This document shows, one piece after another, positions 1 to 64,000 of a stretch of DNA of 64,000 bases. A program made the position numbers and the translations under genes. Each line of letters begins with the position of its first letter. The first letter of the stretch is position 1. The DNA is from Candidatus Puniceispirillum marinum IMCC1322 (GTDB lineage: Bacteria > Pseudomonadota > Alphaproteobacteria > Puniceispirillales > Puniceispirillaceae), in contig NC_014010.1 in NCBI RefSeq assembly GCF_000024465.1, forward strand, positions 1,488,001 to 1,552,000, read 5' to 3'. The notes beneath the pieces are model-generated. The model saw only the letters and a list, made by a program, of their open reading frames with translations. It ran no database searches and was not told the origin of the DNA.

Positions 1-911
1 CAACTCATGGCGTATTCGAAGAATCAATCACTGATATTTGTTCTATGGTTCATGATGCCGGTGGTCAGGTATATGTCGATGGCGCCAATCTGAACGCCCT
101 TGTCGGGCATTGTTCTCTGCCGCAATTTGGTGCCGATGTAAGCCATCTCAATCTGCATAAGACATTCTGCATTCCGCATGGTGGCGGCGGTCCAGGTGTT
201 GGCCCGATTGGCGTGGCGGCTCATCTTGCAGACTTTTTGCCAGGATCGCCGCTTGGCGGAGATAATCCGGTCAGCGCAGCCCCCTTTGGCTCAGCTGGCA
301 TTCTGCCGATCACCTATGCCTATATTGCGATGATGGGCCCTGATGGATTGAAAAAGGCAACAAGCACGGCCATTCTATCAGCCAATTATATCGCCACCCG
401 CCTCGGCAACCGCTTTCCGGTGCTTTATACTGGGTCTAAAGGGCGCGTTGCGCATGAGTGCATTATCGATCTTCGCGGATTTCAGGACAGCGTCGGCATT
501 TCGAATGAAGACGTTGCCAAACGACTGATTGATTTTGGTTTCCATGCGCCAACCATGTCATTCCCGGTCGCTGGCACCTTGATGATCGAGCCAACCGAAT
601 CTGAATCGCTGGCTGAGATAGATCGTTTCTGCGATGCCATGCTGGCGATTGCTGATGAGATCAGCATGGTTGCCTCGGGCACATGGCCAGCCGAAGACAA
701 TCCGTTGGTTAATGCACCACATACAGGTGATGACATGCTGGCAGATGAATGGACGCATCCCTATAGCCGTCGGCAGGCTGGCAATCCGGTTGGCAACCAT
801 CAGGAAAATAAATATTGGCCGCCGGTTGGACGCGTTGATAATGCCTTTGGTGATCGCAATCTGATCTGTTCATGTCCATCACCTGATGAATGGGATCAGG
901 CCGCCGAATAG
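1..911 (+). CDS. gcvP: Glycine dehydrogenase (decarboxylating), P-protein, C-terminal part
   Basis: This is the 3' end of the glycine cleavage P-protein; the reading frame is already open at position 3 and the start lies outside the window. The P-protein uses pyridoxal phosphate to decarboxylate glycine and passes the aminomethyl group to the H-protein lipoyl arm. The visible part includes THGVFEE, then [10 protein letters not shown], then [18 protein letters not shown], the PLP-lysine region with its glycine-rich loop, which is diagnostic of GcvP. The C-terminal segment with [15 protein letters not shown] is also typical. About 300 of the usual 950 residues are present. A strong hairpin at 934-962 follows immediately. 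Its role fits the betaine and glycine catabolic genes elsewhere in the window. Confidence 0.97.
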
Positions 912-933
912 GCACATCCATCAACCAAAAATC

Positions 934-962
934 AAAAGCCGTGGTAAATGCCACGGCTTTTA
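934..962. terminator. Bidirectional intrinsic terminator
   Basis: A perfect 11-bp inverted repeat (AAAAGCCGTGG at 934-944 and its complement at 951-961) encloses a 6-nt loop. The A/T flanks give a U-run in both directions. It separates the convergent gcvP and BKACE genes; the stop codon of the latter overlaps its right edge. Confidence 0.85.
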
Positions 963-1781
963 GTTTGAACCACCCAACAAAGCCAGTGTTTCGGCGCGGG
1001 TGGCGGGGGTGCAGCTTTGCGCTAGCTGGCGCACAAGCGTGGCATTATCGGGTGCCAAGGTGCCATCTTTGAGATGCAGGTTATTTTCAAACCCGACACG
1101 GCAATGGCCACCAGCCGTAATCGCCGCCTGCATCGCATCAAACTCGCGATAGCCAAAAGCACAAACCGACCAACTGGCAAAGTCCGACATATCAGCCTTG
1201 ATGAAGGCTTGCAGATCGTCCGGATCCGATTGAAAATCGGCCGTATAGCGCCCCAACACCAAAAGCACATGATGGCCCCCAGCCGACGCAGATGGCACTA
1301 TGCCGTCAGCTATCGCATTCTTGAATGCGATCAGGTTTTCGGGTGAATACAGGATATGCTGGACATGAATATTCTGCGCTTGAGCCTGATGATAGAAATC
1401 ACGCGCATGCGCCACGGCGTCCGCACTGGCATCACCAATCATCTCGGCAAATCCCACCGACACGAAATCTGGCTTCACGGCGAAAACAATATCGGACTGT
1501 TCTTGGGGGCTATAGCGGCCAACCGCTTCGGTGGTAATCTGCACCAGCATCTCGGGCACCGCATTACGCATCGCATCTAGCAGGGATATATAACGCTGAG
1601 CATCAAGCACATGCGCCCCATCTTCATCGCGAACATGGGCATGCAGAATGCTGGCGCCTGCGTCACAACATGCCTTAGCCGCAGCCACTGTTTCGGCAAT
1701 AGTTACTGGCAATGCAGGGTGATCCGACTTTTGCTTTCGGGCACCATTAGGCGCCGCCATGATGATTGTAGGCTGTGTCAT
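960..1781 (-). CDS. BKACE family (3-keto-5-aminohexanoate cleavage enzyme-like) protein
   Basis: A 273-residue protein of the BKACE (DUF849) family: zinc-dependent enzymes that condense a beta-keto acid with acetyl-CoA, giving acetoacetate and a new CoA ester. The family fold begins with TIIMAAPNGARKQK and carries the zinc-binding motif HAHVRDEDG near residue 48; DFVSVGFAEMIG and the late GFENNLHLKDG stretch are also family hallmarks. I chose the ATG at 1781 because the frame upstream of it has no family similarity. Subfamily members accept different keto acids (dehydrocarnitine, 3-keto-5-aminohexanoate and others); the substrate here cannot be read from sequence. A betaine or carnitine link would suit the rest of the window but is inference. 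Confidence 0.85.
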   Translation of the reverse strand: MTQPTIIMAAPNGARKQKSDHPALPVTIAETVAAAKACCDAGASILHAHVRDEDGAHVLDAQRYISLLDAMRNAVPEMLVQITTEAVGRYSPQEQSDIVFAVKPDFVSVGFAEMIGDASADAVAHARDFYHQAQAQNIHVQHILYSPENLIAFKNAIADGIVPSASAGGHHVLLVLGRYTADFQSDPDDLQAFIKADMSDFASWSVCAFGYREFDAMQAAITAGGHCRVGFENNLHLKDGTLAPDNATLVRQLAQSCTPATRAETLALLGGSN

Positions 1782-1909
1782 GACAAATCTTTCTATCCAA
1801 TACTGGTTTGCACAGGATGATAGGATTACCATCGACAAAATGCTAGCATGATGGTGACTAAGCACTGATATATGAAGCACCCTCCAGACCAAAATGTTGA
1901 GAGAGTTAT

Positions 1910-3505
1910 ATGCGTAATCTTCAAGCCCCAGGTCGTTCACCTGTCATTGCCCCACACGGTATGGCCAGCACATCACATTCACTGGCTAGTGAAGCGGCCA
2001 TTGCCATGCTCAAGAATGGCGGCAATGCTATGGATGCGGCGCTGACCGCTTGTGCTGTGCAAGCTGTTGTCGAGCCAGGTTCAACAGGCATTGGTGGAGA
2101 TTGTTTCTGTCTTTATGCCCCAGCAGGCAGTGAAACCATCGTCGCTTTTAATGGGTCAGGACGCGCACCTCTGGCGGCTGATGTCAGCTGGTTTCAGGAT
2201 CACGGCATCACCCACATCACCCAGACCATGCCGCATGCCGTGACCATTCCGGGTGCGGTTGACGCATGGTGCCAACTCACGCGCGATCATGGGCAAAAGC
2301 CGCTTGCCGATATTTTACAACCAGCCATTGCCTATGCACGGGATGGCTATCCAATTGGCCAGCGTATTGCCTTTGATTTTGCCGCCGCAAATGAAGTGAT
2401 AAAAAGCGATCCTGATACCGCCGCCCTGTTTCTGGATGATGGAGAACCCTATCAGATGGGGCAACGGCATCAGCAACCTGCCTTAGCAAAGACGTTGGAA
2501 ACGATTGCCACATATGGCCGTGACGGTTTCTATAAAGGTGCCGTAGCAAATGATATTCTGGCGAAATTAAACAGCCTTGGCGGGCTTCATACACAGGCTG
2601 ATTTTGACATGGCTATTGGTGATTACGTAACACCAATCAAAACCCGGTATCGTGACCATGACATTTGGGAATGCCCACCAAATGGTCAGGGGGTTTTTGC
2701 CTTATTGCTTATGAATATCATGAAAGACATTTCAACTTTTGGCGATGACCCGCTTTCGCCCCAGCGCATTCATCATGAAATTGAGGCTGGGCGACTGGTC
2801 TATCGTGATCGATCACTTTATCTTGGTGACCCAAACTTCAGCACTATTCCGGTTGATGAATTGCTAAGTGCCGAATATGCCAACAGCTTGCGGGCCGCAA
2901 TTGATCCAGACGTTGCCACATCACCTTTGCCTGATCTGTCGCTACCACGCCATAAAAGCACAGTATATATCAGTGTTGTCGATAAAGACCGGAATGTGTG
3001 TAGCTTGATCAATACCGTATTTCATGGGTTTGGATCAGGTATTCTGGCGCCCGCATCAGGTGTTCTATTACAAAATCGTGGGATGGGGTTTGTGCTTGAT
3101 CCAGCACATCCAAATTGCATTGCACCAGGCAAACGGCCACTTCATACAATCATCCCGGGGATGCTAACGCGCAACGGCAAAGCCGTGATGCCGTTTGGTG
3201 TCATGGGAGGCGATTATCAGGCCTTTGGCCATATGCACTTTCTGACCCGCCTATTAGACTATGGTATGGATGTGCAACAAGCTCAGGACACGCCCCGCTT
3301 CTTTGCTGACCCGCATGGCGCGTTTGTCGAGGTCGAAAACACCATTTCGCCCGAAACCCGAGAGGCACTGACTAAGATGGGGCATAATATTGTGGAAGCC
3401 ACAACACCAATCGGGGGGTCACAGGCTATCTGGATCGATTGGAAAGAAGATATGCTACATGGGGGATCAGACCCCCGAAAAGACGGCTGTGCCATTGGTT
3501 ACTGA
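1910..3505 (+). CDS. Gamma-glutamyltransferase family Ntn hydrolase
   Basis: A 531-residue member of the gamma-glutamyltransferase family, which self-cleaves at a threonine to form two subunits and then transfers or hydrolyses gamma-glutamyl groups. The N-terminal part shows SEAAIAMLKNGGNAMDAALT and the conserved EPGSTGIGGD segment. The small subunit should begin at the Thr of HKSTVYISVVD, followed by SLINTVFHGFGSG and the MGGDYQAFGH region. I see no clear cleavable signal peptide, so a cytoplasmic form is possible. Several family branches are not glutathione enzymes but act on other amides, so the exact substrate is open. It is divergent from the BKACE gene, with a 128-bp shared promoter region between them. 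Confidence 0.85.
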   Translation: MRNLQAPGRSPVIAPHGMASTSHSLASEAAIAMLKNGGNAMDAALTACAVQAVVEPGSTGIGGDCFCLYAPAGSETIVAFNGSGRAPLAADVSWFQDHGITHITQTMPHAVTIPGAVDAWCQLTRDHGQKPLADILQPAIAYARDGYPIGQRIAFDFAAANEVIKSDPDTAALFLDDGEPYQMGQRHQQPALAKTLETIATYGRDGFYKGAVANDILAKLNSLGGLHTQADFDMAIGDYVTPIKTRYRDHDIWECPPNGQGVFALLLMNIMKDISTFGDDPLSPQRIHHEIEAGRLVYRDRSLYLGDPNFSTIPVDELLSAEYANSLRAAIDPDVATSPLPDLSLPRHKSTVYISVVDKDRNVCSLINTVFHGFGSGILAPASGVLLQNRGMGFVLDPAHPNCIAPGKRPLHTIIPGMLTRNGKAVMPFGVMGGDYQAFGHMHFLTRLLDYGMDVQQAQDTPRFFADPHGAFVEVENTISPETREALTKMGHNIVEATTPIGGSQAIWIDWKEDMLHGGSDPRKDGCAIGY

Positions 3506-3656
3506 TCTATGCTACCGACTGATATGCTAGGGGAACCAACAGAAATCACATAGAAATTCATAGGCCGCCCAAGCCTATTGTGATAGTAACAGCGAAAGAG
3601 ACGTAGATAGTGACCAATGCACATGACGTGCATTTCAACACTTTATAGGTAACCCT

Positions 3657-4469
3657 ATGCCAACAAAGATGACTGTTGATACATTCACCGCGCTAAAGTC
3701 TGAACGCAAAATTGTCTGCCTGACAGCCTATTCAGCGCCTATGGCATCAATCCTTGATTCGCATTGCGACTTGTTGCTTGTCGGCGACTCGGTGGCGATG
3801 GTTCTTTACGGCATGGACAGCACCCAAGGCGCAGATATCCCCATGATGATCCGTCATGCTCAGGCGGTCATGCGGGGCACTAAACAGGCCCTTGTCGTTG
3901 TTGACCTACCGGCGGGAAGTTACGAAACTAGCCCCGAACAGGCACTGACAACAGCCACCCAAATCATGCAGGAAAGCGGTGCCGACGCTATCAAACTCGA
4001 AGGCGGCGCCAGTCTCAAACCACATATCAAGTTGCTGGTTGAAAATGGCATTCCGGTGATGGGACATATCGGTTTGCTACCGCAAAAAGCATCCTCAGCC
4101 AGCATGTACCGGATAACTGGAAAAACAGCTGATGAAGCGGCATTGTTACATGCTGATATGATCGCCCTGGTCAATGTAGGCGTCTTTGGCATCGTTATGG
4201 AAGGCATTATCGAGCCCGTCGCCAAAGACATTGCCGTGGCTTGTTCTGTACCAACAATTGGCATTGGTGCCTCGACGGCCTGTGATGGGCAAATTCTGGT
4301 AACCGATGATATGGTCGGCCTATTTGACAAATTTATTCCTACATTTGTACGCCAATTCGGCCAGCTTAATCCTGCCATCACCGAATCTGTGAGTGCATAT
4401 CGCGCCGCCGTGATTGACGGTAGTTTTCCGGGCAATGAACATTTGTTCTGGCCTAAATCTGAAAAATAG
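3657..4469 (+). CDS. panB: 3-methyl-2-oxobutanoate hydroxymethyltransferase
   Basis: PanB (270 residues) transfers a hydroxymethyl group from methylenetetrahydrofolate to 2-oxoisovalerate, forming ketopantoate, the first step of pantothenate and CoA synthesis. Family motifs are clear: MTAYSAPMASILDS-like N-terminus (LTAYSAPMA), GDSVAMVLYGMDST with the Mg-binding Asp, AIKLEGG, VMGHIGLLPQ and PTIGIGAST. The length matches the family. A purine-rich AGGTAA lies just upstream of the ATG. It is followed 20 bp later by panC and then by an overlapping oxygenase gene, so the three are probably one operon. Confidence 0.97.
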   Translation: MPTKMTVDTFTALKSERKIVCLTAYSAPMASILDSHCDLLLVGDSVAMVLYGMDSTQGADIPMMIRHAQAVMRGTKQALVVVDLPAGSYETSPEQALTTATQIMQESGADAIKLEGGASLKPHIKLLVENGIPVMGHIGLLPQKASSASMYRITGKTADEAALLHADMIALVNVGVFGIVMEGIIEPVAKDIAVACSVPTIGIGASTACDGQILVTDDMVGLFDKFIPTFVRQFGQLNPAITESVSAYRAAVIDGSFPGNEHLFWPKSEK

Positions 4470-4489
4470 TCCTAAGCGGATAAAGGATC

Positions 4490-5338
4490 ATGACCCAACT
4501 GATCACTGATAAACCAACCCTTGCCAGCCTGTTAATGCAATGGCGTCAGCAAGGTGAATCAAGCGCTTTAGTGCCAACGATGGGGTCTATCCATGCCGGG
4601 CATCTTGCCCTAATACAAACCGCCAATAGTTTGGCAGATCACGTCATTGTCACAATTTTTGTCAACCCCACACAATTTGCCGCGGATGAGGATTTTGATC
4701 TGTATCCGCGCACGCTTGATGCCGATATGGCAGCCATCCGTTCGGCTGGTGGTACCGACGTGGTTTTTGCCCCACAAAGCATGTATGCACCCGATCATGC
4801 TACAAATATTATACCTGGCGGCGTGGCATTGGACCTTGAAACCAAACATCGCCCGCATTTCTTTATGGGTGTTGCGACCATCGTCATGAAACTATTTATG
4901 CAGGTGCCAACCGACATTGCCATTTTTGGTGAAAAAGATTACCAGCAACTGGCAGTGATACGGCAGATGGTGCGTGATCTGGATGTGCCTGTCGATATTA
5001 TCAGCCACCCGACTGTTCGTGAATTTGACGGTCTGGCACTGTCATCGCGTAACAGTTATCTATCGCCCGATCAGCGCAAGCTGGCACCCCAGCTTTATGC
5101 CACTTTATGTGATGTTGCTGGCAATATTCTTGAGGGCAATGATCCCTTAGCACTCATCGACACCGCCACAAAAAGCTTGCTTGATGCAGGGTTCGATAAA
5201 ATTGATTATTTTGATCTGCGCGATGGGAACAGTTTGGCACCAGTTCAGGCCTATGAACCGGAAAACCGTCTGCTGATCGCGGCCCTGCTTGGTGAGACAC
5301 GGTTGATTGACAATATAGCGCTTGGAAGCCATGCATGA
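4490..5338 (+). CDS. panC: Pantothenate synthetase (pantoate-beta-alanine ligase)
   Basis: PanC (282 residues) activates pantoate with ATP and joins it to beta-alanine. Visible signatures are PTMGSIHAGHLALI (the nucleotide-binding HIGH-like site), VTIFVNPTQF, IAIFGEKDYQQL, and the SSRNSYLS segment (KMSKS equivalent). It follows panB closely and has a good ribosome binding site (AAAGGA) seven bases before the ATG. Its stop codon overlaps the start of the next gene in an ATGA arrangement, which points to translational coupling with the oxygenase downstream. Confidence 0.97.
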   Translation: MTQLITDKPTLASLLMQWRQQGESSALVPTMGSIHAGHLALIQTANSLADHVIVTIFVNPTQFAADEDFDLYPRTLDADMAAIRSAGGTDVVFAPQSMYAPDHATNIIPGGVALDLETKHRPHFFMGVATIVMKLFMQVPTDIAIFGEKDYQQLAVIRQMVRDLDVPVDIISHPTVREFDGLALSSRNSYLSPDQRKLAPQLYATLCDVAGNILEGNDPLALIDTATKSLLDAGFDKIDYFDLRDGNSLAPVQAYEPENRLLIAALLGETRLIDNIALGSHA

Positions 5339-6117
5339 TGGAGCTTGCAGATATCATCAATCTTGAAGCCTGCCCACTAAATAATGTGCAGTTTCGTGAA
5401 GCCTGTCGAGATCAGCTTAACCGTGACGGTGTCTTAACGCTACCGGACTTTTTACATCAAACCACCATTGATGCGCTTGTTAAAGAAGCAGAAAGCCAAA
5501 AGCATTTGGCCTTCTATACCAGCGCGTCACACAATGTCTATCTGACCAAGCCCGACCCGAATCTGGGTGATGATCATATATTCAACCGTCAGATATCTTC
5601 GTCTAAAGGATGTATAACAACCGATCAGATTCCGGCTGATTCCGGCCTACATATCATATATGACGCGCCCGCTTTTCGTGATTTTGCCTGTGCCGTGCTT
5701 GGCGAAGACACACTTTATGAATATGCCGACCCACTATCATCAGTGAATGTCCACTTTGCCGAAGATGGCAAAGAACTAGGCTGGCATTTTGATAATTCAT
5801 CATTTGCCATCACCTTGCTTTTGCAAGCGCCCGAAAAAGGTGGTGCCTTCGAATATGTGCGCGATCTTCGCGATGCGGGTAAAGGCGAATTGAATTTCAA
5901 AGGCGTCAAAGCCGTGCTTGATGGCGATATGCCAGTCCAGTGTCTAACAATGACGCCTGGTACATTAGTGATGTTTCGCGGGCGTAATTCAATGCACCGT
6001 GTGACCCCCACCATCGGCACAATTTGTCGTATTCTGGTGGTGTTTGCCTATAATGCAGAGCCTGACATTGCATTATCCGAAGCCGCGCGCATGACTTTCT
6101 TCGGCCGCTTGCGATAA
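5335..6117 (+). CDS. Fe(II)/2-oxoglutarate oxygenase, BesD/HalD-like family
   Basis: A 260-residue non-haem iron oxygenase. The double-stranded beta-helix region contains GWHFDNS (iron ligands His151 and Asp153), LLLQAPEKGGAFEYV, and RGRNSMHRVTP with the distal ligand His221, then Arg232 for 2-oxoglutarate. This pattern is typical of the BesD/HalD group, which contains free-amino-acid hydroxylases and halogenases; halogenases carry Gly in place of the Asp, so this enzyme should be a hydroxylase. The start overlaps the panC stop, an unusual partner for pantothenate genes. The substrate is unknown; an amino acid or amine is an inference from the family. Confidence 0.8.
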   Translation: MMELADIINLEACPLNNVQFREACRDQLNRDGVLTLPDFLHQTTIDALVKEAESQKHLAFYTSASHNVYLTKPDPNLGDDHIFNRQISSSKGCITTDQIPADSGLHIIYDAPAFRDFACAVLGEDTLYEYADPLSSVNVHFAEDGKELGWHFDNSSFAITLLLQAPEKGGAFEYVRDLRDAGKGELNFKGVKAVLDGDMPVQCLTMTPGTLVMFRGRNSMHRVTPTIGTICRILVVFAYNAEPDIALSEAARMTFFGRLR

Positions 6118-6133
6118 GTCATCACTACCCCAA

Positions 6134-8317
6134 TTATAATGTCATAAAAAACGCAAAGCCTATGCGCGACGCACGCTGACTTTTACGACTTGCATGATTA
6201 TGTTGAACTTCGGCGTAAAGACGCATATGTCCCATACCATCAAATAATGGCTGGTCATAATAGCTAGCAATGTTAAGCGCGCGTTTGGCTGGTTTCAGAT
6301 CAACCGCATGATGTTTATAGAGTACGGAACCAGCCTTAGTGCGTGCAACAGGAATATTGTAATTCAGCTGTCCTTGTTCAATTGTGACTGGCTGGCTAAT
6401 AGCTAGTCCTATTCTTGATGGCGCATTAACGTCTGTTTGATGCGTTGGAATTTCGGCTCCCACCGTCCAGCTTGATGATAAGATGGTGCTGACACCTGCC
6501 AGCAAACTTTCCCTTGTTTCAACTTGGGGATGTGTCATACCGCCAGCAAACTGGGCAAAACCATTCAACCCAAATATATCGCGGTTATAGTCAATGTTGA
6601 TATAAGCAGTATTGCTTGACTTAACCTGCCCAAAACTGCCGCTAAGCCGGTTGCCCAGAAATTCATTTTCTGACATGCCTGCTCCCAACGTCATCCGCGT
6701 CCAATCACCAAGAAGAATGGGCAGCGCAATACGCTGATCAGATTTAAAATAGGCCGCGTAGTGATCCGTAATGCCGCCGGCGCGCGCGATGCTAGTGCGA
6801 GGCATATTTGCTGGCAATATTCGCGTCGTCAGATTGACATAGAAATCCCGTTCAAATGAATCTAACACCATAACTTGGTCAAATGCAGCAAATTGTGCAG
6901 GCGTTGCGCCTGCAATCATGGCACCACCAGACACCGCCGCCACTGACCCCGCCGCCCGTCCTGTTGTCGGGATCCCCACAGCACCATAAGGCCGGGTTGC
7001 CTTCTCCATATCGAGAAGGCCTTGACCATGCAGATTGACATCATATCCCGAAACGGTTTTATCCGCCGTCACCAATAACAGCTTTGCCAGATTCTTACCT
7101 GACATATGCGGCCACATCTGATGCACCACAGCCAGGGCACCAGCGACCATTGGTGCCGCCATGCTGGTACCTGTCAGATAAGCGTAATCACCATTGTGAT
7201 AAGTGCTGTAAATATAGGTACCTGGGGCCATTATGAAGCTATCCTGTATTTTTGCCGCATCATGGCAATGATCACCGACCCAGGTCACACACACATTGCC
7301 AGCCGCATTGCCGCGCAGGAACTCACCATCCACATCCCAATTGCCAACGATCAGCATCTGTCCGTCCAGAATCAGCGCGCCATCATCGTCTGTGGCTGTA
7401 GCCATCTGGTTATGACCAGCACTATAAATGGTTCCATCATTGCCAGCCGCCTTGACCAGAACCTGATCTGGACCCAGAGCCGCTTTCCACGCATAGGCTT
7501 CGCCCAGACTATTATAGTAGCCATTAACACCATGATAAGCATGCGTGCTGTAGTAAGCGCCGTCATCCAGCTTCACTAGAGTATTTTCAAAATTGATGTC
7601 GCGTTGATAAGCCGCGCTCATATTGATTGCGACAGCACCCAAATCACGACCCCAAGCAGCTGCCTGGCGTGCAATCTGGAAACTGTAACTCCACCCGTTA
7701 GTGACCTTGGCGATCGCCAGATCCGCATCAAACGCAGCGCCATGCATTCCGATATCATTCTTAGCCGCCGCTACAATACCTGCCACATGCGTGCCATGAC
7801 CATTGGTGTCAGTTAGTCCAGTGCCTGAAAGATCAATGCCATATTTTATTTGGCCCGCAAGATCAGCATGACTTACATCAATGCCTGTATCGGCAATAAC
7901 AATTAGGCTCCCTTTCCCAGTCCAGCCACGCGCGTAAGCATCGCTGAAATGTGTAACAGCCAAAGGTGAGGCACCATAGGCATTGCCCCAATATTCCTCC
8001 GTCTCGAAATAGGATGGCGCAAGGGTAACAGCGTCATCGTCAACACTGTCATTCATATTATCTGTCGGCACGCCAATATCGTTAACATCAAAGCGTGCGT
8101 CCTCAACTGGTGGCACATCGCTTACTGACAATCCGCCTGCACCGCCGCCGCCACATCCAGACAGCACGCAAAGCACGCTCATGGCTATAAAAGGCCCAAT
8201 TTGTCGCTGAATCTTGCTCAGTGATATCAAGGGTTTTGTGGTTGGTAATTTTATGAAACCGTTTAGGCGGCACGTCACAAAGGTGCGATTTACTAGGCAT
8301 TTTGAGTACGCATTCAT
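6134..8317 (-). CDS. S8 subtilisin-like protease, lipoprotein-type, with C-terminal beta-rich domain
   Basis: A 727-residue secreted serine protease. The catalytic triad is visible as Asp143 (IVIADTGID), His174 (NGHGTHVAG) and Ser385 (TGTSMAAPMVAG), with the oxyanion Asn293 in AAGNDG. A hydrophobic stretch ending in the lipobox LSGC (Cys55) followed by glycines argues for lipidation after export. The true start may be internal, because about 30 residues precede a normal signal peptide; a TTG codon near residue 30 or the Met46 codon are alternatives. After residue 480 the sequence alternates like outer-membrane beta strands and ends in an aromatic-rich strand, so it may be a small autotransporter. 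It lies outside the island and has no obvious operon partner. Confidence 0.85.
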   Translation of the reverse strand: MNAYSKCLVNRTFVTCRLNGFIKLPTTKPLISLSKIQRQIGPFIAMSVLCVLSGCGGGGAGGLSVSDVPPVEDARFDVNDIGVPTDNMNDSVDDDAVTLAPSYFETEEYWGNAYGASPLAVTHFSDAYARGWTGKGSLIVIADTGIDVSHADLAGQIKYGIDLSGTGLTDTNGHGTHVAGIVAAAKNDIGMHGAAFDADLAIAKVTNGWSYSFQIARQAAAWGRDLGAVAINMSAAYQRDINFENTLVKLDDGAYYSTHAYHGVNGYYNSLGEAYAWKAALGPDQVLVKAAGNDGTIYSAGHNQMATATDDDGALILDGQMLIVGNWDVDGEFLRGNAAGNVCVTWVGDHCHDAAKIQDSFIMAPGTYIYSTYHNGDYAYLTGTSMAAPMVAGALAVVHQMWPHMSGKNLAKLLLVTADKTVSGYDVNLHGQGLLDMEKATRPYGAVGIPTTGRAAGSVAAVSGGAMIAGATPAQFAAFDQVMVLDSFERDFYVNLTTRILPANMPRTSIARAGGITDHYAAYFKSDQRIALPILLGDWTRMTLGAGMSENEFLGNRLSGSFGQVKSSNTAYINIDYNRDIFGLNGFAQFAGGMTHPQVETRESLLAGVSTILSSSWTVGAEIPTHQTDVNAPSRIGLAISQPVTIEQGQLNYNIPVARTKAGSVLYKHHAVDLKPAKRALNIASYYDQPLFDGMGHMRLYAEVQHNHASRKSQRASRIGFAFFMTL

Positions 8318-8798
8318 AAGCGCGACATCTCCAGTCTTGGGGGCAAGGACTGGAACAGTCGTAATATCATAGGTAGATAAAGTAAAATTTAGGTTAAATG
8401 CTAATTTTTATACAACTTATAGAATGTGAACCTAATGGACAGGCCTTAATAACAACCAAAGACGATTAACTTTAAATTAATCTTTATTAAAATATTGTTT
8501 ATATACATAAATATTATTTACCCCTTTTCATACTACAAGCCAAATGTATCACCTCCAAAATTTTCTGATAATAATAAAACACAACCATTGCGCTATTAAT
8601 ATGATGCGAATCGCAGATTTTCTTAGGATTTTGTTAACCTTTGCAAGGCATAAAGCCACATCATAGTCTGGCAGAGCCATGTTAATATTCAGCTAGACCA
8701 TAAATCAGACAGGCAAGACGATCGCCAGCAAACCCAATATGGCCAGAAGCAACATAAATTTGGATATTGGTTTGAAATCGATCTGATGTGGCACGCTA
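8318..8798. other. AT-rich intergenic region without a recognised gene
   Basis: No convincing reading frame or RNA was seen. The first part presumably holds the promoter of the minus-strand protease. The AT content is high around 8450-8650, and the tandem repeats and the left island junction follow. Confidence 0.6.
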
Positions 8799-8910
8799 GG
8801 CCAGTGGATCAAGGCCAGTGGGTCAAGGCCAGTGGATCAAGGCCAGTGGATCTAGGCCAGTGGATCAAGGTCAGTGGATCAAGGTCAGTGGATCAAGGCC
8901 AGTGGATCAC
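8799..8910. repeat. Eight tandem copies of a 14-bp unit
   Basis: The unit GGCCAGTGGATCAA occurs eight times head to tail in exactly 112 bp. Copies differ by single bases only (GGGTC for GGATC in copy 2, CTA for CAA in copy 4, GGTC for GGCC in copies 6 and 7, CAC at the end). It ends 70 bp before the left attachment core, on the host side of the island. There are no spacers, so it is a minisatellite and not a CRISPR array. Each unit contains GATC. Confidence 0.95.
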
Positions 8911-8943
8911 AACACACTGATAAATACATTAAACTTTTGAGAA

Positions 8944-8988
8944 TGGTGATCCCGGAGGGACTCGAACCCCCTACCTACAGATTAGGAA
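8944..8988 (-). pseudogene. 3' half of the host tRNA-Arg(CCU), severed by the island
   Basis: Read on the minus strand this gives the anticodon loop TTCCTAA, the 3' anticodon stem TCTGT, a T-arm with GGGGG-TTCGAGT-CCCTC, the 3' acceptor strand CGGGATC, discriminator A and an encoded CCA (8944-8946). Nothing upstream of the loop can form a D-arm or acceptor 5' strand; the adjacent island DNA forms an unrelated hairpin. The missing 5' half is found 16.4 kb away at 25379-25418 and pairs with it perfectly (GGTCCCG with CGGGATC apart from one G-U; ACAGA with TCTGT). Confidence 0.93.
8981..8988. other. attL core
   Basis: The sequence ATTAGGAA is shared with the right junction and equals the tRNA-Arg(CCU) anticodon loop on the opposite strand. 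On its left it continues into the host tRNA 3' half; on its right a short island hairpin (AGGATG-TTT-CATCCT, 8990-9004) begins. An 8-bp overlap centred on an anticodon loop fits tyrosine-recombinase crossover. Confidence 0.88.
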
Positions 8989-9075
8989 CAGGATGTTTCA
9001 TCCTACTATCACCTTTATTTAATCAATATAATCAATAACTTATAAAGTATTGTATCCTCTATTTGACTCCAAATA

Positions 9076-9114
9076 TCTATTCACTTATGATTCACTTATA
9101 GGACAAAAGTGAAT
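9076..9114. other. Putative integrase arm-type sites, left end
   Basis: ATTCACTT occurs as two direct copies (from 9079 and 9090) plus one inverted copy (9107-9114). The 14-mer TCTATTCACTTATG at 9076-9089 recurs exactly at 25291-25304 near the other end. Short repeats at matching distances inside both cores are the usual layout of arm-type binding sites of lambda-like integrases. They also lie in the recombinase promoter and could serve autoregulation. Confidence 0.65.
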
Positions 9115-9125
9115 GAGGTGTTTTG

Positions 9126-9713
9126 ATGACTAGATGTGCCATTTACAGTCGTGTTTCCACTGATGAACAAACCACTGAAAACCAGTTGATGGTATTGCGA
9201 GAGATTGCAGAACGCAAGGGAATGACTGTAGTTGCAGAGTTTAATGATGAAGGAATCTCTGGTGCAAAGGGTAGAGACAAGAGAACAGGGTTTGACAACA
9301 TCATCAAAGGGGCTGTCAAAAAGGACTTCGACACTATCCTTGTTTGGAGTGTTGATAGACTTGGAAGGAGCCTCCAACACTTAGTTTCCTTCCTCGATGA
9401 AATCCATTCGGTTGGATGTGACTTGTATATCCACCAGAGTGGAATCGACACCAGTTCGATTTCTGGGAAGATGATGTTTCAGATGTGTGGCGTGTTCGCA
9501 GAGTTTGAGCGAGGGATTATTAGAGAAAGAGTTTTGGCAGGACAAAAACGGGCAAAGTCACAAGGAAAACATATTGGACGGCCTTCCAACTTGAACGAAG
9601 GACTCATCCATTCAATCAAATATATGAAAGAACAGGGTGTGGGCATTCGCAAGATTGCGAAGGATTTGAGTGTTGGTGTTGGAACTGTTTACAAGGTTTT
9701 AGAGGCTGCATAG
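9126..9713 (+). CDS. Small serine recombinase (resolvase/invertase family)
   Basis: A 195-residue serine recombinase. The catalytic region begins CAIYSRVSTDEQ with the nucleophilic Ser, followed by GISGAKG and VWSVDRLGRSLQHL, and AEFERGIIRERVLAGQ leads into the long E-helix. The C-terminal helix-turn-helix starts after HIGRPS. I place the start at the ATG at 9126, eight bases after GAGG, not at the TTG one codon earlier. The length is that of resolvases and invertases, not of large phage integrases. The downstream tyrosine integrase begins directly at its stop codon, so both are co-expressed. It may resolve dimers, invert a segment or modulate integration; no res-like site was identified. Confidence 0.92.
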   Translation: MTRCAIYSRVSTDEQTTENQLMVLREIAERKGMTVVAEFNDEGISGAKGRDKRTGFDNIIKGAVKKDFDTILVWSVDRLGRSLQHLVSFLDEIHSVGCDLYIHQSGIDTSSISGKMMFQMCGVFAEFERGIIRERVLAGQKRAKSQGKHIGRPSNLNEGLIHSIKYMKEQGVGIRKIAKDLSVGVGTVYKVLEAA

Positions 9714-10952
9714 TTGGGCAAGTTTGAGATAAACCAGATTGATGTGAGGGGTGACGGTAAAGTCATCCTGTATCAACGACCCGACCATAAAGTAAAGAAA
9801 TGGCAGGCACGCATAAGTGTCGAAGGTGCGTCTGGTTATATTCGTCTCAGCACAAAACGAACTGATGTAAAGGACGCAGAGAGAGTTGCATTAGACAAAT
9901 ATTTTGAGGTTAAGAACAAAGTTGATAAGGGTGGTTCTCTTCAAGGGAAGAGTGTCAAACAAACCTACGAAGAATGGTTGGAGTATCTCCCGCTAGTCTC
10001 AATGAATAAGAGTAAGCAATACATCAGTGAAAACTCACAAAAGGTGAAAAGTGTTTGTGTTGATTACTTCAAGTCCAAACCAATTGCCGACATCACAAAC
10101 ACAGATTCACAAGAAATGATGGGGGAATACTTGCGAGACAAGAACCTTGCAAGTTCAACCATTAGAGGAACTCGTGCTGCACTCAACCTGTTTTTCAAGT
10201 TTGCGTTAGATAGAGATTACATCAAATCCATTCCAACAATCCCTGTTCCATCATTAAAGAAGAACCCTCGCCCAGAGTTCAACAAAGATGAATGGAACAA
10301 ACTCACAACCTTCCTACGCAAGTGGGTTGAAGAACCCTGTAAAGGTGAAAGGGGATTGAACGGATATGACAAGAAAAGACACAGAGAACGGTTCTACCTT
10401 CAACACTATGTTCTCATTATGGGGAACACAGGTATTCGTGTTGGTGAGATGAGGAATGTTCGTTGGGTTGATTTGGACAAAGTTGAAGTTAATGGTGGAG
10501 AACAAAGGCTCTTATTTTCTGTGGATGGTAAAACTGGAAAAAGAGATGTAATCGCAAACGCAGGCACAGAGAGATACATAAGACGAATCTATGAATATCG
10601 TAGAGATGAACTTGGTAAAACGGATGACGATTTTGACAGAACAGAGTTTATCTTTTGTCACCCAGACGGAAAGAGGATTGGAACATACAGGGGTTCATTT
10701 GAGACGCTCCTCAAGGACACGAAGTTGAGGAAAGACAAGAACGGAAACAATCGAACCCTTTATTCTCTAAGACATACCTACGCAACGATGCGTATCAACG
10801 AAGTTCCCATCTATCAGTTAGCAATCAATATGGGAACATCGGTTGAAATGATTGAGGATTACTACTCACACGCAAAAGTAAGAGATAAAGAGTTTGCGTC
10901 CAGTATGACGAAGGGAAACCAAAAGGGTTCTGCAAAGGCATTACCGTTTTGA
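9714..10952 (+). CDS. Tyrosine recombinase, island integrase
   Basis: A 412-residue phage-type integrase. The N-terminal part carries an arm-binding-like domain (about residues 1-75), then a core-binding SAM-like domain (about 85-180), then the catalytic domain: Arg242 in NTGIRVGEMRNVRW, Arg353 in LYSLRHTYAT, and the nucleophile Tyr384 in MIEDYYSHAKV. The box II position usually occupied by His is Tyr350, a common variant. The frame starts at a TTG touching the recombinase stop; no better start is available without losing conserved sequence. Its position next to the left end and the anticodon-loop core make it the likely enzyme for insertion of this island into tRNA-Arg(CCU). Confidence 0.93.
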   Translation: MGKFEINQIDVRGDGKVILYQRPDHKVKKWQARISVEGASGYIRLSTKRTDVKDAERVALDKYFEVKNKVDKGGSLQGKSVKQTYEEWLEYLPLVSMNKSKQYISENSQKVKSVCVDYFKSKPIADITNTDSQEMMGEYLRDKNLASSTIRGTRAALNLFFKFALDRDYIKSIPTIPVPSLKKNPRPEFNKDEWNKLTTFLRKWVEEPCKGERGLNGYDKKRHRERFYLQHYVLIMGNTGIRVGEMRNVRWVDLDKVEVNGGEQRLLFSVDGKTGKRDVIANAGTERYIRRIYEYRRDELGKTDDDFDRTEFIFCHPDGKRIGTYRGSFETLLKDTKLRKDKNGNNRTLYSLRHTYATMRINEVPIYQLAINMGTSVEMIEDYYSHAKVRDKEFASSMTKGNQKGSAKALPF

Positions 10953-11038
10953 TGATTTATCAAACCCTAGAAGAAGCAATCACGGTCGCAAAGAAAATGT
11001 GTGAAGATTTAGATACGGTAGTGAAGTTAGGACATTGA
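10952..11038 (+). CDS. Candidate 28-residue small protein overlapping the integrase stop
   Basis: An ATG overlaps the integrase TGA stop (TGATG) and opens a 28-codon frame beginning MIYQTLEEAITVAKK. Such overlap favours coupled translation. The peptide would be one amphipathic helix. It could be a small recombination-directionality-type protein, but it is shorter than known examples and has no recognisable domain, so it remains only a candidate. Confidence 0.3.
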   Translation: MIYQTLEEAITVAKKMCEDLDTVVKLGH

Positions 11039-11109
11039 TTTCCCCATGACTTGACAACCATCAAATGTGTTGTTTCAATAAATTAGATCTAATTATCAGG
11101 TTGAGATAC

Positions 11110-12060
11110 ATGTCCTCAAAAAAAAACACCAAAAATATTGATGATCCGACTAAAGATGTTGAACAGACATCCCATATCGAACTCAGTAGTTCTGGAGTGA
11201 CTGATGTTAGTGAGACACCTGAAAATGGTGTCAAAGAAACAGGATCTTTCTCTTTATTAAAAGTGGGTGGAATCGGATTGATTGCCACCCTTTTCTTTGC
11301 CTCTTTGTTCCTTAACCTCTCATATGTTTTGGGGACAGAAACTGAATCCTATGCACAACCGACAACTCACTGGATTCTTGTTTTTGGTCTAATTTGCATA
11401 ACCGTAATCAGTCTAGTTATTTCTTTTTGGAACTATCACATCCGTTCAGTTTACCTGAAGGATGGTCCAGCTCTGGTGCCAGAGAGGTGGGGACAAATAC
11501 TTTCGGAACTCATTGATGTTTGGAAGTTACAACACACTCAGTCTCAGTCTTCCCTTGCTCGTGTTCAAAAAGACACTGAAGAACAAACTAAAAAGTCCAA
11601 CGACTTGTTAGAAAGTTTTCTCACTTTGCAAGATGCTCTAACTCTTCGCGATGAGGAAATATCCAGATTAAAGAAAGGGTATGACTCTAAGATTTTCAAA
11701 CGGTTTTTGATGAGGTTTGTGAGAGTAGATCGATCTCTCAGAGAGATGGAGGGAGAGTTTGTCGAAGATGAACATAAAAAGAACTACAGATATTTAGTTC
11801 GTCTCATGCAAGACGCATTGGAAGAGTGTGGTGTCGAACAATTCATACCAGAAGTTGGATCTGATTATAGGGATGCTGGTCCACAAATTGCTGATGATCC
11901 AACTGTTATTGAAACAGAGGATGCAGATAAAGATTTTAAGATCGCTGATATTCAATCGGCGGGATATGTTTTGGTTGGAGAGGGAGAAACAGAGGTCGTG
12001 ATTCCATCTCGGGTCTCAATTTACCGTGTTAAGTCTCTGCTTTCTGAGGAGGACGAGTAA
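11110..12060 (+). CDS. Membrane-anchored GrpE-like nucleotide exchange factor
   Basis: A 316-residue protein if started at the ATG at 11110, which follows AGGTTGAG; the upstream in-frame ATG at 11065 lacks a ribosome site. Two hydrophobic segments (about residues 53-75 and 88-108) are followed by a coiled coil (about 140-195). The C-terminal part resembles GrpE: a helical YRYLVRLMQDALEECGVEQF stretch, then a beta-rich end with IADIQSAGYVLVGEGETEV and PSRVSIYRVK, matching the GrpE pattern of a Q-x-GY turn followed by a strand. It directly abuts an Hsp70 gene (stop TAA followed by ATG), as expected for its exchange factor. GrpE assignment is from pattern, not from a search; a membrane-tethered GrpE is unusual. 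Confidence 0.6.
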   Translation: MSSKKNTKNIDDPTKDVEQTSHIELSSSGVTDVSETPENGVKETGSFSLLKVGGIGLIATLFFASLFLNLSYVLGTETESYAQPTTHWILVFGLICITVISLVISFWNYHIRSVYLKDGPALVPERWGQILSELIDVWKLQHTQSQSSLARVQKDTEEQTKKSNDLLESFLTLQDALTLRDEEISRLKKGYDSKIFKRFLMRFVRVDRSLREMEGEFVEDEHKKNYRYLVRLMQDALEECGVEQFIPEVGSDYRDAGPQIADDPTVIETEDADKDFKIADIQSAGYVLVGEGETEVVIPSRVSIYRVKSLLSEEDE

Positions 12061-13551
12061 ATGTCAAATTATGTTGGAATAGATCTTGGAACAACCTTTT
12101 CAGCGGTTGCATATATCGATGAAAGTGGTCGTCCTTCAATACTTAATAACGATCGTGACGATAACATTACTCCATCATGCGTTGCTAAGATAAAAGGGGA
12201 AATTGTTGTAGGTGAACGAGCTCGACGGCAATGGGGAAATGACAAGAAAAACGCAGCTGCCCGGTTCAAAAGGGATATGGGTTCATCGTCTACACACAAA
12301 ATTGGGGGTAAGGAGTTTACCCCAACAGAATTGAGTGCTGCTGTTCTTAAAAAGATAAAAAGTGATGTTGAGGATAAGGTTGGTGAAATAGAAGAAGCCG
12401 TAATAACAATTCCTGCAAACTTCTCTCAAGAGGCAAGAGATGCCACGATGGAAGCAGGTCGACTTGCAGGATTAAATGTAAAATACATCATTAACGAACC
12501 AACAGCTGCTGCACTCTATTATGCATATCAGTCCGATGGAGATTTATCTGGAACATATGTGGTTTTTGACTTGGGTGGAGGGACATTCGATGTTTCTGTC
12601 ATAAAGGTTAAGGGACAAGATGTGGAGGTTGTGGCATCGAATGGACTTCACAAATTAGGTGGAGATGACTTTGACAAGGTTCTTTGGCAATTAATTTCAG
12701 AGAAATATAAAGAAGAGACAGGACAAGATCTGACTGAGGAAGACTTCCCAATCAACGATGTTGAAGAAGAGAAGAAATCACTCTCTGGCAGAAAACGGAC
12801 AACAGTTGAGATAGATAGAGATCTAATCGATGTCACTCGTCTTGAATTTGAAGAGTCTATTTCAAGTTTAATTGCACAAATCGAAATGATGTGTGAAACG
12901 ACTTTAGATGAAGCAAATGTCAGTCCGGAAGACATTTCTTCAGTGTTTTTAGCAGGAGGTAGCACAAGAATTCCGTGTGTGGTTGATTGTGCAAAGAAAG
13001 TCTTCAAACAAGATCCAGTTTCAACTGTAAATGTCGATGAGGTTGTGGCTCTTGGAGCATGCCTTTACGCCGCATATAAGAGCGATGGTGCTGGACTGTC
13101 TGAAATTCAGAAGAAATCAGTTTCTAAACTGAATGTGTCTGAGGTCACGAACGAATGTTTTGGAACAATTTCGGTTGGATTCTCCGAGTCTAAAGGAGAG
13201 GACCTGGTTAACTCAATCATCATACAAAAGGGGGAATCAATTCCCTGTTCAGTCACTAAGACTTACCACACACTTTTTGATGGTCAGTCAGCAATTGACT
13301 GCACAATCACTGAATCAAAGAGTCCTGAGACTAACCCTAGGTTTGTGAAGGTTATCCATGAACAAACATTGGACTTACCTCCAGATCGTCCTGCTGGACA
13401 AGAAGTTGAGGTGACTTATTCCTATGATGAAAACCAGACGATGCATGCAGTCTTTAAGGATGTCTCGTCTGGCAAAGAGTTAACCTGGTCTTTCTCTAAG
13501 GCGTCGGGTGAATCAACACAGTCAGAAATTGATAAATTCTTGGTGGACTAA
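12061..13551 (+). CDS. Short Hsp70/DnaK-like chaperone
   Basis: A 496-residue Hsp70. The ATPase domain is intact: GIDLGTTFSAVAY (residues 6-18), NEPTAAALYYA (145-155), FDLGGGTFDVSV (169-180), and FLAGGSTRIP (296-305). The substrate-binding part after about residue 370 is only some 125 residues, enough for the beta sandwich but without the helical lid of full DnaK (about 630 residues). It is preceded by the GrpE-like gene with no gap and followed two bases later by the TerB-domain gene. There is no DnaJ gene in the operon; the TerB protein has a C-terminal segment resembling that of membrane J-type/TerB proteins and could act as its partner. A lidless, operon-specific Hsp70 suggests a dedicated sensor or remodeller. 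Confidence 0.93.
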   Translation: MSNYVGIDLGTTFSAVAYIDESGRPSILNNDRDDNITPSCVAKIKGEIVVGERARRQWGNDKKNAAARFKRDMGSSSTHKIGGKEFTPTELSAAVLKKIKSDVEDKVGEIEEAVITIPANFSQEARDATMEAGRLAGLNVKYIINEPTAAALYYAYQSDGDLSGTYVVFDLGGGTFDVSVIKVKGQDVEVVASNGLHKLGGDDFDKVLWQLISEKYKEETGQDLTEEDFPINDVEEEKKSLSGRKRTTVEIDRDLIDVTRLEFEESISSLIAQIEMMCETTLDEANVSPEDISSVFLAGGSTRIPCVVDCAKKVFKQDPVSTVNVDEVVALGACLYAAYKSDGAGLSEIQKKSVSKLNVSEVTNECFGTISVGFSESKGEDLVNSIIIQKGESIPCSVTKTYHTLFDGQSAIDCTITESKSPETNPRFVKVIHEQTLDLPPDRPAGQEVEVTYSYDENQTMHAVFKDVSSGKELTWSFSKASGESTQSEIDKFLVD

Positions 13552-13553
13552 TC

Positions 13554-14780
13554 ATGGAATTAATTGGTGGAATTATTGGTGTCGTAATCTTCTGGGTTGG
13601 GGTTCAATTTGTCCTCAGTCTGATAGGTCATGGAGTGCGTGCAGGAGGACGGGCAGTAAAGAAAGCCGTCACTGGAAAAGAAACCTACTTTGGTCCTCCC
13701 CAATTAAAATTTGTTGATGACAAACATGAAAAAACTGGTTGGTTGATCAAGAAAATCATGTTTCGTGGCAGACTTCCAAATACAAGAGACATGAACATAT
13801 CGTTTGCGATTTCAGCATTTGATGTCACTGACGGGGAGGAAAAATACCGTCCGGTGTTGTCAATCGTTGAAGCGGCTCAAGAAGAGTCAACCATTTGCTA
13901 TTATATGTCAGATGATTTTGGGAGAGTTGGAGAAGGTTCATCATTAACAGATTGGATTCAATTAGGAGTTATAATTCCTGAACTAATCCAACCTCCTTAT
14001 TCTGGAGATCGTGAAATTCACATTGTTGTCCGAATGTTCAATACGAACGATCCAATTACAATCGTAGCCGGTGGTTCAAGTGATGACGGTGAATTGATCC
14101 TTCTTGAGACCCTACCATTTACCCATCACTTTACAGATAAGGGTTACGAAGAAGCGTCTAAAGATCGGGAAGAGTCACAGTCTATTTCACTAAAAATTGG
14201 TGTTGCAGTTGCAATGGCGGATGGATCTCTTGATGATCCTGAAGGGGAAGTTCTCAAGTCGTGGATTATAAAAGAAGTTGCATCCTTCTCAGATAGTAAA
14301 CAAAAGAGATTGAAAACAATGTTCAATAAATCTCTTAAAGAAGGGTTTGACCAAGCAAAGAAAGGATCACTTGTATTATCTGATCTTGTCGAACGGTTGG
14401 CAGAAATAGGTGACAAAAAGTCAAAGTATGACGCAATTGAACTTTGCTTGGATGTTATGGCAGCAGATGGAGTTGCAGACCCAGAAGAGATGTCAGTGAT
14501 TAGAAATGTTGCTAAGTCTCTCGGTCTCGACATGGATGAAATAGAGAAAATGAGAGAGAAGGTCACCCTTAACCTGTCAACTGAACTAACTTCAGAAGAA
14601 GGTATGGAGTCCCTAGTTGGTATCGAGTCATCTTGGACTGATGAACAAAAGAGAAAACATCTTCGAACCGAATTTCAGAAATGGAGCAACAGATTGAATT
14701 CTCTTCCAGAGGGAGAGGAACGCCAATCAGCTCAAAACATGTTGGATAATATTGCTACTTTAAGAAAGAAATATGGTTGA
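13554..14780 (+). CDS. Membrane-anchored TerB-domain protein
   Basis: A 408-residue protein with an N-terminal membrane helix (about residues 3-25), a beta-rich domain of unknown type (about 50-190), and a TerB-like helical domain (about 205-340) with two acidic repeats: AVAMADGSLDDPEGEVL (218-234) and VMAADGVADPEEMSVI (301-316). These duplicate D-G-x-x-D-x-x-E patterns are the metal-binding signature of the TerB fold. The last 45 residues (TDEQKRKHLRTEFQKW to the KKYG end) resemble the C-terminal segment of TerB proteins found with chaperone genes. It sits between the Hsp70 and the peptidase and overlaps the latter by 8 bases. TerB domains recur in membrane-associated stress and phage-conflict systems. 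Confidence 0.75.
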   Translation: MELIGGIIGVVIFWVGVQFVLSLIGHGVRAGGRAVKKAVTGKETYFGPPQLKFVDDKHEKTGWLIKKIMFRGRLPNTRDMNISFAISAFDVTDGEEKYRPVLSIVEAAQEESTICYYMSDDFGRVGEGSSLTDWIQLGVIIPELIQPPYSGDREIHIVVRMFNTNDPITIVAGGSSDDGELILLETLPFTHHFTDKGYEEASKDREESQSISLKIGVAVAMADGSLDDPEGEVLKSWIIKEVASFSDSKQKRLKTMFNKSLKEGFDQAKKGSLVLSDLVERLAEIGDKKSKYDAIELCLDVMAADGVADPEEMSVIRNVAKSLGLDMDEIEKMREKVTLNLSTELTSEEGMESLVGIESSWTDEQKRKHLRTEFQKWSNRLNSLPEGEERQSAQNMLDNIATLRKKYG

Positions 14781-15846
14781 TCTCGATCGGGCAAGAAGGA
14801 TTGCAGACTTTATCCGGATTTCTGAGGACAAACCATCTAAGTCCGTTGGTCCTCATGATCTCAAAGGTAGAGAAGATCACAAGGACACCATGTTGAGGCA
14901 CGGAGTTTTAATCTCCAAATCAGTTACACCCTCTCTTCATGATCAACTAAACTCTGTGTGTGAATCCCTGTATATCCCGAGGGAGTGTGTCACCGCATTT
15001 GTATATAATAGTCCTGAAGTCCAGGCTGATTGTTTGATCGACTCCCCAGACACTTGCGTTCTGCGGTTCACATCCGGTCTCATTAACCTTATGGACGAAA
15101 ACGAATTCAAATTCGTCGCTGGACATGAACTTGGACATTTTCTACTCGGACATGGAGCGTGTTCTCAGTATTTATCTGAAGGAACATCTGAAGACTTTAT
15201 GGTGAGAAGAGCACGAGAGTTGTCTGCGGACCGTCTTGGTTATCTTTCTATTGGAAATCAAGAAGAGTCTTTGCAGGCTATTATCAAGACCGCATCTGGA
15301 TTGAATAATCAATTCTTGAGATTTGATGTGGCAAGTTTCATGTCACAAACTAACATGATTTCCAATCCCTCTAAAGGAGAGTCTAAGAATAGCACGCATC
15401 CATCCATGCTGATTAGGTGTCGTTCCTTGTTATGGTTTGCGATGTCAGTCCACTCCATTGAGGATTTGGATCGACTGACACAAGAAACGATCCATCAAAT
15501 TGATTCGCGGGTTGTTAAAGATCTTGAGAAATTTGTCGACGGGCAGGTCAGGTTGAGAAAAACAGAATTTGAAAAAGACATATCGGTATGGAAGTCTGCA
15601 CTACTGATCTATCACTCTGGTTCATTCACGAAAGAAGTTCAACAACGACTTCAGGACATCCTAGGTGAAGAGACTTTACAAAGTATAAAGTCTTTTTTTG
15701 AACTTTATTCTAAAGAGGAATTATTGAGTGAAATTACGCAAAGGTTGGAAGAAACCCTAAAAAGATCTTCCCATGAATTTCCATCATCTGCACAAAACAT
15801 CGAAAATGCGGGTTATAAAGTCGCATATAAAATTGTCGAAGGATAA
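14773..15846 (+). CDS. M48-type zinc metallopeptidase
   Basis: A 357-residue peptidase of the M48 type. The zinc site is clear: HELGH at residues 118-122 with the third ligand Glu149 in RARELSADRLG. The region before it (CLIDSPDTCVLRFTSGLINLMDENEFKFVAGHELGH is split here as TSGLINLM and FKFVAGHELGH) matches the M48 pattern. No membrane segment is obvious, unlike HtpX, so the enzyme is probably cytosolic or bound to its membrane partner. The C-terminal 140 residues are helical and charged. Its start overlaps the TerB gene end by 8 bases, which ties it to the operon. A protease at the end of a chaperone/TerB operon looks like an effector. Confidence 0.85.
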   Translation: MVDLDRARRIADFIRISEDKPSKSVGPHDLKGREDHKDTMLRHGVLISKSVTPSLHDQLNSVCESLYIPRECVTAFVYNSPEVQADCLIDSPDTCVLRFTSGLINLMDENEFKFVAGHELGHFLLGHGACSQYLSEGTSEDFMVRRARELSADRLGYLSIGNQEESLQAIIKTASGLNNQFLRFDVASFMSQTNMISNPSKGESKNSTHPSMLIRCRSLLWFAMSVHSIEDLDRLTQETIHQIDSRVVKDLEKFVDGQVRLRKTEFEKDISVWKSALLIYHSGSFTKEVQQRLQDILGEETLQSIKSFFELYSKEELLSEITQRLEETLKRSSHEFPSSAQNIENAGYKVAYKIVEG

Positions 15847-15982
15847 GTGGGTTAATTAACCTAATACAAATCTAATTGTTCCAAAGTATGTGGTTCTGGA
15901 ACACCCAAATACGGAAAAATACCCCTATGACCAGCAACGGTTTTGAGGGATATATTTTTTAGGACTTTTGGAACAGCCGTGT
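15847..15982. terminator. Convergent intergenic region with inverted repeats
   Basis: Between the convergent peptidase and unknown genes lies the perfect palindrome GGTTAATTAACC (15850-15861) and a longer imperfect inverted repeat formed by GTTCCAAAGT near 15879 and ACTTTTGGAAC near 15964. A bidirectional transcription end is the likely role. Confidence 0.45.
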
Positions 15983-16585
15983 TCAATACTCTTTATTCAT
16001 TTTCCACTTAGAACTTATCTGCTGGTAAGGTTGGAAAGATTTTTTTTCGATGTCTTGCATCCAAAGATCAAAATCTATATCGCTTGCGAGTTCACTTAAA
16101 TCAGGCACTTTGCCTGTTCCATAAACCACCAAAGAACCACCAATGTATCGTCCGTTGTGTAAGTGCCAGTGACCCAAATGAGCAGACCAAGTTTGTGTTT
16201 CTTCCTTCCATGTGCCGTTTTTCCTCGGCACTCTGACTTTCTTGGGCAATCCATGAACAAGAGCGTGAGATCTACTGTGATCTCTCTTTTGTTGGAATGC
16301 GTATTTTTTTGCTTGTTCATCTGGCAGATGCGATAAATCGGGCAAAACCAATGGTTTTTGTGGCGGTGGTTGTTTGGTTTTATGAATGCCTTCGATGACG
16401 AATATCTTCTTATGCTGAGTAGATACAAACACTACAGAGTTAGTATTTACCTCGCCATCCTCTGTTAGGTTGAACATCCATTTATCAACAGCATTATTTT
16501 TCTCAGATGCAACAAGCAGTGGTTTCACTGATTTTTCAAATAATTCTTTTCTATCATTGTCAGGTGGTATGATTTTTATCGCCAT
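15983..16585 (-). CDS. Unknown 200-residue protein next to the C5-methyltransferase
   Basis: I do not recognise this protein. It begins MAIKIIPPDNDRKELFEK and has a Lys/Pro-rich middle and a His-rich stretch around residues 140-150 (HLGHWHLHNG). There is no signal peptide, membrane segment or known nuclease motif. It starts 20 bases after the methyltransferase stop on the same strand and is last in the modification block, the place where a restriction enzyme is often found. A nuclease role is only a positional guess. Confidence 0.7.
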   Translation of the reverse strand: MAIKIIPPDNDRKELFEKSVKPLLVASEKNNAVDKWMFNLTEDGEVNTNSVVFVSTQHKKIFVIEGIHKTKQPPPQKPLVLPDLSHLPDEQAKKYAFQQKRDHSRSHALVHGLPKKVRVPRKNGTWKEETQTWSAHLGHWHLHNGRYIGGSLVVYGTGKVPDLSELASDIDFDLWMQDIEKKSFQPYQQISSKWKMNKEY

Positions 16586-16600
16586 TTTTATTTACCCTCG

Positions 16601-16617
16601 GTTTCTCACTGGGAAAC
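16601..16617. repeat. 17-bp imperfect palindrome, copy 1
   Basis: GTTTCTCACTGGGAAAC spans the stop codon of the C5-methyltransferase. A copy with only the central base changed lies at 20367-20383, upstream of a small ribbon-helix-helix gene. It could be an operator for a dimeric regulator, or a hairpin in the mRNA. Confidence 0.5.
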
Positions 16618-17769
16618 TCGTAAAACATTCTCATATACACTCGCAGCAATAGCAGTTGTCATCAATGGTGGCACCATTCTCCCTATGCGTTCTGCTTGTT
16701 GATTGAATGTTCCAGTAAGTTTGAAATCATCTGGTAAAGCGGAAAGTCGTTTCAACTCTCTTATGGTGTATGTTCTATCTTCCTCTGGATGACAGATACC
16801 ACCTCTTCCACCTAACTGATTTCCAGACTGTGTGATTGTCGGTGCTGGTTCACCCCAAGCACATCTGTAGGTGTTGAAGTAAAAGTTTTTGAATCCCTTG
16901 TAATGTTCGTGGAGTCTAGATGGACGGGCAGGGTTCTTTGGTATTGCCCTGATGATTTCATAAGACGCCGTTTTCCTTATGGATTGCCTTATGAGTGCAA
17001 TCTCTTGTTTGTCTCGTTCATCGAGTTCCAAAGTCGATAGAGCATCACTAACTGATGGTGCGTAGGAACTTCCAATGGGAAAGAGTTTCTTTATCTCGAC
17101 CTCTTCCTTGATTCCTATCTTTTCACAAATGTCTTTACGGACACCAATGACAAACATTCTCTCTCTGCGTTGAGGAACTCCATAGTGATGCGCCTTGAGT
17201 CTCTTGAACTCAACAAAGTATCCAGCACCACGCAACCTTTTGAGTGCATCGTGAAACACAGTCGAACTCCCAATCTCTGGAACATTCTCAAGGATACATA
17301 TTTTTGGACGAGCGCAGTTTGCGAGATAGACATAATCGTGAATGAGCATCCCTATTCTGTCCTGCTCTACCTCACTATACTTTTTGTTCTTTGCGAGATG
17401 TTTCTCTCTGTCCTCTTCCCTTTTTCCAATGGCCTTTGAGAATGTTGCACAAGGTGGAGAACCATCCAGAATATCCAACTCACCCTGTTCAACTCCAAAG
17501 GAACGAAACCAACTAAGGACACCCTCTTTCTTTGAACCAGTGATTTTGCGAATATCACTGCTATCAACAATAGTGTCTGGATAGTTTTGTTTGTAGGTTT
17601 CCACTGCTTCTGGAACAAACTCGTTTGCGGCAAGAACTTTACCACCAGCAAGTTTGTATCCTGTCGAAGACCCACCACCACCAGCAAATGTGGATACAAC
17701 GGTAAACAGTTCTTTGCTGGATTGCCTGGACACATCGTCCATCGTGTATGTTGTAAATCGGTTATTCAT
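16606..17769 (-). CDS. C5-cytosine DNA methyltransferase
   Basis: A 387-residue DNA methyltransferase with the ordered motifs of the Dcm/M.HhaI family: motif I STFAGGGGSSTGYKLAGG, motif IV DGSPPCATFS with the catalytic Cys107, motif VI ENVPEI, motif VIII QRRERMFVIG, a target-recognition region, and motif X MVPPLMTTAIA near the end. The residue after the catalytic Cys is Ala in place of the commoner Gln. I chose the ATG at 17769 because it overlaps the preceding stop (ATGAATAA), a typical coupling; a start six codons earlier is possible. It is third in a minus-strand operon after the CmoA-like and MT-A70-like genes. Its target sequence cannot be read. Confidence 0.95.
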   Translation of the reverse strand: MNNRFTTYTMDDVSRQSSKELFTVVSTFAGGGGSSTGYKLAGGKVLAANEFVPEAVETYKQNYPDTIVDSSDIRKITGSKKEGVLSWFRSFGVEQGELDILDGSPPCATFSKAIGKREEDREKHLAKNKKYSEVEQDRIGMLIHDYVYLANCARPKICILENVPEIGSSTVFHDALKRLRGAGYFVEFKRLKAHHYGVPQRRERMFVIGVRKDICEKIGIKEEVEIKKLFPIGSSYAPSVSDALSTLELDERDKQEIALIRQSIRKTASYEIIRAIPKNPARPSRLHEHYKGFKNFYFNTYRCAWGEPAPTITQSGNQLGGRGGICHPEEDRTYTIRELKRLSALPDDFKLTGTFNQQAERIGRMVPPLMTTAIAASVYENVLRVSQ

Positions 17770-18688
17770 TGCAAACCGACCAACCATCCAAGTTACCCTT
17801 CACACCAATCAGCATTCTTGGTGCAACAGAACTTTTCTCAGCAAACTTGATGACTTCATCAATGGTTTTGAAACTGGAAGATACAGTCAAGTCACCAGAT
17901 TGGCCTCTAACTCCAATCAAAACAACATCATTACCGAATGGGATATAGTCCTTGTAACCAAATCCCCATCCTTCAAGACATCTAATACCCAATGAGAGTT
18001 TGATTCTACTAATCACAAGAAAGATGAAAACAGGTGCAGTTTGGGTTGTTTTTCTAATGTCCTGTATTGGATAGGCATCACCAATATCTACAGGAAAATC
18101 CAGTTTTCCCCACTCATTGAGTTGGGTGGAAGAGGGTTGGAAAATAATCGTATGAAACAGATCACCTCGTTCAATGAAGTCTTTCAGTGATGTGGGTGTG
18201 TCGATGTCCTTTGTCTCAACGAGACCCTCTAGTTTCTTTTCAGTTTCTTTTGCTTTCTTTTTTGAAATCCTTGTTTGCTGTCTTTCTAAAAGGGTCGCAA
18301 TCGCATCCCTTCCACTGGACGGTGTAATCTCACCCTTATCCATATGTTGTTGGATGCGTTTCTTTCCCTGCCCCTTCCCAAAGTGACTTTCATAACTGCG
18401 TTCTAAAACAGTGAGATTGTATAACGCACCAAATGATGATGGCAGTTTTGATTGATTAGTTTTAATTATTTCACTCACACCGATGGATTGCCATCTGGAT
18501 AAGGTGCTTTTGTTCATCCCAATCAGTTCTGCTAAATCCTTTGCATAACCCTCACCCAATTCTTCTATCGCACTGACAATGTAATCTGCCTTGAGCATTA
18601 TGTTGTCACGAATAGTTGCATCAGTGTCGTTGATGCGTTTTGCGTGTTGTTCAAGTGAGAGATAGTTGGGTTTATTCATCTCCAACAT
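17762..18688 (-). CDS. HTH protein with degenerate MT-A70-like methyltransferase fold
   Basis: A 308-residue protein. The N-terminal half has a ParB/KorB-like helix-turn-helix (AKDLAELIGMNKSTLSRWQS, about residues 49-68). The C-terminal part follows the MT-A70 order: a start like FHTIIFQPSS where the family has DPPW, YPIQDI where it has YPTM, then the VFIFLVISRIKLSLG strand-helix, EGWGFGYKDYIPF, and VVLIGVRGQ. The catalytic DPPW is therefore replaced by QPSS, so the domain is probably inactive or altered. Its start overlaps the CmoA-like stop (alternative ATG at 18679) and its end overlaps the methyltransferase start. Phage proteins fusing ParB-like and MT-A70 parts are known; this looks like an eroded or repurposed one, perhaps a DNA-targeting subunit. 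Confidence 0.6.
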   Translation of the reverse strand: MLEMNKPNYLSLEQHAKRINDTDATIRDNIMLKADYIVSAIEELGEGYAKDLAELIGMNKSTLSRWQSIGVSEIIKTNQSKLPSSFGALYNLTVLERSYESHFGKGQGKKRIQQHMDKGEITPSSGRDAIATLLERQQTRISKKKAKETEKKLEGLVETKDIDTPTSLKDFIERGDLFHTIIFQPSSTQLNEWGKLDFPVDIGDAYPIQDIRKTTQTAPVFIFLVISRIKLSLGIRCLEGWGFGYKDYIPFGNDVVLIGVRGQSGDLTVSSSFKTIDEVIKFAEKSSVAPRMLIGVKGNLDGWSVCNE

Positions 18689-19376
18689 CCTCTGGTGGGC
18701 GTTTCATTGCCAGAACACCAATGAAGTTGAAATTTCTCCAAAAGATTTGGATGCCCCGAAAACCTACGGAACGAAGTTGTGAGATAAGAAGATTTTCAGT
18801 TGTGAGTTTCGCAAGGTGTCTTAGTTCTTGCTCCTTATCTAGAATCTCTTTTTCCGTGAATGACTGTCTTTTGAAATCGTAATAGAGGGAGTCCACCATA
18901 TCTTGGACTTTGGCATTCATTGAGTAGATTTTCTCGGCCGTTACGAATGCACCACCATCAACAAGGTTGTCATAGATTTTCTGCAAGAGAGATAGTCTGT
19001 CTTTCTCTGCAAGGAACTGGAATGTGAATAGCGAGATTGCGAAGGACATATTTGAGAGAGCATCACTTTCCCTTACATCTTCAACTTTATATTTAAGATT
19101 GGTTTCTTGTTTCCAATGTTGTTTGAAATCCTTGTTTATCTCGATGCCAGTATAGTTCGCATTGGGTGCTTGAGTGTTTTCATCCTTGATGCGTTTGAGC
19201 ATCGTGCCTTGCGAGCATCCAATATCAAGAACATTGGTTTCGTCCAAAACGAAGTATCTGGATATGCCTACAACATCATCTCTTAAGTCTGTATAACCTC
19301 GTATCGACTTTGTGATGTGTTCATCAAAACCACTTGCGACTGAACTAAAACTGAATCTTTGCTCTTCACTCATCAT
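18672..19376 (-). CDS. CmoA-like SAM-dependent enzyme (carboxy-SAM synthase family)
   Basis: A 234-residue class I SAM enzyme most like CmoA, which turns SAM and prephenate into carboxy-SAM for tRNA wobble uridine modification. Shared features: the N-terminal FDEHITKSIRGYTDLRDDVVGISRYF, motif I VLDIGCSQGT (about 49-58), ISLFTFQFLAEKDRLSLLQKIYDNL, TAEKI, the DFKRQSFTEKEI segment, and the closing VGFRGIQIFWRNFNFIGVLAMK, which closely parallels the CmoA end. The housekeeping partner CmoB is absent here. As first gene of an operon with a DNA C5-methyltransferase it may supply a modified cofactor; this is inference. Whether the carboxylate-binding residues are kept must be checked against a structure. 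Confidence 0.75.
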   Translation of the reverse strand: MMSEEQRFSFSSVASGFDEHITKSIRGYTDLRDDVVGISRYFVLDETNVLDIGCSQGTMLKRIKDENTQAPNANYTGIEINKDFKQHWKQETNLKYKVEDVRESDALSNMSFAISLFTFQFLAEKDRLSLLQKIYDNLVDGGAFVTAEKIYSMNAKVQDMVDSLYYDFKRQSFTEKEILDKEQELRHLAKLTTENLLISQLRSVGFRGIQIFWRNFNFIGVLAMKRPPEDVGDE

Positions 19377-19669
19377 GAATCAACTATAACAGAATATCTT
19401 CTACTTAGCCAGTTTCTCATCAATGTGTCAATTAGGCCACCGTCAAAAACTGACAGCAAATTTCTAACCTACAAAAGTAGGGTTGAACCTAGAGAGAAAT
19501 GTGGTGCCACCCTCCCCCAAATCGTAGTGTGACTTATTTGCACTACCCTACAGAAAAAACGCATCCCCAGGCATTTTACTGCATCCCAACCTTATAAATA
19601 GAAATGAAGAAACGGTGATGGAAACACACCACCGTTCTTCGCACTGAAACATATTATTGGAGGCAGGAA
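19377..19669. promoter_or_regulatory. Divergent promoter region of the modification block and small-gene block
   Basis: This region separates two divergent transcription units. It contains TATAAATAG near 19591 as a possible -10 element for the rightward genes, then an AACGGTG...CACCGTT hairpin (about 19614-19636) and a strong ribosome site GGAGG just before the ATG at 19670. No gene was found. Confidence 0.45.
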
Positions 19670-20077
19670 ATGAAGCATTCCCAACAACTATTTATAGCGA
19701 TGAAGGACATTGCCCTTCAAAGTTTTAACACTGCGAAAAACACAGTCAGCACCTATGAAGAACTGGCCCAAGCACTCACCGACATAGAGTTCTTTGATGA
19801 AGAGAAGAAACCTTACACTGGTGCAAGGTTGAGACTTCAAGTTCATCGTTGGAACAAGAAGAGTGAAGATGAAGATTTTAGACAAACATATTATCCCAAA
19901 GAACTAGTCAGTAAGGATGATGGGGTTGGATACAAACAGATGCATATCCAATCACCAACAAAAGTGGTTGAGGATGAACCAGTTGAGACTGATTGGGAAA
20001 CTTTAACGAAACACTTCACCCCACACGAAATAAAATATTTTGGGTGGAGTGAAACGAATTTCAATCTAAACGCCTAA
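19670..20077 (+). CDS. Unknown 135-residue acidic protein
   Basis: Not recognised. The protein begins MKHSQQLFIAMKDIALQSF and is predicted helical in the first half (SFNTAKNTVSTYEELAQAL), with an arginine-containing LRLQVHRWNKK helix that could bind DNA, then an acidic tail. It has a near-consensus ribosome binding site (GGAGGCAGGAA) and is the first of three small rightward genes. Its strong signal suggests high expression. A small regulator is possible but unproven. Confidence 0.65.
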   Translation: MKHSQQLFIAMKDIALQSFNTAKNTVSTYEELAQALTDIEFFDEEKKPYTGARLRLQVHRWNKKSEDEDFRQTYYPKELVSKDDGVGYKQMHIQSPTKVVEDEPVETDWETLTKHFTPHEIKYFGWSETNFNLNA

Positions 20078-20083
20078 GTAGCT

Positions 20084-20365
20084 ATGTCTACTTTCAACAT
20101 AGATTCATTAGAGACAGATGACTCTAGTCTTTATCACTGTGGTTTGAATCCCTGTAGGTATTGTTCTTCATCAATAGAACCTTGCGAAGCATTTGATGCG
20201 TCAGCATCAAACCTAAGTTCTGTTTGTCCTTACTTTTGGAAACCTATTCCTCAAACTCAAGATGAGATGAATGAACAGATGCGTTTGGATTTTGAGAAAC
20301 AGGAACAAATGGAACAGGCACTTGCTGCAACTCAATGGTGCAAAGATTACTTTGGACACGAGTAG
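20084..20365 (+). CDS. Small cysteine-containing protein, 93 residues
   Basis: Not recognised. Cysteines cluster as HCGLNPCRYCSS (about residues 18-29), then EPC, VCPYF and WCKDYF, a spacing that could bind zinc or an iron-sulfur cluster. The second half is a charged helix rich in Met, Gln and Glu. It begins six bases after the preceding gene and is probably co-transcribed. The start codon lies close to that stop with only a weak ribosome site. Confidence 0.6.
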   Translation: MSTFNIDSLETDDSSLYHCGLNPCRYCSSSIEPCEAFDASASNLSSVCPYFWKPIPQTQDEMNEQMRLDFEKQEQMEQALAATQWCKDYFGHE

Positions 20366-20366
20366 A

Positions 20367-20383
20367 GTTTCTCAGTGGGAAAC
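20367..20383. repeat. 17-bp imperfect palindrome, copy 2
   Basis: GTTTCTCAGTGGGAAAC differs from 16601-16617 only at the central base. It begins two bases after the stop of the 93-residue gene and 35 bases before the ribbon-helix-helix-like gene, a suitable place for an operator. Confidence 0.5.
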
Positions 20384-20417
20384 CGAATAAATAGATGATG
20401 AAAAGGAGTAAGCATAA

Positions 20418-20606
20418 ATGAAAAGAAATCTAGATTACCAATACCCAGTAAGAATGACTTACACACTCAAAGACTCAATAGATGAGGTTTGTGAGGGGTT
20501 GGATGTAAACCCAGCGGAATATATCCGTAAGTCTCTTGCTCGTTGTGTTGCACAGGACAAACAACAACTTACATCAGCGGAAAGTCACCTTGTTTTTATG
20601 AGATAA
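20418..20606 (+). CDS. Ribbon-helix-helix-like small protein
   Basis: A 62-residue basic protein. The strand YPVRMTYTLKDSI followed by the helices DEVCEGLDVNPAEYIRKSLARCVAQ fits the ribbon-helix-helix arrangement of Arc/MetJ/CopG-type repressors, with the N-terminal strand able to enter the major groove. A ribosome site (AAAAGGAG) lies a few bases upstream of the start. Autoregulation through the palindrome at 20367-20383 is a natural hypothesis; the second palindrome copy would then link the methyltransferase block to it. Confidence 0.65.
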   Translation: MKRNLDYQYPVRMTYTLKDSIDEVCEGLDVNPAEYIRKSLARCVAQDKQQLTSAESHLVFMR

Positions 20607-20818
20607 AAGACTTCAGCGGAATAAGCACAAGAAACGATAAAAAAATATGAAGCAGTGGTGTTCCTGAACCACTTTATAACGAGAAAAGAAATAGATTTGT
20701 GGTGATGAAACCACGACAAATAACTAGGTGAGATGAATTAGATATTTTGGTGTGGACTCATACCAAAATGAGGTTCAAGGGTGTTGGTGCAGCGTAAATT
20801 ACGAACTGATTGAGTGAA
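20607..20818. ncRNA. Structured intergenic region with three consecutive hairpins
   Basis: Three stem-loops follow each other: AGTGGT/ACCACT (20654-20673), ATTTGTGGT/ACCACGACAAAT (about 20695-20721, one bulge), and ATTTTGGT/ACCAAAAT (20744-20769). No reading frame was seen. It could be a small RNA, a mRNA 3' end or a series of terminators between convergent genes; only the inverted repeats are seen directly. Confidence 0.4.
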
Positions 20819-21082
20819 TTACGATGACTCTTCACCATCATTTTTTTGAAATAACGAAATCACCAGAAAAATTGTGAAGAGTGGAGAAATAAACACCACA
20901 ATTGAGAATAACCAACCAAATACGAAACTAAACAAACCAGCGTTCATTAGAGCACTAGGCAATAAATTCCATGGGTTAATCCATTCACCGTTAAAAATTC
21001 CATTGTATAAGAGATACCATCCAAACAGTCCAAAGACACCGAGGCCCTTGATGAAAAACGCATCTGATTTTTGCTCACTCAT
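20819..21082 (-). CDS. Small membrane protein, about 87 residues
   Basis: Not recognised by family. It has at least two hydrophobic helices (FFIKGLGVFGLFGWYLLYNGIF and the stretch around LFSFVFGWLFSIVVFISPLF) with a short charged end. I prefer the ATG at 21082 because GGAG stands six bases upstream and this start overlaps the stop of the preceding gene (ATGAGTGA); the longer form from 21106 lacks a ribosome site. It belongs to a minus-strand run with a second membrane protein and the GIY-YIG gene. Confidence 0.6.
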   Translation of the reverse strand: MSEQKSDAFFIKGLGVFGLFGWYLLYNGIFNGEWINPWNLLPSALMNAGLFSFVFGWLFSIVVFISPLFTIFLVISLFQKNDGEESS

Positions 21083-21302
21083 CGTCATCTCCAAGTGCTT
21101 TATCAATCAACTTGTCCACTAGTGATAAACACAGATAACCAACATAAATACTCAGTGCTATGGATCCGAATATGAAAATCCAAAAGGACAGACCAACTCT
21201 ATCTATATCGCCGCTTATGCCTAAAAAGTTATGGTTCATCCAAAAACAACCAAAGAGTGTTCCGAACATTCCTGCAATAAATGCTAAATATGCTAACGGC
21301 AC
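21075..21302 (-). CDS. Small membrane protein, 75 residues
   Basis: Not recognised by family. Two hydrophobic helices are visible (about residues 3-20 and 40-65) with an acidic C-terminal tail GDDDE. The start is a GTG immediately after the stop of the GIY-YIG gene, and its stop overlaps the next membrane protein. Two small coupled membrane proteins beside a nuclease-like gene could be membrane effectors, but this is only context. Confidence 0.55.
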   Translation of the reverse strand: MPLAYLAFIAGMFGTLFGCFWMNHNFLGISGDIDRVGLSFWIFIFGSIALSIYVGYLCLSLVDKLIDKALGDDDE

Positions 21303-21908
21303 TTATTCTCTCTCCATCCTAAGGTGATGAAGAGTTTCCCCATCCAAACACCACCAAATAGTTCCTTGAACCGCCGCCCAATCATAACCCATCTCTCTCA
21401 GAACAATGTCTGCTGAGCGAGATAGAGACATTAACTCGTTCCGAAAATTTACTTGGGTATCATTTGCCACGGTGCAGGTAATTGTGCTGTCTTTCTTAAA
21501 CCGAAGGACAGTTCCCTTATCCAATCCTAAAATCCCAAAATTAAATCGTTTTCTAGTTTCTCTCGCTCTGTTTAACGCTTCCTGATCTTGGGGAGACTCA
21601 ACAATATCGGTAGTGGGGGTGACATTCTTTCCACCCATAACTTCTGCTATCTCAAGAAGTGATTTCGCTCTTTCTGGAGTGGTGTTGAAAAACTCTCTGC
21701 TTTGACGAACACGACAATCGTCTAATCCTTGATGCATCTTCTTCTCAATCAGAGATGCATCTGGAACTTCTACTGCATAATAACACTCAAAAGGTAGCGC
21801 TACGCTGGTGTTGTCTAGTTGCTTGATACGCTGTTCAAGGTTTTCAGTGATACCAATCTTGATGGTGTCGGGCATACATTCATTCGTTAATATGTAAACA
21901 ATTGGCAT
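21303..21908 (-). CDS. GIY-YIG (T5orf172-type) protein with RAMA-like C-terminal domain
   Basis: A 201-residue protein. The N-terminal 90 residues follow the T5orf172 branch of the GIY-YIG fold: VYILTNECMPDTIKIGITENLEQRIKQLDN, then ALIEKKMHQ-like helix and the REFFNTTPERA segment. The C-terminal 85 residues (about 118-200) have the pattern of the RAMA/DUF4357-type domains found on restriction and modification proteins: GTVLRFKKD, a V-x-F-x-x-E-L-M-S-L-S segment, then WAAVQGTIWWCLDGETL. RAMA is thought to read modified DNA. It lies 10 bases downstream of the HNH-HIT gene. A nuclease that senses the island's own or foreign DNA modification is a plausible role, by inference. Confidence 0.7.
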   Translation of the reverse strand: MPIVYILTNECMPDTIKIGITENLEQRIKQLDNTSVALPFECYYAVEVPDASLIEKKMHQGLDDCRVRQSREFFNTTPERAKSLLEIAEVMGGKNVTPTTDIVESPQDQEALNRARETRKRFNFGILGLDKGTVLRFKKDSTITCTVANDTQVNFRNELMSLSRSADIVLREMGYDWAAVQGTIWWCLDGETLHHLRMERE

Positions 21909-21918
21909 AAACTATCCC

Positions 21919-22908
21919 TCAATACTTCTGCTTATGTGCTATCACACCACGCACACCGCCTCGTGGTTCTTCAACATCGCCTTTGCGTCTTGGTATTAGA
22001 TGAGTGTGACAGTGCATAACTGTTTGCCCTGCATCCTCACCAACATTGTTACCAACATTGAAACCAGTGATAGTGTTATCGCTATCCATGATCACCTGTC
22101 TGCGCTCTTCCAAAAGTCTCTGCATCGCATTTCGTTCTGGTTGATGCAGTTCAAAATAGTCTGAGACATGACGCTTTGGGATAATGAGTGTGTGTTGCTC
22201 TGTTACAGGAAACGCATCAAGGATTGCGTATGCTAGTTCATTCTCTGCAACCACTCGTTCTTGTGGAATCTCACAAAAGATGCATCCGTTTTCACGGTGC
22301 TCATAAGACTTATTGATTTCACGAAAGTCAGTGTCATCTCTGTCTCGCTTCATTGCATTACAGGAGTAACAAAGCGCCTGGAGATTAGATTGTTCATCAC
22401 CACCACCGCTATTGCGTGGGACGATGTGATCAACCTCTAACGCTTTCTGATCTGCTGATATGCCACACAGTTCACATCTGAACTTTGCTCTTTTGAGAAT
22501 TTCATATCTCAATGTGCCAGAGATATATCCAGATGATTTCCGCCTGTGATTCCAGACTTTGTCACCACGCTTGTCCAAGAACTCCTCAATCTTAGAATGA
22601 CACAGATTTATGAGTTCTGAGATCTCACTCTCACTAAGACCATCAAAACCATTCAAGGAGTATTCGTTCTTGTCTTTAGAAGTGATGCCTCTGCTTTGTG
22701 TGAGGACTTTGCCAACCATGTTCTTGGTGATGTGCTCATAGTATTCAACTTGAGACACATCATGCCCCAAGAGTGACTTTGCAATCTCTGTGGTTGATGC
22801 TGAACCCTGTCTGCCTAGAAGTTCTATCAACATCACTGGCTGATAGATATGAGACATTCTCATCTCATTCAGAATAAAATTGGACAAATCATCAAACTGC
22901 TTGGACAT
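21919..22908 (-). CDS. HNH endonuclease fused to a HIT domain
   Basis: A 329-residue two-enzyme fusion. Residues 1-110 are helical and include a winged-helix-like region. The HNH domain (about 133-195) has the zinc cysteines C145-x-x-C148 and C180-x-x-C183 around VDHIVPRNSGGG (Asp160-His161) and N175. The HIT domain (about 207-320) shows CIFCEIP, NVGEDAGQTVMHCHTHLIPR, with the triad His299-His301-His303. HIT proteins hydrolyse nucleotide phosphoramidates or adenylated substrates. Joining a DNA nuclease to a nucleotide hydrolase suggests a conflict enzyme in which the HIT part could remove nucleotide adducts or regulate the nuclease. Confidence 0.88.
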   Translation of the reverse strand: MSKQFDDLSNFILNEMRMSHIYQPVMLIELLGRQGSASTTEIAKSLLGHDVSQVEYYEHITKNMVGKVLTQSRGITSKDKNEYSLNGFDGLSESEISELINLCHSKIEEFLDKRGDKVWNHRRKSSGYISGTLRYEILKRAKFRCELCGISADQKALEVDHIVPRNSGGGDEQSNLQALCYSCNAMKRDRDDTDFREINKSYEHRENGCIFCEIPQERVVAENELAYAILDAFPVTEQHTLIIPKRHVSDYFELHQPERNAMQRLLEERRQVIMDSDNTITGFNVGNNVGEDAGQTVMHCHTHLIPRRKGDVEEPRGGVRGVIAHKQKY

Positions 22909-22971
22909 ACCAAACAGTATGCTGTTTTTTCATTTTTTGACAATTAGTTGATAAAATCTCTACCAATCACC

Positions 22972-22998
22972 CACCAGTGCGCTTTGACTGCACTGGTG
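22972..22998 (-). terminator. Stem-loop between the HNH-HIT gene and the upstream unknown gene
   Basis: A perfect 9-bp stem CACCAGTGC/GCACTGGTG encloses a 9-nt loop. It lies downstream of the minus-strand gene ending at 23030 and upstream of the HNH-HIT start. No adjacent U-run was seen, so termination is not certain. Confidence 0.5.
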
Positions 22999-23029
22999 TG
23001 GGGTTTCATATCAAAAAGAAGTCAGGCAA

Positions 23030-23911
23030 CTAAAGGGTGCTCTTCACGGTTTTCTTACGCTCTTCTTCAAGTCTGCGTTTTATGTCCTCGTCTTGTCTCT
23101 TTTTTTCCTCTTTATCTTTTCTCTCCCTCTCAAAAGTTTGATAAATTGGTGTTAGTTCTTCATTACATTTATCAAATCTATTGGTTGCAATATCTTGTTC
23201 TTTGTCCAAGATGCCCATGAAGTGCCAGACATAACTCAGCGAAGTTCCGCCGCCATCTTGCCGCGAACCATATTGCTGATAGTCAAAAGTTATATGAACG
23301 CGACGACCATCATCATCAGTCCGAAACGATTCAAAATCTTTTTTATTTCCATCAAATAGCGATGTCACATAGACAAGAAGGTTGGGGTATTTTTTCTCTA
23401 ATGTGTCCAAGACTTCATTTTTTACAATGTCGTGGACATGAAAATTCCAAGTATACCATTCACCAATGTAATTTGACGGTGGTTTTGGATTAATTAACGC
23501 ACTTATTGCATAGATGCCTATAATGGGGTGGACATAAACTCTGTAAATTACATCATTCGATATCGGATTAGGTAATTGGAGGGGGTTCGGGGTCTCTTTG
23601 AGGTAATATGCAAAAGAGGGTGCAGTCAAACGGTCACCAAAGGTTGTCCGGCAGTATCCATTTGGATCCAATTTTTCAAATGCTCTGTGACTAATCATAG
23701 GTGTTGAGACGAACACGGTATCCACTCTCTCCCGATTTGGTGATTTAGTCTCTACATACCCAACATCTCTCAAACCCAGACTTAGACCAAAAGGTTCAAT
23801 CTGAGTTCTAGAGTGTTCCTGCTCCATTGAGATGTAGATTATTGATCCTGCAGCAATGACAAGGAGAACTAGCAAGGCAACCGATGCTTTTATAATTTTC
23901 CTCAACATCAT
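23030..23911 (-). CDS. Unknown membrane-anchored protein, 293 residues
   Basis: Not recognised. A single N-terminal membrane helix (about residues 4-28) precedes a soluble region with no known motif. The last 40 residues are a highly charged Glu/Lys/Arg coiled coil (starting around FERERKDKEEKKRQ). It starts inside the end of the exported 162-residue protein (ATGA overlap), so the two are translated together and both face the envelope. Confidence 0.65.
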   Translation of the reverse strand: MMLRKIIKASVALLVLLVIAAGSIIYISMEQEHSRTQIEPFGLSLGLRDVGYVETKSPNRERVDTVFVSTPMISHRAFEKLDPNGYCRTTFGDRLTAPSFAYYLKETPNPLQLPNPISNDVIYRVYVHPIIGIYAISALINPKPPSNYIGEWYTWNFHVHDIVKNEVLDTLEKKYPNLLVYVTSLFDGNKKDFESFRTDDDGRRVHITFDYQQYGSRQDGGGTSLSYVWHFMGILDKEQDIATNRFDKCNEELTPIYQTFERERKDKEEKKRQDEDIKRRLEEERKKTVKSTL

Positions 23912-24396
23912 TTACTCTCTATGAAAGGGATAGGTTTGGCATATCTAGACAATACACCTTCAACTTTTTTGTCTTCCATACTACCTCTTATAAAGGTCAC
24001 TACTCTACTAATTATGAACCAATTCTCTGATGTTTCCTGCCACTCTAAGTTGTAATCAACCGTAGTTAGGTAACTCGCTAATTTTGCATCATCTGAGAAT
24101 GTGAGTTTTGCTTTGCGATCGTTTAGATCGCTAATTGTAAGGGAGTAATTCCAACCATCAGTCGTTATTTCAACGGTGTCATCGCTAAAATGGACTTTTC
24201 GCAGGTTAGCAATCTGACTTGGAGTAAATGACGATGCCTGAGTAGGCGGCATAAACTTACACCGTTGCCCATACGAAGATAAAATGCTGCACAATGGAAA
24301 TCTGTTGAATACATCTTGGGGAGTGAGCGAACTATCGAGTGACCAACTCAAAGTTGGAAACAGAAGAATTAGAAGTGCTGTAAGAATGTCTCTCAT
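23908..24396 (-). CDS. Unknown exported protein, 162 residues
   Basis: Not recognised. The N-terminus MRDILTALLILLFPTLSWSL is a good Sec signal peptide with cleavage likely near SWS-LDS. The mature part has two cysteines (LCSILSSYGQRCKF) and alternating beta-like stretches (DTVEITTDGWNYSLTISDL). It is first of a two-gene unit with the membrane-anchored protein. Function unknown. Confidence 0.65.
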   Translation of the reverse strand: MRDILTALLILLFPTLSWSLDSSLTPQDVFNRFPLCSILSSYGQRCKFMPPTQASSFTPSQIANLRKVHFSDDTVEITTDGWNYSLTISDLNDRKAKLTFSDDAKLASYLTTVDYNLEWQETSENWFIISRVVTFIRGSMEDKKVEGVLSRYAKPIPFIESK

Positions 24397-24442
24397 AGTA
24401 AAATTTAATCACAATTTTTGAGTTTAATCCAATCCATATAAA

Positions 24443-24465
24443 TACCTCTGAAAGGAACAGAGGTA
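24443..24465 (+). promoter_or_regulatory. Hairpin with the ribosome site in its loop
   Basis: TACCTCTG (24443-24450) and CAGAGGTA (24458-24465) form a perfect 8-bp stem; the loop AAAGGAA carries the Shine-Dalgarno sequence, and the ATG of the next gene begins on the last base of the stem. The layout could control translation or be an operator for a dimeric protein. Confidence 0.5.
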
Positions 24466-24665
24466 TGGACATACAACAACTCAAACAACGCATAGACGCA
24501 TCGGGTAAGAAACTCGTCACGCTCGGCAACGAATATATCAAATCAAAAGATGAGATTGCCGCACGAAAGGTGCTGGTGAAGATGTTTGGTGAGATTTCTC
24601 AACAAACATTACTGCTGGGCGAACAGAACGCTCAGATGGATAGGAATCAAAGGGGAATCCGATGA
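24465..24665 (+). CDS. Small helical protein, 66 residues
   Basis: Not recognised. The protein begins MDIQQLKQRIDASGKK and is predicted to be almost entirely helical and charged, likely a coiled coil. The start is preceded by the hairpin at 24443-24465 that displays AAGGAA at the correct distance. It lies between the divergent exported-protein operon and the tRNA end of the island. Confidence 0.6.
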   Translation: MDIQQLKQRIDASGKKLVTLGNEYIKSKDEIAARKVLVKMFGEISQQTLLLGEQNAQMDRNQRGIR

Positions 24666-24677
24666 TAAAAAATATTG

Positions 24678-24800
24678 ATGCAAATCAGTAACGAAACAAA
24701 CTTGATAGGGAACAAGAAGTTAGATTTAGACGATTCACTTCTGGTGGATTTGTTGACAACGCAAAAGGACACTAATGGGTTGAACCACTGCTCTCCTTGA
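24678..24800 (+). CDS. Candidate 40-residue small protein
   Basis: An ATG at 24678 opens a frame of 40 codons (start MQISNETNLIGNKKLDLDD, stop at 24798-24800). The middle LDLDDSLLVDLLTT could be a helix. It follows the 66-residue gene by 12 bases, and its end runs into the first downstream hairpin. There is no clear ribosome site, so it is only a possibility. Confidence 0.3.
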   Translation: MQISNETNLIGNKKLDLDDSLLVDLLTTQKDTNGLNHCSP

Positions 24801-24855
24801 GTGGTGATTTATTATGAAAATAGAACCCCTCGCAGAATGTCCTGTGGGGGGTTTT
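24784..24855 (+). terminator. Tandem stem-loops, the second a likely terminator
   Basis: First stem ACCACT/AGTGGT (24784-24789 and 24800-24805). Second stem AACCCC/GGGGTT (24824-24829 and about 24848-24853), with TTTT at its end. They isolate the small genes from the tRNA transcription unit. Confidence 0.6.
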
Positions 24856-24961
24856 GTGTATATCACACACAATGACACACTAGGGTTGTTGAACACCTTT
24901 TAGAACATCATAAAACTTCTTTAATCATAAGTTCTATGATAGACAATCAGTGTAGTGGTAT

Positions 24962-25251
24962 GGGGGCGTAGCTCATCAGGATAGAGCGCAAGATTCCTAT
25001 GAAAGATTGGGTGCATCACTGGAAACGGTGAATGTAGAACTGCTCAAAGTCGGGGAAACCTGTAAAATGGCAATCCCGAGTCAAGCATCGCAAGATGAAG
25101 GTGTAGAGACTAGACGGGCAGCATCTAAAGGAAATCATTTTCCTATGATGAAGGGATAGTCCAGCGCACAAACATTCTTTAGGGAATGGTAGTGAAAACT
25201 ATAGTGTGATGAATCTTGAGGTAGCAGGTTCGAGTCCTGCCGCTCTCACCA
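24962..25251 (+). tRNA. tRNA-Arg(CCU) interrupted by a group I intron, island-encoded
   Basis: Exon 1 (24962-24998) gives acceptor GGGGGCG, T-A, D-arm GCTC...GAGC, and anticodon stem CAAGA with loop TTCCT. Exon 2 (25212-25251) gives loop AA, stem TCTTG, variable region, T-arm GCAGG-TTCGAGT-CCTGC, acceptor CGCTCTC, A73 and encoded CCA. Spliced, the 77-nt tRNA is cloverleaf-perfect with two G-U acceptor pairs and anticodon CCU at 24996-24998. It is in opposite orientation to the split host tRNA-Arg(CCU), shares its D-arm sequence, but has a different acceptor and T-arm, so it is a distinct gene and not a duplicated piece. It should supply the AGG-reading tRNA lost through insertion. A possible -10 box TATGAT is at 24935-24940. 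Confidence 0.95.
24999..25211 (+). ncRNA. Group I self-splicing intron (213 nt) in tRNA-Arg(CCU)
   Basis: The intron follows U36 of the anticodon and ends in G (25211), the group I rule of U before and G at the end. The internal guide GATTGGG (25005-25011) pairs its GGG with exon CCU, including the U-G pair at the splice site (P1), and its GATT with exon 2 AATC (P10). Core elements: P4 CGGG/CCCG (25051-25054 and 25075-25078), Q-like AATCCCGAGTCAAGC, R-like AGAGACTAGACGGG, S-like ATAGTCC, and P7 GACTA/TAGTC (25108-25112 and 25157-25161). It has no room for a homing endonuclease. Group I introns at this position of bacterial tRNA-Arg(CCU) are known, for instance from Agrobacterium. Confidence 0.95.
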
Positions 25252-25282
25252 CTACAAATCATCAAAAATCAACAGTGATTAC

Positions 25283-25304
25283 ATTCACTTTCTATTCACT
25301 TATG
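25283..25304. other. Putative integrase arm-type sites, right end
   Basis: Two direct copies of ATTCACTT (25283-25290 and 25294-25301); the 14-mer at 25291-25304 is identical to 9076-9089. They lie 75-96 bp inside the right core, matching the left end. No gene was seen in 25252-25378. Confidence 0.65.
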
Positions 25305-25378
25305 TTTTTACAATGATTTTGTATTAGATAAAATATTGTTTATAATGTATTATTTTTTACGATTCGCAAGAACAATAT

Positions 25379-25386
25379 ATTAGGAA
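25379..25386. other. attR core
   Basis: ATTAGGAA, identical to 8981-8988. To its right the host tRNA 5' half continues; to its left is AT-rich island DNA with no T-arm sequence, so the tRNA is not restored at this end. Confidence 0.88.
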
Positions 25387-25418
25387 TCTGTCGCTCTATC
25401 CTGATGAGCTACGGGACC
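25379..25418 (-). pseudogene. 5' half of the host tRNA-Arg(CCU)
   Basis: On the minus strand from 25418: acceptor GGTCCCG, T-A, D-arm GCTC...GAGC, anticodon stem ACAGA, loop TTCCTAA and one base beyond. The sequence then runs into island DNA. It pairs with the 3' half at 8944-8988 to give a complete tRNA. A -10-like TATAAAT stands 6 bases upstream. Confidence 0.93.
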
Positions 25419-25423
25419 ACACT

Positions 25424-25454
25424 ATTTATATGCCGCATTTCACTAAGAAATGCC
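25424..25454 (-). promoter_or_regulatory. Orphaned promoter of the split tRNA-Arg(CCU)
   Basis: Minus-strand -10 TATAAAT (25424-25430) with a weak -35 GGCATT (25449-25454) at 18-bp spacing. If active it would transcribe the tRNA 5' half and then run antisense into the island's intron-containing tRNA gene. Confidence 0.45.
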
Positions 25455-25610
25455 ATCTTTGCCTAATATATGCCGCGTCAGTTTTACCCACAAATTGTCC
25501 TGATCTGCCGCTGCATTGACAAAAACGCCACTAGGGCGCATAAACCGCCTAACAAATAGGCGCGATTTGTGTAAAGCGCCCTCCAAAAGCTATTGCTGGA
25601 AACTTTACTT

Positions 25611-27566
25611 ATGACAAGCCTTACCGATGCTGATTCCGCAGATCAACCTTCTGCGAACGGCAAATTTGCCGATTTCGATTTACCTGAAAATATGCTTGGC
25701 ACCCTTGCCCGTGAGGGGTTGGTTGTACCAACACCAATCCAGCAAATGTCGATACCACTATTGCTGTTGGGACATGATCTAATCGGTCTGGCACAAACCG
25801 GCACTGGCAAGACTGCGGCCTTTCTCCTGCCACTCATGACCCAGCTTAGTTATTCGCCAAGCGTACGTTCAGGCCAGCCTCCAAAGGCGTTGATATTAGC
25901 GCCAACGCGTGAATTGGCGAACCAGATTTCAGCAAATCTTTCGCGCCTGTCTGCCGATATGAATATCCGGCATATTTGTGTATTTGGTGGCGCGCGCTAT
26001 GAAGGCCAGATTCGTGGACTAAAACGTGGTGTTGATATTGTCGTGGCCACACCAGGCCGACTCATGGATCTTATGGAGCGTGGTTCATTCGACCCGTCCG
26101 GCATTACCCATTGGATTTTGGACGAAGCCGATCACATGCTTGATCTTGGTTTTTATCCGGCAATGAAGCATATTTCGGCTTCCTTGCCCGCTGACCGCCA
26201 GACCATGCTGTTCTCTGCCACAATGCCACCCGAAATTGAAAAACTTGGCAATGAATTTCTGACAGACCCCGAGCGGGTTAAAGCCCCGCAATCTGGTATC
26301 ACCGCCGATAAAATCACCCAGCGTGTGACCCTGATGGCCGAAGCTGACAAGCGTGACCGGCTTTGTGATGTGCTGAATCATGAAGATACTGGGCAATGTT
26401 TGATCTTTGTACGCACCAAACGACGCGCCGATGCACTTTCCAAATTCATGGAAGATCGAGGCTTTGCTGTTGATACTTTGCATGGTGATATGCGTCAGGG
26501 CCTGCGCCAAAAAGTGCTACGTAATTTCCGTGATGGACGATTACAGGGCCTGATCGCAACCGATGTGGCTGCGCGCGGCATTGATATTGCTGGCTTGTCG
26601 CATGTGGTCAATTTTGACCTGACTGATACACCCGAGGCCTATGTTCACCGGATTGGCCGAACAGGTCGTGCGGGGCTGGGTGGCCTTGCCTTATCTTTCT
26701 GTTCTCCGTCTGAAGAACCACGCCTTGCTGCTATCATCGCGGCTGTTGGCCCCCGTGTAGAGCTTTTCGACATGGATGGTGAACCAGTCACTGATTTTCA
26801 CGCCAAACCTGCCAAAGCCAAAGGCCGTAGCCGGCAACGTCCGGGCAACCGCGGCGCATCTGGACGGCCTAGAGGCGAACGATCAGAAGGCGGTCGTTCG
26901 GATAATCGCCGTGCAGACAGTGGACGTGGCAATAGCCGATCTTCAGATAGTGGTCGCAAACCAGCACGCCAAAGCGAAGGTGACACCAGCACCCGAAAAT
27001 GGAATAAAAGTCCGGGTGATAGCAAACCACGGGCAAATAACAAATGGTCATCTCATAACGATAGCGCCAATGATGAGAACCGATCGACACGCGGCGCGTC
27101 AAAACCATCATCCAACAGCAAACCGGCGCGTGCTGGAAAAACGGGTGGCAAGCCTAGCTTTGGCAAGAAACCATTTGCGAAAAAACCATGGGATAAGGCT
27201 GGTGATCGCCCCACGCGTTCACATGATGACCGTACACAACGTACAGACCGGCCTCAAAAAGATAGAAATCGCGACGACGCAAGTGGCAAGGACGGCAAAC
27301 CGTCATTCAGTAAAAAGCCATCATTTGGCAAAAAGCCACCGTTTGGCGGGCGTGCGGATTCTGGTGAAAAACAACGTAATGGCCGTAATGAAAGCCGTGA
27401 CGAAAGCCGGAGCAGTAATCGAGGCGACAGAAAACCCGATGACCGTGGCGGTAAGCCTGCCTTTGCGAAAGCTGGCAAACCAAAATCAAAGCCAAATAGC
27501 CGTGCAGGTGGCAAGCCTAACACACGCTCAGCTGGTGGCGAAAAGCATCTGCGTCGGAAGAAATAA
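25611..27566 (+). CDS. DEAD-box RNA helicase with long low-complexity tail
   Basis: A 651-residue RhlE-type helicase. The Q-motif PTPIQQMSIP, Walker A AQTGTGKTAAF, PTRELA, TPGRL, DEAD box, SAT, and HRIGRTGRAG motifs are all present in the first 380 residues. The remaining about 250 residues are a basic, disordered tail of Arg, Lys, Gly, Ser, Asp and Asn with repeated KPSFGKKP-like and RG/RSD stretches that should bind RNA non-specifically and may drive condensation or cold adaptation. I start at the ATG at 25611; the in-frame TTG 18 bases upstream is less likely. It is the first host gene after the island, transcribed away from it. Confidence 0.95.
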   Translation: MTSLTDADSADQPSANGKFADFDLPENMLGTLAREGLVVPTPIQQMSIPLLLLGHDLIGLAQTGTGKTAAFLLPLMTQLSYSPSVRSGQPPKALILAPTRELANQISANLSRLSADMNIRHICVFGGARYEGQIRGLKRGVDIVVATPGRLMDLMERGSFDPSGITHWILDEADHMLDLGFYPAMKHISASLPADRQTMLFSATMPPEIEKLGNEFLTDPERVKAPQSGITADKITQRVTLMAEADKRDRLCDVLNHEDTGQCLIFVRTKRRADALSKFMEDRGFAVDTLHGDMRQGLRQKVLRNFRDGRLQGLIATDVAARGIDIAGLSHVVNFDLTDTPEAYVHRIGRTGRAGLGGLALSFCSPSEEPRLAAIIAAVGPRVELFDMDGEPVTDFHAKPAKAKGRSRQRPGNRGASGRPRGERSEGGRSDNRRADSGRGNSRSSDSGRKPARQSEGDTSTRKWNKSPGDSKPRANNKWSSHNDSANDENRSTRGASKPSSNSKPARAGKTGGKPSFGKKPFAKKPWDKAGDRPTRSHDDRTQRTDRPQKDRNRDDASGKDGKPSFSKKPSFGKKPPFGGRADSGEKQRNGRNESRDESRSSNRGDRKPDDRGGKPAFAKAGKPKSKPNSRAGGKPNTRSAGGEKHLRRKK

Positions 27567-27581
27567 CAGCAAATCGAAGCG

Positions 27582-29198
27582 CTAATCCTGAATGGATTGG
27601 CGCAAAACAAATTTCTGGATTTTGCCTGTCGATGTTTTTGGCAATTCACCAAATTTGATGGCTTTTGGCCGTTTGAAGCCTGCCATTTGCCCACGGCACC
27701 ATTCCAGCAATTCCGCTTCGGTGATGGTTACCCCGTCTCTAAGTTCAACAAAGGCGTATGGCACTTCACCCCATTTATCATCGGGCTTAGCCACCACCGC
27801 CGCTGCAATCACATCCGGATGACGGTATAGATATCCCTCAACTTCAACCGATGAGATATTCTCGCCACCAGAAATGATCACATCTTTCAAACGATCCTTG
27901 ATCTGCACATAACCATTTTTGTGCCACACCGCCGCATCACCCGAATAGAACCAGCCATCACGCATTGCTGCTGATGTGGCCTCGGCATCTTTATAATAGC
28001 CCTTCATTACCACATTGCCGCGCACCACAATTTCTCCCTGGGTTTCGCCATCACGGGGCACTTCCTTGCCCGTTGCGCTTTCAACAACAGCACTGCCTTC
28101 GACGACTGGAAAGGCAATCCCCTGCCAGCTTTGAATGTCAGCCTGTTCCGCGAATGTCAACGCGTCCCATTCCGCGCGCCATAGGCATTGTGTAACATGA
28201 CCATAAGTTTCAGTCAGACCATAGACCTGCATGACCTCCAGCCCCATTGCTGCTGTTTTTTCCAGCATGGCTGCTGGCGGGGGCGCACCCGCAGTCAGCA
28301 CCTTGATCTTATAATCCAGCTTTGGCCGTGTATCTTCTGGTGCATTGACCAATAATGACAAAACTATTGGTGCGCCACCAAAATGCGTAATCTTATGCTT
28401 TTCGATATCTTCAAAAATTGATGCCGCCGTGATCGTTCTGGTCAGCACAATCGTTGCTGCCATTAAAGCCATTGTCCAGGCGTGACCCCAGCCATTGCAA
28501 TGAAACATCGGCACCACATAAAGATAGGTCGGATGGCGTGGCAATTCCCATGCGGTGACGGTGCCAACACTCATCAGATATGATCCTCGATGATGATAGA
28601 CCACGCCTTTGGGGCGGCCAGATGTACCTGATGTATAGCTTAGCGCAATCGCCTGCCATTCGTCTTCGGGCAGCTCCCAGTCATAATCTTTATCACCCGT
28701 AGCAATAAAGGCTTCATAATCGCGATCACCAATATGGGGCACATCACCAAGCGCTGGATCGCGAATATCTATAACCGGAATGTCACGATCTAGAAGTTTT
28801 AAGGCAGCAACCACCGTTTCATGGAAAGCTGTATCAACAATCAATAAACGACTATCACTATTATCCAGAATATAAGCAATTGTTTCGGCTTCGATTCTGG
28901 TATTAAGAGTGTTCAGAACACATCCTGCCATCGGGATACCATAATGTGCTTCAAACATTTCAGGGGTATTCGCCGCAATCACCGATACCGTATCCCCAAG
29001 GCCAAGACCCATTTTAACCAGCGCCGAGGCCAACGCTCGACAACGATCATAGGTCTCTGACCAGCTATAGCGGCGGTCGCCATAGATAAGTGCTGTACGA
29101 TCACCAAATAGATCAGTTGTCCGCTGGATAAAACTTAATGGCGAAAGCGGCACATAATTAGCCTTGTTTTTCGCCAGCGCCTCATAATGCTGATGCAT
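27582..29198 (-). CDS. AMP-dependent acyl-CoA ligase, DmdB-like
   Basis: A 538-residue ANL-superfamily ligase. The AMP-binding signature YTSGTSGRPKGVVYHH, the A5 region YGLTET, the hinge SGDAAVWHKNGYVQIKDRLKD, and the C-terminal catalytic lysine in PKTSTGKIQKF are clear. The N-terminal PLSPLSFIQRTTDLFGDRTALIYGDRRYSW is typical of the medium-chain and 3-methylmercaptopropionate-CoA ligases (DmdB) of marine alphaproteobacteria. DMSP demethylation genes are not in the window, so the substrate is left open. It converges with the helicase gene 15 bases away and is divergent from the CoA-transferase gene. Confidence 0.85.
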   Translation of the reverse strand: MHQHYEALAKNKANYVPLSPLSFIQRTTDLFGDRTALIYGDRRYSWSETYDRCRALASALVKMGLGLGDTVSVIAANTPEMFEAHYGIPMAGCVLNTLNTRIEAETIAYILDNSDSRLLIVDTAFHETVVAALKLLDRDIPVIDIRDPALGDVPHIGDRDYEAFIATGDKDYDWELPEDEWQAIALSYTSGTSGRPKGVVYHHRGSYLMSVGTVTAWELPRHPTYLYVVPMFHCNGWGHAWTMALMAATIVLTRTITAASIFEDIEKHKITHFGGAPIVLSLLVNAPEDTRPKLDYKIKVLTAGAPPPAAMLEKTAAMGLEVMQVYGLTETYGHVTQCLWRAEWDALTFAEQADIQSWQGIAFPVVEGSAVVESATGKEVPRDGETQGEIVVRGNVVMKGYYKDAEATSAAMRDGWFYSGDAAVWHKNGYVQIKDRLKDVIISGGENISSVEVEGYLYRHPDVIAAAVVAKPDDKWGEVPYAFVELRDGVTITEAELLEWCRGQMAGFKRPKAIKFGELPKTSTGKIQKFVLRQSIQD

Positions 29199-29350
29199 AA
29201 TACCTACCCCATCTTAAAATCGCGTATTTTTGGTTATTCTATTGAGTCTCGCCAGATCAAGGCTAACATGATGACGACAGGAATTTACCTGTCAAGCATC
29301 AGCTCTTAAAGTACATTGTTAAATTTATACATTTGGCCTTACGGTAAAGC

Positions 29351-30580
29351 ATGATTGAAAAAGACACACAAACCCCTAAAAACAACGGTCCTTTATCTGG
29401 TATCAGGGTTCTTGACCTGTCCCGCATCCTTGCGGGGCCAACCTGTACGCAGTTGATGGGTGATTATGGTGCCGATATTATCAAAGTGGAAAAACCCGGG
29501 CTTGGGGATGATACGCGTAGCTGGGGGCCGCCCTATGTAACCGGATCTGACGGCGTCCCAACTGCCGAAAGTGCCTATTACCTATCATCAAACCGAAACA
29601 AACGGTCATTTGCCATTGATATCACCACGCCCGAAGGCGCAGAAACTGTGCGCAAATTGGCAGCACAGTGCGATATAATGGTCGAAAATTTCAAGGTTGG
29701 TGGACTGGCTAAATATGGTCTTGATTATGACGCCATCGCCGCTGTTAATCCCGCCATCATCTATTGCGCGATTAGCGGTTTTGGCCAGACCGGCCCCAAT
29801 GCACATTTACCCGGTTATGATTTGCTGGCACAGGCCTTTGGTGGAATCATGAGCTTGACTGGCGCCCCCGATGGCGAACCAATGAAAGTTGGCGTGGCCG
29901 TTGCTGATGTTGTCTGCGGCCTCTATGCCTGTACCGCGGTGCTTGCGGCCTTGCAGCATCGTAATAAAACAGGAGAAGGCCAGTATATAGATATTGGCCT
30001 TGCCGATACCCAGGTAGCGTGGCTCATAAATAATGGTACCAACTACCTGATCTCGGGGCAGCCCCCACAGCGGCTTGGCAACGCCCATCCCAACATTGTT
30101 CCCTATCAAGTGTTTGCCACCATTGACGGACATATCATTGTGGCTGCTGGCAATGACACACAATATGCCCGCTTCTGCAAGGTAATCGGGCGTGCCGATC
30201 TGGCTACCCATAACGACTATCTGACCAATATGAACCGCGTCAAAAACCGCGATGTGCTGGTACCTATTCTTACTGCCGAAATCGCCAAACTGACCACAGC
30301 TGAAATGGTTGCCAAAATGGAGCAATATGGCGTCCCCGGCGGGGCAATCAACACGTTGCCAGAGGTATTTGAGTCAGAGCAGGTAACCACGCGTGAAATG
30401 AAAATTTCTATGCCACATGCAACCGCCAAAAGCGGTAAAATCGATCTGATTGGCAATCCTGTCAAATTCAGCAGAACCCCTGTATCCTATCGACATTCAC
30501 CACCAACATGCGGCGAACATAGTGCCGAAATCACGGCTGAATTATTGACAGATCTTGATGACAAAATGCCCAAGAGCTAA
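29351..30580 (+). CDS. CaiB/BaiF family CoA transferase
   Basis: A 409-residue class III CoA transferase. The N-terminal GIRVLDLSRILAGPTCTQLMGDYGADIIKVEKPGLGDDTR is highly characteristic, the catalytic Asp lies in the GLADTQ-type segment, and GYDLLAQAFGGIMSLTG and YCAISGFGQTGP are conserved. The enzyme moves CoA between an acyl-CoA donor and an organic acid such as succinate, carnitine or 2-hydroxy acids; specificity cannot be read. It is divergent from the acyl-CoA ligase, suggesting shared control. Confidence 0.9.
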   Translation: MIEKDTQTPKNNGPLSGIRVLDLSRILAGPTCTQLMGDYGADIIKVEKPGLGDDTRSWGPPYVTGSDGVPTAESAYYLSSNRNKRSFAIDITTPEGAETVRKLAAQCDIMVENFKVGGLAKYGLDYDAIAAVNPAIIYCAISGFGQTGPNAHLPGYDLLAQAFGGIMSLTGAPDGEPMKVGVAVADVVCGLYACTAVLAALQHRNKTGEGQYIDIGLADTQVAWLINNGTNYLISGQPPQRLGNAHPNIVPYQVFATIDGHIIVAAGNDTQYARFCKVIGRADLATHNDYLTNMNRVKNRDVLVPILTAEIAKLTTAEMVAKMEQYGVPGGAINTLPEVFESEQVTTREMKISMPHATAKSGKIDLIGNPVKFSRTPVSYRHSPPTCGEHSAEITAELLTDLDDKMPKS

Positions 30581-30830
30581 TAAAATCACCCCTAAATGCC
30601 GACATAGCGGCCACAGCAATAGCATTTTATCCGCATCTGGATCTATTTTTACATGGATCTGGTTCCAAAGTCGGCTTGGCTTGGCTCAAAATTCATAGTA
30701 GATAAAAGACATCCTTGGCTATGCCAAGCCTTTACAACATATTCGGCTAACCGCATTACCTTTCAGGCGAAGCATTAGTCATCACGTATTTTAGGGCGCC
30801 TGATCAACGTATTCAAAGAGGGTTAAGTAA
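30581..30830. promoter_or_regulatory. Leader region before xsc
   Basis: No gene was seen. A perfect 6-bp hairpin CTTGGC-TAT-GCCAAG lies at 30714-30728, preceded by a CTTGGCTTGGCT repeat near 30674. A good ribosome site (AGAGGG) precedes the xsc ATG. No known riboswitch was recognised. Confidence 0.4.
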
Positions 30831-32609
30831 ATGAAAATGACAACCGAAGAGGCTTTCGTAAAAGTCTTACAAATGCATGGTATTGAGCATGCTTTTGGTA
30901 TTATTGGTTCAGCCATGATGCCTATTTCAGATTTGTTCCCAAAGGCTGGTATCACATTCTGGGACGCTGCACATGAGTGCAACGCAGGTATGATGGCCGA
31001 TGGTTACACACGCTCAACTGGCGAGATGTCAATGATGGTTGCGCAGAATGGTCCTGGTATTACAAATTTTGTAACACCTGTTAAAACGGCCTATTGGAAC
31101 CACACACCTTTGCTTCTGGTAACCCCGCAAGCGGCTAACAAGACCTTGGGTCAGGGCGGCTTTCAGGAAGTCGAACAGATGGCTTTGTTCAAGGATATGG
31201 TTGCCTATCAGGAAGAGGTACGCGACCCAACCCGTATTGCCGAGACTTTGAACCGTGTTATCTTGCAAGCCAAGCGTTGCTCAGCACCAGCACAGATCAA
31301 CATTCCACGTGATTTCTGGACGCAGGTCATCGATATCGAGTTGCCTGCTATTGTCGAGTTTGAGCGCCCAAGCGGTGGTGAACAAGCCCTTAATGAAGCG
31401 GCCAAATTGCTTTCAACGGCCAAGTTTCCAGTCATCCTAAACGGTGCTGGTGTGGTCATTGGCGATGCGATCGACGCATCGATCAAACTTGCTGAAAAGC
31501 TTGATGCCCCTGTTTGCTGTGGCTATCAGCATAATGACGCATTCCCAGGATCACATCCGCTTTTTGCCGGCCCGCTGGGTTATAACGGTTCCAAAGCAGG
31601 CATGGAACTGATTGCCAAAGCCGATGTTGTGCTGGCACTAGGCACACGTCTAAATCCGTTTTCGACATTGCCAGGATACGGTATCGATTACTGGCCAAAA
31701 GATGCCAAAATCATTCAGGTTGATATCAACCCTGATCGTATTGGCCTGACCAAAAAGGTTTCTGTCGGTATTGTTGGTGATGCCAAGAAAGTCGCAACCA
31801 GCTTGCTTGCTAAGGTTAGCGATGATGCTGGTAATGCGGGACGTGCAGAACGTGTCGCACTGATTGCCGATACAAAATCATCTTGGGCGCAGGAACTGAC
31901 CTCGCTTGACCATGAGGATGATGATCCGGGCACAACATGGAACGAGCGTGCACGCGGACGTGAGCCAGAAAAAATGTCACCTCGTATGGCATGGCGCGCG
32001 ATTCAGTCAGCCTTGCCGAAAGATGCAATCATCTCGTCAGACATCGGCAATAACTGTGCCATCGGTAATGCTTATCCAGCCTTTGAAGAAGGCCGTAAGT
32101 ATCTGGCACCAGGTTTGTTTGGTCCATGCGGTTATGGTCTTCCTGCAATCATGGGTGCCAAGATTGGCAAGCGCGATGTACCGGTTGTCGGTTTTGCTGG
32201 TGACGGCGCCTTTGGTATTTCAATGAATGAAATGTCTGCGATTGGTCGTGAAGAATGGCCTGCCATCACAATGGTGATCTTCCGCAACTATCAGTGGGGC
32301 GCAGAAAAGCGCAACACAACTTTGTGGTTCGAAGATAATTTTGTCGGTACCGAGCTTGACCAGCAGGTTTCTTATGCTGGCATTGCCAAGGCATGTGGCG
32401 TTGAAGGCATTGTCGCAACCAGCATGGACGGTCTGACAGATGCACTGAACACAGCGATTGATGCACAAATGAAAGATGGCAAGACAACATTTATCGAAGT
32501 CATGCTCAATCAGGAACTAGGCGAGCCTTTCCGTCGCGACGCGATGAAAAAGCCTGTTGAAGTCGCTGGTATCAATCCTGATGATATGCGTCAGCAGAAT
32601 GTTGCCTAA
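30831..32609 (+). CDS. xsc: Sulfoacetaldehyde acetyltransferase
   Basis: Xsc (592 residues) uses thiamine diphosphate and phosphate to convert sulfoacetaldehyde to acetyl phosphate and sulfite, the central step of taurine and isethionate use. The protein starts MKMTTEEAFVKVLQMHGIEHAFGIIGSAMMPISDLFPKAG in segments typical of Xsc, with the cofactor-activating Glu in AAHECNAG, and the diphosphate site GDGAFGISMNEMSAIGREEW and following Asn (FRNYQWG). Length is as expected. Codon choice looks biased to few codons, as in highly expressed genes. A strong terminator follows. The neighbours supply no obvious phosphotransacetylase. Confidence 0.97.
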   Translation: MKMTTEEAFVKVLQMHGIEHAFGIIGSAMMPISDLFPKAGITFWDAAHECNAGMMADGYTRSTGEMSMMVAQNGPGITNFVTPVKTAYWNHTPLLLVTPQAANKTLGQGGFQEVEQMALFKDMVAYQEEVRDPTRIAETLNRVILQAKRCSAPAQINIPRDFWTQVIDIELPAIVEFERPSGGEQALNEAAKLLSTAKFPVILNGAGVVIGDAIDASIKLAEKLDAPVCCGYQHNDAFPGSHPLFAGPLGYNGSKAGMELIAKADVVLALGTRLNPFSTLPGYGIDYWPKDAKIIQVDINPDRIGLTKKVSVGIVGDAKKVATSLLAKVSDDAGNAGRAERVALIADTKSSWAQELTSLDHEDDDPGTTWNERARGREPEKMSPRMAWRAIQSALPKDAIISSDIGNNCAIGNAYPAFEEGRKYLAPGLFGPCGYGLPAIMGAKIGKRDVPVVGFAGDGAFGISMNEMSAIGREEWPAITMVIFRNYQWGAEKRNTTLWFEDNFVGTELDQQVSYAGIAKACGVEGIVATSMDGLTDALNTAIDAQMKDGKTTFIEVMLNQELGEPFRRDAMKKPVEVAGINPDDMRQQNVA

Positions 32610-32640
32610 CGCTGTCCATTCAGCACCAATATAACATCCC

Positions 32641-32672
32641 AGACAGCCGCCCTTCCAGGCGGCTGTCTTTTC
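32641..32672 (+). terminator. Intrinsic terminator after xsc
   Basis: A perfect 11-bp GC-rich stem AGACAGCCGCC / GGCGGCTGTCT with a 6-nt loop is followed by TTTT. Confidence 0.92.
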
Positions 32673-32724
32673 ATGGGCGCAATATAGTTATGTCTTTATC
32701 GTTTGTTTCTGGTAGCGTCCCCTT

Positions 32725-33681
32725 ATGGCATCAACCAAAATAATATCTGCATCGCCTACCTTTCAGGACTGGATGATCCTTACCGTTCTAGGGCTGATAT
32801 GGGGCGCCAGTTTTTTGGGTGTTGAAATGGCGCTTACCGGCTATGGACCCATTAGCATCGCCGCAGGGCGCGTAGCAATTGCAGCTATTATTCTGTTATT
32901 CATAGCCGTGTTTTTTGGGGATGGCCTGCCCAGATTTGACACCGCAACCAGCCGGCGTATTTGGCTACATTGTTTTGCAATGGGGCTTTTTACCAACGTG
33001 CTGCCTTTTACATTATTGTCATGGGGACAACAGATCGTTACTTCCAGTTTTGCGGGTATCTGCATGGCTGTTGTACCTTTATTTGTTTTGCCACTAGCGC
33101 ATTATATGGTGCCCGGTGAACGGATGAGCTTAGCCAAGGGCGTTGGCTTTCTATTCGGTTTTAGCGGGGTTGTCATGCTAGTTGGCGGTGACCAACTTGG
33201 CCTGTCTTTTGCCCTATTGGAATCTGAGTCAAAACTTATGATGACGGCACAATTTGCCTGTGTAATGGCGAGCTGCTGTTATGCCATCGGGTCAATCAAC
33301 ACACGCCTTTGTCCACCAATTAGCACCCTGTCCTATTCCGCAACAGGCCTCATGCTAGGTAGCATTATGCTTTTGCCAACTGCATTTTATATTGAAGGCA
33401 TTCCGGCCATTCCGGAAACGGGCGCATTAGCAGGAATGCTCTATCTAGCCATTTTCCCGACCGCGCTGGCGACTTTGCTACTGACAGTGCTGATAAATCG
33501 TGCCGGGCCCAGCTTCTTGTCACTAGTCAATTATCAGGTGCCTGTCTGGGCGGTTCTTATCGGGACCATAGCCCTGTCCGAAGCCTTGCCTGGGCATTTT
33601 ATTTCTGCTTTAGCCATTATTCTGACCGGCCTGGCTATCTCACAGTTTTATGATCGCTGGCGCACGCAAAGAGCTCGCTAA
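32725..33681 (+). CDS. EamA/DMT-family membrane transporter
   Basis: A 318-residue protein with about ten hydrophobic helices and the duplicated EamA domain. The first repeat begins ILTVLGLIWGASFLGVEMAL and the second contains a LVNYQVPVWAVLIG segment, both standard in this drug/metabolite exporter family. It follows the xsc terminator and so has its own promoter. The substrate is unknown; small amino acids or metabolites are typical. Confidence 0.88.
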   Translation: MASTKIISASPTFQDWMILTVLGLIWGASFLGVEMALTGYGPISIAAGRVAIAAIILLFIAVFFGDGLPRFDTATSRRIWLHCFAMGLFTNVLPFTLLSWGQQIVTSSFAGICMAVVPLFVLPLAHYMVPGERMSLAKGVGFLFGFSGVVMLVGGDQLGLSFALLESESKLMMTAQFACVMASCCYAIGSINTRLCPPISTLSYSATGLMLGSIMLLPTAFYIEGIPAIPETGALAGMLYLAIFPTALATLLLTVLINRAGPSFLSLVNYQVPVWAVLIGTIALSEALPGHFISALAIILTGLAISQFYDRWRTQRAR

Positions 33682-33700
33682 ATTTATCGGCTGTGGCCAC

Positions 33701-34990
33701 TCACATCATAGAAGGCAGTAATAATGAAATGGCTGGTACTAATGTCAATAGCGTTAGCCGCAAAATATCAGCGACCCAGAATGGTGTGACACCTTTGAAA
33801 ATGGTTTTAACCGAAACGTCTTTCAGCACACCTTTGAGCACAAAGACATTCAAACCAATCGGCGGCGTTATCAGGCTGATTTCGGTCACGACAACCACCA
33901 AAATGCCAAACCAGATCAAATCAAACCCCAACCCTTCGACTAGCGGTGCAAAGATTGGAACTGTCAACAAGATCATCGACATCGATTCAAACACACATCC
34001 CAGCAAAACATAAATCAACAGGATGATAAAAATTACGCCCAAAGGCGAAACGTCAAAATTTGTGACAATGTCGATGAGCGCTGGCGGCAATCCCGCCCGA
34101 TTGACGAAATTTGAAAAGATCAGGGCACCAAATAACAGCAAAAACAACTTGGCCGACGTCACCGCTGTCTCGCGGAGCACTTCCATCGCCGAAGATATAT
34201 TCAGGGCTCCCCGACGCCATGCGATCAGCATCGCGCCTGCCGCACCCATTCCAGCCGCTTCGGTTGGCGTAAAGGCACCAACATAGATGCCCCCAATTAC
34301 AAAAATAAATAAACCCAGCGTGGTCCATACATCCCGAAGCGCAATCAGCCGATCTGCCCAGCTGCTTTTTTCACCTGCTGGTCCAGCCGCAGGATTGCGC
34401 GAAACCACAACCATCACCGCAAGCAGATAGAACAGAACACCGACTAGTCCCGGCAAAACCCCAGCAATAAATAATTTTCCAACTGAGGTTTCGGTCATCA
34501 ATCCGTAAATCACCAGAATAACACTTGGGGGAATCAGAATACCCAGCGTACCACCTGCCGCAATCGACGCGGTGGCAAGTGAGTCGTCATATTTATAACG
34601 CCGCATTTCAGGCATAGAGACTTTGGACATGGTGGCCGCTGTCGCCAAAGACGATCCACAAATCGCTGAAAACATGCCACAGGCACAAATTGTTGACATC
34701 GCCAACCCGCCCTTGCGATGTCCCAAAAACACATAAGCCGCACGGTATAATTCACGCGCCATGCCACCACGCTCAACCATCAGCCCCATCAGAATGAACA
34801 AAGGAACAACCGACAACCCATAGGACTGACCTGAATCAATCACCAGTCGGCTGGCACTTGAAATCGCCGCCCGATAACTTGCCAGCTCGCCAAAACCAAT
34901 CACGCCGACAAGACCCAGCGCAATACCCAGCGGCATCCGCATAAAGGCCAGCACAAGAACAGCCACAAAACCAATCAACGCAACGGTCAT
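33701..34990 (-). CDS. TRAP transporter large permease (DctM)
   Basis: A 429-residue membrane subunit of a tripartite ATP-independent periplasmic transporter. It begins VALIGFVAVLVLAFMRMPLGIALG and has the usual 12 or so hydrophobic helices with GGTLGILIPPS and GAFTPTEAAGMGA motifs. It transports in symport with sodium or protons. Its start overlaps the small permease stop by 4 bases, and the solute-binding protein is upstream in the same operon. Confidence 0.95.
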   Translation of the reverse strand: MTVALIGFVAVLVLAFMRMPLGIALGLVGVIGFGELASYRAAISSASRLVIDSGQSYGLSVVPLFILMGLMVERGGMARELYRAAYVFLGHRKGGLAMSTICACGMFSAICGSSLATAATMSKVSMPEMRRYKYDDSLATASIAAGGTLGILIPPSVILVIYGLMTETSVGKLFIAGVLPGLVGVLFYLLAVMVVVSRNPAAGPAGEKSSWADRLIALRDVWTTLGLFIFVIGGIYVGAFTPTEAAGMGAAGAMLIAWRRGALNISSAMEVLRETAVTSAKLFLLLFGALIFSNFVNRAGLPPALIDIVTNFDVSPLGVIFIILLIYVLLGCVFESMSMILLTVPIFAPLVEGLGFDLIWFGILVVVVTEISLITPPIGLNVFVLKGVLKDVSVKTIFKGVTPFWVADILRLTLLTLVPAISLLLPSMM

Positions 34991-35514
34991 TTAACATCCT
35001 CACCATCGGTAGAAAAATCTTTGCTGGGATTTGAAAATAAAACCAGCAAACGGATAAAGGCCAGCACCGCCGCCGCATAAATAGATAACGTAATAAAGGA
35101 CACGGTAATCACCCGGGGAATACCCAGATATTCTGTCTTGTCACCATCTTCCAATGCGCGCACAGCATAATCGAACACACGATCACCTATGCGGTAGGCC
35201 ACATAAATCGAAATAACCAACATCACAATACTGATAATCCAGCCAATCCGGCCTTTGCCAAAAAAGCCTATCAAATCAACTGTCACATGATCATTCCGGA
35301 AAAACATAGCCGGGAGAGAAAAGAAAATAATGCCTGCCATACATATGCGCACAAGTTCGACCGCGCCAACAACAGGCATCGATATAAAGTAGCGGCCAAT
35401 CACATCTACGCAGGTCAGAACGACCAGCAAAAACAGTATTATTGCTGCTAAATTAGACACGAAACGGCTGGTATTTTCAGCCAACCGTTCCGCTGATTTT
35501 ATCAACCCAAACAC
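34987..35514 (-). CDS. TRAP transporter small permease (DctQ)
   Basis: A 175-residue protein with four hydrophobic helices and the DctQ-like CVDVIGRYFISMPVVGAVELVR segment. It lies between the binding protein and the large permease and overlaps the latter by ATGA. Confidence 0.93.
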   Translation of the reverse strand: MFGLIKSAERLAENTSRFVSNLAAIILFLLVVLTCVDVIGRYFISMPVVGAVELVRICMAGIIFFSLPAMFFRNDHVTVDLIGFFGKGRIGWIISIVMLVISIYVAYRIGDRVFDYAVRALEDGDKTEYLGIPRVITVSFITLSIYAAAVLAFIRLLVLFSNPSKDFSTDGEDVK

Positions 35515-35532
35515 AAAAGAGATATCTCTGGT

Positions 35533-36555
35533 CTAGAGTTGCGACTTGAAAAAGGCGAGAGCAGCCTTGCCATCCACGCCACGACCATCAATCTCAGCCA
35601 GAACGTCGGCCTCAATGCCTGCTGTCAACTCTCTGAAATAGGCCTTATCTGCATCGCTGGCATCCGTTACAACCAGACCAACCTCAAGACCTTTAGCCAT
35701 GCCAAGGTCATCAGCCGCGTCCCAGAATGAACCAACTTTGGCTGCCATCTTTACACCACGCATATCATCAATACATTTGCGGTGCGCCGCTGACAGGCCA
35801 TCATAGGTATCTTTGTTCATCGGAATGGCGAATGATGTTGTATAAATGCCATCGGTGTTCCGATAGGTATGTTTAGCAAGTTCAGCAACTTTAAAGGCGT
35901 ACATGGTTTCCATCGGGAAGAACACACCATCCGCAACACCAGATGAAATAGTTTCATAAACCTTTGGTGCCGGCACATTCACACCAGCAACACCCAAAGC
36001 ACGACCGATAGCATTCGCAACACCGCCGCCAACACGAAGTTTCATGCCTTTGAGATCTTTAAATGACGAGATCGGCTTGACCGTATGAATCATGCCCGGG
36101 CCATGCACAAAGTTTGTGAGCATTTCAACGCCTTTGGCTTCATTAGCGGCATCTAGGTATTTTTCCCATGTCGCCTGAAACGCGGCTGACACGGCTTCGG
36201 ACTTACCATAGAGACCCGGCAATTCAGCAATCTTTGTAGTCTCGAATTTACCCGGCGTATAGCCATGTACCATCCAGGACAGATCAGCAACACCGTCACG
36301 AACAGTGTCATATTGTGCTGGTGGCGGTGCCAGACCATATTCGACTTTCAAACTAAGGCTACCACCTGAACAAGCTTTAAGCTCATCATTCATCCATGGG
36401 AATACTGATGCATTCATAGCATGCTTTGGGCTGGCCCATGAAGACACTGTCAGAACGGTGTCCGCATTTGCTACCGAAACACTCAATGGTGCTGCTAGGA
36501 ATGATAATGCAGCGACACCAAGGCCAGCCACTTTGAATAAACTGAAATTTTTCAT
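35533..36555 (-). CDS. TRAP transporter solute-binding protein (DctP)
   Basis: A 340-residue periplasmic receptor with a signal peptide (KVAGLGVAALSFLAAPLSVSVANA, cleaved before DTV). It begins LTVSSWASPKHAMN and has the conserved Arg in GMKLRVGGG that clamps a carboxylate, plus GVADGVFFPMETMYAFKVAEL. The closest features are those of the DctP/7 group for organic or sulfonic acids. It is first gene of the operon, and its position near xsc might point to sulfonates, but it is transcribed toward the DMT gene with its own promoter; the link is conjecture. Confidence 0.93.
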   Translation of the reverse strand: MKNFSLFKVAGLGVAALSFLAAPLSVSVANADTVLTVSSWASPKHAMNASVFPWMNDELKACSGGSLSLKVEYGLAPPPAQYDTVRDGVADLSWMVHGYTPGKFETTKIAELPGLYGKSEAVSAAFQATWEKYLDAANEAKGVEMLTNFVHGPGMIHTVKPISSFKDLKGMKLRVGGGVANAIGRALGVAGVNVPAPKVYETISSGVADGVFFPMETMYAFKVAELAKHTYRNTDGIYTTSFAIPMNKDTYDGLSAAHRKCIDDMRGVKMAAKVGSFWDAADDLGMAKGLEVGLVVTDASDADKAYFRELTAGIEADVLAEIDGRGVDGKAALAFFKSQL

Positions 36556-36817
36556 TTATAACTCTCCCTTTTATTAAACATCTTATTTTATTTTTCTTCG
36601 TAAAACCCATTATTCACCCTACACATAAGGTTGTAAGTGGCAACCCAATTTCACAATGTGCGGCGATTTAAAATTATCCTAATTGTGATGCGGGATTGAT
36701 ACTGACGGCAATCGTTGCACAGGCAAATAACAACCCATCATTCGCCAAACGCTTTTTTCTTCCACTATCTGCTCTTCCAACGTAACGTCACTTAATTCTA
36801 ACAATATGGGGGATGAC
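36556..36817. promoter_or_regulatory. Divergent promoter region between TRAP and permease genes
   Basis: This holds the starts of two divergent units; a GGGGGAT ribosome site precedes the permease ATG at 36818. No other gene or recognised regulatory RNA was seen. Confidence 0.4.
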
Positions 36818-38149
36818 ATGAGCAACAATCAAATCGCAAGTAGCGAACAGCTACAAGATCCTAATTATGAACTGCCTATGGGGCCAAGAGTGGCGCTGGG
36901 GCTACAGCATGTTCTGGCAATGTTTGCCAGTAATGTAACACCATCAATCATTATTGCTGGCGCTGCAGGCTTTGCCTTTGGCGGCGAAGATATGGTGTTT
37001 CTAATCCAGATGGCCATGCTTTTTGCTGGTATTGCGACCTTGTTTCAAACGATTGGTATAGGGCCTGTTGGGGCCCGGTTACCTGTTATGCAGGGTACTA
37101 GCTTTGCCTTTGTGCCTATCATGATAGGCATCGTTAAAGCTGGCGGCATGGCGACACTAATGGGTGCTATCATTGTTGCGGGCATATTCCACACCTTCCT
37201 TGGTGCTATTATTGGCCGCATCCGTCATTTATTCCCACCTCTGGTATCTGGAATGGTGATCATGGCTATTGGTTTAGCGCTTCTTCCTGTAGGCATCAAA
37301 TATGCGGCAGGCGGTGCAGCCGCATTCCAGATGGATGCTCCAGAATGGGGTGATTTCAGCAAATGGGGTCTGGCTCTGACCGTTATCATTGTTGCCCTTG
37401 GCTTTAAATTCTTCACCCGTGGTATCGCGTCTTCAGCGGCTATTTTGCTTGGCTTGATCGCTGGTTATCTTGTTGGCATCGTGACTGGCGTTGTCAATTT
37501 TAGCGGCGTCGCCAAAGCCGCGTGGTTTGTTGTGCCAACACCTTTCAAATATGGCATTGAGTTCAGCGCTTTTGCGATTATCGGTATGATGCTGATGTCA
37601 ATCGTGAGTGCGATTGAAACTGTTGGCGATATTTCTGGTATTGCCAAAGGTGGTGCTAACCGTGAAGCGACTGACGAAGAACTAGCTGGCGGCACTTATG
37701 CTGACGGGCTTGGCAGCGCGATTGCGGGCATTTTTGGCGGCTTGCCAAACACATCCTTTAGCCAGAATGTTGGCCTGATTTCAATGACTGGCGTGATGAG
37801 CCGGGGCGTAGTAACTATTTCAGGTATTTTCTTGATCATCTGCGGCTTTATTCCAAAGATCGGCGCCATTATTTCCGCAATGCCTATTTCGGTACTTGGC
37901 GGGGGTGTGATCCTGATGTTCGGTATGGTCGTTTCGGCTGGCATCAATATGCTATCAGATGTGCATTGGAGCCGCCGCAATATGGTCATTCTGGCCACAT
38001 CGCTATCTGTTGGCCTTGGATTGCAAGCTGTACCAAAATCGATGCAGCATCTGCCCGATAGCTTTGAAATGCTGATGGTTTCGGGTTTGTTGCCAGTTGC
38101 CGTGCTTGCCGTGGTAATGAACATGCTTTTACCTGAGGATGCAGACTAA
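36818..38149 (+). CDS. Nucleobase (xanthine/uric acid-type) NCS2 permease
   Basis: A 443-residue member of the nucleobase:cation symporter-2 family. Family features: LQHVLAMFASNVTPSIIIAGAAG, GPVGARLPVMQGTSFAFVP, the GTYADGLGSAIAGIFGGLPNTSFSQNVGLISMTGV signature in parts, and about 14 hydrophobic segments. The start at 36818 has a GGGGG ribosome site; the longer form from 36806 has none. Its place before the purine-deaminating and ureide genes supports xanthine or urate uptake. Confidence 0.93.
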   Translation: MSNNQIASSEQLQDPNYELPMGPRVALGLQHVLAMFASNVTPSIIIAGAAGFAFGGEDMVFLIQMAMLFAGIATLFQTIGIGPVGARLPVMQGTSFAFVPIMIGIVKAGGMATLMGAIIVAGIFHTFLGAIIGRIRHLFPPLVSGMVIMAIGLALLPVGIKYAAGGAAAFQMDAPEWGDFSKWGLALTVIIVALGFKFFTRGIASSAAILLGLIAGYLVGIVTGVVNFSGVAKAAWFVVPTPFKYGIEFSAFAIIGMMLMSIVSAIETVGDISGIAKGGANREATDEELAGGTYADGLGSAIAGIFGGLPNTSFSQNVGLISMTGVMSRGVVTISGIFLIICGFIPKIGAIISAMPISVLGGGVILMFGMVVSAGINMLSDVHWSRRNMVILATSLSVGLGLQAVPKSMQHLPDSFEMLMVSGLLPVAVLAVVMNMLLPEDAD

Positions 38150-38177
38150 TTATTGCCTATCTCAAAACTAACTTTGG

Positions 38178-38203
38178 GCGCCGTCAAAATCTTTTGGCGG
38201 CGC
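38178..38203 (+). terminator. Strong stem-loop between permease and deaminase
   Basis: A 12-bp stem with a 2-nt TC apex (GCGCCGTCAAAA / TTTTGGCGGCGC, one G-U pair) followed by TTGC and an A-rich stretch. It may be a terminator or an mRNA-stabilising element that sets the permease:deaminase ratio. Confidence 0.6.
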
Positions 38204-38237
38204 TTGCAAAAATTAATTAGATCAAATGGATTAACAA

Positions 38238-39617
38238 ATGTCAGGGCAAACACTTCTTATCAAGAACGCTGATATTCTTTGTACCATGGCACCTGGTGGA
38301 CAGGACAACCCCTGTGATATAAACGAAATTCAAAATGGCGGTTTATTCATTCGTGACGGCGTTATCGAGCAGGTTGCCAACACCAGTCAGCTTCCCACAT
38401 CAGCCGACACTGTTCTCGACCTTACCGGACATATTGTTATTCCTGGCATGGTCAATACCCATCACCATCTATTTCAGAATTTAACCCGTGCGGTACCTGC
38501 CGCCCAGAATGCCCCGCTATTTGGCTGGCTGCAAACACTCTATCCAATATGGAGCCATATCGGCCCCGACCATATTTACTGGTCAACGGCGCTTGGGCTT
38601 GCCGAGCTTGCCTTAAGCGGCTGTACGACATCATCAGACCATCTTTATCTATATCCCAATGGTGCACGGCTTGATGACGCCTTATCTGCCGCGTCTGATA
38701 TTGGTGTTCGTTTTCACGGCACACGGGGTTCGATGAGCATTGGCGAGTCAAAAGGTGGCTTACCTCCCGATAATCTGACCGAACATGAGCCTGATATCCT
38801 GAATGAATGCCAGCGCCTGATCGAAGAACATCACGATGACAGCCCCTATGCTATGCAACGCATTGCACTTGCCCCTTGCTCACCCTTCTCGGTCAGCATG
38901 GATCTTATGCGTGAAACCGCCTCTATGGCACGTGCCTACCATGTTGGCATGCACACGCATCTTGCCGAAAATGTCGAAGATATCGATTACAGCCTCGCCA
39001 CCTTTGGTATGCGGCCAGGTGACTATATCGAAGCTGTCGGCTGGACAGGTGATGATGTCTGGCATGCGCATTGTGTGCAGTTGAATAATGACGAGATTGA
39101 CCTATTTGCCCGCACAGGCACGGGCGTGGCGCATTGTCCATGTTCCAATATGCGGCTTGCCAGTGGCATTGCCCCTGTCCGCAGCATGCTCGATGCTGGA
39201 ATGAAAGTCGGTCTTGGCGTCGATGGATCAGCATCGAATGACAGTGCTCATATGCTGAACGAAGCCCGACAGACCATGCTTCTCCAACGTGTCAATCAAG
39301 GTGGTGACGCCATGACAGCGCGTGAGGCCTTGCGCCTTGCCACGGTCGGAGGTGCTTCGGTTCTGAACCGAAATGACATTGGCATTCTGGCACCTGGCTA
39401 TGCCGCTGATATTGCCGCGTTTGACAGGCGCACGATTGATTTTGCTGGCAGTGACTGGGATCCCGTAGCATCACTCATATTCTGCGGGCCGGTTAAAACA
39501 AATTATACGATTATCAATGGCAAAATTGTCGTAGCTGAGGGACAGCTAACCACAATGGATATGAACAAGCTGCTTGCCGAACATCGCCGTATGTCACATC
39601 ATTTAATGACCGCTTAA
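38238..39617 (+). CDS. 8-oxoguanine deaminase / guanine deaminase-like amidohydrolase
   Basis: A 459-residue amidohydrolase of the ATZ/TRZ type. The metal site begins PGMVNTHHHLFQNLTRAVP, then MHTHLAEN, HCVQLNNDEIDLFARTG and LGVDGSASNDSAHM, all typical of the 8-oxoguanine deaminase branch, which makes urate from 8-oxoguanine. The Zn ligands are the HHH region, His in MHTHL, His of WHAHC, and Asp in VDGS. It starts the purine route together with the upstream permease. Confidence 0.85.
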   Translation: MSGQTLLIKNADILCTMAPGGQDNPCDINEIQNGGLFIRDGVIEQVANTSQLPTSADTVLDLTGHIVIPGMVNTHHHLFQNLTRAVPAAQNAPLFGWLQTLYPIWSHIGPDHIYWSTALGLAELALSGCTTSSDHLYLYPNGARLDDALSAASDIGVRFHGTRGSMSIGESKGGLPPDNLTEHEPDILNECQRLIEEHHDDSPYAMQRIALAPCSPFSVSMDLMRETASMARAYHVGMHTHLAENVEDIDYSLATFGMRPGDYIEAVGWTGDDVWHAHCVQLNNDEIDLFARTGTGVAHCPCSNMRLASGIAPVRSMLDAGMKVGLGVDGSASNDSAHMLNEARQTMLLQRVNQGGDAMTAREALRLATVGGASVLNRNDIGILAPGYAADIAAFDRRTIDFAGSDWDPVASLIFCGPVKTNYTIINGKIVVAEGQLTTMDMNKLLAEHRRMSHHLMTA

Positions 39618-39634
39618 CAATCATCTAAACCATA

Positions 39635-40144
39635 TCAGAGATCAATTTGAGCAGCCGTATTTTCTGCCCAGACCTCATCCAGATTATGACCATGACCCGA
39701 ACGATCCATAACCAGAAAATCCTGACTTTCCTCTAATATCAGCAATGGATGATGCCATATGCCCCGATCATAACTGACCCCCTGACTACCAGTAGCCCGA
39801 AAACAGACAAGCTGGTCAAAATCAGGCGCGCTGTCATCGGCATTGCTAGGGGCCACAACAACCAGCCAATCATGATTGGATAGCGGCATAAAGGCCTGCG
39901 AGCCAAGTGGATGCCGTTCAAGCATAGATATTTCAATCGGACGGGGACGGCGTGTTCCCCGAAATAGGGAAATAATGGGTATGCCACCTTCATATGCAAC
40001 ATCGATTTTCGCCAGCGCGTCAAACCGCGTCGTGGTGCCTTGATTAATGCTAATCTGCTGGGCACCATCTGTTTCAATCACCGTGCCATAAGGCGCAAAG
40101 GCACCCTTGGTTAGCGTCTGAACATATAGCTTTTGGCTGTCCAT
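39635..40144 (-). CDS. allA: Ureidoglycolate lyase
   Basis: A 169-residue AllA, a cupin-fold enzyme that splits ureidoglycolate into glyoxylate and urea, the final step of the allantoate route. Recognisable features: LTKGAFAPYGTVIE, ISLFRGTRRPRPIEISMLERHPLGSQAFMP and the GIWHHPLL pair of histidines near residue 130. It overlaps the allantoicase gene by one base and is last in the operon. Confidence 0.93.
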   Translation of the reverse strand: MDSQKLYVQTLTKGAFAPYGTVIETDGAQQISINQGTTTRFDALAKIDVAYEGGIPIISLFRGTRRPRPIEISMLERHPLGSQAFMPLSNHDWLVVVAPSNADDSAPDFDQLVCFRATGSQGVSYDRGIWHHPLLILEESQDFLVMDRSGHGHNLDEVWAENTAAQIDL

Positions 40145-41133
40145 TATGTCACCACTTTGCCAAATAATCGCAATCGCGACACGCCGCCATCAGGGAAAAT
40201 ATTCAAACGCACGACATTTATCGGCCCCACATCATTGAGATCAGCATGGTTGAATTTATGAATATTATCTGCCGATAATGATTTTTCGCCCATCAGTTCA
40301 GGCCAGTTTTCGGCGGCATCCAGATCAACTTCGCCTTCGATCAATGCAGCCTGAAGGCTGCATCTATCCGGATAATTACCTTTAAAATGCGCCGTATCGA
40401 CTTCAATATCTGAAATCAGCCCCGTAGCACCAAGACGAACCACGATCCAGTCATGCCCTGGTTCACGGCGGCGGCGGGTTTCCCATCCATCCCCCATAGT
40501 CTGGCCGCGCCCTTCAGAGATCAGCGCATTTACGTCACCGTAATGCGCATCATTATAGCCCAGAATACAGCCACCCGAACGTAACGCCGATAATTCGACT
40601 GGTGTATCGCCCAGACCTGACCAATCACGTTGCACATCACCAAACAGACGCAGTCTGGCAATGCCGCCATCCGGATAGATGTTGAGCCGCACAATATTAA
40701 CAGGCCCTACATCATGTGCCGTCAGCAGATGATGCGCATCCGGCCCGAGCTTGGTTTCACCAATCACCGTTTTCCAGTCAGCCTTGCCGATATCACCATC
40801 TGGACAATATGCCGCTTCCAGCATCGCACCAGGCGGATAATTACCGGTAAAATGGGCTGTATTAACATCGACAAGACGAATGGTTCCGGTTTCGCCAAGA
40901 TGCAGAATACACCAGTCATGGCCACCATGGCGGCGTCGGCGTGACTCCCATCCATCCATCCATTTGCCATGATCGTCAAATTTATCCGGCACAAATACCG
41001 GTACCGTATCAGCTAGCATACGTGGTGCTTCGGCAAAAAAATCATCGCTTACCGAATGAATTTCTGTACCCATCCTAGGTGATGCCAGATTAACCAGACC
41101 CATAGCTTCGGCTGGCGGAAATTCATTGTTCAT
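40144..41133 (-). CDS. alc: Allantoicase
   Basis: A 329-residue allantoicase, which hydrolyses allantoate to ureidoglycolate and urea. The internal duplication is easy to see: MDGWESRRRR...GHDWCILHLG (about residues 58-80) and GDGWETRRRR...GHDWIVVRLG (about 220-242), each followed by V-T-AHF-GNYP. Each half ends in NVVRLNIYPDGGIARLRLFG or a close variant. It lies between allantoinase and the lyase in the same minus-strand unit. Confidence 0.95.
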   Translation of the reverse strand: MNNEFPPAEAMGLVNLASPRMGTEIHSVSDDFFAEAPRMLADTVPVFVPDKFDDHGKWMDGWESRRRRHGGHDWCILHLGETGTIRLVDVNTAHFTGNYPPGAMLEAAYCPDGDIGKADWKTVIGETKLGPDAHHLLTAHDVGPVNIVRLNIYPDGGIARLRLFGDVQRDWSGLGDTPVELSALRSGGCILGYNDAHYGDVNALISEGRGQTMGDGWETRRRREPGHDWIVVRLGATGLISDIEVDTAHFKGNYPDRCSLQAALIEGEVDLDAAENWPELMGEKSLSADNIHKFNHADLNDVGPINVVRLNIFPDGGVSRLRLFGKVVT

Positions 41134-41169
41134 TTATGCCTCTTTAGATTACGTAACTTAGTAAAATTG

Positions 41170-42081
41170 TCATTGTCCAGGATAGGGGTGCGTTTTCATC
41201 CAGTGTTTGGCAATATCAAGCCGTCTGGCCATCCACACTTTTTCATGCTTTTGCACATGATCAATAAATTTCACCAAACCGGCAAAACGAGCTGGGCGGC
41301 CAATCAGGCGACAATGCAAACCAATTGACAACATTTTCGGGCTTGTTGCACCTTCAGCATATAATGTGTCAAACGCGTCAATCAGATAGCTGGCAAATTG
41401 ATCGCCCGTATGAAACCCCTGTGCGGTTGCAAAGCGCATATCATTTGTATCAAGCGTATAGGGTACGACTAGATGCGGTGAAGCGACCTGTTTGCTCCAG
41501 AATGGTAAATCATCCGAATAATCATCGGCGTCATAAACAAAGCCACCTTCTGCAGCCACCAGATCACGCGTATGGGCGCTGGTGCGGCCTGTGTACCAGC
41601 CCAACGGTCGCGCGCCACAAATATCGCTATGGATTGCAATCGCCTTTTCCATATGCGCACGTTCTTCATCTACGCTCATGCCATGATAATTGATCCAGCG
41701 ATAACCATGCGAGGCAATTTCATGACCGTCTTTGAGGGCTTGTTCGATCACCTGCGGATGCCTTTGCATCGCCATGGCAACAGCAAAAAGCGTAATTGGA
41801 ATTTCACGCGCCCTGAACAGATCAAGAATACGCCATACACCAGCCCGCGACCCATATTCATAGATCGATTCCATCGACATGTGACGCGCATTTTGAAACG
41901 GTTCGGCACCAATGATTTCGGATAAAAACATTTCCGAAGCTGGGTCACCATGCAGAATAGAATTTTCGCCACCTTCTTCGTAATTCAGCACAAACTGCAC
42001 GGCGATGCGCGCATCATCTGGCCAAGATGCATGTGGCGGCTGGCCATTATAACCAACCAGATCACGCGGGTAATCGCCCAT
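41170..42081 (-). CDS. puuE: Allantoinase, PuuE type
   Basis: A 303-residue member of the polysaccharide-deacetylase-like branch that serves as metal-independent allantoinase. It starts YPRDLVGYNGQPPHASWPDDARIAVQFVLNYEEGGENS and includes the GHEIASHGYRWINYHGM segment, RPLGWYTGRTSAHTRDLVAAEGGF and the LHCRLIGRPAR close. It overlaps the PuuD stop by one base. It hydrolyses allantoin to allantoate. Confidence 0.95.
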   Translation of the reverse strand: MGDYPRDLVGYNGQPPHASWPDDARIAVQFVLNYEEGGENSILHGDPASEMFLSEIIGAEPFQNARHMSMESIYEYGSRAGVWRILDLFRAREIPITLFAVAMAMQRHPQVIEQALKDGHEIASHGYRWINYHGMSVDEERAHMEKAIAIHSDICGARPLGWYTGRTSAHTRDLVAAEGGFVYDADDYSDDLPFWSKQVASPHLVVPYTLDTNDMRFATAQGFHTGDQFASYLIDAFDTLYAEGATSPKMLSIGLHCRLIGRPARFAGLVKFIDHVQKHEKVWMARRLDIAKHWMKTHPYPGQ

Positions 42082-43298
42082 TAACTGTCCTCAATCTCGC
42101 CCGCGCGCATAGCCGCCCGCCACGCTGCCAGCATGGCACGCTCTTCGTCTTCAACCCATATCACATTCCCCGGCGGCATAGCATGTGATTGCGCCGACTG
42201 CCAGAAGATTTCATCAACCAGCGCTATCACCTGAGTTTCATTTTCAAGCAGAATGCCTTTAGGCGCAAACGCCATGCCATCCCATTGTGGCACCTCGGCA
42301 TGACAGATACTGCAGCGCTCGATAACAAGCTCGACAGCATGGGCATGCAACTCTGCGCCACGGCCATAGCTGGCCTCGTCATAGCTAGCCTGCGGTGCAC
42401 CGGCATAGGATAGAAACATCGCCAGCACTGTCAGTACAGCAGCCACAAACCATGTCCAATTTGGAGCTGGCAGTCCTTTGTGCTTGGTGTTGTAGTAATG
42501 CCGGATCACACAACCTATAACCAGAACAAGCGCCAAAATAATCCAGCTATAGGCGGTCGCAAATACCATCGGATAATGACCGCCAAGCATGACAAAAATC
42601 ACTGGCAAGGTCAGATAGTTATTATGCAGAGATCGCTGTTTACCCCGAATTCCGTAAGCCGGATCGGGCGTATCACCTGCTTTGAGCGCCGCCACCACCT
42701 TGGATTGCCCCGGAATAATCACCATCAGCACATTGGCAACCATCATCGTGCCGATCATAACACCCATTTGCATGAAGGCGCCGCGCGCTGAAAATATCTG
42801 GGTATAGCCATAGGCAAGCAACACGAGAAACGCAAATCCTGCCACAGCCAGCATCGTATCATCACGCCCAAGTGGACTTCGGCACAAGCCGTCATACACC
42901 GCCCAGCCAAGAATAATGCCCGCAAGGCTTATGGCCACGGCCTGCCATTCAGTAATATCAAGAATCTCAAGATCGATCATATACAGGCTTGCCACACCAT
43001 AATAAACCAGCGCCATCAGTGCCATACCCGAAATCCATGTCCCATAGGCTTCCCATTTGAACCATGTCAGTTCATCCGGCATCCGCTTTGGCGCAACCAG
43101 ATATTTGACCATGTTATAGAAACCGCCCCCATGAACCTGCCACGCCTGCCCATGTGCTTCATCGGGCAGCTGTTTGCCTGGCTTCAGGCTGAGATCAAGC
43201 GCAATAAAATAAAAAGACGACCCGATCCAGGCAATGCCCGCAATAACATGCACCCAGCGGATCAGCATTTCTGACCATATCCACAGATAATCAATCAT
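42081..43298 (-). CDS. puuD: Urate hydroxylase PuuD with C-terminal cytochrome c domain
   Basis: A 405-residue membrane enzyme that oxidises urate to 5-hydroxyisourate, with electrons passed to the respiratory chain. It has about eight membrane helices in the first 300 residues (starting LIRWVHVIAGIAWIGSSFYF) and a soluble cytochrome c domain with the haem motif CSICH and a later MPPGNV Met ligand. The first gene in a run of four ureide genes on the minus strand; it replaces soluble uricase. Confidence 0.95.
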   Translation of the reverse strand: MIDYLWIWSEMLIRWVHVIAGIAWIGSSFYFIALDLSLKPGKQLPDEAHGQAWQVHGGGFYNMVKYLVAPKRMPDELTWFKWEAYGTWISGMALMALVYYGVASLYMIDLEILDITEWQAVAISLAGIILGWAVYDGLCRSPLGRDDTMLAVAGFAFLVLLAYGYTQIFSARGAFMQMGVMIGTMMVANVLMVIIPGQSKVVAALKAGDTPDPAYGIRGKQRSLHNNYLTLPVIFVMLGGHYPMVFATAYSWIILALVLVIGCVIRHYYNTKHKGLPAPNWTWFVAAVLTVLAMFLSYAGAPQASYDEASYGRGAELHAHAVELVIERCSICHAEVPQWDGMAFAPKGILLENETQVIALVDEIFWQSAQSHAMPPGNVIWVEDEERAMLAAWRAAMRAGEIEDS

Positions 43299-43377
43299 GT
43301 GACAATCTCCATTTCTGTCAGCAAATACACACCCCAGAAGACGTTATGATCATATGTGATATTAGAACAATACGCGA

Positions 43378-44400
43378 TCATGAAAACGCCCCATCACAAT
43401 CAAGTTCCTGTTGCCATATAGCAAGCTGCGCGGCAATCGAAATAGCAACGCGAGCAGGTTGTTTTCCGGTAACCAGCTCAATGCCGATAGGGCAGGTCAA
43501 TCGTGCCAGAACATCATCCGTGATTCCCGCCTTGCCAAGACGACTCCGAAAACGGGCATTTTTGGTTTTTGAGCCGATCAAGCCAAGGCGGGCAAAACCT
43601 TGGCCTGCCAGAACAGTATGGCAGATGGCCTGATCAAGCGCATGTGAATGGGTGATAACCAGATGAAAAGCATCTGTTGGCGCGCGTGCCGCAATCAATG
43701 TTGGGTCACGCGCTGTCACCGCGGAAACCCCTTCAGGAATGACTGGTGGAAATCTGTCTGGCGCAATATCGACCCAATAGACATCAAAGCCCAGCCCATC
43801 AATGACAGGTACCAGTGCCCGCCCAACATGTCCGGCGCCATAGATGAATAATGGTCTTTGATAGGGTATTTTCGGCAATATAAAGCCCGTTTTATCAGCC
43901 GTTATTGATGCGCCATCCCCAAAGGCAGCGCTATCTGCCAGCACAAGTGGCTGACCCGCTTTTAATGGATGCAAAACAGGCTGATCACTATCAGCCAGCC
44001 TTTCTAGCACTGGCAGATCAGCCTTGGTAAGGGCTTCGAGCAATACACGCACATGCCCCCCGCAACATTGTCCCATATCAGGGCCAAGGGCGATATCCAT
44101 GACATGGCGATGCCAATCAACGGGACTGGTCTGTATCATGGTAATATCACTACGTGCCTGATGCATCACTTCAAATTCCAGCGCGCCGCCGCCAATCGTA
44201 TCCCATATCGCATCGGCCATAATCAGCATATTGGCACCCACGGCACGGGGTGCTGACCCGCGCACCTGAATGACGCTGGCATGGATAACAATGTCTGTGC
44301 CTTGGAGCAGCGCAATAGCCGTATTGAGCCAGCCAGCATTCCCCTGATTGACATTTTGCCCCTTGTAATAAGGCTTAGACACAAGGCCCTCCCAGCGCAA
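43378..44400 (-). CDS. xdhC: Xanthine dehydrogenase accessory protein XdhC
   Basis: A 340-residue XdhC, which receives the molybdenum cofactor, sulfurates it and delivers it to XdhB. The N-terminal part has QVRGSAPRAVGANMLI, the conserved GGGALEF, and GPDMGQCCGGHVRVL; the C-terminal Rossmann-like part has FIYGAGHVGRALVPVI and LGLIGSKTKNARF. It overlaps the xdhB stop by 26 bases; a start a few codons downstream is possible. Confidence 0.95.
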   Translation of the reverse strand: MRWEGLVSKPYYKGQNVNQGNAGWLNTAIALLQGTDIVIHASVIQVRGSAPRAVGANMLIMADAIWDTIGGGALEFEVMHQARSDITMIQTSPVDWHRHVMDIALGPDMGQCCGGHVRVLLEALTKADLPVLERLADSDQPVLHPLKAGQPLVLADSAAFGDGASITADKTGFILPKIPYQRPLFIYGAGHVGRALVPVIDGLGFDVYWVDIAPDRFPPVIPEGVSAVTARDPTLIAARAPTDAFHLVITHSHALDQAICHTVLAGQGFARLGLIGSKTKNARFRSRLGKAGITDDVLARLTCPIGIELVTGKQPARVAISIAAQLAIWQQELDCDGAFS

Positions 44401-46705
44401 TTGACCGCATTAACAAGCGTTCACAAGTCGCAGGTGCATCAAGCGCAGGATATTCACCACTTTCTCCTGCCGATTGAAGCGCATGCGATAAGGCCATCAA
44501 AACACTGATGCCTAGCATTAATGGCGGCTCACCAACAGCTTTTGATTTATGGATTGTGGCTTCACTATTTTCCCCCTCGGCAAACAGGGCAACACGAAAA
44601 TCAACCGGTCTGTCTGAACAGGCAGGTATTTTATATGTCGAAGGCGCATGCGTCATCAAACGCCCCTGTTCGTTCCAGACCAGTTCTTCGGTTGTCAGCC
44701 AACCCGCCCCCTGCACAAAGCCACCTTCAATCTGACCAATATCAAGTGCCGGATTTAATGATTTGCCCACATCATGCAGAATATCAGTGCGTAAAATCCG
44801 GTTCTCACCTGTCAAGAGATCAACAACGACCTCGCTACAGGCGGCGCCATAGGCAAAATAAAAAAACGGGCGTCCGGTAAGTGTTTGCTTGTCCCAATGC
44901 ACTTTTGGCGTTGCATAAAAACCTGTTGAGGAAAGTGATATCCGCCCCATATAGCAACGATGCGCCGCCTCGGCAAAGCTGTAATATTGGTCACCAACCA
45001 ACACCTTGCCATCACTAAAATGAACATCTTTTGGATCGATCTGCGATTGCTCGGCCAGAAAATCCTGCATCCGCGTCTTGATCGCATGTGCGGCGCGCAT
45101 CGCTGCCATGCCGTTAAGATCACTTCCGGATGATGCTGCCGTTGCTGATGTGTTTGGCACTTTACCTGTCGTTGTGGCTGTGATTTTTACCGTTTCAAGC
45201 GGAATCGAAAATACATGGGCAACGATCTGGGCTACCTTTGTGTAAAGCCCCTGCCCCATTTCGGTACCACCATGATTGAGATGCACGGAACCGTCATTAT
45301 ACACATGCACCAAAGCCCCCGCCTGATTCAAAAAACTACTATTAAAAGAGATACCGAATTTGACGGGCGTTAGCGCAATGCCACGTTTCACATAGCGATT
45401 AGCTTTGTTGAACAGTTCAACAGCTTTGCGACGCTTTGTATAGGCGCTGGTCTTTACCAGCGTGCTAACAATGTCCTGAATAACGCAGTCTTCGACTGGT
45501 TGCCCATAGGGGGTGACACCATGATCAGATATGTCTTTATGCGGGTAGAAATTCCGTTGGCGAACAATAAGCGGATCAAGCGCCAGATGATGCGCAACAG
45601 CATCGATAACACGTTCAATGCCAACCATGCCTTGCGGCCCCCCGAACCCCCTGAAGGCCGTGTTTGACTGGGTATTGGTGCGGCACCGATGCGAAATAAT
45701 CCGCATATTTTTGATATGATAAGCATTGTCAGCATGGCACATGGCGCGCGCGGCAATAGACTCTGACAAATCCCATGACATGCCACAGCGCAATGCCTGC
45801 TCGAAAACAACCCCGCGAATCTTGCCATCATCATCAAAACCGACACTGTAATCAATGCGGACATCATGCCGTTTGCCAGTCAGCATAAAATCATCATCAC
45901 GGTCATAAATGGTTTTGGCTGGTCGGCCTGTTAATTTGGCTGCAATCGCCGCCGTAATGGCAGGCAGATTGCCCTGGCTTTCTTTGCCGCCAAAAGCCCC
46001 ACCCATACGCCGTGTTTCAACAGTGACAGCGTGGTTAGCCAACCCCAGCGACGTGGCAACTTTATGCTGGATTTCGCTTGGATGCTGGGTAGAACAATAA
46101 AGCGTCATGTCACCATCTTCACCTGGCACCGCCAACGCTGCCTGACCTTCAAGATAGAAATGCTCCTGTCCGCCAATGACAATGCGTCCATCAAGATGAT
46201 GGGGCGCGGCCGCAATGGCGCCATCGGCATCACCTGTCGAGATGGTCGCCGCAGGCCCTAAAAAGGTACCTTCCTGCATCGCTTCGTCAATCGTCACAAT
46301 GGCTGGCAAAATGTCGTAGTCTATTTTGGCAAGGCCTATGGCGGCACGCGCCGAAGCCATATCAACCGCAGCTACAGCAAATACCGACTGGCCGACATAG
46401 GACACCGTATCATAAGCAAAAATCGGGTCATCACCAGCAACCGGGCTACAGTCATTTATGCCAGGCACATTTTGTGCCGACAGCACAGCAACAACCCCCT
46501 CGGCACTGGCAACAGCCGACAGATCCATACTGATGATACGGGCATGCGCATGCGGACTTTGGGCAATCAGAACCTGCAAGGTGTTCTGCGGCACAGGCAG
46601 ATCGTCCGTATAATGGGCACGTCCTGAAACATGCTTATGCGCACTATCATGATGAACAGGTTCATGTAGTGCCGTTTGCGGTGATGTAGCATCGAGCCGG
46701 GGCAT
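44375..46705 (-). CDS. xdhB: Xanthine dehydrogenase molybdopterin subunit
   Basis: A 776-residue molybdenum subunit. The N-terminus HVSGRAHYTDDLPVPQNTLQ, the segment RRMGGAFGGKESQ, the RGFGGPQG motif and the late KAVGEPPLMLG near the catalytic Glu are all standard. It catalyses hydroxylation of hypoxanthine and xanthine to urate. The ATG follows the xdhA stop directly (TAGATG), and the 3' end overlaps xdhC, so the three are translationally linked. Confidence 0.97.
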   Translation of the reverse strand: MPRLDATSPQTALHEPVHHDSAHKHVSGRAHYTDDLPVPQNTLQVLIAQSPHAHARIISMDLSAVASAEGVVAVLSAQNVPGINDCSPVAGDDPIFAYDTVSYVGQSVFAVAAVDMASARAAIGLAKIDYDILPAIVTIDEAMQEGTFLGPAATISTGDADGAIAAAPHHLDGRIVIGGQEHFYLEGQAALAVPGEDGDMTLYCSTQHPSEIQHKVATSLGLANHAVTVETRRMGGAFGGKESQGNLPAITAAIAAKLTGRPAKTIYDRDDDFMLTGKRHDVRIDYSVGFDDDGKIRGVVFEQALRCGMSWDLSESIAARAMCHADNAYHIKNMRIISHRCRTNTQSNTAFRGFGGPQGMVGIERVIDAVAHHLALDPLIVRQRNFYPHKDISDHGVTPYGQPVEDCVIQDIVSTLVKTSAYTKRRKAVELFNKANRYVKRGIALTPVKFGISFNSSFLNQAGALVHVYNDGSVHLNHGGTEMGQGLYTKVAQIVAHVFSIPLETVKITATTTGKVPNTSATAASSGSDLNGMAAMRAAHAIKTRMQDFLAEQSQIDPKDVHFSDGKVLVGDQYYSFAEAAHRCYMGRISLSSTGFYATPKVHWDKQTLTGRPFFYFAYGAACSEVVVDLLTGENRILRTDILHDVGKSLNPALDIGQIEGGFVQGAGWLTTEELVWNEQGRLMTHAPSTYKIPACSDRPVDFRVALFAEGENSEATIHKSKAVGEPPLMLGISVLMALSHALQSAGESGEYPALDAPATCERLLMRSIALGGPCV

Positions 46706-48175
46706 CTAGTCAGCTAACAGCGCCGAAACACCGCCCCCTGCTAGTTCGACATGCGATTGTCCGGTGATTTCAAGGCCATATTTCAGCACCAGATTTCGCG
46801 CTGCCTGCATCCGGTAATCTGCACTGCCCCGCATATCACTAAGAGGCGTAAAATCATCACCCAGCAAGGATGCGGCGGCAATAAAGCTGGCTTCATTAAA
46901 CGAGCCACCGATTAATATCTGTTCTGCTGCCCTGGCACGCATCGGTGTTCCGGCCATACCACCAAACGCAATAACCGCATCAATGATGATGCCATTCTTT
47001 ACAGTGACATTTGCCGCCATCATCACGGCTGAAATATCTTGGTCAAACCGTTTAGATAGCTTGTAACAGCGCAGATATGGTGCTTTTACCTTTGGTACTA
47101 GAATAGCCGAAACAAATTCATCTGGTTTTCGATCCTGAGCACCATAGCTGATAAAGAAATTTTCTAGCTTCATGACGCGTTTCTTGGAACCTTGTCGAAG
47201 CTCGATCTGGCTACCAAGAGCTATGAGCAATGGTGGCAAATCGCCAATAGGCGACCCGTTCGCAATATTGCCGCAAACCGTGCCTGAACTGCGCACCTGC
47301 AAAGACCCAAATCGGCGTAATAATGTTGAAACAGCTGGCCATCTTTTGCCCAGTCTTTCCATCGCTGTCTGATGCGTTACAGCAGGCCGTATGATCAGAT
47401 TGGCTTTATCATCTTCAATACCATCAAACCCGTCAACGCGGCCAGTCCAGACCATACGTGATAGCTGGCGGTGCTGTTTGGTTACCCATAAACCAATATC
47501 GGTGGCACCCGACACAATCGTTGCCGCCGGATCATCGGCATAGATATTGGCAAAGTCCGTTTGTTTCAGCGGCGCGGCGAATGCTTTTTTCCCATCCGAA
47601 ATTTCGATCATTTCATCATGCTGGATGCCTAATAAAAGAGCTTTTTCAGCCTTTTGGCGCTTGCTCTCCCAGGTTGATTTCGCCTTGCCTGCCAATGTCA
47701 GGCCCGCATCGACAATCGGTCGATAGCCAGTACACCGACATAAATTTCCAGCCAGCGTGTCGTCAATTTGATTAGCCGCAAGTCCGTCCTGATTACACCA
47801 GGCCGCATATAGCGACATAACAAAGCCAGGGGTGCAAAAGCCGCATTGGGATCCGTGAAAATCAACCATGGCCTGCTGACAGGGATGCAATTCACCATCC
47901 GGTCCGCTGATACCTTCCACCGTTGTCACCGCGCTACCTTCAAGCATCCCCATAAACAGAATACAGGCATTCACGGGTCGCCATATCAGACGGCCTTTGC
48001 CGTCAGCACGCGCAACAACAACCGTGCAGGCACCACAATCACCCTCGGCGCAACCTTCTTTTGATCCTGTGAGCCCTCGTTCACGACGCAACCATGTCAG
48101 CAACGTTATGTCACCAGCAATGCCAGCAACTGTCTGTATTTCACCATTCAGAACAAAGGTTAGATAGGTGCGCAC
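46706..48175 (-). CDS. xdhA: Xanthine dehydrogenase iron-sulfur/FAD subunit
   Basis: A 489-residue subunit holding two [2Fe-2S] clusters (SKEGCAEGDCGACTVV with following C, and CGFCTPGFVMS ... GNLCRCTGY) and an FAD domain (VSGATDIGLWV, and SGTVCGNIANGSPIGD). The start I prefer is the GTG at 48175, seven bases after GGAG, just past the stop of the HIU hydrolase gene; the ATG at 48214 would lengthen it into that gene. It forms the XDH complex with XdhB. Confidence 0.93.
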   Translation of the reverse strand: MRTYLTFVLNGEIQTVAGIAGDITLLTWLRRERGLTGSKEGCAEGDCGACTVVVARADGKGRLIWRPVNACILFMGMLEGSAVTTVEGISGPDGELHPCQQAMVDFHGSQCGFCTPGFVMSLYAAWCNQDGLAANQIDDTLAGNLCRCTGYRPIVDAGLTLAGKAKSTWESKRQKAEKALLLGIQHDEMIEISDGKKAFAAPLKQTDFANIYADDPAATIVSGATDIGLWVTKQHRQLSRMVWTGRVDGFDGIEDDKANLIIRPAVTHQTAMERLGKRWPAVSTLLRRFGSLQVRSSGTVCGNIANGSPIGDLPPLLIALGSQIELRQGSKKRVMKLENFFISYGAQDRKPDEFVSAILVPKVKAPYLRCYKLSKRFDQDISAVMMAANVTVKNGIIIDAVIAFGGMAGTPMRARAAEQILIGGSFNEASFIAAASLLGDDFTPLSDMRGSADYRMQAARNLVLKYGLEITGQSHVELAGGGVSALLAD

Positions 48176-48185
48176 GCCATCTCCA

Positions 48186-48539
48186 TTAGCTACCACGATA
48201 GGTCGAATAACCATAAGCCGATAATAATAACGGTACATGATAATGCTGATCATCACGATCTATGCCAAAGGCAATGACAATATCATCCAAAAACGGAAAT
48301 TCTGGCAAATCATCCCCCATTTCACGCAAATAGGATGCTGCATGAAAAACCAACTCATACCGGCCACGCTCTAGCGCATCACCCTCAAGCAGGGGGGCAT
48401 CACATCGGCCATCAGCATTTGTTAAGACTGTTTTCAAAACCGTCTGTGTTTCACCTTTTATGCGGATAAGATCAATTTCAAGATGTGCCGCGGGTTTGCC
48501 TCGTGCCGTATCTAGGACATGGGTAGTCAATCGACCCAT
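48186..48539 (-). CDS. hiuH: 5-hydroxyisourate hydrolase (transthyretin-related)
   Basis: A 117-residue HIU hydrolase, which opens the ring of 5-hydroxyisourate to OHCU. The N-terminal [19 protein letters not shown] and the C-terminal tetrapeptide YRGS (ending [12 protein letters not shown]) are diagnostic of the family. It is the first gene of the minus-strand xdh unit and lies 125 bp from the divergent OHCU decarboxylase gene. Confidence 0.97.
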
Positions 48540-48664
48540 TATAATCTCCTGACAAATAGTGATGATTGCTAAGAATTAGAATGACAATTTTTCATTGATT
48601 TAGCAAACTAATCCATACAGTTGATACAAACCCAAATGCGATCCCATGAAAGGCTTATGAACTG

Positions 48665-49177
48665 ATGAATAAACTTGCCTTGCACGAAATGTCAGAAGAT
48701 CAAATTCTGGACTGTCTTGGCGGCATTTATGAACATTCAGTATGGGTTGCCAAAAGTTTGCTGGCTGGTGGCATCAGCAAAGCAGACAACGAACCTGATC
48801 TGCTGGCGCACCGAATGAAAGTGATTGTTGATGCAGCTAGTGACGAGGCCAAATTAATATTATTACGCGCGCATCCCGAACTGGCTGGCAAGCTGGCTAT
48901 TGCGGGCAATCTCACAGCCGAGTCAACCGCTGAACAGGCCAGTGCTGGCCTTGATAAATGTTCGCAAGCCGAATTCGAACAATTCCAGAATCTCAATGCC
49001 GATTACACCGCTAAATTCGGACATCCTTTCATCATCGCCGTGCGTGGCTTGTCACGTGCTGATATTCTGGTAGCCTTTCATCAACGCATCGACAATGATC
49101 CAGCCACCGAATTTAACACCGCCCTTAATGAAGTTCATAAAATTGCGCGCCTTAGGCTTTTTGAGTTAGCCGCCTGA
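48665..49177 (+). CDS. uraD: OHCU decarboxylase
   Basis: A 170-residue UraD, converting OHCU to (S)-allantoin with stereocontrol. Family features are the HPELAGKLA segment with the catalytic His, ESTAEQASAGLDKCS, and NADYTAKFGHPFIIAVRGLSR. It is divergent from hiuH, the preceding enzyme of the route, and is followed 14 bases later by an FAD oxidase. Confidence 0.96.
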   Translation: MNKLALHEMSEDQILDCLGGIYEHSVWVAKSLLAGGISKADNEPDLLAHRMKVIVDAASDEAKLILLRAHPELAGKLAIAGNLTAESTAEQASAGLDKCSQAEFEQFQNLNADYTAKFGHPFIIAVRGLSRADILVAFHQRIDNDPATEFNTALNEVHKIARLRLFELAA

Positions 49178-49191
49178 CTGGATAGATTGAC

Positions 49192-50637
49192 ATGAAGATA
49201 ACCGAACAGGAAATAATAGATGAATGTCGCGCCATTTGCGGCGACGCGCATGTCGAAACCGGCAATGATATTGATCCCAAATATCAGCGCGACTGGCTAG
49301 ACAAATACCCATCCAGCCCCTTTATCGTTGTGCGTCCTGACAGCACTGAAAAAGTGGCCGCTTTGATGAAATTATGTACCGCCACCAAAACCGCAGTGAT
49401 TCCGCTTGGTGGCAATTCAGGTCTGACCGGCGCAACGCAGGCGCATCCCGATCAAAAGGCCGTGATTATGTCGCTCGAACGGATGAATATGATCCGTGAC
49501 GTCAATGGTGATGGCCGTTATATGATTGCCGAGTCTGGCTGTATCGTCGAAAATCTGCATAAGGCGGCAGATCAGGCGGGCTGGATGTTTCCTTTGGTCT
49601 TTGGCGCCAAAGGTACAGCACATATTGGCGGTGCGTTGGGCACCAATGCAGGCGGATTAAATGTTGTACGATATGGGAATGCCCGTGCGCTGTGCCTTGG
49701 CTTAGAAGTGGTCACGGCAGCAGGCGACATCATGAATTTGCTACCAGCTCTTAAAAAGGACAATACGGGCTATGATTTGGTCAATCTGATGATTGGCTCT
49801 GAGGGCACGCTTGGCATCATCACCGCCGCAACCTTAACCTTGGTGCCAAAGCCAGCAGCCTATGCAACGGCAATGGTTGTTGTGCCGGATATAAAGGCAG
49901 CGCTAAAGCTGATGAACCTTGTGCAAAATCAAACCGGAGGACGGCTAGAAGCATATGAGCTTATGGACCAGGTGATTTATGATTTATGCGTCACTAACCT
50001 TGACCATGTCACTGCGCCTTTTGATTATAGTCCGGCGTTCAGCATATTGATGGAAATCGCCGCTGGCAGTCCTGATGATGTAAAGACGCACTCTGATGGG
50101 CGGCTAAATCTTGCCACCCAGCTTGAAACCATTCTGGCGATGGCATTTGAACAAGGGCTTGCCGATGATGCCATTATCGCGAACTCCGAAGCCCAGCGCC
50201 AAAATCTGTGGGCGATGCGTGAAGGCGCGCTGGGCGCCATACAGAAACATGGGAACTGGGTGATGAGCGATGTCAGCTTTCAGGTTGCCGATTTGCCCAA
50301 CGCTATTGAAGATTTAAAGGCGGCTTTCGCGGCAGTAGCACCGGGGCCATTCTGTGTTGCCTTCGGTCATATGGGCGATGGCAATCTCCATGCTTTTGCG
50401 CGCCCCTATGATGAAGACCCCAAAGATCACCCAACAGAAGCCGCAGCAATCAAAGCGGCCTTGCGTGATACTGTGGTGAAATGGCATGGATCAATCAGTG
50501 CCGAACATGGAATCGGTCAGGATAAACAGGCCGAAATGAAACAGCTGAAAGATCCGGTTGCCTATGCCATGATGAAATCGATCAAAGCGGCACTGGATCC
50601 TGACAACATTCTGAATCCAGGCAAAGTTCTGCTATAG
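49192..50637 (+). CDS. FAD-linked 2-hydroxyacid oxidase/dehydrogenase (GlcD-type)
   Basis: A 481-residue flavoprotein of the vanillyl-alcohol-oxidase fold. FAD-binding signature: PLGGNSGLTGATQ, GTNAGGLNVVRYGNARALCLGLEVV and GSEGTLGIITAATL. C-terminal part: FGHMGDGNLHAF and EHGIGQDKQAEMK, with the His ligands. D-lactate, D-2-hydroxyglutarate and glycolate dehydrogenases share this pattern, so the substrate is open. Its tight spacing to uraD suggests a link to purine-derived glyoxylate/glycolate metabolism, by inference. Confidence 0.9.
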   Translation: MKITEQEIIDECRAICGDAHVETGNDIDPKYQRDWLDKYPSSPFIVVRPDSTEKVAALMKLCTATKTAVIPLGGNSGLTGATQAHPDQKAVIMSLERMNMIRDVNGDGRYMIAESGCIVENLHKAADQAGWMFPLVFGAKGTAHIGGALGTNAGGLNVVRYGNARALCLGLEVVTAAGDIMNLLPALKKDNTGYDLVNLMIGSEGTLGIITAATLTLVPKPAAYATAMVVVPDIKAALKLMNLVQNQTGGRLEAYELMDQVIYDLCVTNLDHVTAPFDYSPAFSILMEIAAGSPDDVKTHSDGRLNLATQLETILAMAFEQGLADDAIIANSEAQRQNLWAMREGALGAIQKHGNWVMSDVSFQVADLPNAIEDLKAAFAAVAPGPFCVAFGHMGDGNLHAFARPYDEDPKDHPTEAAAIKAALRDTVVKWHGSISAEHGIGQDKQAEMKQLKDPVAYAMMKSIKAALDPDNILNPGKVLL

Positions 50638-50684
50638 GCAAATACCGATCATGCCAATAACAGAATTATCACGGTTTGATATCG

Positions 50685-52187
50685 CTATTTGGTGTCACTG
50701 CCGGAGTGGAAGTTAAAGACAGCGCCTTCCTTGATCCCGCTTGGCCAGCGTGCGGTTACCGTTTTCAACTTGGTGTAAAAACGGACACCTTCCATACCAT
50801 GAACAGCGTGATCACCAAACATTGAGGCTTTCCAGCCGCCAAAGCTATGATAGGCAACAGGCACCGGAATGGGTACATTGACGCCGACCATACCAATATT
50901 CACATTGGCCGCAAAATCACGTGCAGCATCGCCATCACGAGTGAAAATAGCTGTACCATTGCCATACTCATGGTCAATCACAAGCTGGCGCGCATCCTCA
51001 TAGGTTTTTGGACGCAGAACCGATAACACAGGCCCAAAAATCTCATCACGATAGACCGACATATCCGGGGTTACCCGGTCGATCAATGTACCACCAACAA
51101 AATAACCATCTTCATAGCCTTGCAAAGACAAACCGCGACCATCAACAACAACCTCGGCGCCATCTGCCTCGCCTTGGCTAATATAATCTTCAACGCGCTT
51201 TTGTGACTCGCGGGTGATGACGGGGCCCATTTCAACACCGGGCTCATCATACTGACCGATTTTCAACGCCCGCACTTTTGGCGCCAACTGTGCAACAAAG
51301 CGATCAGCTGTATCATCACCAACCGCCAACACTGCCGAGATAGCCATACAGCGTTCACCGGCAGATCCGTAGGCCGCGCCCATCGCGGCATCAACAGCCT
51401 GATCCATATCAGCATCAGGCATGATCACCATGTGATTCTTCGCACCGCATAAAGCCTGTACGCGTTTGCCATTATTGCATCCACGGCCATAGATATATTT
51501 TCCAATCGCTGTCGAACCAACAAAGCTAATAGCACCCACATCCGGATGATCAAGCAATGTATCAACGGCTTCTTTGTCACCATTGACAACATTCAGGCAC
51601 CCATCGGGAAGGCCGGCTTCGGTTAATAGGCGCGCCAGCAAAAGTGGTGCCGCCGGATCGCGCTCAGATGGCTTTAGAATGAAAGTATTGCCGCAGGCCA
51701 AAGCCATTGGAAACATCCACATGGGTACCATTGCTGGAAAATTAAACGGGGTAATGCCAGCCACAACACCAACAGGCTGACGTTGTGAATAGCTATCCAC
51801 ATTACCTGCCACCTGTGCTGAATAATCGCCTTTCAACAAATGCGGAATGCCGCAGGCAAACTCGACAACTTCCATACCCCGGGCAACTTCGCCCTTGGCA
51901 TCGTCAAGTGTTTTGCCATGTTGTAGCGAAATGGCTGTGGCAATTTCGGTATGGTGGCTCTTTAGCAAATCGCGAAAATTAAACATAACCTGTGCGCGCT
52001 TGGCAGGGGGCGTTGCCGCCCATCCCGCTAGCGCGGCTTTCGCCGACGCAACGGCCTGATTCACTTCGTCAATGCTGGCCAAAGGCACAGACCCGATCAC
52101 AGCACCCGTTGCGGGGTTGTAAACATCTTGTTGTCTGCCGCTGGTTCCAGCGACTGCTGATCCGCCAATATAATGTGTATCTGTCAT
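50685..52187 (-). CDS. mmsA: CoA-acylating methylmalonate-semialdehyde dehydrogenase
   Basis: A 500-residue aldehyde dehydrogenase. The MmsA branch shows HYIGGSAVAG, QRQPVGVVAGITPFNFPAMVPMWMFP, LCGAKNHMVIMPDAD, and the catalytic Cys in SAGERCMAIS. The enzyme turns (methyl)malonate semialdehyde, including that from beta-alanine or valine, into propionyl-CoA or acetyl-CoA. I start at MTDTHYIGG (52187), where the family begins. It converges with the FAD oxidase gene. Confidence 0.95.
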   Translation of the reverse strand: MTDTHYIGGSAVAGTSGRQQDVYNPATGAVIGSVPLASIDEVNQAVASAKAALAGWAATPPAKRAQVMFNFRDLLKSHHTEIATAISLQHGKTLDDAKGEVARGMEVVEFACGIPHLLKGDYSAQVAGNVDSYSQRQPVGVVAGITPFNFPAMVPMWMFPMALACGNTFILKPSERDPAAPLLLARLLTEAGLPDGCLNVVNGDKEAVDTLLDHPDVGAISFVGSTAIGKYIYGRGCNNGKRVQALCGAKNHMVIMPDADMDQAVDAAMGAAYGSAGERCMAISAVLAVGDDTADRFVAQLAPKVRALKIGQYDEPGVEMGPVITRESQKRVEDYISQGEADGAEVVVDGRGLSLQGYEDGYFVGGTLIDRVTPDMSVYRDEIFGPVLSVLRPKTYEDARQLVIDHEYGNGTAIFTRDGDAARDFAANVNIGMVGVNVPIPVPVAYHSFGGWKASMFGDHAVHGMEGVRFYTKLKTVTARWPSGIKEGAVFNFHSGSDTK

Positions 52188-52336
52188 GATAAGTCCAAGC
52201 ATGGCACCTATTGCGATGCCTCAATAATGTTGAAGATATCTATATCTCGCACAACCTAAATGCCGGTGCAATTCAGAACTGCAAAATTATTGATCTTAAC
52301 GCTATGATCTTTGCCAAGATTCTATATAACCAAATC

Positions 52337-53239
52337 ATGGAATTATGGGTTTTACTGGCTATTTTGGCAGCAGCTACACAAGCTTTGCGCACAGCCGTTC
52401 AAAAGAAAATGACGCCGCAACTAGGTAGCTATGGCGCCAGCTATATACGTTTTTCCTATTCCTTCCCCTTTGCTTGGGCGATTGTGCTTGGCTATATGAT
52501 GCTGGTCAATGTTGGCATACCCAGCCTGCCACCGATGTTCTGGTTCTGGATCAACATCGCCGCAATCACGCAGATCGCTTTTACGATTCTACTTATCATG
52601 CTGTTCTCGCATCGATCCTTTGCTGCCGCGGTTGCCTTCTCCAAAACCGAGGTGTTGCAAGCGGCGCTATTTGAAGCTCTCATTCTTGGCGTTGTGGCCA
52701 GCCTGCAAACCGCCTTTGCCATTGCGCTTGGTGTCGTGGCTACGATCATGCTGTCACTGGCAAAATCGAGTGTCACAAGTCATTCGATTATGCGTACAAT
52801 TTTCTCGAAGCAAACTGGGTTTGGGCTTGGGGCTGGTGCCTTTCTGGGCTTTTGCACGGTCGCTTATGGTGCGGCCATAAAACACATACCCACAGATGAC
52901 GTGATGCTGAATGCCGGATTGGCCGCAGCCATTGCCGTCACAATCCAGACAGTGGGTTTTGGCGCCTGGATGTATGCCGCAAAACGGCATGAACTAATCG
53001 CCAGTTTCGTATATTGGCGCGAAAGCACCATGGCAGGTTTATGGGGTACACTTTGTAGCCTATTTTGGTTTGCGGCCTTCGCCATGCATGCCGTTGCCCC
53101 GGTTCGTGCGGTTGGGCAAATCGAATTGCTTATGAGCATCGGTTTTTCTTACTTCTATTTTAAAGAAAAAATTAGCCTGACCGAACTGATCGCCATGGCG
53201 CTGCTGGCATTATCAATCATTCTGGTGTTGCTGGCTTAG
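52337..53239 (+). CDS. EamA-like membrane transporter
   Basis: A 300-residue protein with ten hydrophobic helices beginning MELWVLLAILAAATQALRTAVQKKM, plus GQIELLMSIGFSYFYFKEKISLTELI near the end, a typical second EamA repeat. The ATG at 52337 is preferred because the 42 codons upstream are not hydrophobic and carry no signature. It begins about 150 bases from the divergent mmsA. Substrate unknown. Confidence 0.85.
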   Translation: MELWVLLAILAAATQALRTAVQKKMTPQLGSYGASYIRFSYSFPFAWAIVLGYMMLVNVGIPSLPPMFWFWINIAAITQIAFTILLIMLFSHRSFAAAVAFSKTEVLQAALFEALILGVVASLQTAFAIALGVVATIMLSLAKSSVTSHSIMRTIFSKQTGFGLGAGAFLGFCTVAYGAAIKHIPTDDVMLNAGLAAAIAVTIQTVGFGAWMYAAKRHELIASFVYWRESTMAGLWGTLCSLFWFAAFAMHAVAPVRAVGQIELLMSIGFSYFYFKEKISLTELIAMALLALSIILVLLA

Positions 53240-53250
53240 CCAAGGCATGG

Positions 53251-54054
53251 TCAGGCTAGTAATTTTAACACTGCCTGCTTTGCCATTTGCACAACAAGAT
53301 GCGCCCTGAAATCAGCATTGGCATGTATGTCGGATAGCAACAAATTCGGATCAATTGACACATCATCCAGCACATCAGGGCTAAACCGCTTTTCTAAAGC
53401 CGCTTCAAAATCACTAGCCCTGAATACGCCGTCCTGACCAGCGCCTGTCACCGCAACTTTGACCTGCCCATCATGCCGCTTGGCAACACATACGCCAGCC
53501 AACGCATATCGCGATGCCGGATTAGGGCATTTTACATAGGCACATATCTGATCGAGTGGAAAATGAATGGCGGTAATGATTTCATGCCAATCCAGTGCTG
53601 TTTCAAACATGCCCACAAAAAAATCTTCTGCCGCAAATATCTGTTGGTCAGTGTGAATGGTGGCACCGGTCGCCAATAATGCCGCCGGATAGCACGCCGC
53701 CGGATCATTATTGGCAACGGATCCACCAATCGTCCCGCGGTTACGCACATGCGGATCACCGATCTGTCCGGCCAGTGCTGCCACCCCGGGCAAATGCGTA
53801 TGCACCAGTTCATGATCCGCAACCAGCGCATGAGACGCCATCGCACCAATCTGCATATTATTTTCGTTGATCGTAATCTTGGCAATATCCGCAATACCGC
53901 CAAGATCGACGAGCATATCAGGCGCGGCCAGACGCTGTTTTAGCGTTGGGATAAGGGTCATGCCACCAGCCAGTAATTTTGCATCTTCCGCCGCCGTCAG
54001 AAACTCACGCGCAGACGCATAGCTGTGGGCTTTCTTATAGATCAGATCATACAT
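53251..54054 (-). CDS. Carbon-monoxide-dehydrogenase-type FAD subunit (CoxM family)
   Basis: A 267-residue FAD subunit of the xanthine oxidase family, with [33 protein letters not shown], the FAD motif [25 protein letters not shown], and the short C-terminal domain. The partner [2Fe-2S] subunit overlaps its start. The large molybdenum subunit (CoxL type), usually in the same operon, is absent from this locus. The product may pair with a subunit encoded elsewhere. Confidence 0.93.
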
Positions 54055-54544
54055 GATCTACCTCATCCACCTTATCACCAGCACCCATCACGCGCGCCGC
54101 CTGCTGAACTGATTTGATAATATTGTTATAACCGGTACAGCGACAGATATTCCCTTCAAGGGCGCGGCTAATTTCATCAATATCAGTAGTCGGATTATGC
54201 GCCAGAAAATCGACTGCGGTCATGATCATGCCTGGCGTGCAATAGCCACATTGCAAACCGTGATTATCAATGAATGCCTGTTGTACTGGATGCAGATCAT
54301 CGCCCTTGGCTAGGCCTTCAATCGTCGTGATTCGGGCACCATCTGCTTGCACCGCCAGCATTGTACACGCCTTTATAGCCATCCCATCAAGATGAATAAC
54401 ACAGGCACCACACTGGCTCGTATCACATCCAATATGCGTACCTGTCAGGTGTAGCATTTCACGCAAAAAAACACCAAGTAGCATAGTGTCTTCGACATCT
54501 ACCGTTACTGGCTTCTCATTCACGACAAGATTGACGATCGTCAT
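54047..54544 (-). CDS. [2Fe-2S] subunit of a molybdenum hydroxylase (CoxS family)
   Basis: A 165-residue small subunit with both cluster motifs: [16 protein letters not shown] with a following CTMLA, and [16 protein letters not shown] ... [16 protein letters not shown]. Overlaps coxM by 8 bases, ATGA-like. The region upstream (54545-54871) has no CoxL gene. Confidence 0.95.
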
Positions 54545-54871
54545 TATTGCGGCCTTTCACATCATCTGTCATCGAACATGCTAATATTCCAGCACCTGAT
54601 CACAGAGTTATCCTTGCGCCAATTTATGCCAAGGTCAATATTCCCAAACTGCATATATAATATCAGTTAAATACTGTTGACATATTTACAGAATAGCCGC
54701 CGTACGCCGTGTGGTAGAGGGTGTTTCACCAAAGCTGGATCGATAACATGATGCAAACCCAGTCTGACTTGCCTTTAAACACAGTAATGGTTTTTAAAGT
54801 CCTAGATATTCACACGCTTTGTTTGGCTAAATGTAGCACCGAGGCAGATTGATAGGGGCACAGGCTGGCAC
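54545..54871. other. Intergenic region, 327 bp, nothing recognised
   Basis: It lies between the CoxS gene start and the end of the Ldh-family gene. I see no reading frame with family similarity, no remnant of coxL, and no tRNA. It presumably holds the promoter of the CoxS-CoxM pair. Confidence 0.5.
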
Positions 54872-55870
54872 CTAAGTGACAAGCCCCTCGATGGTCTCAA
54901 GAAGTGCCGCATTAACGGCGCGTGCGCCTGTATCAAGACGGTTTTTATGGCGGCGCGCACCAGGCAATCGTACACCATCCATTTCATTGAGCTTGGCCAC
55001 AAAACCCTCAACATGCTCCGGCCAATCAGGCCCTGCAATGATATCAGGGGACATGGCAAGGATCATTTCGCCGCCGCGGGCAGGCCCACCATCACCATTG
55101 TCATTTTCTTTGGCTTCAAAGCTGAATTGTTCCCCTGTCAGGCCAGCAGCTAGCAATTCAACCATCATTGAAATCGCCGAACCTTTATAGCCACCAAATG
55201 GCAAAAGAACACCCTTCGCAATTTTAGCGGGATCGGTCGTTGGATTCCCATCCTGATCAAGGCCAGTACCTGCAGGCACTGTTCGGCCATCTCGCGCGGC
55301 AATCTGAATGTCACCCATCGCCATTGACGCTGTCGCCATATCATATACCACCGGCGTTGATCCGGGGCGCGGCCATGCAAAGGAAATAGGATTCGTTCCA
55401 AACAGAGCTGTCGTTGATCCAGCTGGCGCAACCGCCGGCATATAGGCGGTACAGGCAATACCAACAAGACCACGATCAGCCAGATACTCGGTTTCAGGCC
55501 ATAGTGAGGCAAAATGGTGAACACCAATCAGTGATAATGCACCGATGCCAATCTCTTTGGCAGCTTCAGCCAGAACCGGCAAACCGGCAGCCTGCGCTAT
55601 GGGCGCAAAACAGCCATGTCCATCAACCTGAATAACTGCCGGCGTGATTTTAGTGACTGTTGGTTTTGCCTTGCCATTAACTTTGCCACTACGTAGTGCT
55701 TTTACATAACCTGGCACGCGGAACAGGCCATGTGAATGCGACCCGTCACGTTCAGCCCGTGTCATGATATCTGCCAGCGCCGAAGCATTTTCATCGTCAC
55801 AGCCATTGGCCAGCATTACACGGATAATCAGAGCGCTTATTTCATCAAGCGTCAGGTCAACAGTACTCAT
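54872..55870 (-). CDS. Ldh-family NAD(P)-dependent oxidoreductase
   Basis: A 332-residue member of the malate/L-sulfolactate/ureidoglycolate dehydrogenase family. Conserved features: ADIMTRAERDGSHSHGLFRVPGYV with the catalytic His, VHHFASLWP, FGTNPISFAWP, PFGGYKGSAISMMVELLAAGLTG. Members reduce 2-oxo acids, (R)-sulfolactate, ureidoglycolate or cyclic imino acids; no residue here fixes the choice. The neighbouring betaine transporter might suggest proline-betaine or piperideine substrates; this is a guess. Confidence 0.85.
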   Translation of the reverse strand: MSTVDLTLDEISALIIRVMLANGCDDENASALADIMTRAERDGSHSHGLFRVPGYVKALRSGKVNGKAKPTVTKITPAVIQVDGHGCFAPIAQAAGLPVLAEAAKEIGIGALSLIGVHHFASLWPETEYLADRGLVGIACTAYMPAVAPAGSTTALFGTNPISFAWPRPGSTPVVYDMATASMAMGDIQIAARDGRTVPAGTGLDQDGNPTTDPAKIAKGVLLPFGGYKGSAISMMVELLAAGLTGEQFSFEAKENDNGDGGPARGGEMILAMSPDIIAGPDWPEHVEGFVAKLNEMDGVRLPGARRHKNRLDTGARAVNAALLETIEGLVT

Positions 55871-55912
55871 GGCAACAGCTTTCTATGAATCAGGTATTAC
55901 TTGAAGCGCGTA

Positions 55913-56959
55913 TTACTTATAGCGCGGTGTCGCCGAATCCCGATCCGGGCGGGCAATGGCCGCGATCGCTGTTTCGATAGACACCGAACCAACCGTTTTG
56001 CCTTTATCATCTACACAGCAACCGGTTGATGTACCTTGCTTTGTCATCTTCTGTAACGCGACTTCAATAGGCGTATCGCAAGTCAGCTTTGGGCCAGACG
56101 CCCGTGATGTCGCCTTCATGACGGAACGCACCTCAATCACACGACCACGGTTGATATCCTTGATAAAGTCGGAAATATAGTCATCTGCTGGGCGCATGAT
56201 GATATCCTGCGGGTCACCTTGCTGGATCACTTCACCATCGCGCAAGATGGAAACCTGATCACCAATACGCAAGGCTTCGTCAAGGTCATGCGTGATAAAC
56301 ACGATGGTCTTGTGCAATTCTTCCTGCAGATCAAGCAGGATATCCTGCATATCCGTCCGGATCAGCGGATCAAGAGCCGAAAAGGCTTCGTCCATCAACA
56401 GAATTTCAGCATCAGTTGCCAGTGCCCGCGCCAAACCAACACGTTGTTGCATGCCACCTGATAGCTGGGCGGGATAATGATTTTCAAATCCCCCTAGACC
56501 AACCCGGTCAATCCAATGCTGGGCACGTTCTTTGGCTTCGGCCTCAAGCACCCCTTGAATGGTCAGACCATAAGCTGCATTCTGGGCTACGGTTCTGTGA
56601 GGCAGTAACGCGAATTTCTGGAACACCATTGATGATTTATGCCGGCGGAAGTCACGCAGTTCTTCAGACGACATCGCCAGCACATCTTCACCATCAACAA
56701 TCACCTGACCTTCGGTCGGCTCGATCAAACGGTTGATATGGCGAATCAAAGTTGACTTGCCAGAACCCGACAGACCCATAATGACCTGAATACGCTTTGC
56801 CGGAATGTCAATATTGATATCCCGCAAACCCAGCACATGACCATGTTCATCAAGCAAGCTTTGCTTGGTGGCACCCGCACGGACATATTCCATAGCGCGT
56901 TTTGGGTCATCACCAAACACTTTATAGAGTTTGCTAATTTTAATTTTCGTATCAGTCAT
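55913..56959 (-). CDS. proV: Glycine betaine/proline ABC transporter ATPase
   Basis: A 348-residue ATPase of the QAT family: Walker A GLSGSGKST, Q-loop MVFQKFALLPHRTV, signature LSGGMQQRVGLARAL, Walker B ILLMDEAFSALDP, and the ITHDLDEAL switch. The C-terminal CBS-like region follows DYISDFIKDINRGRVIEV. I choose the ATG at 56959, which overlaps the proW stop; the longer frame runs into proW with no signature. Confidence 0.96.
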   Translation of the reverse strand: MTDTKIKISKLYKVFGDDPKRAMEYVRAGATKQSLLDEHGHVLGLRDINIDIPAKRIQVIMGLSGSGKSTLIRHINRLIEPTEGQVIVDGEDVLAMSSEELRDFRRHKSSMVFQKFALLPHRTVAQNAAYGLTIQGVLEAEAKERAQHWIDRVGLGGFENHYPAQLSGGMQQRVGLARALATDAEILLMDEAFSALDPLIRTDMQDILLDLQEELHKTIVFITHDLDEALRIGDQVSILRDGEVIQQGDPQDIIMRPADDYISDFIKDINRGRVIEVRSVMKATSRASGPKLTCDTPIEVALQKMTKQGTSTGCCVDDKGKTVGSVSIETAIAAIARPDRDSATPRYK

Positions 56960-57851
56960 GGTCAGCTCCCTGGCGGTGGGCTTGTAAACGCCGCCCATAA
57001 GCTTGTGAAACACGGTCAAAAATAATTGCCAAAGCCACGATGGCAAGACCATTCATGAGGCCAAGCGCAAGATACTGGTTTGCAACTGCCTGTAGCACAG
57101 GAACGCCAAGCCCCTTCACACCGATCATTGACGCGATAACCACCATGGCCAGGGCCATCATAATTGTCTGGTTCACCCCAGCAAAAATATTTGGTAGCGC
57201 CAACGGTATCTGTACCCCAAACAGTCGTTGTTTATAATTGGCACCAAAGGCATCAGCTGCCTCGAGCACTTCCTTATCAACAAGGCGTATGCCAAGGTTG
57301 GTTAAACGTACAATCGGCGGGATCGCATAAATACAAACCGCAATCATGCCAGGCACCTTGCCAATACCAAGCAACATTACAACCGGAATCAGATACACAA
57401 AGCTCGGGATTGTCTGCATAATATCTAGTATTGGCGTAATGATTGATTGTGCTCGGTTTGACCTAGCCATCAATATGCCTAACGGAATGCCAAAACCAAT
57501 ACATATCAACGTAGCAACAGAAATAATCGCCAACGTCGCCATTGTGTCTTCCCACATGCCAAAACGGCCAATGATGAAAAATGCGATAATTGATCCTAAC
57601 GCCAACTTCCAACTGCGTGAACCAAGCCATGCAAGTCCGGCGATGATACCTATAATGATTGGCCAAGGCGTCACAATCAGAAGTTTTTCGAACCAGATCA
57701 TAAATTGAAGAAGTGGGTCAAAAAACGACTCTAAACTCTCACCATAATTACGTGAGAAAGACTTAAAGGCAAAATCAACTGTTTTTTTAATATCGCGTAG
57801 TTCTTGTCGCCCTAATTCGGGAAACTCTTCTAGAAATTCCATTTCTGGCAC
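56952..57851 (-). CDS. proW: Glycine betaine/proline ABC transporter permease
   Basis: A 299-residue permease with about six membrane helices and the EAA-type loop LVDKEVLEAADAFGANYKQRLFGVQIPLALP. A long N-terminal soluble segment precedes the helices, as in ProW. It overlaps proV and lies 65 bases from proX, with a stable hairpin between. Confidence 0.95.
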   Translation of the reverse strand: MPEMEFLEEFPELGRQELRDIKKTVDFAFKSFSRNYGESLESFFDPLLQFMIWFEKLLIVTPWPIIIGIIAGLAWLGSRSWKLALGSIIAFFIIGRFGMWEDTMATLAIISVATLICIGFGIPLGILMARSNRAQSIITPILDIMQTIPSFVYLIPVVMLLGIGKVPGMIAVCIYAIPPIVRLTNLGIRLVDKEVLEAADAFGANYKQRLFGVQIPLALPNIFAGVNQTIMMALAMVVIASMIGVKGLGVPVLQAVANQYLALGLMNGLAIVALAIIFDRVSQAYGRRLQAHRQGADHD

Positions 57852-57871
57852 CTATGGATCAAATATTAATA

Positions 57872-57895
57872 GGTCTGCCAGTTTCCTGGCAGACC
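57872..57895 (-). terminator. 10-bp stem with GAAA tetraloop between proX and proW
   Basis: The minus-strand sequence GGTCTGCCAG-GAAA-CTGGCAGACC folds as a perfect stem with a GNRA loop and is followed by TATTAATATTT, with no pure U-run. Such elements after a binding-protein gene commonly protect its mRNA or partly terminate transcription so that ProX is made in excess. Confidence 0.7.
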
Positions 57896-57916
57896 AAAGT
57901 TTTGAGTGAGGCTGTC

Positions 57917-58930
57917 TTACAGAGCTGCCTTAACTTTTGCCGCAACATCTGCTGATACCCAGCTTGACCAGACATCACTATGCTTTGACAAGAACTCATA
58001 AGCGGCATCTTCACCATTTGCTTGCTCTTCTGTCATGTAAACGAGCATACCGTTCATAACCGGGCCTGGGAAAACACGCTTTGTCAAATAGTCATTGGCA
58101 TCACCAGCGCGCTTCTTGAAGTCATCAGTAATAACAGTGTTCACAACTGACTCTGTCCAAGCAGATGGCTTTGGATCTTCACACTCTTGCTCTGGCAGGG
58201 CAATACAACCATCCCAGTTATCTGCGCCAGCGAAAGGCACGCCGAAATCCATCATCTGCATGTCGTATTTACCAATCATATCAGTTGGTGCCCAATAGTA
58301 ACCAAGCCAGTTCTGATTGCTATCTGCTGCTTTTGAAATTGAGCCATTAAGACCTGCAGATGAACCTGGATCAACCAGCAACCAGCCCTTAGCTTCCATA
58401 TCAAAGGCACGATACAGATTATTTGTGGTCAACTGGCAATTCCAGCCTGATGGACATGTATGAAGCGCACCTTTTGATGGGTCTTCTGGATGCGGGAACA
58501 AGTCAGGGCGCTCAATAACATCCAAAACAGTCTTCAATTCAGGATTGTCTTTCAACGTGTGCGGCAAAACAAACCAACCTTCACCAAGGCCTGTGATTGG
58601 TGCGTCAGACGCAATATGCAAGCGGCCTTCATCAACGGCCACAGCAAGAGGGCGCGCAACAGCATTAGCCCATAGCTCAGGCGCAATATCTGGCACACCC
58701 TTTTCCATCATTGACGTGGCAGTAGGCATTGTGTCGCCTGGCACGATTTCAACTTCGCAACCATAGCCTTCTGACAGGATGATTTTGTCAACTTGCGCCA
58801 TCAACGCTGCTGAATTCCAGTTCATCTCTGCAATTGTTACAGTTCCACAATGGCCATCGGCAGATGCCTGACCGGCAAGACCGATCGCACCTGAGGCAAT
58901 AATGGCTGTAGATAAAAGTAGCTTTTTCAT
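57917..58930 (-). CDS. proX: Glycine betaine/proline periplasmic binding protein
   Basis: A 337-residue substrate-binding protein with a clear signal peptide (LLLSTAIIASGAIGLAGQASA cleaved before DGH). The mature part has Trp-rich stretches typical of ProX/OpuAC proteins (WNSAALMAQVDKIILSEGYGCEVEIVPGDT, GWFVLPHTLK, NQNWLGYYWAPTDMIGKYDM). Trp and Tyr residues form the aromatic cage for quaternary ammonium. It is first in the proXWV operon. Confidence 0.94.
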   Translation of the reverse strand: MKKLLLSTAIIASGAIGLAGQASADGHCGTVTIAEMNWNSAALMAQVDKIILSEGYGCEVEIVPGDTMPTATSMMEKGVPDIAPELWANAVARPLAVAVDEGRLHIASDAPITGLGEGWFVLPHTLKDNPELKTVLDVIERPDLFPHPEDPSKGALHTCPSGWNCQLTTNNLYRAFDMEAKGWLLVDPGSSAGLNGSISKAADSNQNWLGYYWAPTDMIGKYDMQMMDFGVPFAGADNWDGCIALPEQECEDPKPSAWTESVVNTVITDDFKKRAGDANDYLTKRVFPGPVMNGMLVYMTEEQANGEDAAYEFLSKHSDVWSSWVSADVAAKVKAAL

Positions 58931-59130
58931 TTGGGTTTCCTCTCCCGTTTCTTAATGTTGGGCACTTTGTGCCACTGTTATTGCCATAAACTTTACTTAT
59001 GACATTGCAAAAAATAGTTCAAATCACGACATATGACGATGCAATTACACCATTTATAAATAGCCAAACTCATCTAACAGATGCTGTGATTTATTTTTAT
59101 AGAAGTAGTTTAACGCCTTAAACTATCAAA
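58931..59130. promoter_or_regulatory. Upstream region of proXWV
   Basis: A 200-bp AT-rich stretch before proX with a GAGAGG ribosome site next to the ATG. No gene or recognised riboswitch was seen. Confidence 0.4.
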
Positions 59131-59865
59131 TCAATGCCTATATTCTGGCTCTTCTTTGTCAAGAATGGTGCGAATCGCCTTCAGATAGGCCTCTTGGTCA
59201 ATATCATAATGTTCCCATTGCGATGCTGTTTTTTCAGCAACATCGTCAGAAATATACGCTAATGGCATGCCTGATGACAAAGCCGTTATATATGTGCGGC
59301 ACCCACGCTCGAAATGATAAGCAAGGTCAAATGCCAGTGACGGCGTTTCAGCTACCGTCATCAAACCATGGCTTCCCATCATCATGGTACGGCGATTGCC
59401 AAGCAAGGTCGATAAACGTTCCGCTTCATCATCAAGACCCATGCCATCAAAACCGTTATCTATTGCAACTCTGTTATGATAGCGGCAGGTCGTCTGGTCA
59501 ATTGCGGGTAAGGATGGGTCTTTTAATGCACTCAGCGCGGTCGCATAATGCGTGTGAAGATGCACGATACATCGCGCCTGGGGGTTATTACGATGCATCG
59601 CACCATGGATAGCCCATGCTGTCGGATCAATATTATCACCTTGTTCCTTGGCTGACTTACGCGTGTCCAGCAGCAATAGATCACTGGCTTTCATTTTCGA
59701 GAAATGTACACCATAGGGATTCATCAAGAATTGCTGACCGTCATCTGAAACAGCATAGGAAAAATGGTTCGCTATACCTTCATGCATATTTTCACGTGCT
59801 GTCCATCTAAAAATGGCGGCTAGATCACAGCGTGCTTCATCAAGATCAACAACTATGTTTGACAT
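59131..59865 (-). CDS. Class II aldolase/adducin-family protein
   Basis: A 244-residue protein of the class II aldolase fold. It begins ARCDLAAIFRWTARENMHEGIANHFSYAVSDDGQQFLMNPYG, with the Zn motif CIVHLHTHYATALSAL (His-x-His) and a later YHFERG containing the third His. These proteins are aldolases or decarboxylases for phospho-sugars and related acids; the exact substrate is unknown. It stands alone between the betaine transporter and betB. Confidence 0.85.
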   Translation of the reverse strand: MSNIVVDLDEARCDLAAIFRWTARENMHEGIANHFSYAVSDDGQQFLMNPYGVHFSKMKASDLLLLDTRKSAKEQGDNIDPTAWAIHGAMHRNNPQARCIVHLHTHYATALSALKDPSLPAIDQTTCRYHNRVAIDNGFDGMGLDDEAERLSTLLGNRRTMMMGSHGLMTVAETPSLAFDLAYHFERGCRTYITALSSGMPLAYISDDVAEKTASQWEHYDIDQEAYLKAIRTILDKEEPEYRH

Positions 59866-60139
59866 CGGTTACCTCCCAGACTTTATCACAATGCTTAATT
59901 GGATTCATGATTCATCTATTGCCATGGTGCCGAAGACATTGGGGGTTTGTCCAGACCAATTTATTGGCCAAAGATGAACCAGAATTGACATTTAACGCAT
60001 AATCGGCAAAGGCTGATACTTAAACAAGCTGGTTTGATATTTGGCTGGCTGAATAGGGGGCAGATTGATACGAATGCACCCGAAACATAATATTTAAGAA
60101 TCACAATTCTAGAATCCTATTTAACAAGGTTAAAGAATC
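59866..60139. promoter_or_regulatory. Divergent intergenic region
   Basis: A 274-bp region shared by the divergent aldolase and aldehyde dehydrogenase genes. AT-rich, with no reading frame or RNA recognised. Confidence 0.35.
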
Positions 60140-61570
60140 ATGCAGAGATGCCAGTCCATAATCGCAGGTAAACCCGTTGCAAGCGGCGAATCGCCAATCG
60201 AAAAGCGTTATCCTGCAACAGGTGAAATTATCGCCCATATCGAGCCGGCAACAGAGGCAATGCTGGATCAGGCGGTTACCGCCGCAACAGCCGCGCAAAA
60301 AATATGGGCGCGCACTGACCGCACCGAACGCGCACGTATTCTGCACAAAGCAGCCGACTTGATGCGCGACGCGAATGATGAGCTAGCGCGCCTTGAAGTG
60401 CAGGATGTTGGCAAACTATATAGCGAAGCGGTGTCAGGCGACGTGCCTAGCGGCCCTGACGCACTTGACTATTTTGCATCTCTATCGGCAACCATGACAG
60501 GCGACCATTTTAGCTGGAACGATGCCATCGGTTATTCCGAACGCATCCCGCTTGGGGTTTGTGCTGGCATTGGGGCGTGGAACTATCCGGTTCAGATTGC
60601 ATGCTGGAAAGCCGCGCCAGCACTGGCGACTGGCAATGCCTTCATCCTAAAGCCATCTGAAGAAACTCCTCTTAGCGGTCAACGCATTGCCGAACTTTTC
60701 CATGACGCAGGTCTGCCGGATGGTCTGTTCCAGATCATTCAGGGCGACTACCGCATAGGCAAAGCAATTTGTGAACATCCGGGCATAGCCAAGATATCCC
60801 TTACAGGTGGCGTCGAGACTGGCAAGCTGATTATGACACAAAGCGCATCCACACTCAAAAAAGTAACTTTAGAGCTTGGTGGCAAATCACCGCTTATTGT
60901 GTTTGATGATTGTGATTTTGACTTGGCTGTTCAAACTGCGCTTGACGCTAATTTTTATACCGCTGGCGAAGTATGCTCAAATGCTACCCGCGTTTTTGTT
61001 CAGGACACAATTGCCAAAGATTTCGTCGCTGCGATGGTTGAAAAAGCGAGCGCAATGAGCGTAGGCGACCCTATGGCTGCCGACATACAGATGGGGGCAT
61101 TGATTTCCGAAAAGCATCTGGGGCGGGTTCTCGATTATGTGGATATCGGACGTAATGAGGGTGCCACCATTGCCACAGGCGGTAACCGCGTGCACCCGCA
61201 AGGGTTTGAAAATGGCTATTTCATGGAGCCCACAATTCTGACAAATTGCACCGACAATATGCGAGTTGTTCGTGAAGAAATATTCGGCCCCGTGATGTCG
61301 GTTCTGACTTTCAGCACCGAAGATGAAGCCGTAACCAGGGCAAATGATACTAAATTTGGTCTTGGAGCTGGTCTCATGACCAAGGATTTGGTACGCGCAC
61401 ACCGTGTTGCTCGCCAACTTGAGTCAGGCAATGTATGGGTGAATACATTCAATATTCTGCCGCCGGGAATGCCTTTTGGCGGCGCCAAGAATTCGGGCTT
61501 TGGACGGGAAAATGGCATCTATGCCATTGAAGCCTACACTGAAGTCAGATCAACCTATATTCAATTATAG
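60140..61570 (+). CDS. betB: Betaine-aldehyde dehydrogenase
   Basis: A 476-residue NAD(P)-dependent aldehyde dehydrogenase. Marks include GVCAGIGAWNYPVQIACWKAAPALATGNAFILKPSEETPLSG, LTGGVETGK, LELGGKSPLIVFDDCD (catalytic Glu), and FYTAGEVCSNATRVFV with the catalytic Cys (the BADH-typical GEVCSN), plus the GAKNSGFGRENG end. It oxidises betaine aldehyde to glycine betaine; related aldehydes such as 4-trimethylaminobutyraldehyde are also possible. The nearby proXWV operon fits betaine metabolism. Confidence 0.92.
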   Translation: MQRCQSIIAGKPVASGESPIEKRYPATGEIIAHIEPATEAMLDQAVTAATAAQKIWARTDRTERARILHKAADLMRDANDELARLEVQDVGKLYSEAVSGDVPSGPDALDYFASLSATMTGDHFSWNDAIGYSERIPLGVCAGIGAWNYPVQIACWKAAPALATGNAFILKPSEETPLSGQRIAELFHDAGLPDGLFQIIQGDYRIGKAICEHPGIAKISLTGGVETGKLIMTQSASTLKKVTLELGGKSPLIVFDDCDFDLAVQTALDANFYTAGEVCSNATRVFVQDTIAKDFVAAMVEKASAMSVGDPMAADIQMGALISEKHLGRVLDYVDIGRNEGATIATGGNRVHPQGFENGYFMEPTILTNCTDNMRVVREEIFGPVMSVLTFSTEDEAVTRANDTKFGLGAGLMTKDLVRAHRVARQLESGNVWVNTFNILPPGMPFGGAKNSGFGRENGIYAIEAYTEVRSTYIQL

Positions 61571-62734
61571 TCATTCAAATAGGTTTGGCGGTTTGGTTGG
61601 TGCGTAATGCGAGGCCAGCATGCTTTGCAACTTGGCTGATTGGGTTGACGCGTCGAATTCGGCGCGCAACTGGCGTTGGGCTTTTGCCACCATCGCTGGC
61701 ACATCGGATATAGACGCAAAGCGCGTTAGTGCCGATGCTAGCGACGCACTGTCATTTTCCGTTGCCAGAATACCGCTGGCATTGTCGGTAATGATTTCGG
61801 GAATCCCGGCATGATTAGTGGCGATCACCGGACAACCAGCGCGAATAGCTTCAAGGATCACCGTTGGTAATCCCTCACAATCACCATCTGGCGCTTGATG
61901 ACTTGGCACCACGACCGCACAGCATGACCGCATCCGCAAGGCCAATTGTTCGGGTGTTTGCCAGCCCAGAAACGAAACATTCGGAATGCCGTTTGCCATC
62001 TTACGAAGATGATCCGCATCCGGACCAGTGCCTGCAATATCAAGACCTTTTATACTATCAGCCTTGCCACTTTGATGCAGCATTCGCAAGGCTGTCAGCA
62101 AAACATCAACGCCTTTTTTACCTACCAAACGACCAATGAATAATAACCGGCCATCCCGTGATGTTGGCGCTTGAATATCCGCTAGATTGATTCCGATATA
62201 ATGGGTGATCAGCTTATGCTTTGGGAATCCTTGCGCCTCAAGCCGTCTTGCCACAAAATTGGATACGCATAAAAATCCATTCGCATAGTCTTGCAGTGCC
62301 GTCAGACGCCTTTGATAGATCGTGGGCAACAAACGTTTACGATCATGCGTAAATTTGGTTGCATCACCACCATGATAGGTCACGTAAAGCGGGATACCTA
62401 ACCGCTGTGCAACTGGCAAAGCCAGCGCACCCCCGCGGCCAAAATGCGCATGAAGAACCTGCGGCTGCAATGCCTTCAAAGACTTATAAAATGGTGAAAA
62501 TCCGGTTTGTTTAAAAATCGTCGTGCCAATGGCTGTTCGCGCTGTTTGGAGCTTTGGTGCATGAAGCTCATTGGCGCGCCAGCCAATTTTATTTGCAAGA
62601 TAGACTGGGCGTAATCGGTCGAAACTGATGTAATGCGATGCAATGAAACCTTCCGAGGGCAATAAAAGCTTATCCCTGAAAACAAGGCAGGTGTGATGGT
62701 GCGCATCATTTGGCATATCAATTGGCATCCTCAC
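61571..62734 (-). CDS. GT4-type glycosyltransferase
   Basis: A 387-residue GT-B fold transferase. The N-terminal half has HAHFGRGGALALPVAQRLGIPLYVTYHGGD, and the C-terminal half has LLFIGRLVGKKGVDVLLTALRML, AGTGPDADHLRKM, VSFLGWQTPEQLALRMRSC and the nucleotide-sugar motif EGLPTVILEAIRAGCPVIATNHAGIPEII (E-x7-E). It likely builds a surface polysaccharide or glycolipid. Its start overlaps the Lrp-type gene end by 17 bases on the same strand. Confidence 0.9.
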   Translation of the reverse strand: MRMPIDMPNDAHHHTCLVFRDKLLLPSEGFIASHYISFDRLRPVYLANKIGWRANELHAPKLQTARTAIGTTIFKQTGFSPFYKSLKALQPQVLHAHFGRGGALALPVAQRLGIPLYVTYHGGDATKFTHDRKRLLPTIYQRRLTALQDYANGFLCVSNFVARRLEAQGFPKHKLITHYIGINLADIQAPTSRDGRLLFIGRLVGKKGVDVLLTALRMLHQSGKADSIKGLDIAGTGPDADHLRKMANGIPNVSFLGWQTPEQLALRMRSCCAVVVPSHQAPDGDCEGLPTVILEAIRAGCPVIATNHAGIPEIITDNASGILATENDSASLASALTRFASISDVPAMVAKAQRQLRAEFDASTQSAKLQSMLASHYAPTKPPNLFE

Positions 62735-63188
62735 TCCCTGGCAGGGGTAAAGCAGTGGTATATTTTATTTCTTCCATCGCAAAGGATGAACTCACATCGG
62801 TGAGTTCTACATTGGCAATCAATGTTTGGTAAAAACGATCATAGGCCTTCATATCCGGCACCACAACCCGAAGCAGATAGTCAACCTCACCACTCATGCG
62901 GTAAAACTCCACAACTTCAGGCATACTTGCGACCATATCAGCAAATTTTTTGAGCCAGTCAGCATTATGCTGATCGGTGCGCACGGCAACAAAGACCGAC
63001 ATGCCCACACCCATTTTCTGCGGATCCAGCAAGGCAACACGTTTCCGGATCAAGCCATCTTCTTCCATGCGCTGGATGCGTCGCCAGCACGGCGTTACCG
63101 ACAAGCCCACCTTGCGCGCAATATCGGCGACAGGTTGGGCTGCATTGTTTTGAAGTTCGGCAAGAATTTTTCTGTCTGTTTTATCCAT
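62718..63188 (-). CDS. Lrp/AsnC-family transcription regulator
   Basis: A 156-residue regulator. HTH: LDRKIL-like MDKTDRKILAELQNNAAQPVADIARKVGLSVTPCWRRIQRMEEDGLI, followed by the RAM effector domain (about residues 70-150). I start at 63188, where the family begins; the 58 codons upstream have no similarity. It probably controls amino-acid-related genes; the nearest targets are unknown. It is divergent from the RlmI-like gene. Confidence 0.95.
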   Translation of the reverse strand: MDKTDRKILAELQNNAAQPVADIARKVGLSVTPCWRRIQRMEEDGLIRKRVALLDPQKMGVGMSVFVAVRTDQHNADWLKKFADMVASMPEVVEFYRMSGEVDYLLRVVVPDMKAYDRFYQTLIANVELTDVSSSFAMEEIKYTTALPLPGSEDAN

Positions 63189-63389
63189 GATATAAAATCC
63201 ATTAAGTTTTGAGCAAAATTGGCGGCAAGAACGCAAACAACACGCAAAATCATTGCTAATTTGTAACACAAATACAGATAATAGGGAAAAAATATCTAAT
63301 TTTACAAGAATGCCATTATTGTGAATATCCTGAACAAGGCCTATTTCAGCGCTTGCAATCATCGAAGGCTATCGGCAGTATCACGCCTC
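63189..63389. promoter_or_regulatory. Divergent promoter region
   Basis: A 201-bp AT-rich region between the Lrp-type gene and the methyltransferase gene. No RNA or reading frame of note. Confidence 0.4.
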
Positions 63390-64000
63390 ATGGCACAGAC
63401 AGAATCAAACCTTATCAATCCAGCCTTAGCTAACTTGCCGCAACCTGTCATTGTGACCAGCAATGACTGGCATGATTATGCGCTTATCGATAGCGGCCAT
63501 CAGCGCAAGTTAGAACGATTTGGAAAATTTTATTTTATTCGTCCTGAACCACAGGCGATGTGGTCCCCGCGCCTTGATGAAAGTGCATGGAAAGCCGATG
63601 GCGTCTTTGTTGCCAGCCATAGCGAAACTGACAGCGGTGAAGGTGGTGGCTGGAAGCTGCAAAACAGCCTGCCTGATAATTGGCTGATCAATTATCAGAA
63701 TTTGCGCTTTTTTGCGCGCCCAACACCATTTCGCCATCTTGGCTTTTTTCCCGAACAGGCCGCGCATTGGGACTGGTGTGCTGAGGCGATCAAACAGCGC
63801 CTTATCAGCCAGCCAGACTCACGTCCGCGAATACTGAACCTGTTTGCCTATTCAGGCGTTGCAAGTTTGCACGCCGCCGCCGCCGGTGCTGATGTCACAC
63901 ATCTTGACGCCAGTAAAAAGGCCGTAGCTTACGCTTTTGAAAATCGCGACGCGTCGGATATGCAAGATGCACCAATCCGCTTTATCACCGACGACGCCAT
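63390..64000 (+). CDS. RlmI-like class I SAM methyltransferase, 5' part
   Basis: A frame begins with ATG at 63390 (MAQTESNLINPALANLPQP) and is still open at the window end after 203 codons. The N-terminal part has SGHQRKLERFGKFYFIRPEPQAMW, a PUA-like region, then FFPEQAAHWDWCAEAI and motif I ILNLFAYSGVASLHAAAAGADVTHLDASKKAV, the pattern of 23S rRNA methyltransferases such as RlmI/RlmK and related oxidoreductase-linked enzymes. The C-terminal catalytic motif is outside the window, so the target base is unknown. Confidence 0.85.
   Translation, partial: MAQTESNLINPALANLPQPVIVTSNDWHDYALIDSGHQRKLERFGKFYFIRPEPQAMWSPRLDESAWKADGVFVASHSETDSGEGGGWKLQNSLPDNWLINYQNLRFFARPTPFRHLGFFPEQAAHWDWCAEAIKQRLISQPDSRPRILNLFAYSGVASLHAAAAGADVTHLDASKKAVAYAFENRDASDMQDAPIRFITDDA

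Follow-up and report, generated by a model that had tools for sequence, protein, structure and literature searches.

The chemistry that makes 5-carboxymethylcytosine (5cxmC) in DNA is already known, having been shown for phage enzymes in 2025. In the system of Synechococcus phage S-B43, published in December 2025, CmoA makes carboxy-SAM (Cx-SAM) and CmoX writes 5-carboxymethylcytosine (PMC12783734). Wild-type SpCmoX took Cx-SAM only and its R350N variant took neither cofactor, and a partner of CmoX with a ParBc domain (PF02195) has been described (PMC12783734). The target motif of SpCmoX is GC, and this enzyme has been expressed in laboratory E. coli with and without the bacterium's own cmoA. 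In E. coli CmoA, the enzyme of the tRNA cmo5U pathway (PDB 4gek, 4iwn), Arg199 is a key Cx-SAM residue and contacts the carboxylate of Cx-SAM (PMC3663124).

The stretch of DNA analyzed here, called the window in the following, comprises 64,000 nucleotides from the cultured SAR116 bacterium Candidatus Puniceispirillum marinum IMCC1322. The list of open reading frames confirms the three overlapping minus-strand genes of the first-pass annotation (ORFs 19376-18672, 18688-17762 and 17787-16606, spanning 16606-19376). All three are open and full-length, and they overlap by 17 nt (cmoA/mid) and 26 nt (mid/cmoX). A fourth co-directional gene, ORF200, and the low-GC integrase/resolvase island on which the operon lies, at approximately 8.3-25.5 kb of the window, were both missing from that annotation. 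The features are the following:

18672..19376, minus strand: cmoA, predicted Cx-SAM synthase of the DNA-modification type, 234 aa
17762..18688, minus strand: mid, predicted fusion of a KorB/ParB-like HTH and a pseudo-MT-A70, 308 aa, presumed DNA-targeting partner
16606..17787, minus strand: cmoX, predicted DNA cytosine C5-carboxymethyltransferase, 393 aa
15983..16585, minus strand: ORF200, orphan ORF of 200 aa following cmoX after 20 nt; it may be an effector or another modifier
9123..9713, plus strand: serine resolvase (PF00239, 145 bits), 52% identical to the recombinase preceding cmoA in locus L066
9714..10952, plus strand: tyrosine integrase (PF00589, 37 bits), sharing 30% identity with the L060 island integrase
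21919-22908: HNH-HIT protein (PF01844, 48 bits), on the island, 2.5 kb from the operon and outside it
8488..8503, no strand: candidate left attachment repeat, an exact 16-bp repeat with a copy at 25329, near the GC steps bounding the island
25329..25344, no strand: candidate right attachment repeat, the copy of the 16-bp repeat at 8488

A later ATG at 17769 is a possible alternative start of cmoX.

The product of the first gene had been called CmoA-like, and rightly so: it matches TIGR00740 with an E value of 9e-30, and its top PDB matches (1im8, 4iwn and 4gek) are CmoA structures. Its score of 104.1 bits does not reach the curated cut-off of 193.3 (NCBIfam), and the window CmoA is therefore not filed as an equivalog of the tRNA pathway. 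Its identity to the CmoA proteins of phages S-CRM01 and S-B43 amounts to 42-43% (42% for the latter, the active SpCmoA). With E. coli CmoA it shares the fold family and most SAM-contacting residues, Y39, D62, G64, S66, D117, F137 and E164 of the E. coli enzyme corresponding to Y28, D51, G53, S55, D100, F121 and E148 in the window; three further contacts are changed (D89 to E79, N90 to I80 and N132 to L116, where SpCmoA has E, L and L). Unlike the E. coli enzyme, it has Glu182 in place of Arg199 and, four residues on, Arg186 at the position of Glu203. Loss of the carboxy-SAM-binding residues had been named by the first-pass annotation as a finding that would speak against its proposal. By E. 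coli numbering such a loss is indeed seen, but it is no refutation, since the active phage enzyme SpCmoA shares the change, with the same Glu at the Arg199 position and an Arg four residues later; loss of Arg199 was accordingly rejected as a disproof of Cx-SAM synthesis. Moreover, Glu occupies this position in 73 of the 76 CmoA rows examined, which together with the active phage enzyme makes Arg199 an unsafe criterion for CmoA. At another ligand position SpCmoA differs from the window protein, with Asn versus the Asp found in both E. coli and the window.

A search of the IMCC1322 genome returned no second CmoA and no CmoB above cut-off; TIGR00452 gave weak matches in this genome and in 14 of 14 control genomes, exceeding its cut-off in one. 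Synthesis of cmo5U in tRNA thus does not explain cmoA, and with no CmoB above cut-off its assignment as the tRNA enzyme of the host was rejected. The host genome contains a prephenate dehydratase, so that prephenate should be made.

The third gene product, earlier read as a C5-cytosine methyltransferase, is confirmed as such by its match to PF00145 (156 bits, Pfam). Its best PDB match is CmoX itself (8YF3, E 8e-77), with 262 bits versus 67 bits for the runner-up, and its catalytic motif SPPC is formed by S110-P111-P112-C113. All six mapped residues are identical between the two enzymes, F34, E56, F57, D78, C113 and R370 of the window corresponding to F25, E47, F48, D69, C98 and R350 of SpCmoX. 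Arg370, the counterpart of the cofactor-selecting Arg350, sits in motif X where ordinary C5-methyltransferases have Asn, and the other Cx-SAM contacts of SpCmoX (F25, E47, F48 and D69) are all kept. In the engineered M.MpeI N374K, a basic residue replacing the motif X Asn reportedly lets a C5-methyltransferase use Cx-SAM; the window CmoX likewise has a basic residue instead of this Asn, the difference being that its Arg is natural, stands in another subfamily and is accompanied by its own cofactor synthase. From its sequence, the window CmoX is predicted to be a Cx-SAM-dependent DNA cytosine C5-carboxymethyltransferase.

The motif X column contains Arg in 104 of 107 aligned rows, Asn in L005 and L061, and one gap. 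Viral loci with CmoX have Arg in 80 of 80 cases among the best 80 of at least 554 matches, a figure that partly reflects selection by an all-Arg query. A fairer contrast for Arg versus Asn than these viral loci is given by the C5-methyltransferases from genomes of the phylum and the order, retrieved with the same profile. Among the 38 rows of this set, the Arg column holds Asn in 31, Met in one, no residue in five and Arg in one; counted as 34 distinct genes (four rows repeat others, L047/L057 and L054/L058), the figures are 29 with Asn, one with Met, three with no residue and one with Arg. The sole Arg row, G490, is the owner of a cmoA, which the flanks of approximately 1.5 kb in this set are too short to include. 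The CmoX proteins linked to mid form a single clade (support 100/99) in a tree of a chosen subset of 39 rows, which carries a long-branch warning, L005 being among the long branches.

Concerning the middle gene, no Pfam domain above cut-off was found in its product, only weak HTH matches, and a PDB sequence search with the mid profile yielded one weak HTH match and two near-chance matches. It is the fold comparison that bears out the earlier description as a degenerate MT-A70/HTH protein. In the AlphaFold2 model (one model, three sequences; pLDDT 74.8, pTM 0.47), residues 163-308 resemble MT-A70 proteins, the best match being MTA1 (Z 10.7 over 119 residues at 3.4 Å; VIA-align 2, match 166-299), and residues ~5-140 resemble the DNA-binding domains of KorB/ParB (KorB, Z 8.9 over 101 residues at 2.3 Å, match 23-140), several ParB/Spo0J entries also matching this half. 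Of the two, the HTH half is assigned less securely because mostly helical parts with Z below approximately 13, among which its match falls, may reflect only a common arrangement, a caution that comes with the tool. In Foldseek, the rows reaching E values of 0.001 or lower belong to MT-A70 proteins, with whole-chain TM-scores of 0.2-0.3. The DPPW motif, which is the catalytic motif of MT-A70 enzymes, is absent from the four aligned mid homologues, and PF02195 (ParBc) was not found in mid (Pfam). METTL14 and MTA9 are pseudo-enzymes that serve as inactive MT-A70 partners. One half of mid is predicted to fold like these proteins and the other, less securely, like the KorB/ParB domains; unlike in either, the halves are fused in the window, and the neighbouring gene encodes a C5-cytosine enzyme instead of an adenine methyltransferase. 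As the HTH match lies under the caution level for helical parts, we give mid about an even chance of being the targeting partner of CmoX.

Mid had no match among 50,697 phage records. When 398 genomes of the phylum and, separately, 385 genomes of the class were searched, three genomes matched in each case, namely its own and two with weak partial matches. Weak partial matches were left out as members (L023 for the HTH part; L024, L154 and L155 for the MT-A70 part). The gene order cmoA-mid-cmoX is also found in L060 and in L066, L150 and L151, which are close relatives of one another, and because of this recurrence the linkage is not due to chance. In all five Arg-type mid loci with upstream sequence, namely the window, L060 and the mutually related L066, L150 and L151, mid is immediately preceded by cmoA.

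Compared with the S-B43 CmoA-CmoX(-CmoY) system, the window presents homologous neighbouring genes (42% identity for CmoA, 41% for CmoX) with the same Cx-SAM-binding Arg and catalytic Cys. Unlike in S-B43, they lie on a bacterial integrase/resolvase island where an additional HTH/pseudo-MT-A70 gene separates cmoA from cmoX, with an orphan ORF downstream and no detected CmoY, a ligase of the asparagine-synthetase type for which phmmer gave no match among the ORFs of window 8301-26000. We consider it very likely, judging from sequence, that the operon encodes an island-borne DNA-marking pathway giving 5cxmC. CmoA would convert SAM and prephenate to Cx-SAM; CmoX would flip the cytosine, Cys113 would attack C6 and C5 would receive the carboxymethyl group, yielding 5cxmC, while Arg370 would keep the carboxylate of the cofactor in place. 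By analogy with inactive MT-A70 partners, mid would most likely dock CmoX on DNA or set its target. In other Arg-type islands (L060, L066, L150, L151 and L152 have a CmoY-CmoX fusion) the carboxylate would be capped by CmoY, the fused amide ligase; as the search of the window island returned no CmoY, free 5cxmC would be the end product there, barring an action of ORF200 on this base. The mark would most likely render island and host DNA restriction-resistant or recognizable as self, and the operon could be silent in its host. The carboxymethyl-cytosine mark that the first-pass annotation derived from CmoA and a C5 enzyme is in this way supported, as the closest characterized homologues produce it (PMC12783734) and all six mapped SpCmoX residues are kept. 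What the sequence shows is the homology, the cofactor residues, the gene order and the island context; catalysis by the window proteins, the role of mid and the purpose of the mark are what we infer.

Of the alternatives, the one that survives best, unlikely as we judge it, assigns 5cxmC, as the modification component, to a restriction-modification or other defence system, in which ORF200 or the HNH-HIT protein would be the nuclease for unmarked DNA. The proximity of ORF200 to cmoX suggests such a pairing, but no nuclease signature is recognizable in ORF200 (Pfam, NCBIfam, PADLOC) and its model is unusable (pLDDT 39.5); it had no match in Pfam, NCBIfam, PADLOC, PHROGs, phages or viral contigs and occurs in one of 136 genomes of the order, its own. 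Besides its PF01844 domain, the HNH-HIT protein weakly matches PADLOC models for nucleases of restriction, Zorya and Septu systems, yet its gene lies 2.5 kb away, outside the operon. Restriction genes do follow CmoX in relatives: L150 has a type I system (HsdM-HsdS-HsdR) right after it, and L066 and L152 have at this place a 341-aa protein that by eye has the look of a PD-(D/E)XK nuclease. Type I systems, however, bring their own methylase, the 341-aa protein (L066) is unmatched in Pfam, NCBIfam, PADLOC, PHROGs and PDB sequences, and the cargo after CmoX changes among islands that are close relatives, which a fixed restriction-modification pair would not do.

Far less probable is a CmoX that has reverted to, or also performs, ordinary 5mC synthesis with SAM, CmoA having another role (residual tRNA or small-molecule). 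SAM is far more abundant in cells than Cx-SAM, and in PADLOC the window CmoX scores best against models of ordinary type II methyltransferases (210 bits) and Druantia DruM (193 bits). CmoA-like proteins also occur apart from Arg-type CmoX, as in L061, beside an Asn-type methyltransferase and an ORF resembling asparagine synthetase. Against this reading stand Arg370 and the five other mapped residues, the lack of a CmoB above cut-off, the cmoA-mid-cmoX order kept in five loci and the exclusive use of Cx-SAM by wild-type SpCmoX (PMC12783734). The genome contains another C5-methyltransferase-like ORF of 549 aa at approximately 1436 kb, and 5mC may therefore be made beside 5cxmC or instead of it. 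About as improbable is a decayed phage cargo, the functionless remnant of a camouflage pathway, which would fit the common CmoA-CmoX pairs of viral contigs (CmoA in 70 of 80 loci, the best 80 of at least 554 matches) and the undetected CmoY of the window island, and against which stand the three intact genes and their cofactor residues, the lack of a mid match in 50,697 phage records and the recurrence of the same module on other recombinase-bearing islands.

The 5cxmC pathway may be placed in a wider picture, which we put forward tentatively and hold to be possible, though short of an even chance. 5cxmC would serve a class of non-phage marine mobile islands as a self-recognition mark. CmoX and a targeting subunit of the ParB-HTH/pseudo-MT-A70 type would write it, a fused ligase would cap it in most of these islands, and its use in bacterial chromosomes would be related to restriction or transfer; a sister lineage, seen without CmoA, would have exchanged Arg for Asn and gained a TET/JBP-like oxygenase, leading to another modified cytosine. 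This lineage is represented by the IMG/VR contig L005, which has the same pair of mid and methyltransferase as the window (methyltransferases 43% identical). Unlike the window, L005 has Asn in motif X and no CmoA in its 4.5-kb contig; its methyltransferase is fused to a Tet_JBP-like domain, and its product is presumably 5mC, then oxidized. Should the pathway work as proposed, 5-carboxymethylcytosine, a base of phage camouflage, would also have a place in the chromosome of a cultured bacterium belonging to an abundant ocean group, and could be measured there directly. A predicted DNA-binding pseudo-methyltransferase partner, none being seen in the phage system, would be added, and the natural pair (Arg with CmoA versus Asn with TET/JBP) would isolate the residue deciding the type of modified cytosine.

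As to the spread of the module, CmoX matched 15 phage and 15 plasmid records, motif X being examined in two of each, and a scan of genome contigs with two narrow patterns gave two Endozoicomonas loci only, so that bacterial spread is under-sampled. CmoA is absent from the available stretch in 10 of the 80 viral loci (best 80 of at least 554), L087 having approximately 3 kb after the methyltransferase without it. Not all rows are independent. Phage S-CRM01 appears twice, as L002 and L105; L152 equals L066 in its scores for CmoX, CmoY and the two cargo genes, and for the module L150 and L151 nearly equal it as well. What appears to be new is the module on an integrase/resolvase island of a cultured SAR116 bacterium in whose genome no second CmoA was found. 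The candidate attachment repeats of this island come from search windows picked by eye around the GC steps, and a second repeat, of 14 bp, is present at 9076 and 25291.

The first-pass annotation had described a three-gene minus-strand operon, and its coordinates proved right; the features of the operon and of the recombinases on the same island are as follows.

19376-18672, minus strand: cmoA-like ORF (ORF call)
18688-17762, minus strand: ORF of the middle protein (ORF call)
17787-16606, minus strand: C5-methyltransferase ORF, cmoX (ORF call)
16585-15983, minus strand, co-directional: ORF200, 200 aa, starting 20 nt past the cmoX ORF
9123-9713: serine resolvase, inside the low-G+C stretch
9714-10952: tyrosine integrase, inside the low-G+C stretch

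By the ORF call, cmoA and the middle gene overlap by 17 nt, the middle gene and cmoX by 26 nt. The island has a G+C content of about 0.40 versus about 0.50 outside and spans roughly 8.3-25.5 kb of the window; no Pfam match to phage structural families was found among its submitted ORFs, a set without some small ones. The host, Candidatus Puniceispirillum marinum IMCC1322, is a cultured SAR116 alphaproteobacterium with a single chromosome (PMC3368413).

The C5 enzyme of the window is a CmoX homologue: its closest PDB entry is 8YF3 (262 bits, the runner-up scoring 67), which is named in PMC12783734. SpCmoX of Synechococcus phage S-B43 carboxymethylates cytosine with carboxy-SAM (Cx-SAM), the sole cofactor used by the wild type; the R350N variant uses neither cofactor (PMC12783734). 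When 107 rows, each 250 aa or longer, are aligned (some are near-copies, and phage S-CRM01 is there twice), the SpCmoX residues F25, E47, F48, D69, C98 and R350 correspond to F34, E56, F57, D78, C113 and R370 of the window protein. The R370 column holds Arg in 104 of the 107 rows, Asn in two (loci L005 and L061) and a gap in one. In a contrast set of C5-methyltransferase rows from phylum and order loci, own genome excluded, the same column reads Asn in 31 of 38, no residue in five, and Met and Arg in one each (29, 3, 1 and 1 among the 34 genes left after removal of repeats). The lone Arg row belongs to genome G490, which itself carries cmoA; within short flanks, CmoA was seen in one of the 33 remaining contrast loci (L053). 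The contrast set draws on the loci matched by the CmoX profile, which hits 19 genomes among 398 of the phylum with E capped at 1e-40 and 14 among 136 of the order with E capped at 1e-30. PADLOC scores the window enzyme highest with models for ordinary type II methyltransferases (210 bits) and for Druantia DruM (193 bits), an assignment that is common to C5-methyltransferases at large.

The CmoA-like protein matches TIGR00740 at 104 bits, under the cut-off of 193.3. In E. coli CmoA the Cx-SAM carboxylate is held by Arg199 (PMC4482062, PMC3663124); this column contains Glu182 in the window and Glu also in SpCmoA, the CmoA of phage S-B43. Among 76 rows of at least 200 aa (from 82 hits in 92 loci examined), 73 have Glu at this position, 71 have Arg four residues on (E. 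coli Glu203) and 70 have both. This register agrees with HMMER's own alignment of the window protein to PDB 1im8. Four of the six exceptions (L003, L004, L020, L021) lie with Arg-type CmoX; at the other two, L061 and L062, no Arg-type CmoX was seen. We infer from the alignment that in the swapped proteins the carboxylate role would pass to the Arg one helical turn later. Arg199 has been published as the key Cx-SAM residue, yet the phage enzyme with the Glu/Arg swap is active, with a kcat for Cx-SAM synthesis of 2.33 per s versus 0.23 for the E. coli enzyme (PMC12783734); the available main text of that paper makes no mention of Arg199 or R199.

Taken at the level of sequence, the operon is quite probably a writer of 5-carboxymethylcytosine (5cxmC). 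The host genome searched, one contig of 2,753,527 bp, has no second CmoA (E up to 0.001) and no CmoB above cut-off, its two weak CmoB matches being of a kind also seen in control genomes. It encodes a prephenate dehydratase (182 bits), so that prephenate should be available. A further C5-methyltransferase-like ORF of 549 aa (G000 C1 1436205-1436432, locus L010) scores 104 bits to the CmoX profile and was a weak match in another search; because of it, 5mC may occur in host DNA too.

The middle protein has no Pfam domain above cut-off, PF02195 being absent from the window protein, and no match among 50,697 phage records. Its structure model (three homologues as input; pLDDT 74.8, pTM 0.47) resembles MT-A70 enzymes over residues 163-308 (MTA1 at Z 10.7, with 119 residues superposed at 3.4 A; METTL3 at Z 8.8) and KorB/ParB DNA-binding domains over residues ~5-140 (KorB at Z 8.9, with 101 residues superposed at 2.3 A), the latter assignment being the weaker since, as the tool cautions, a helical Z below 13 may reflect a common arrangement. 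DPPW, the MT-A70 motif, is found in none of four aligned homologues. Proteins with ParBc domains lie near many CmoX genes (PMC12783734), and in that light a DNA-binding partner of the ParB type is plausible. That the middle protein targets CmoX is about as likely as not. Between the window and L066 it is 28% identical, versus 55% for both CmoA and CmoX; by these identities it is changing faster than its neighbours.

The middle gene occurs at seven loci: the window, L060, L066, L150, L151, L152 (partial) and L005. They represent about four independent lineages, since L066, L150, L151 and L152 are closely related and L152 may be the L066 element. CmoX is Arg-type at six of the seven, and cmoA lies immediately upstream of the middle gene at all five Arg-type loci with upstream sequence, the L152 contig starting within the middle gene. 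L060, in G490, has the gene order of the window. At L060, L066, L150, L151 and L152 a domain like CmoY, the 5cxmC amide ligase, is fused in front of CmoX, which leaves the window as the sole Arg-type locus of this kind without the fusion. At L005 (569-3603) a homologue of the middle protein lies beside a C5-methyltransferase that has Asn in motif X and carries a fused Tet_JBP-like domain (32.1 bits versus a cut-off of 34.9, E 8e-8), and no CmoA was seen in the 4.5-kb contig. The CmoX tree places L005 outermost in the clade of the middle-gene loci (100/99), inside the Arg-type set, so that its Asn looks like a secondary change, in a single case on a long branch. At L061 (10347-13820) a CmoA-like protein adjoins an asparagine-synthetase-like ORF (by eye) and an Asn-type C5-methyltransferase, cut by the contig end.

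A serine recombinase immediately precedes cmoA in L060, L066, L150 and L151; the window resolvase is 52% identical to that of L066 but lies at the opposite island end. Behind this nearly identical module the cargo changes: ORF200 in the window, HsdM, HsdS and HsdR in L150, a TRM-like protein plus one of 341 aa in both L066 and L152, and in L151 a 677-aa protein with no Pfam family. Judged by the genes seen, the IMG/VR contigs among these loci have the appearance of mobile islands, not of phages. The purpose of the mark could be, on evenly balanced judgement, anti-restriction camouflage of the mobile island; that 5cxmC is instead the self-mark of a defence system appears rather unlikely. In L150 (4684-8808) the CmoY-CmoX fusion gene is immediately followed by HsdM and HsdS and then by the beginning of HsdR. 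The 341-aa protein (L066 6046-7071, L152 3852-4877), immediately after the TRM-like methyltransferase gene, is PD-(D/E)XK-like by eye, with no family match and no PDB sequence match. G035, of the same family, has a 57%-identical cmoA fragment at a contig end.

The chemistry of 5cxmC was published in December 2025 (PMC12783734); no further report of natural 5cxmC was found in literature represented mostly by titles and the start of abstracts, with subscription papers and preprints largely outside coverage. The text of that paper covered here describes neither a non-phage island setting nor a pseudo-MT-A70 partner, a CmoY-CmoX fusion or an Asn/TET sister. Among viral contigs, the best 80 of at least 554 matches to the Arg-type profile all have at least one Arg row, with CmoA at 70, a CmoY-like gene at 40 and the middle gene at one (L066); because the query favours Arg, this set confirms the published association and is no test of it. 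A single genome scan gave two Endozoicomonas loci where genes for a ParB-like protein, CmoX and CmoA stand in phage-like surroundings (by eye); the CmoX of L021 is split across two frames. CmoX matches occur in 15 plasmid records, and the two inspected (Thermobispora, Azospirillum) are both Arg-type; on the Thermobispora plasmid an annotated phage capsid gene adjoins the match.

The island also encodes a fusion of HNH endonuclease and HIT domains (21919-22908), adjoined by a T5orf172 protein (21303-21908), and a cluster of a short DnaK-like HSP70, a TerB-domain protein and an M48-type peptidase (12061-15846) on the strand opposite to the cmoA operon. At its left end, ahead of the resolvase gene, lies a 14-nt tandem repeat around CAAGGCCAGTGGAT (8782-8935), and immediately left of the island a halogenase D-like 2OG-Fe(II) protein is encoded (5335-6117).
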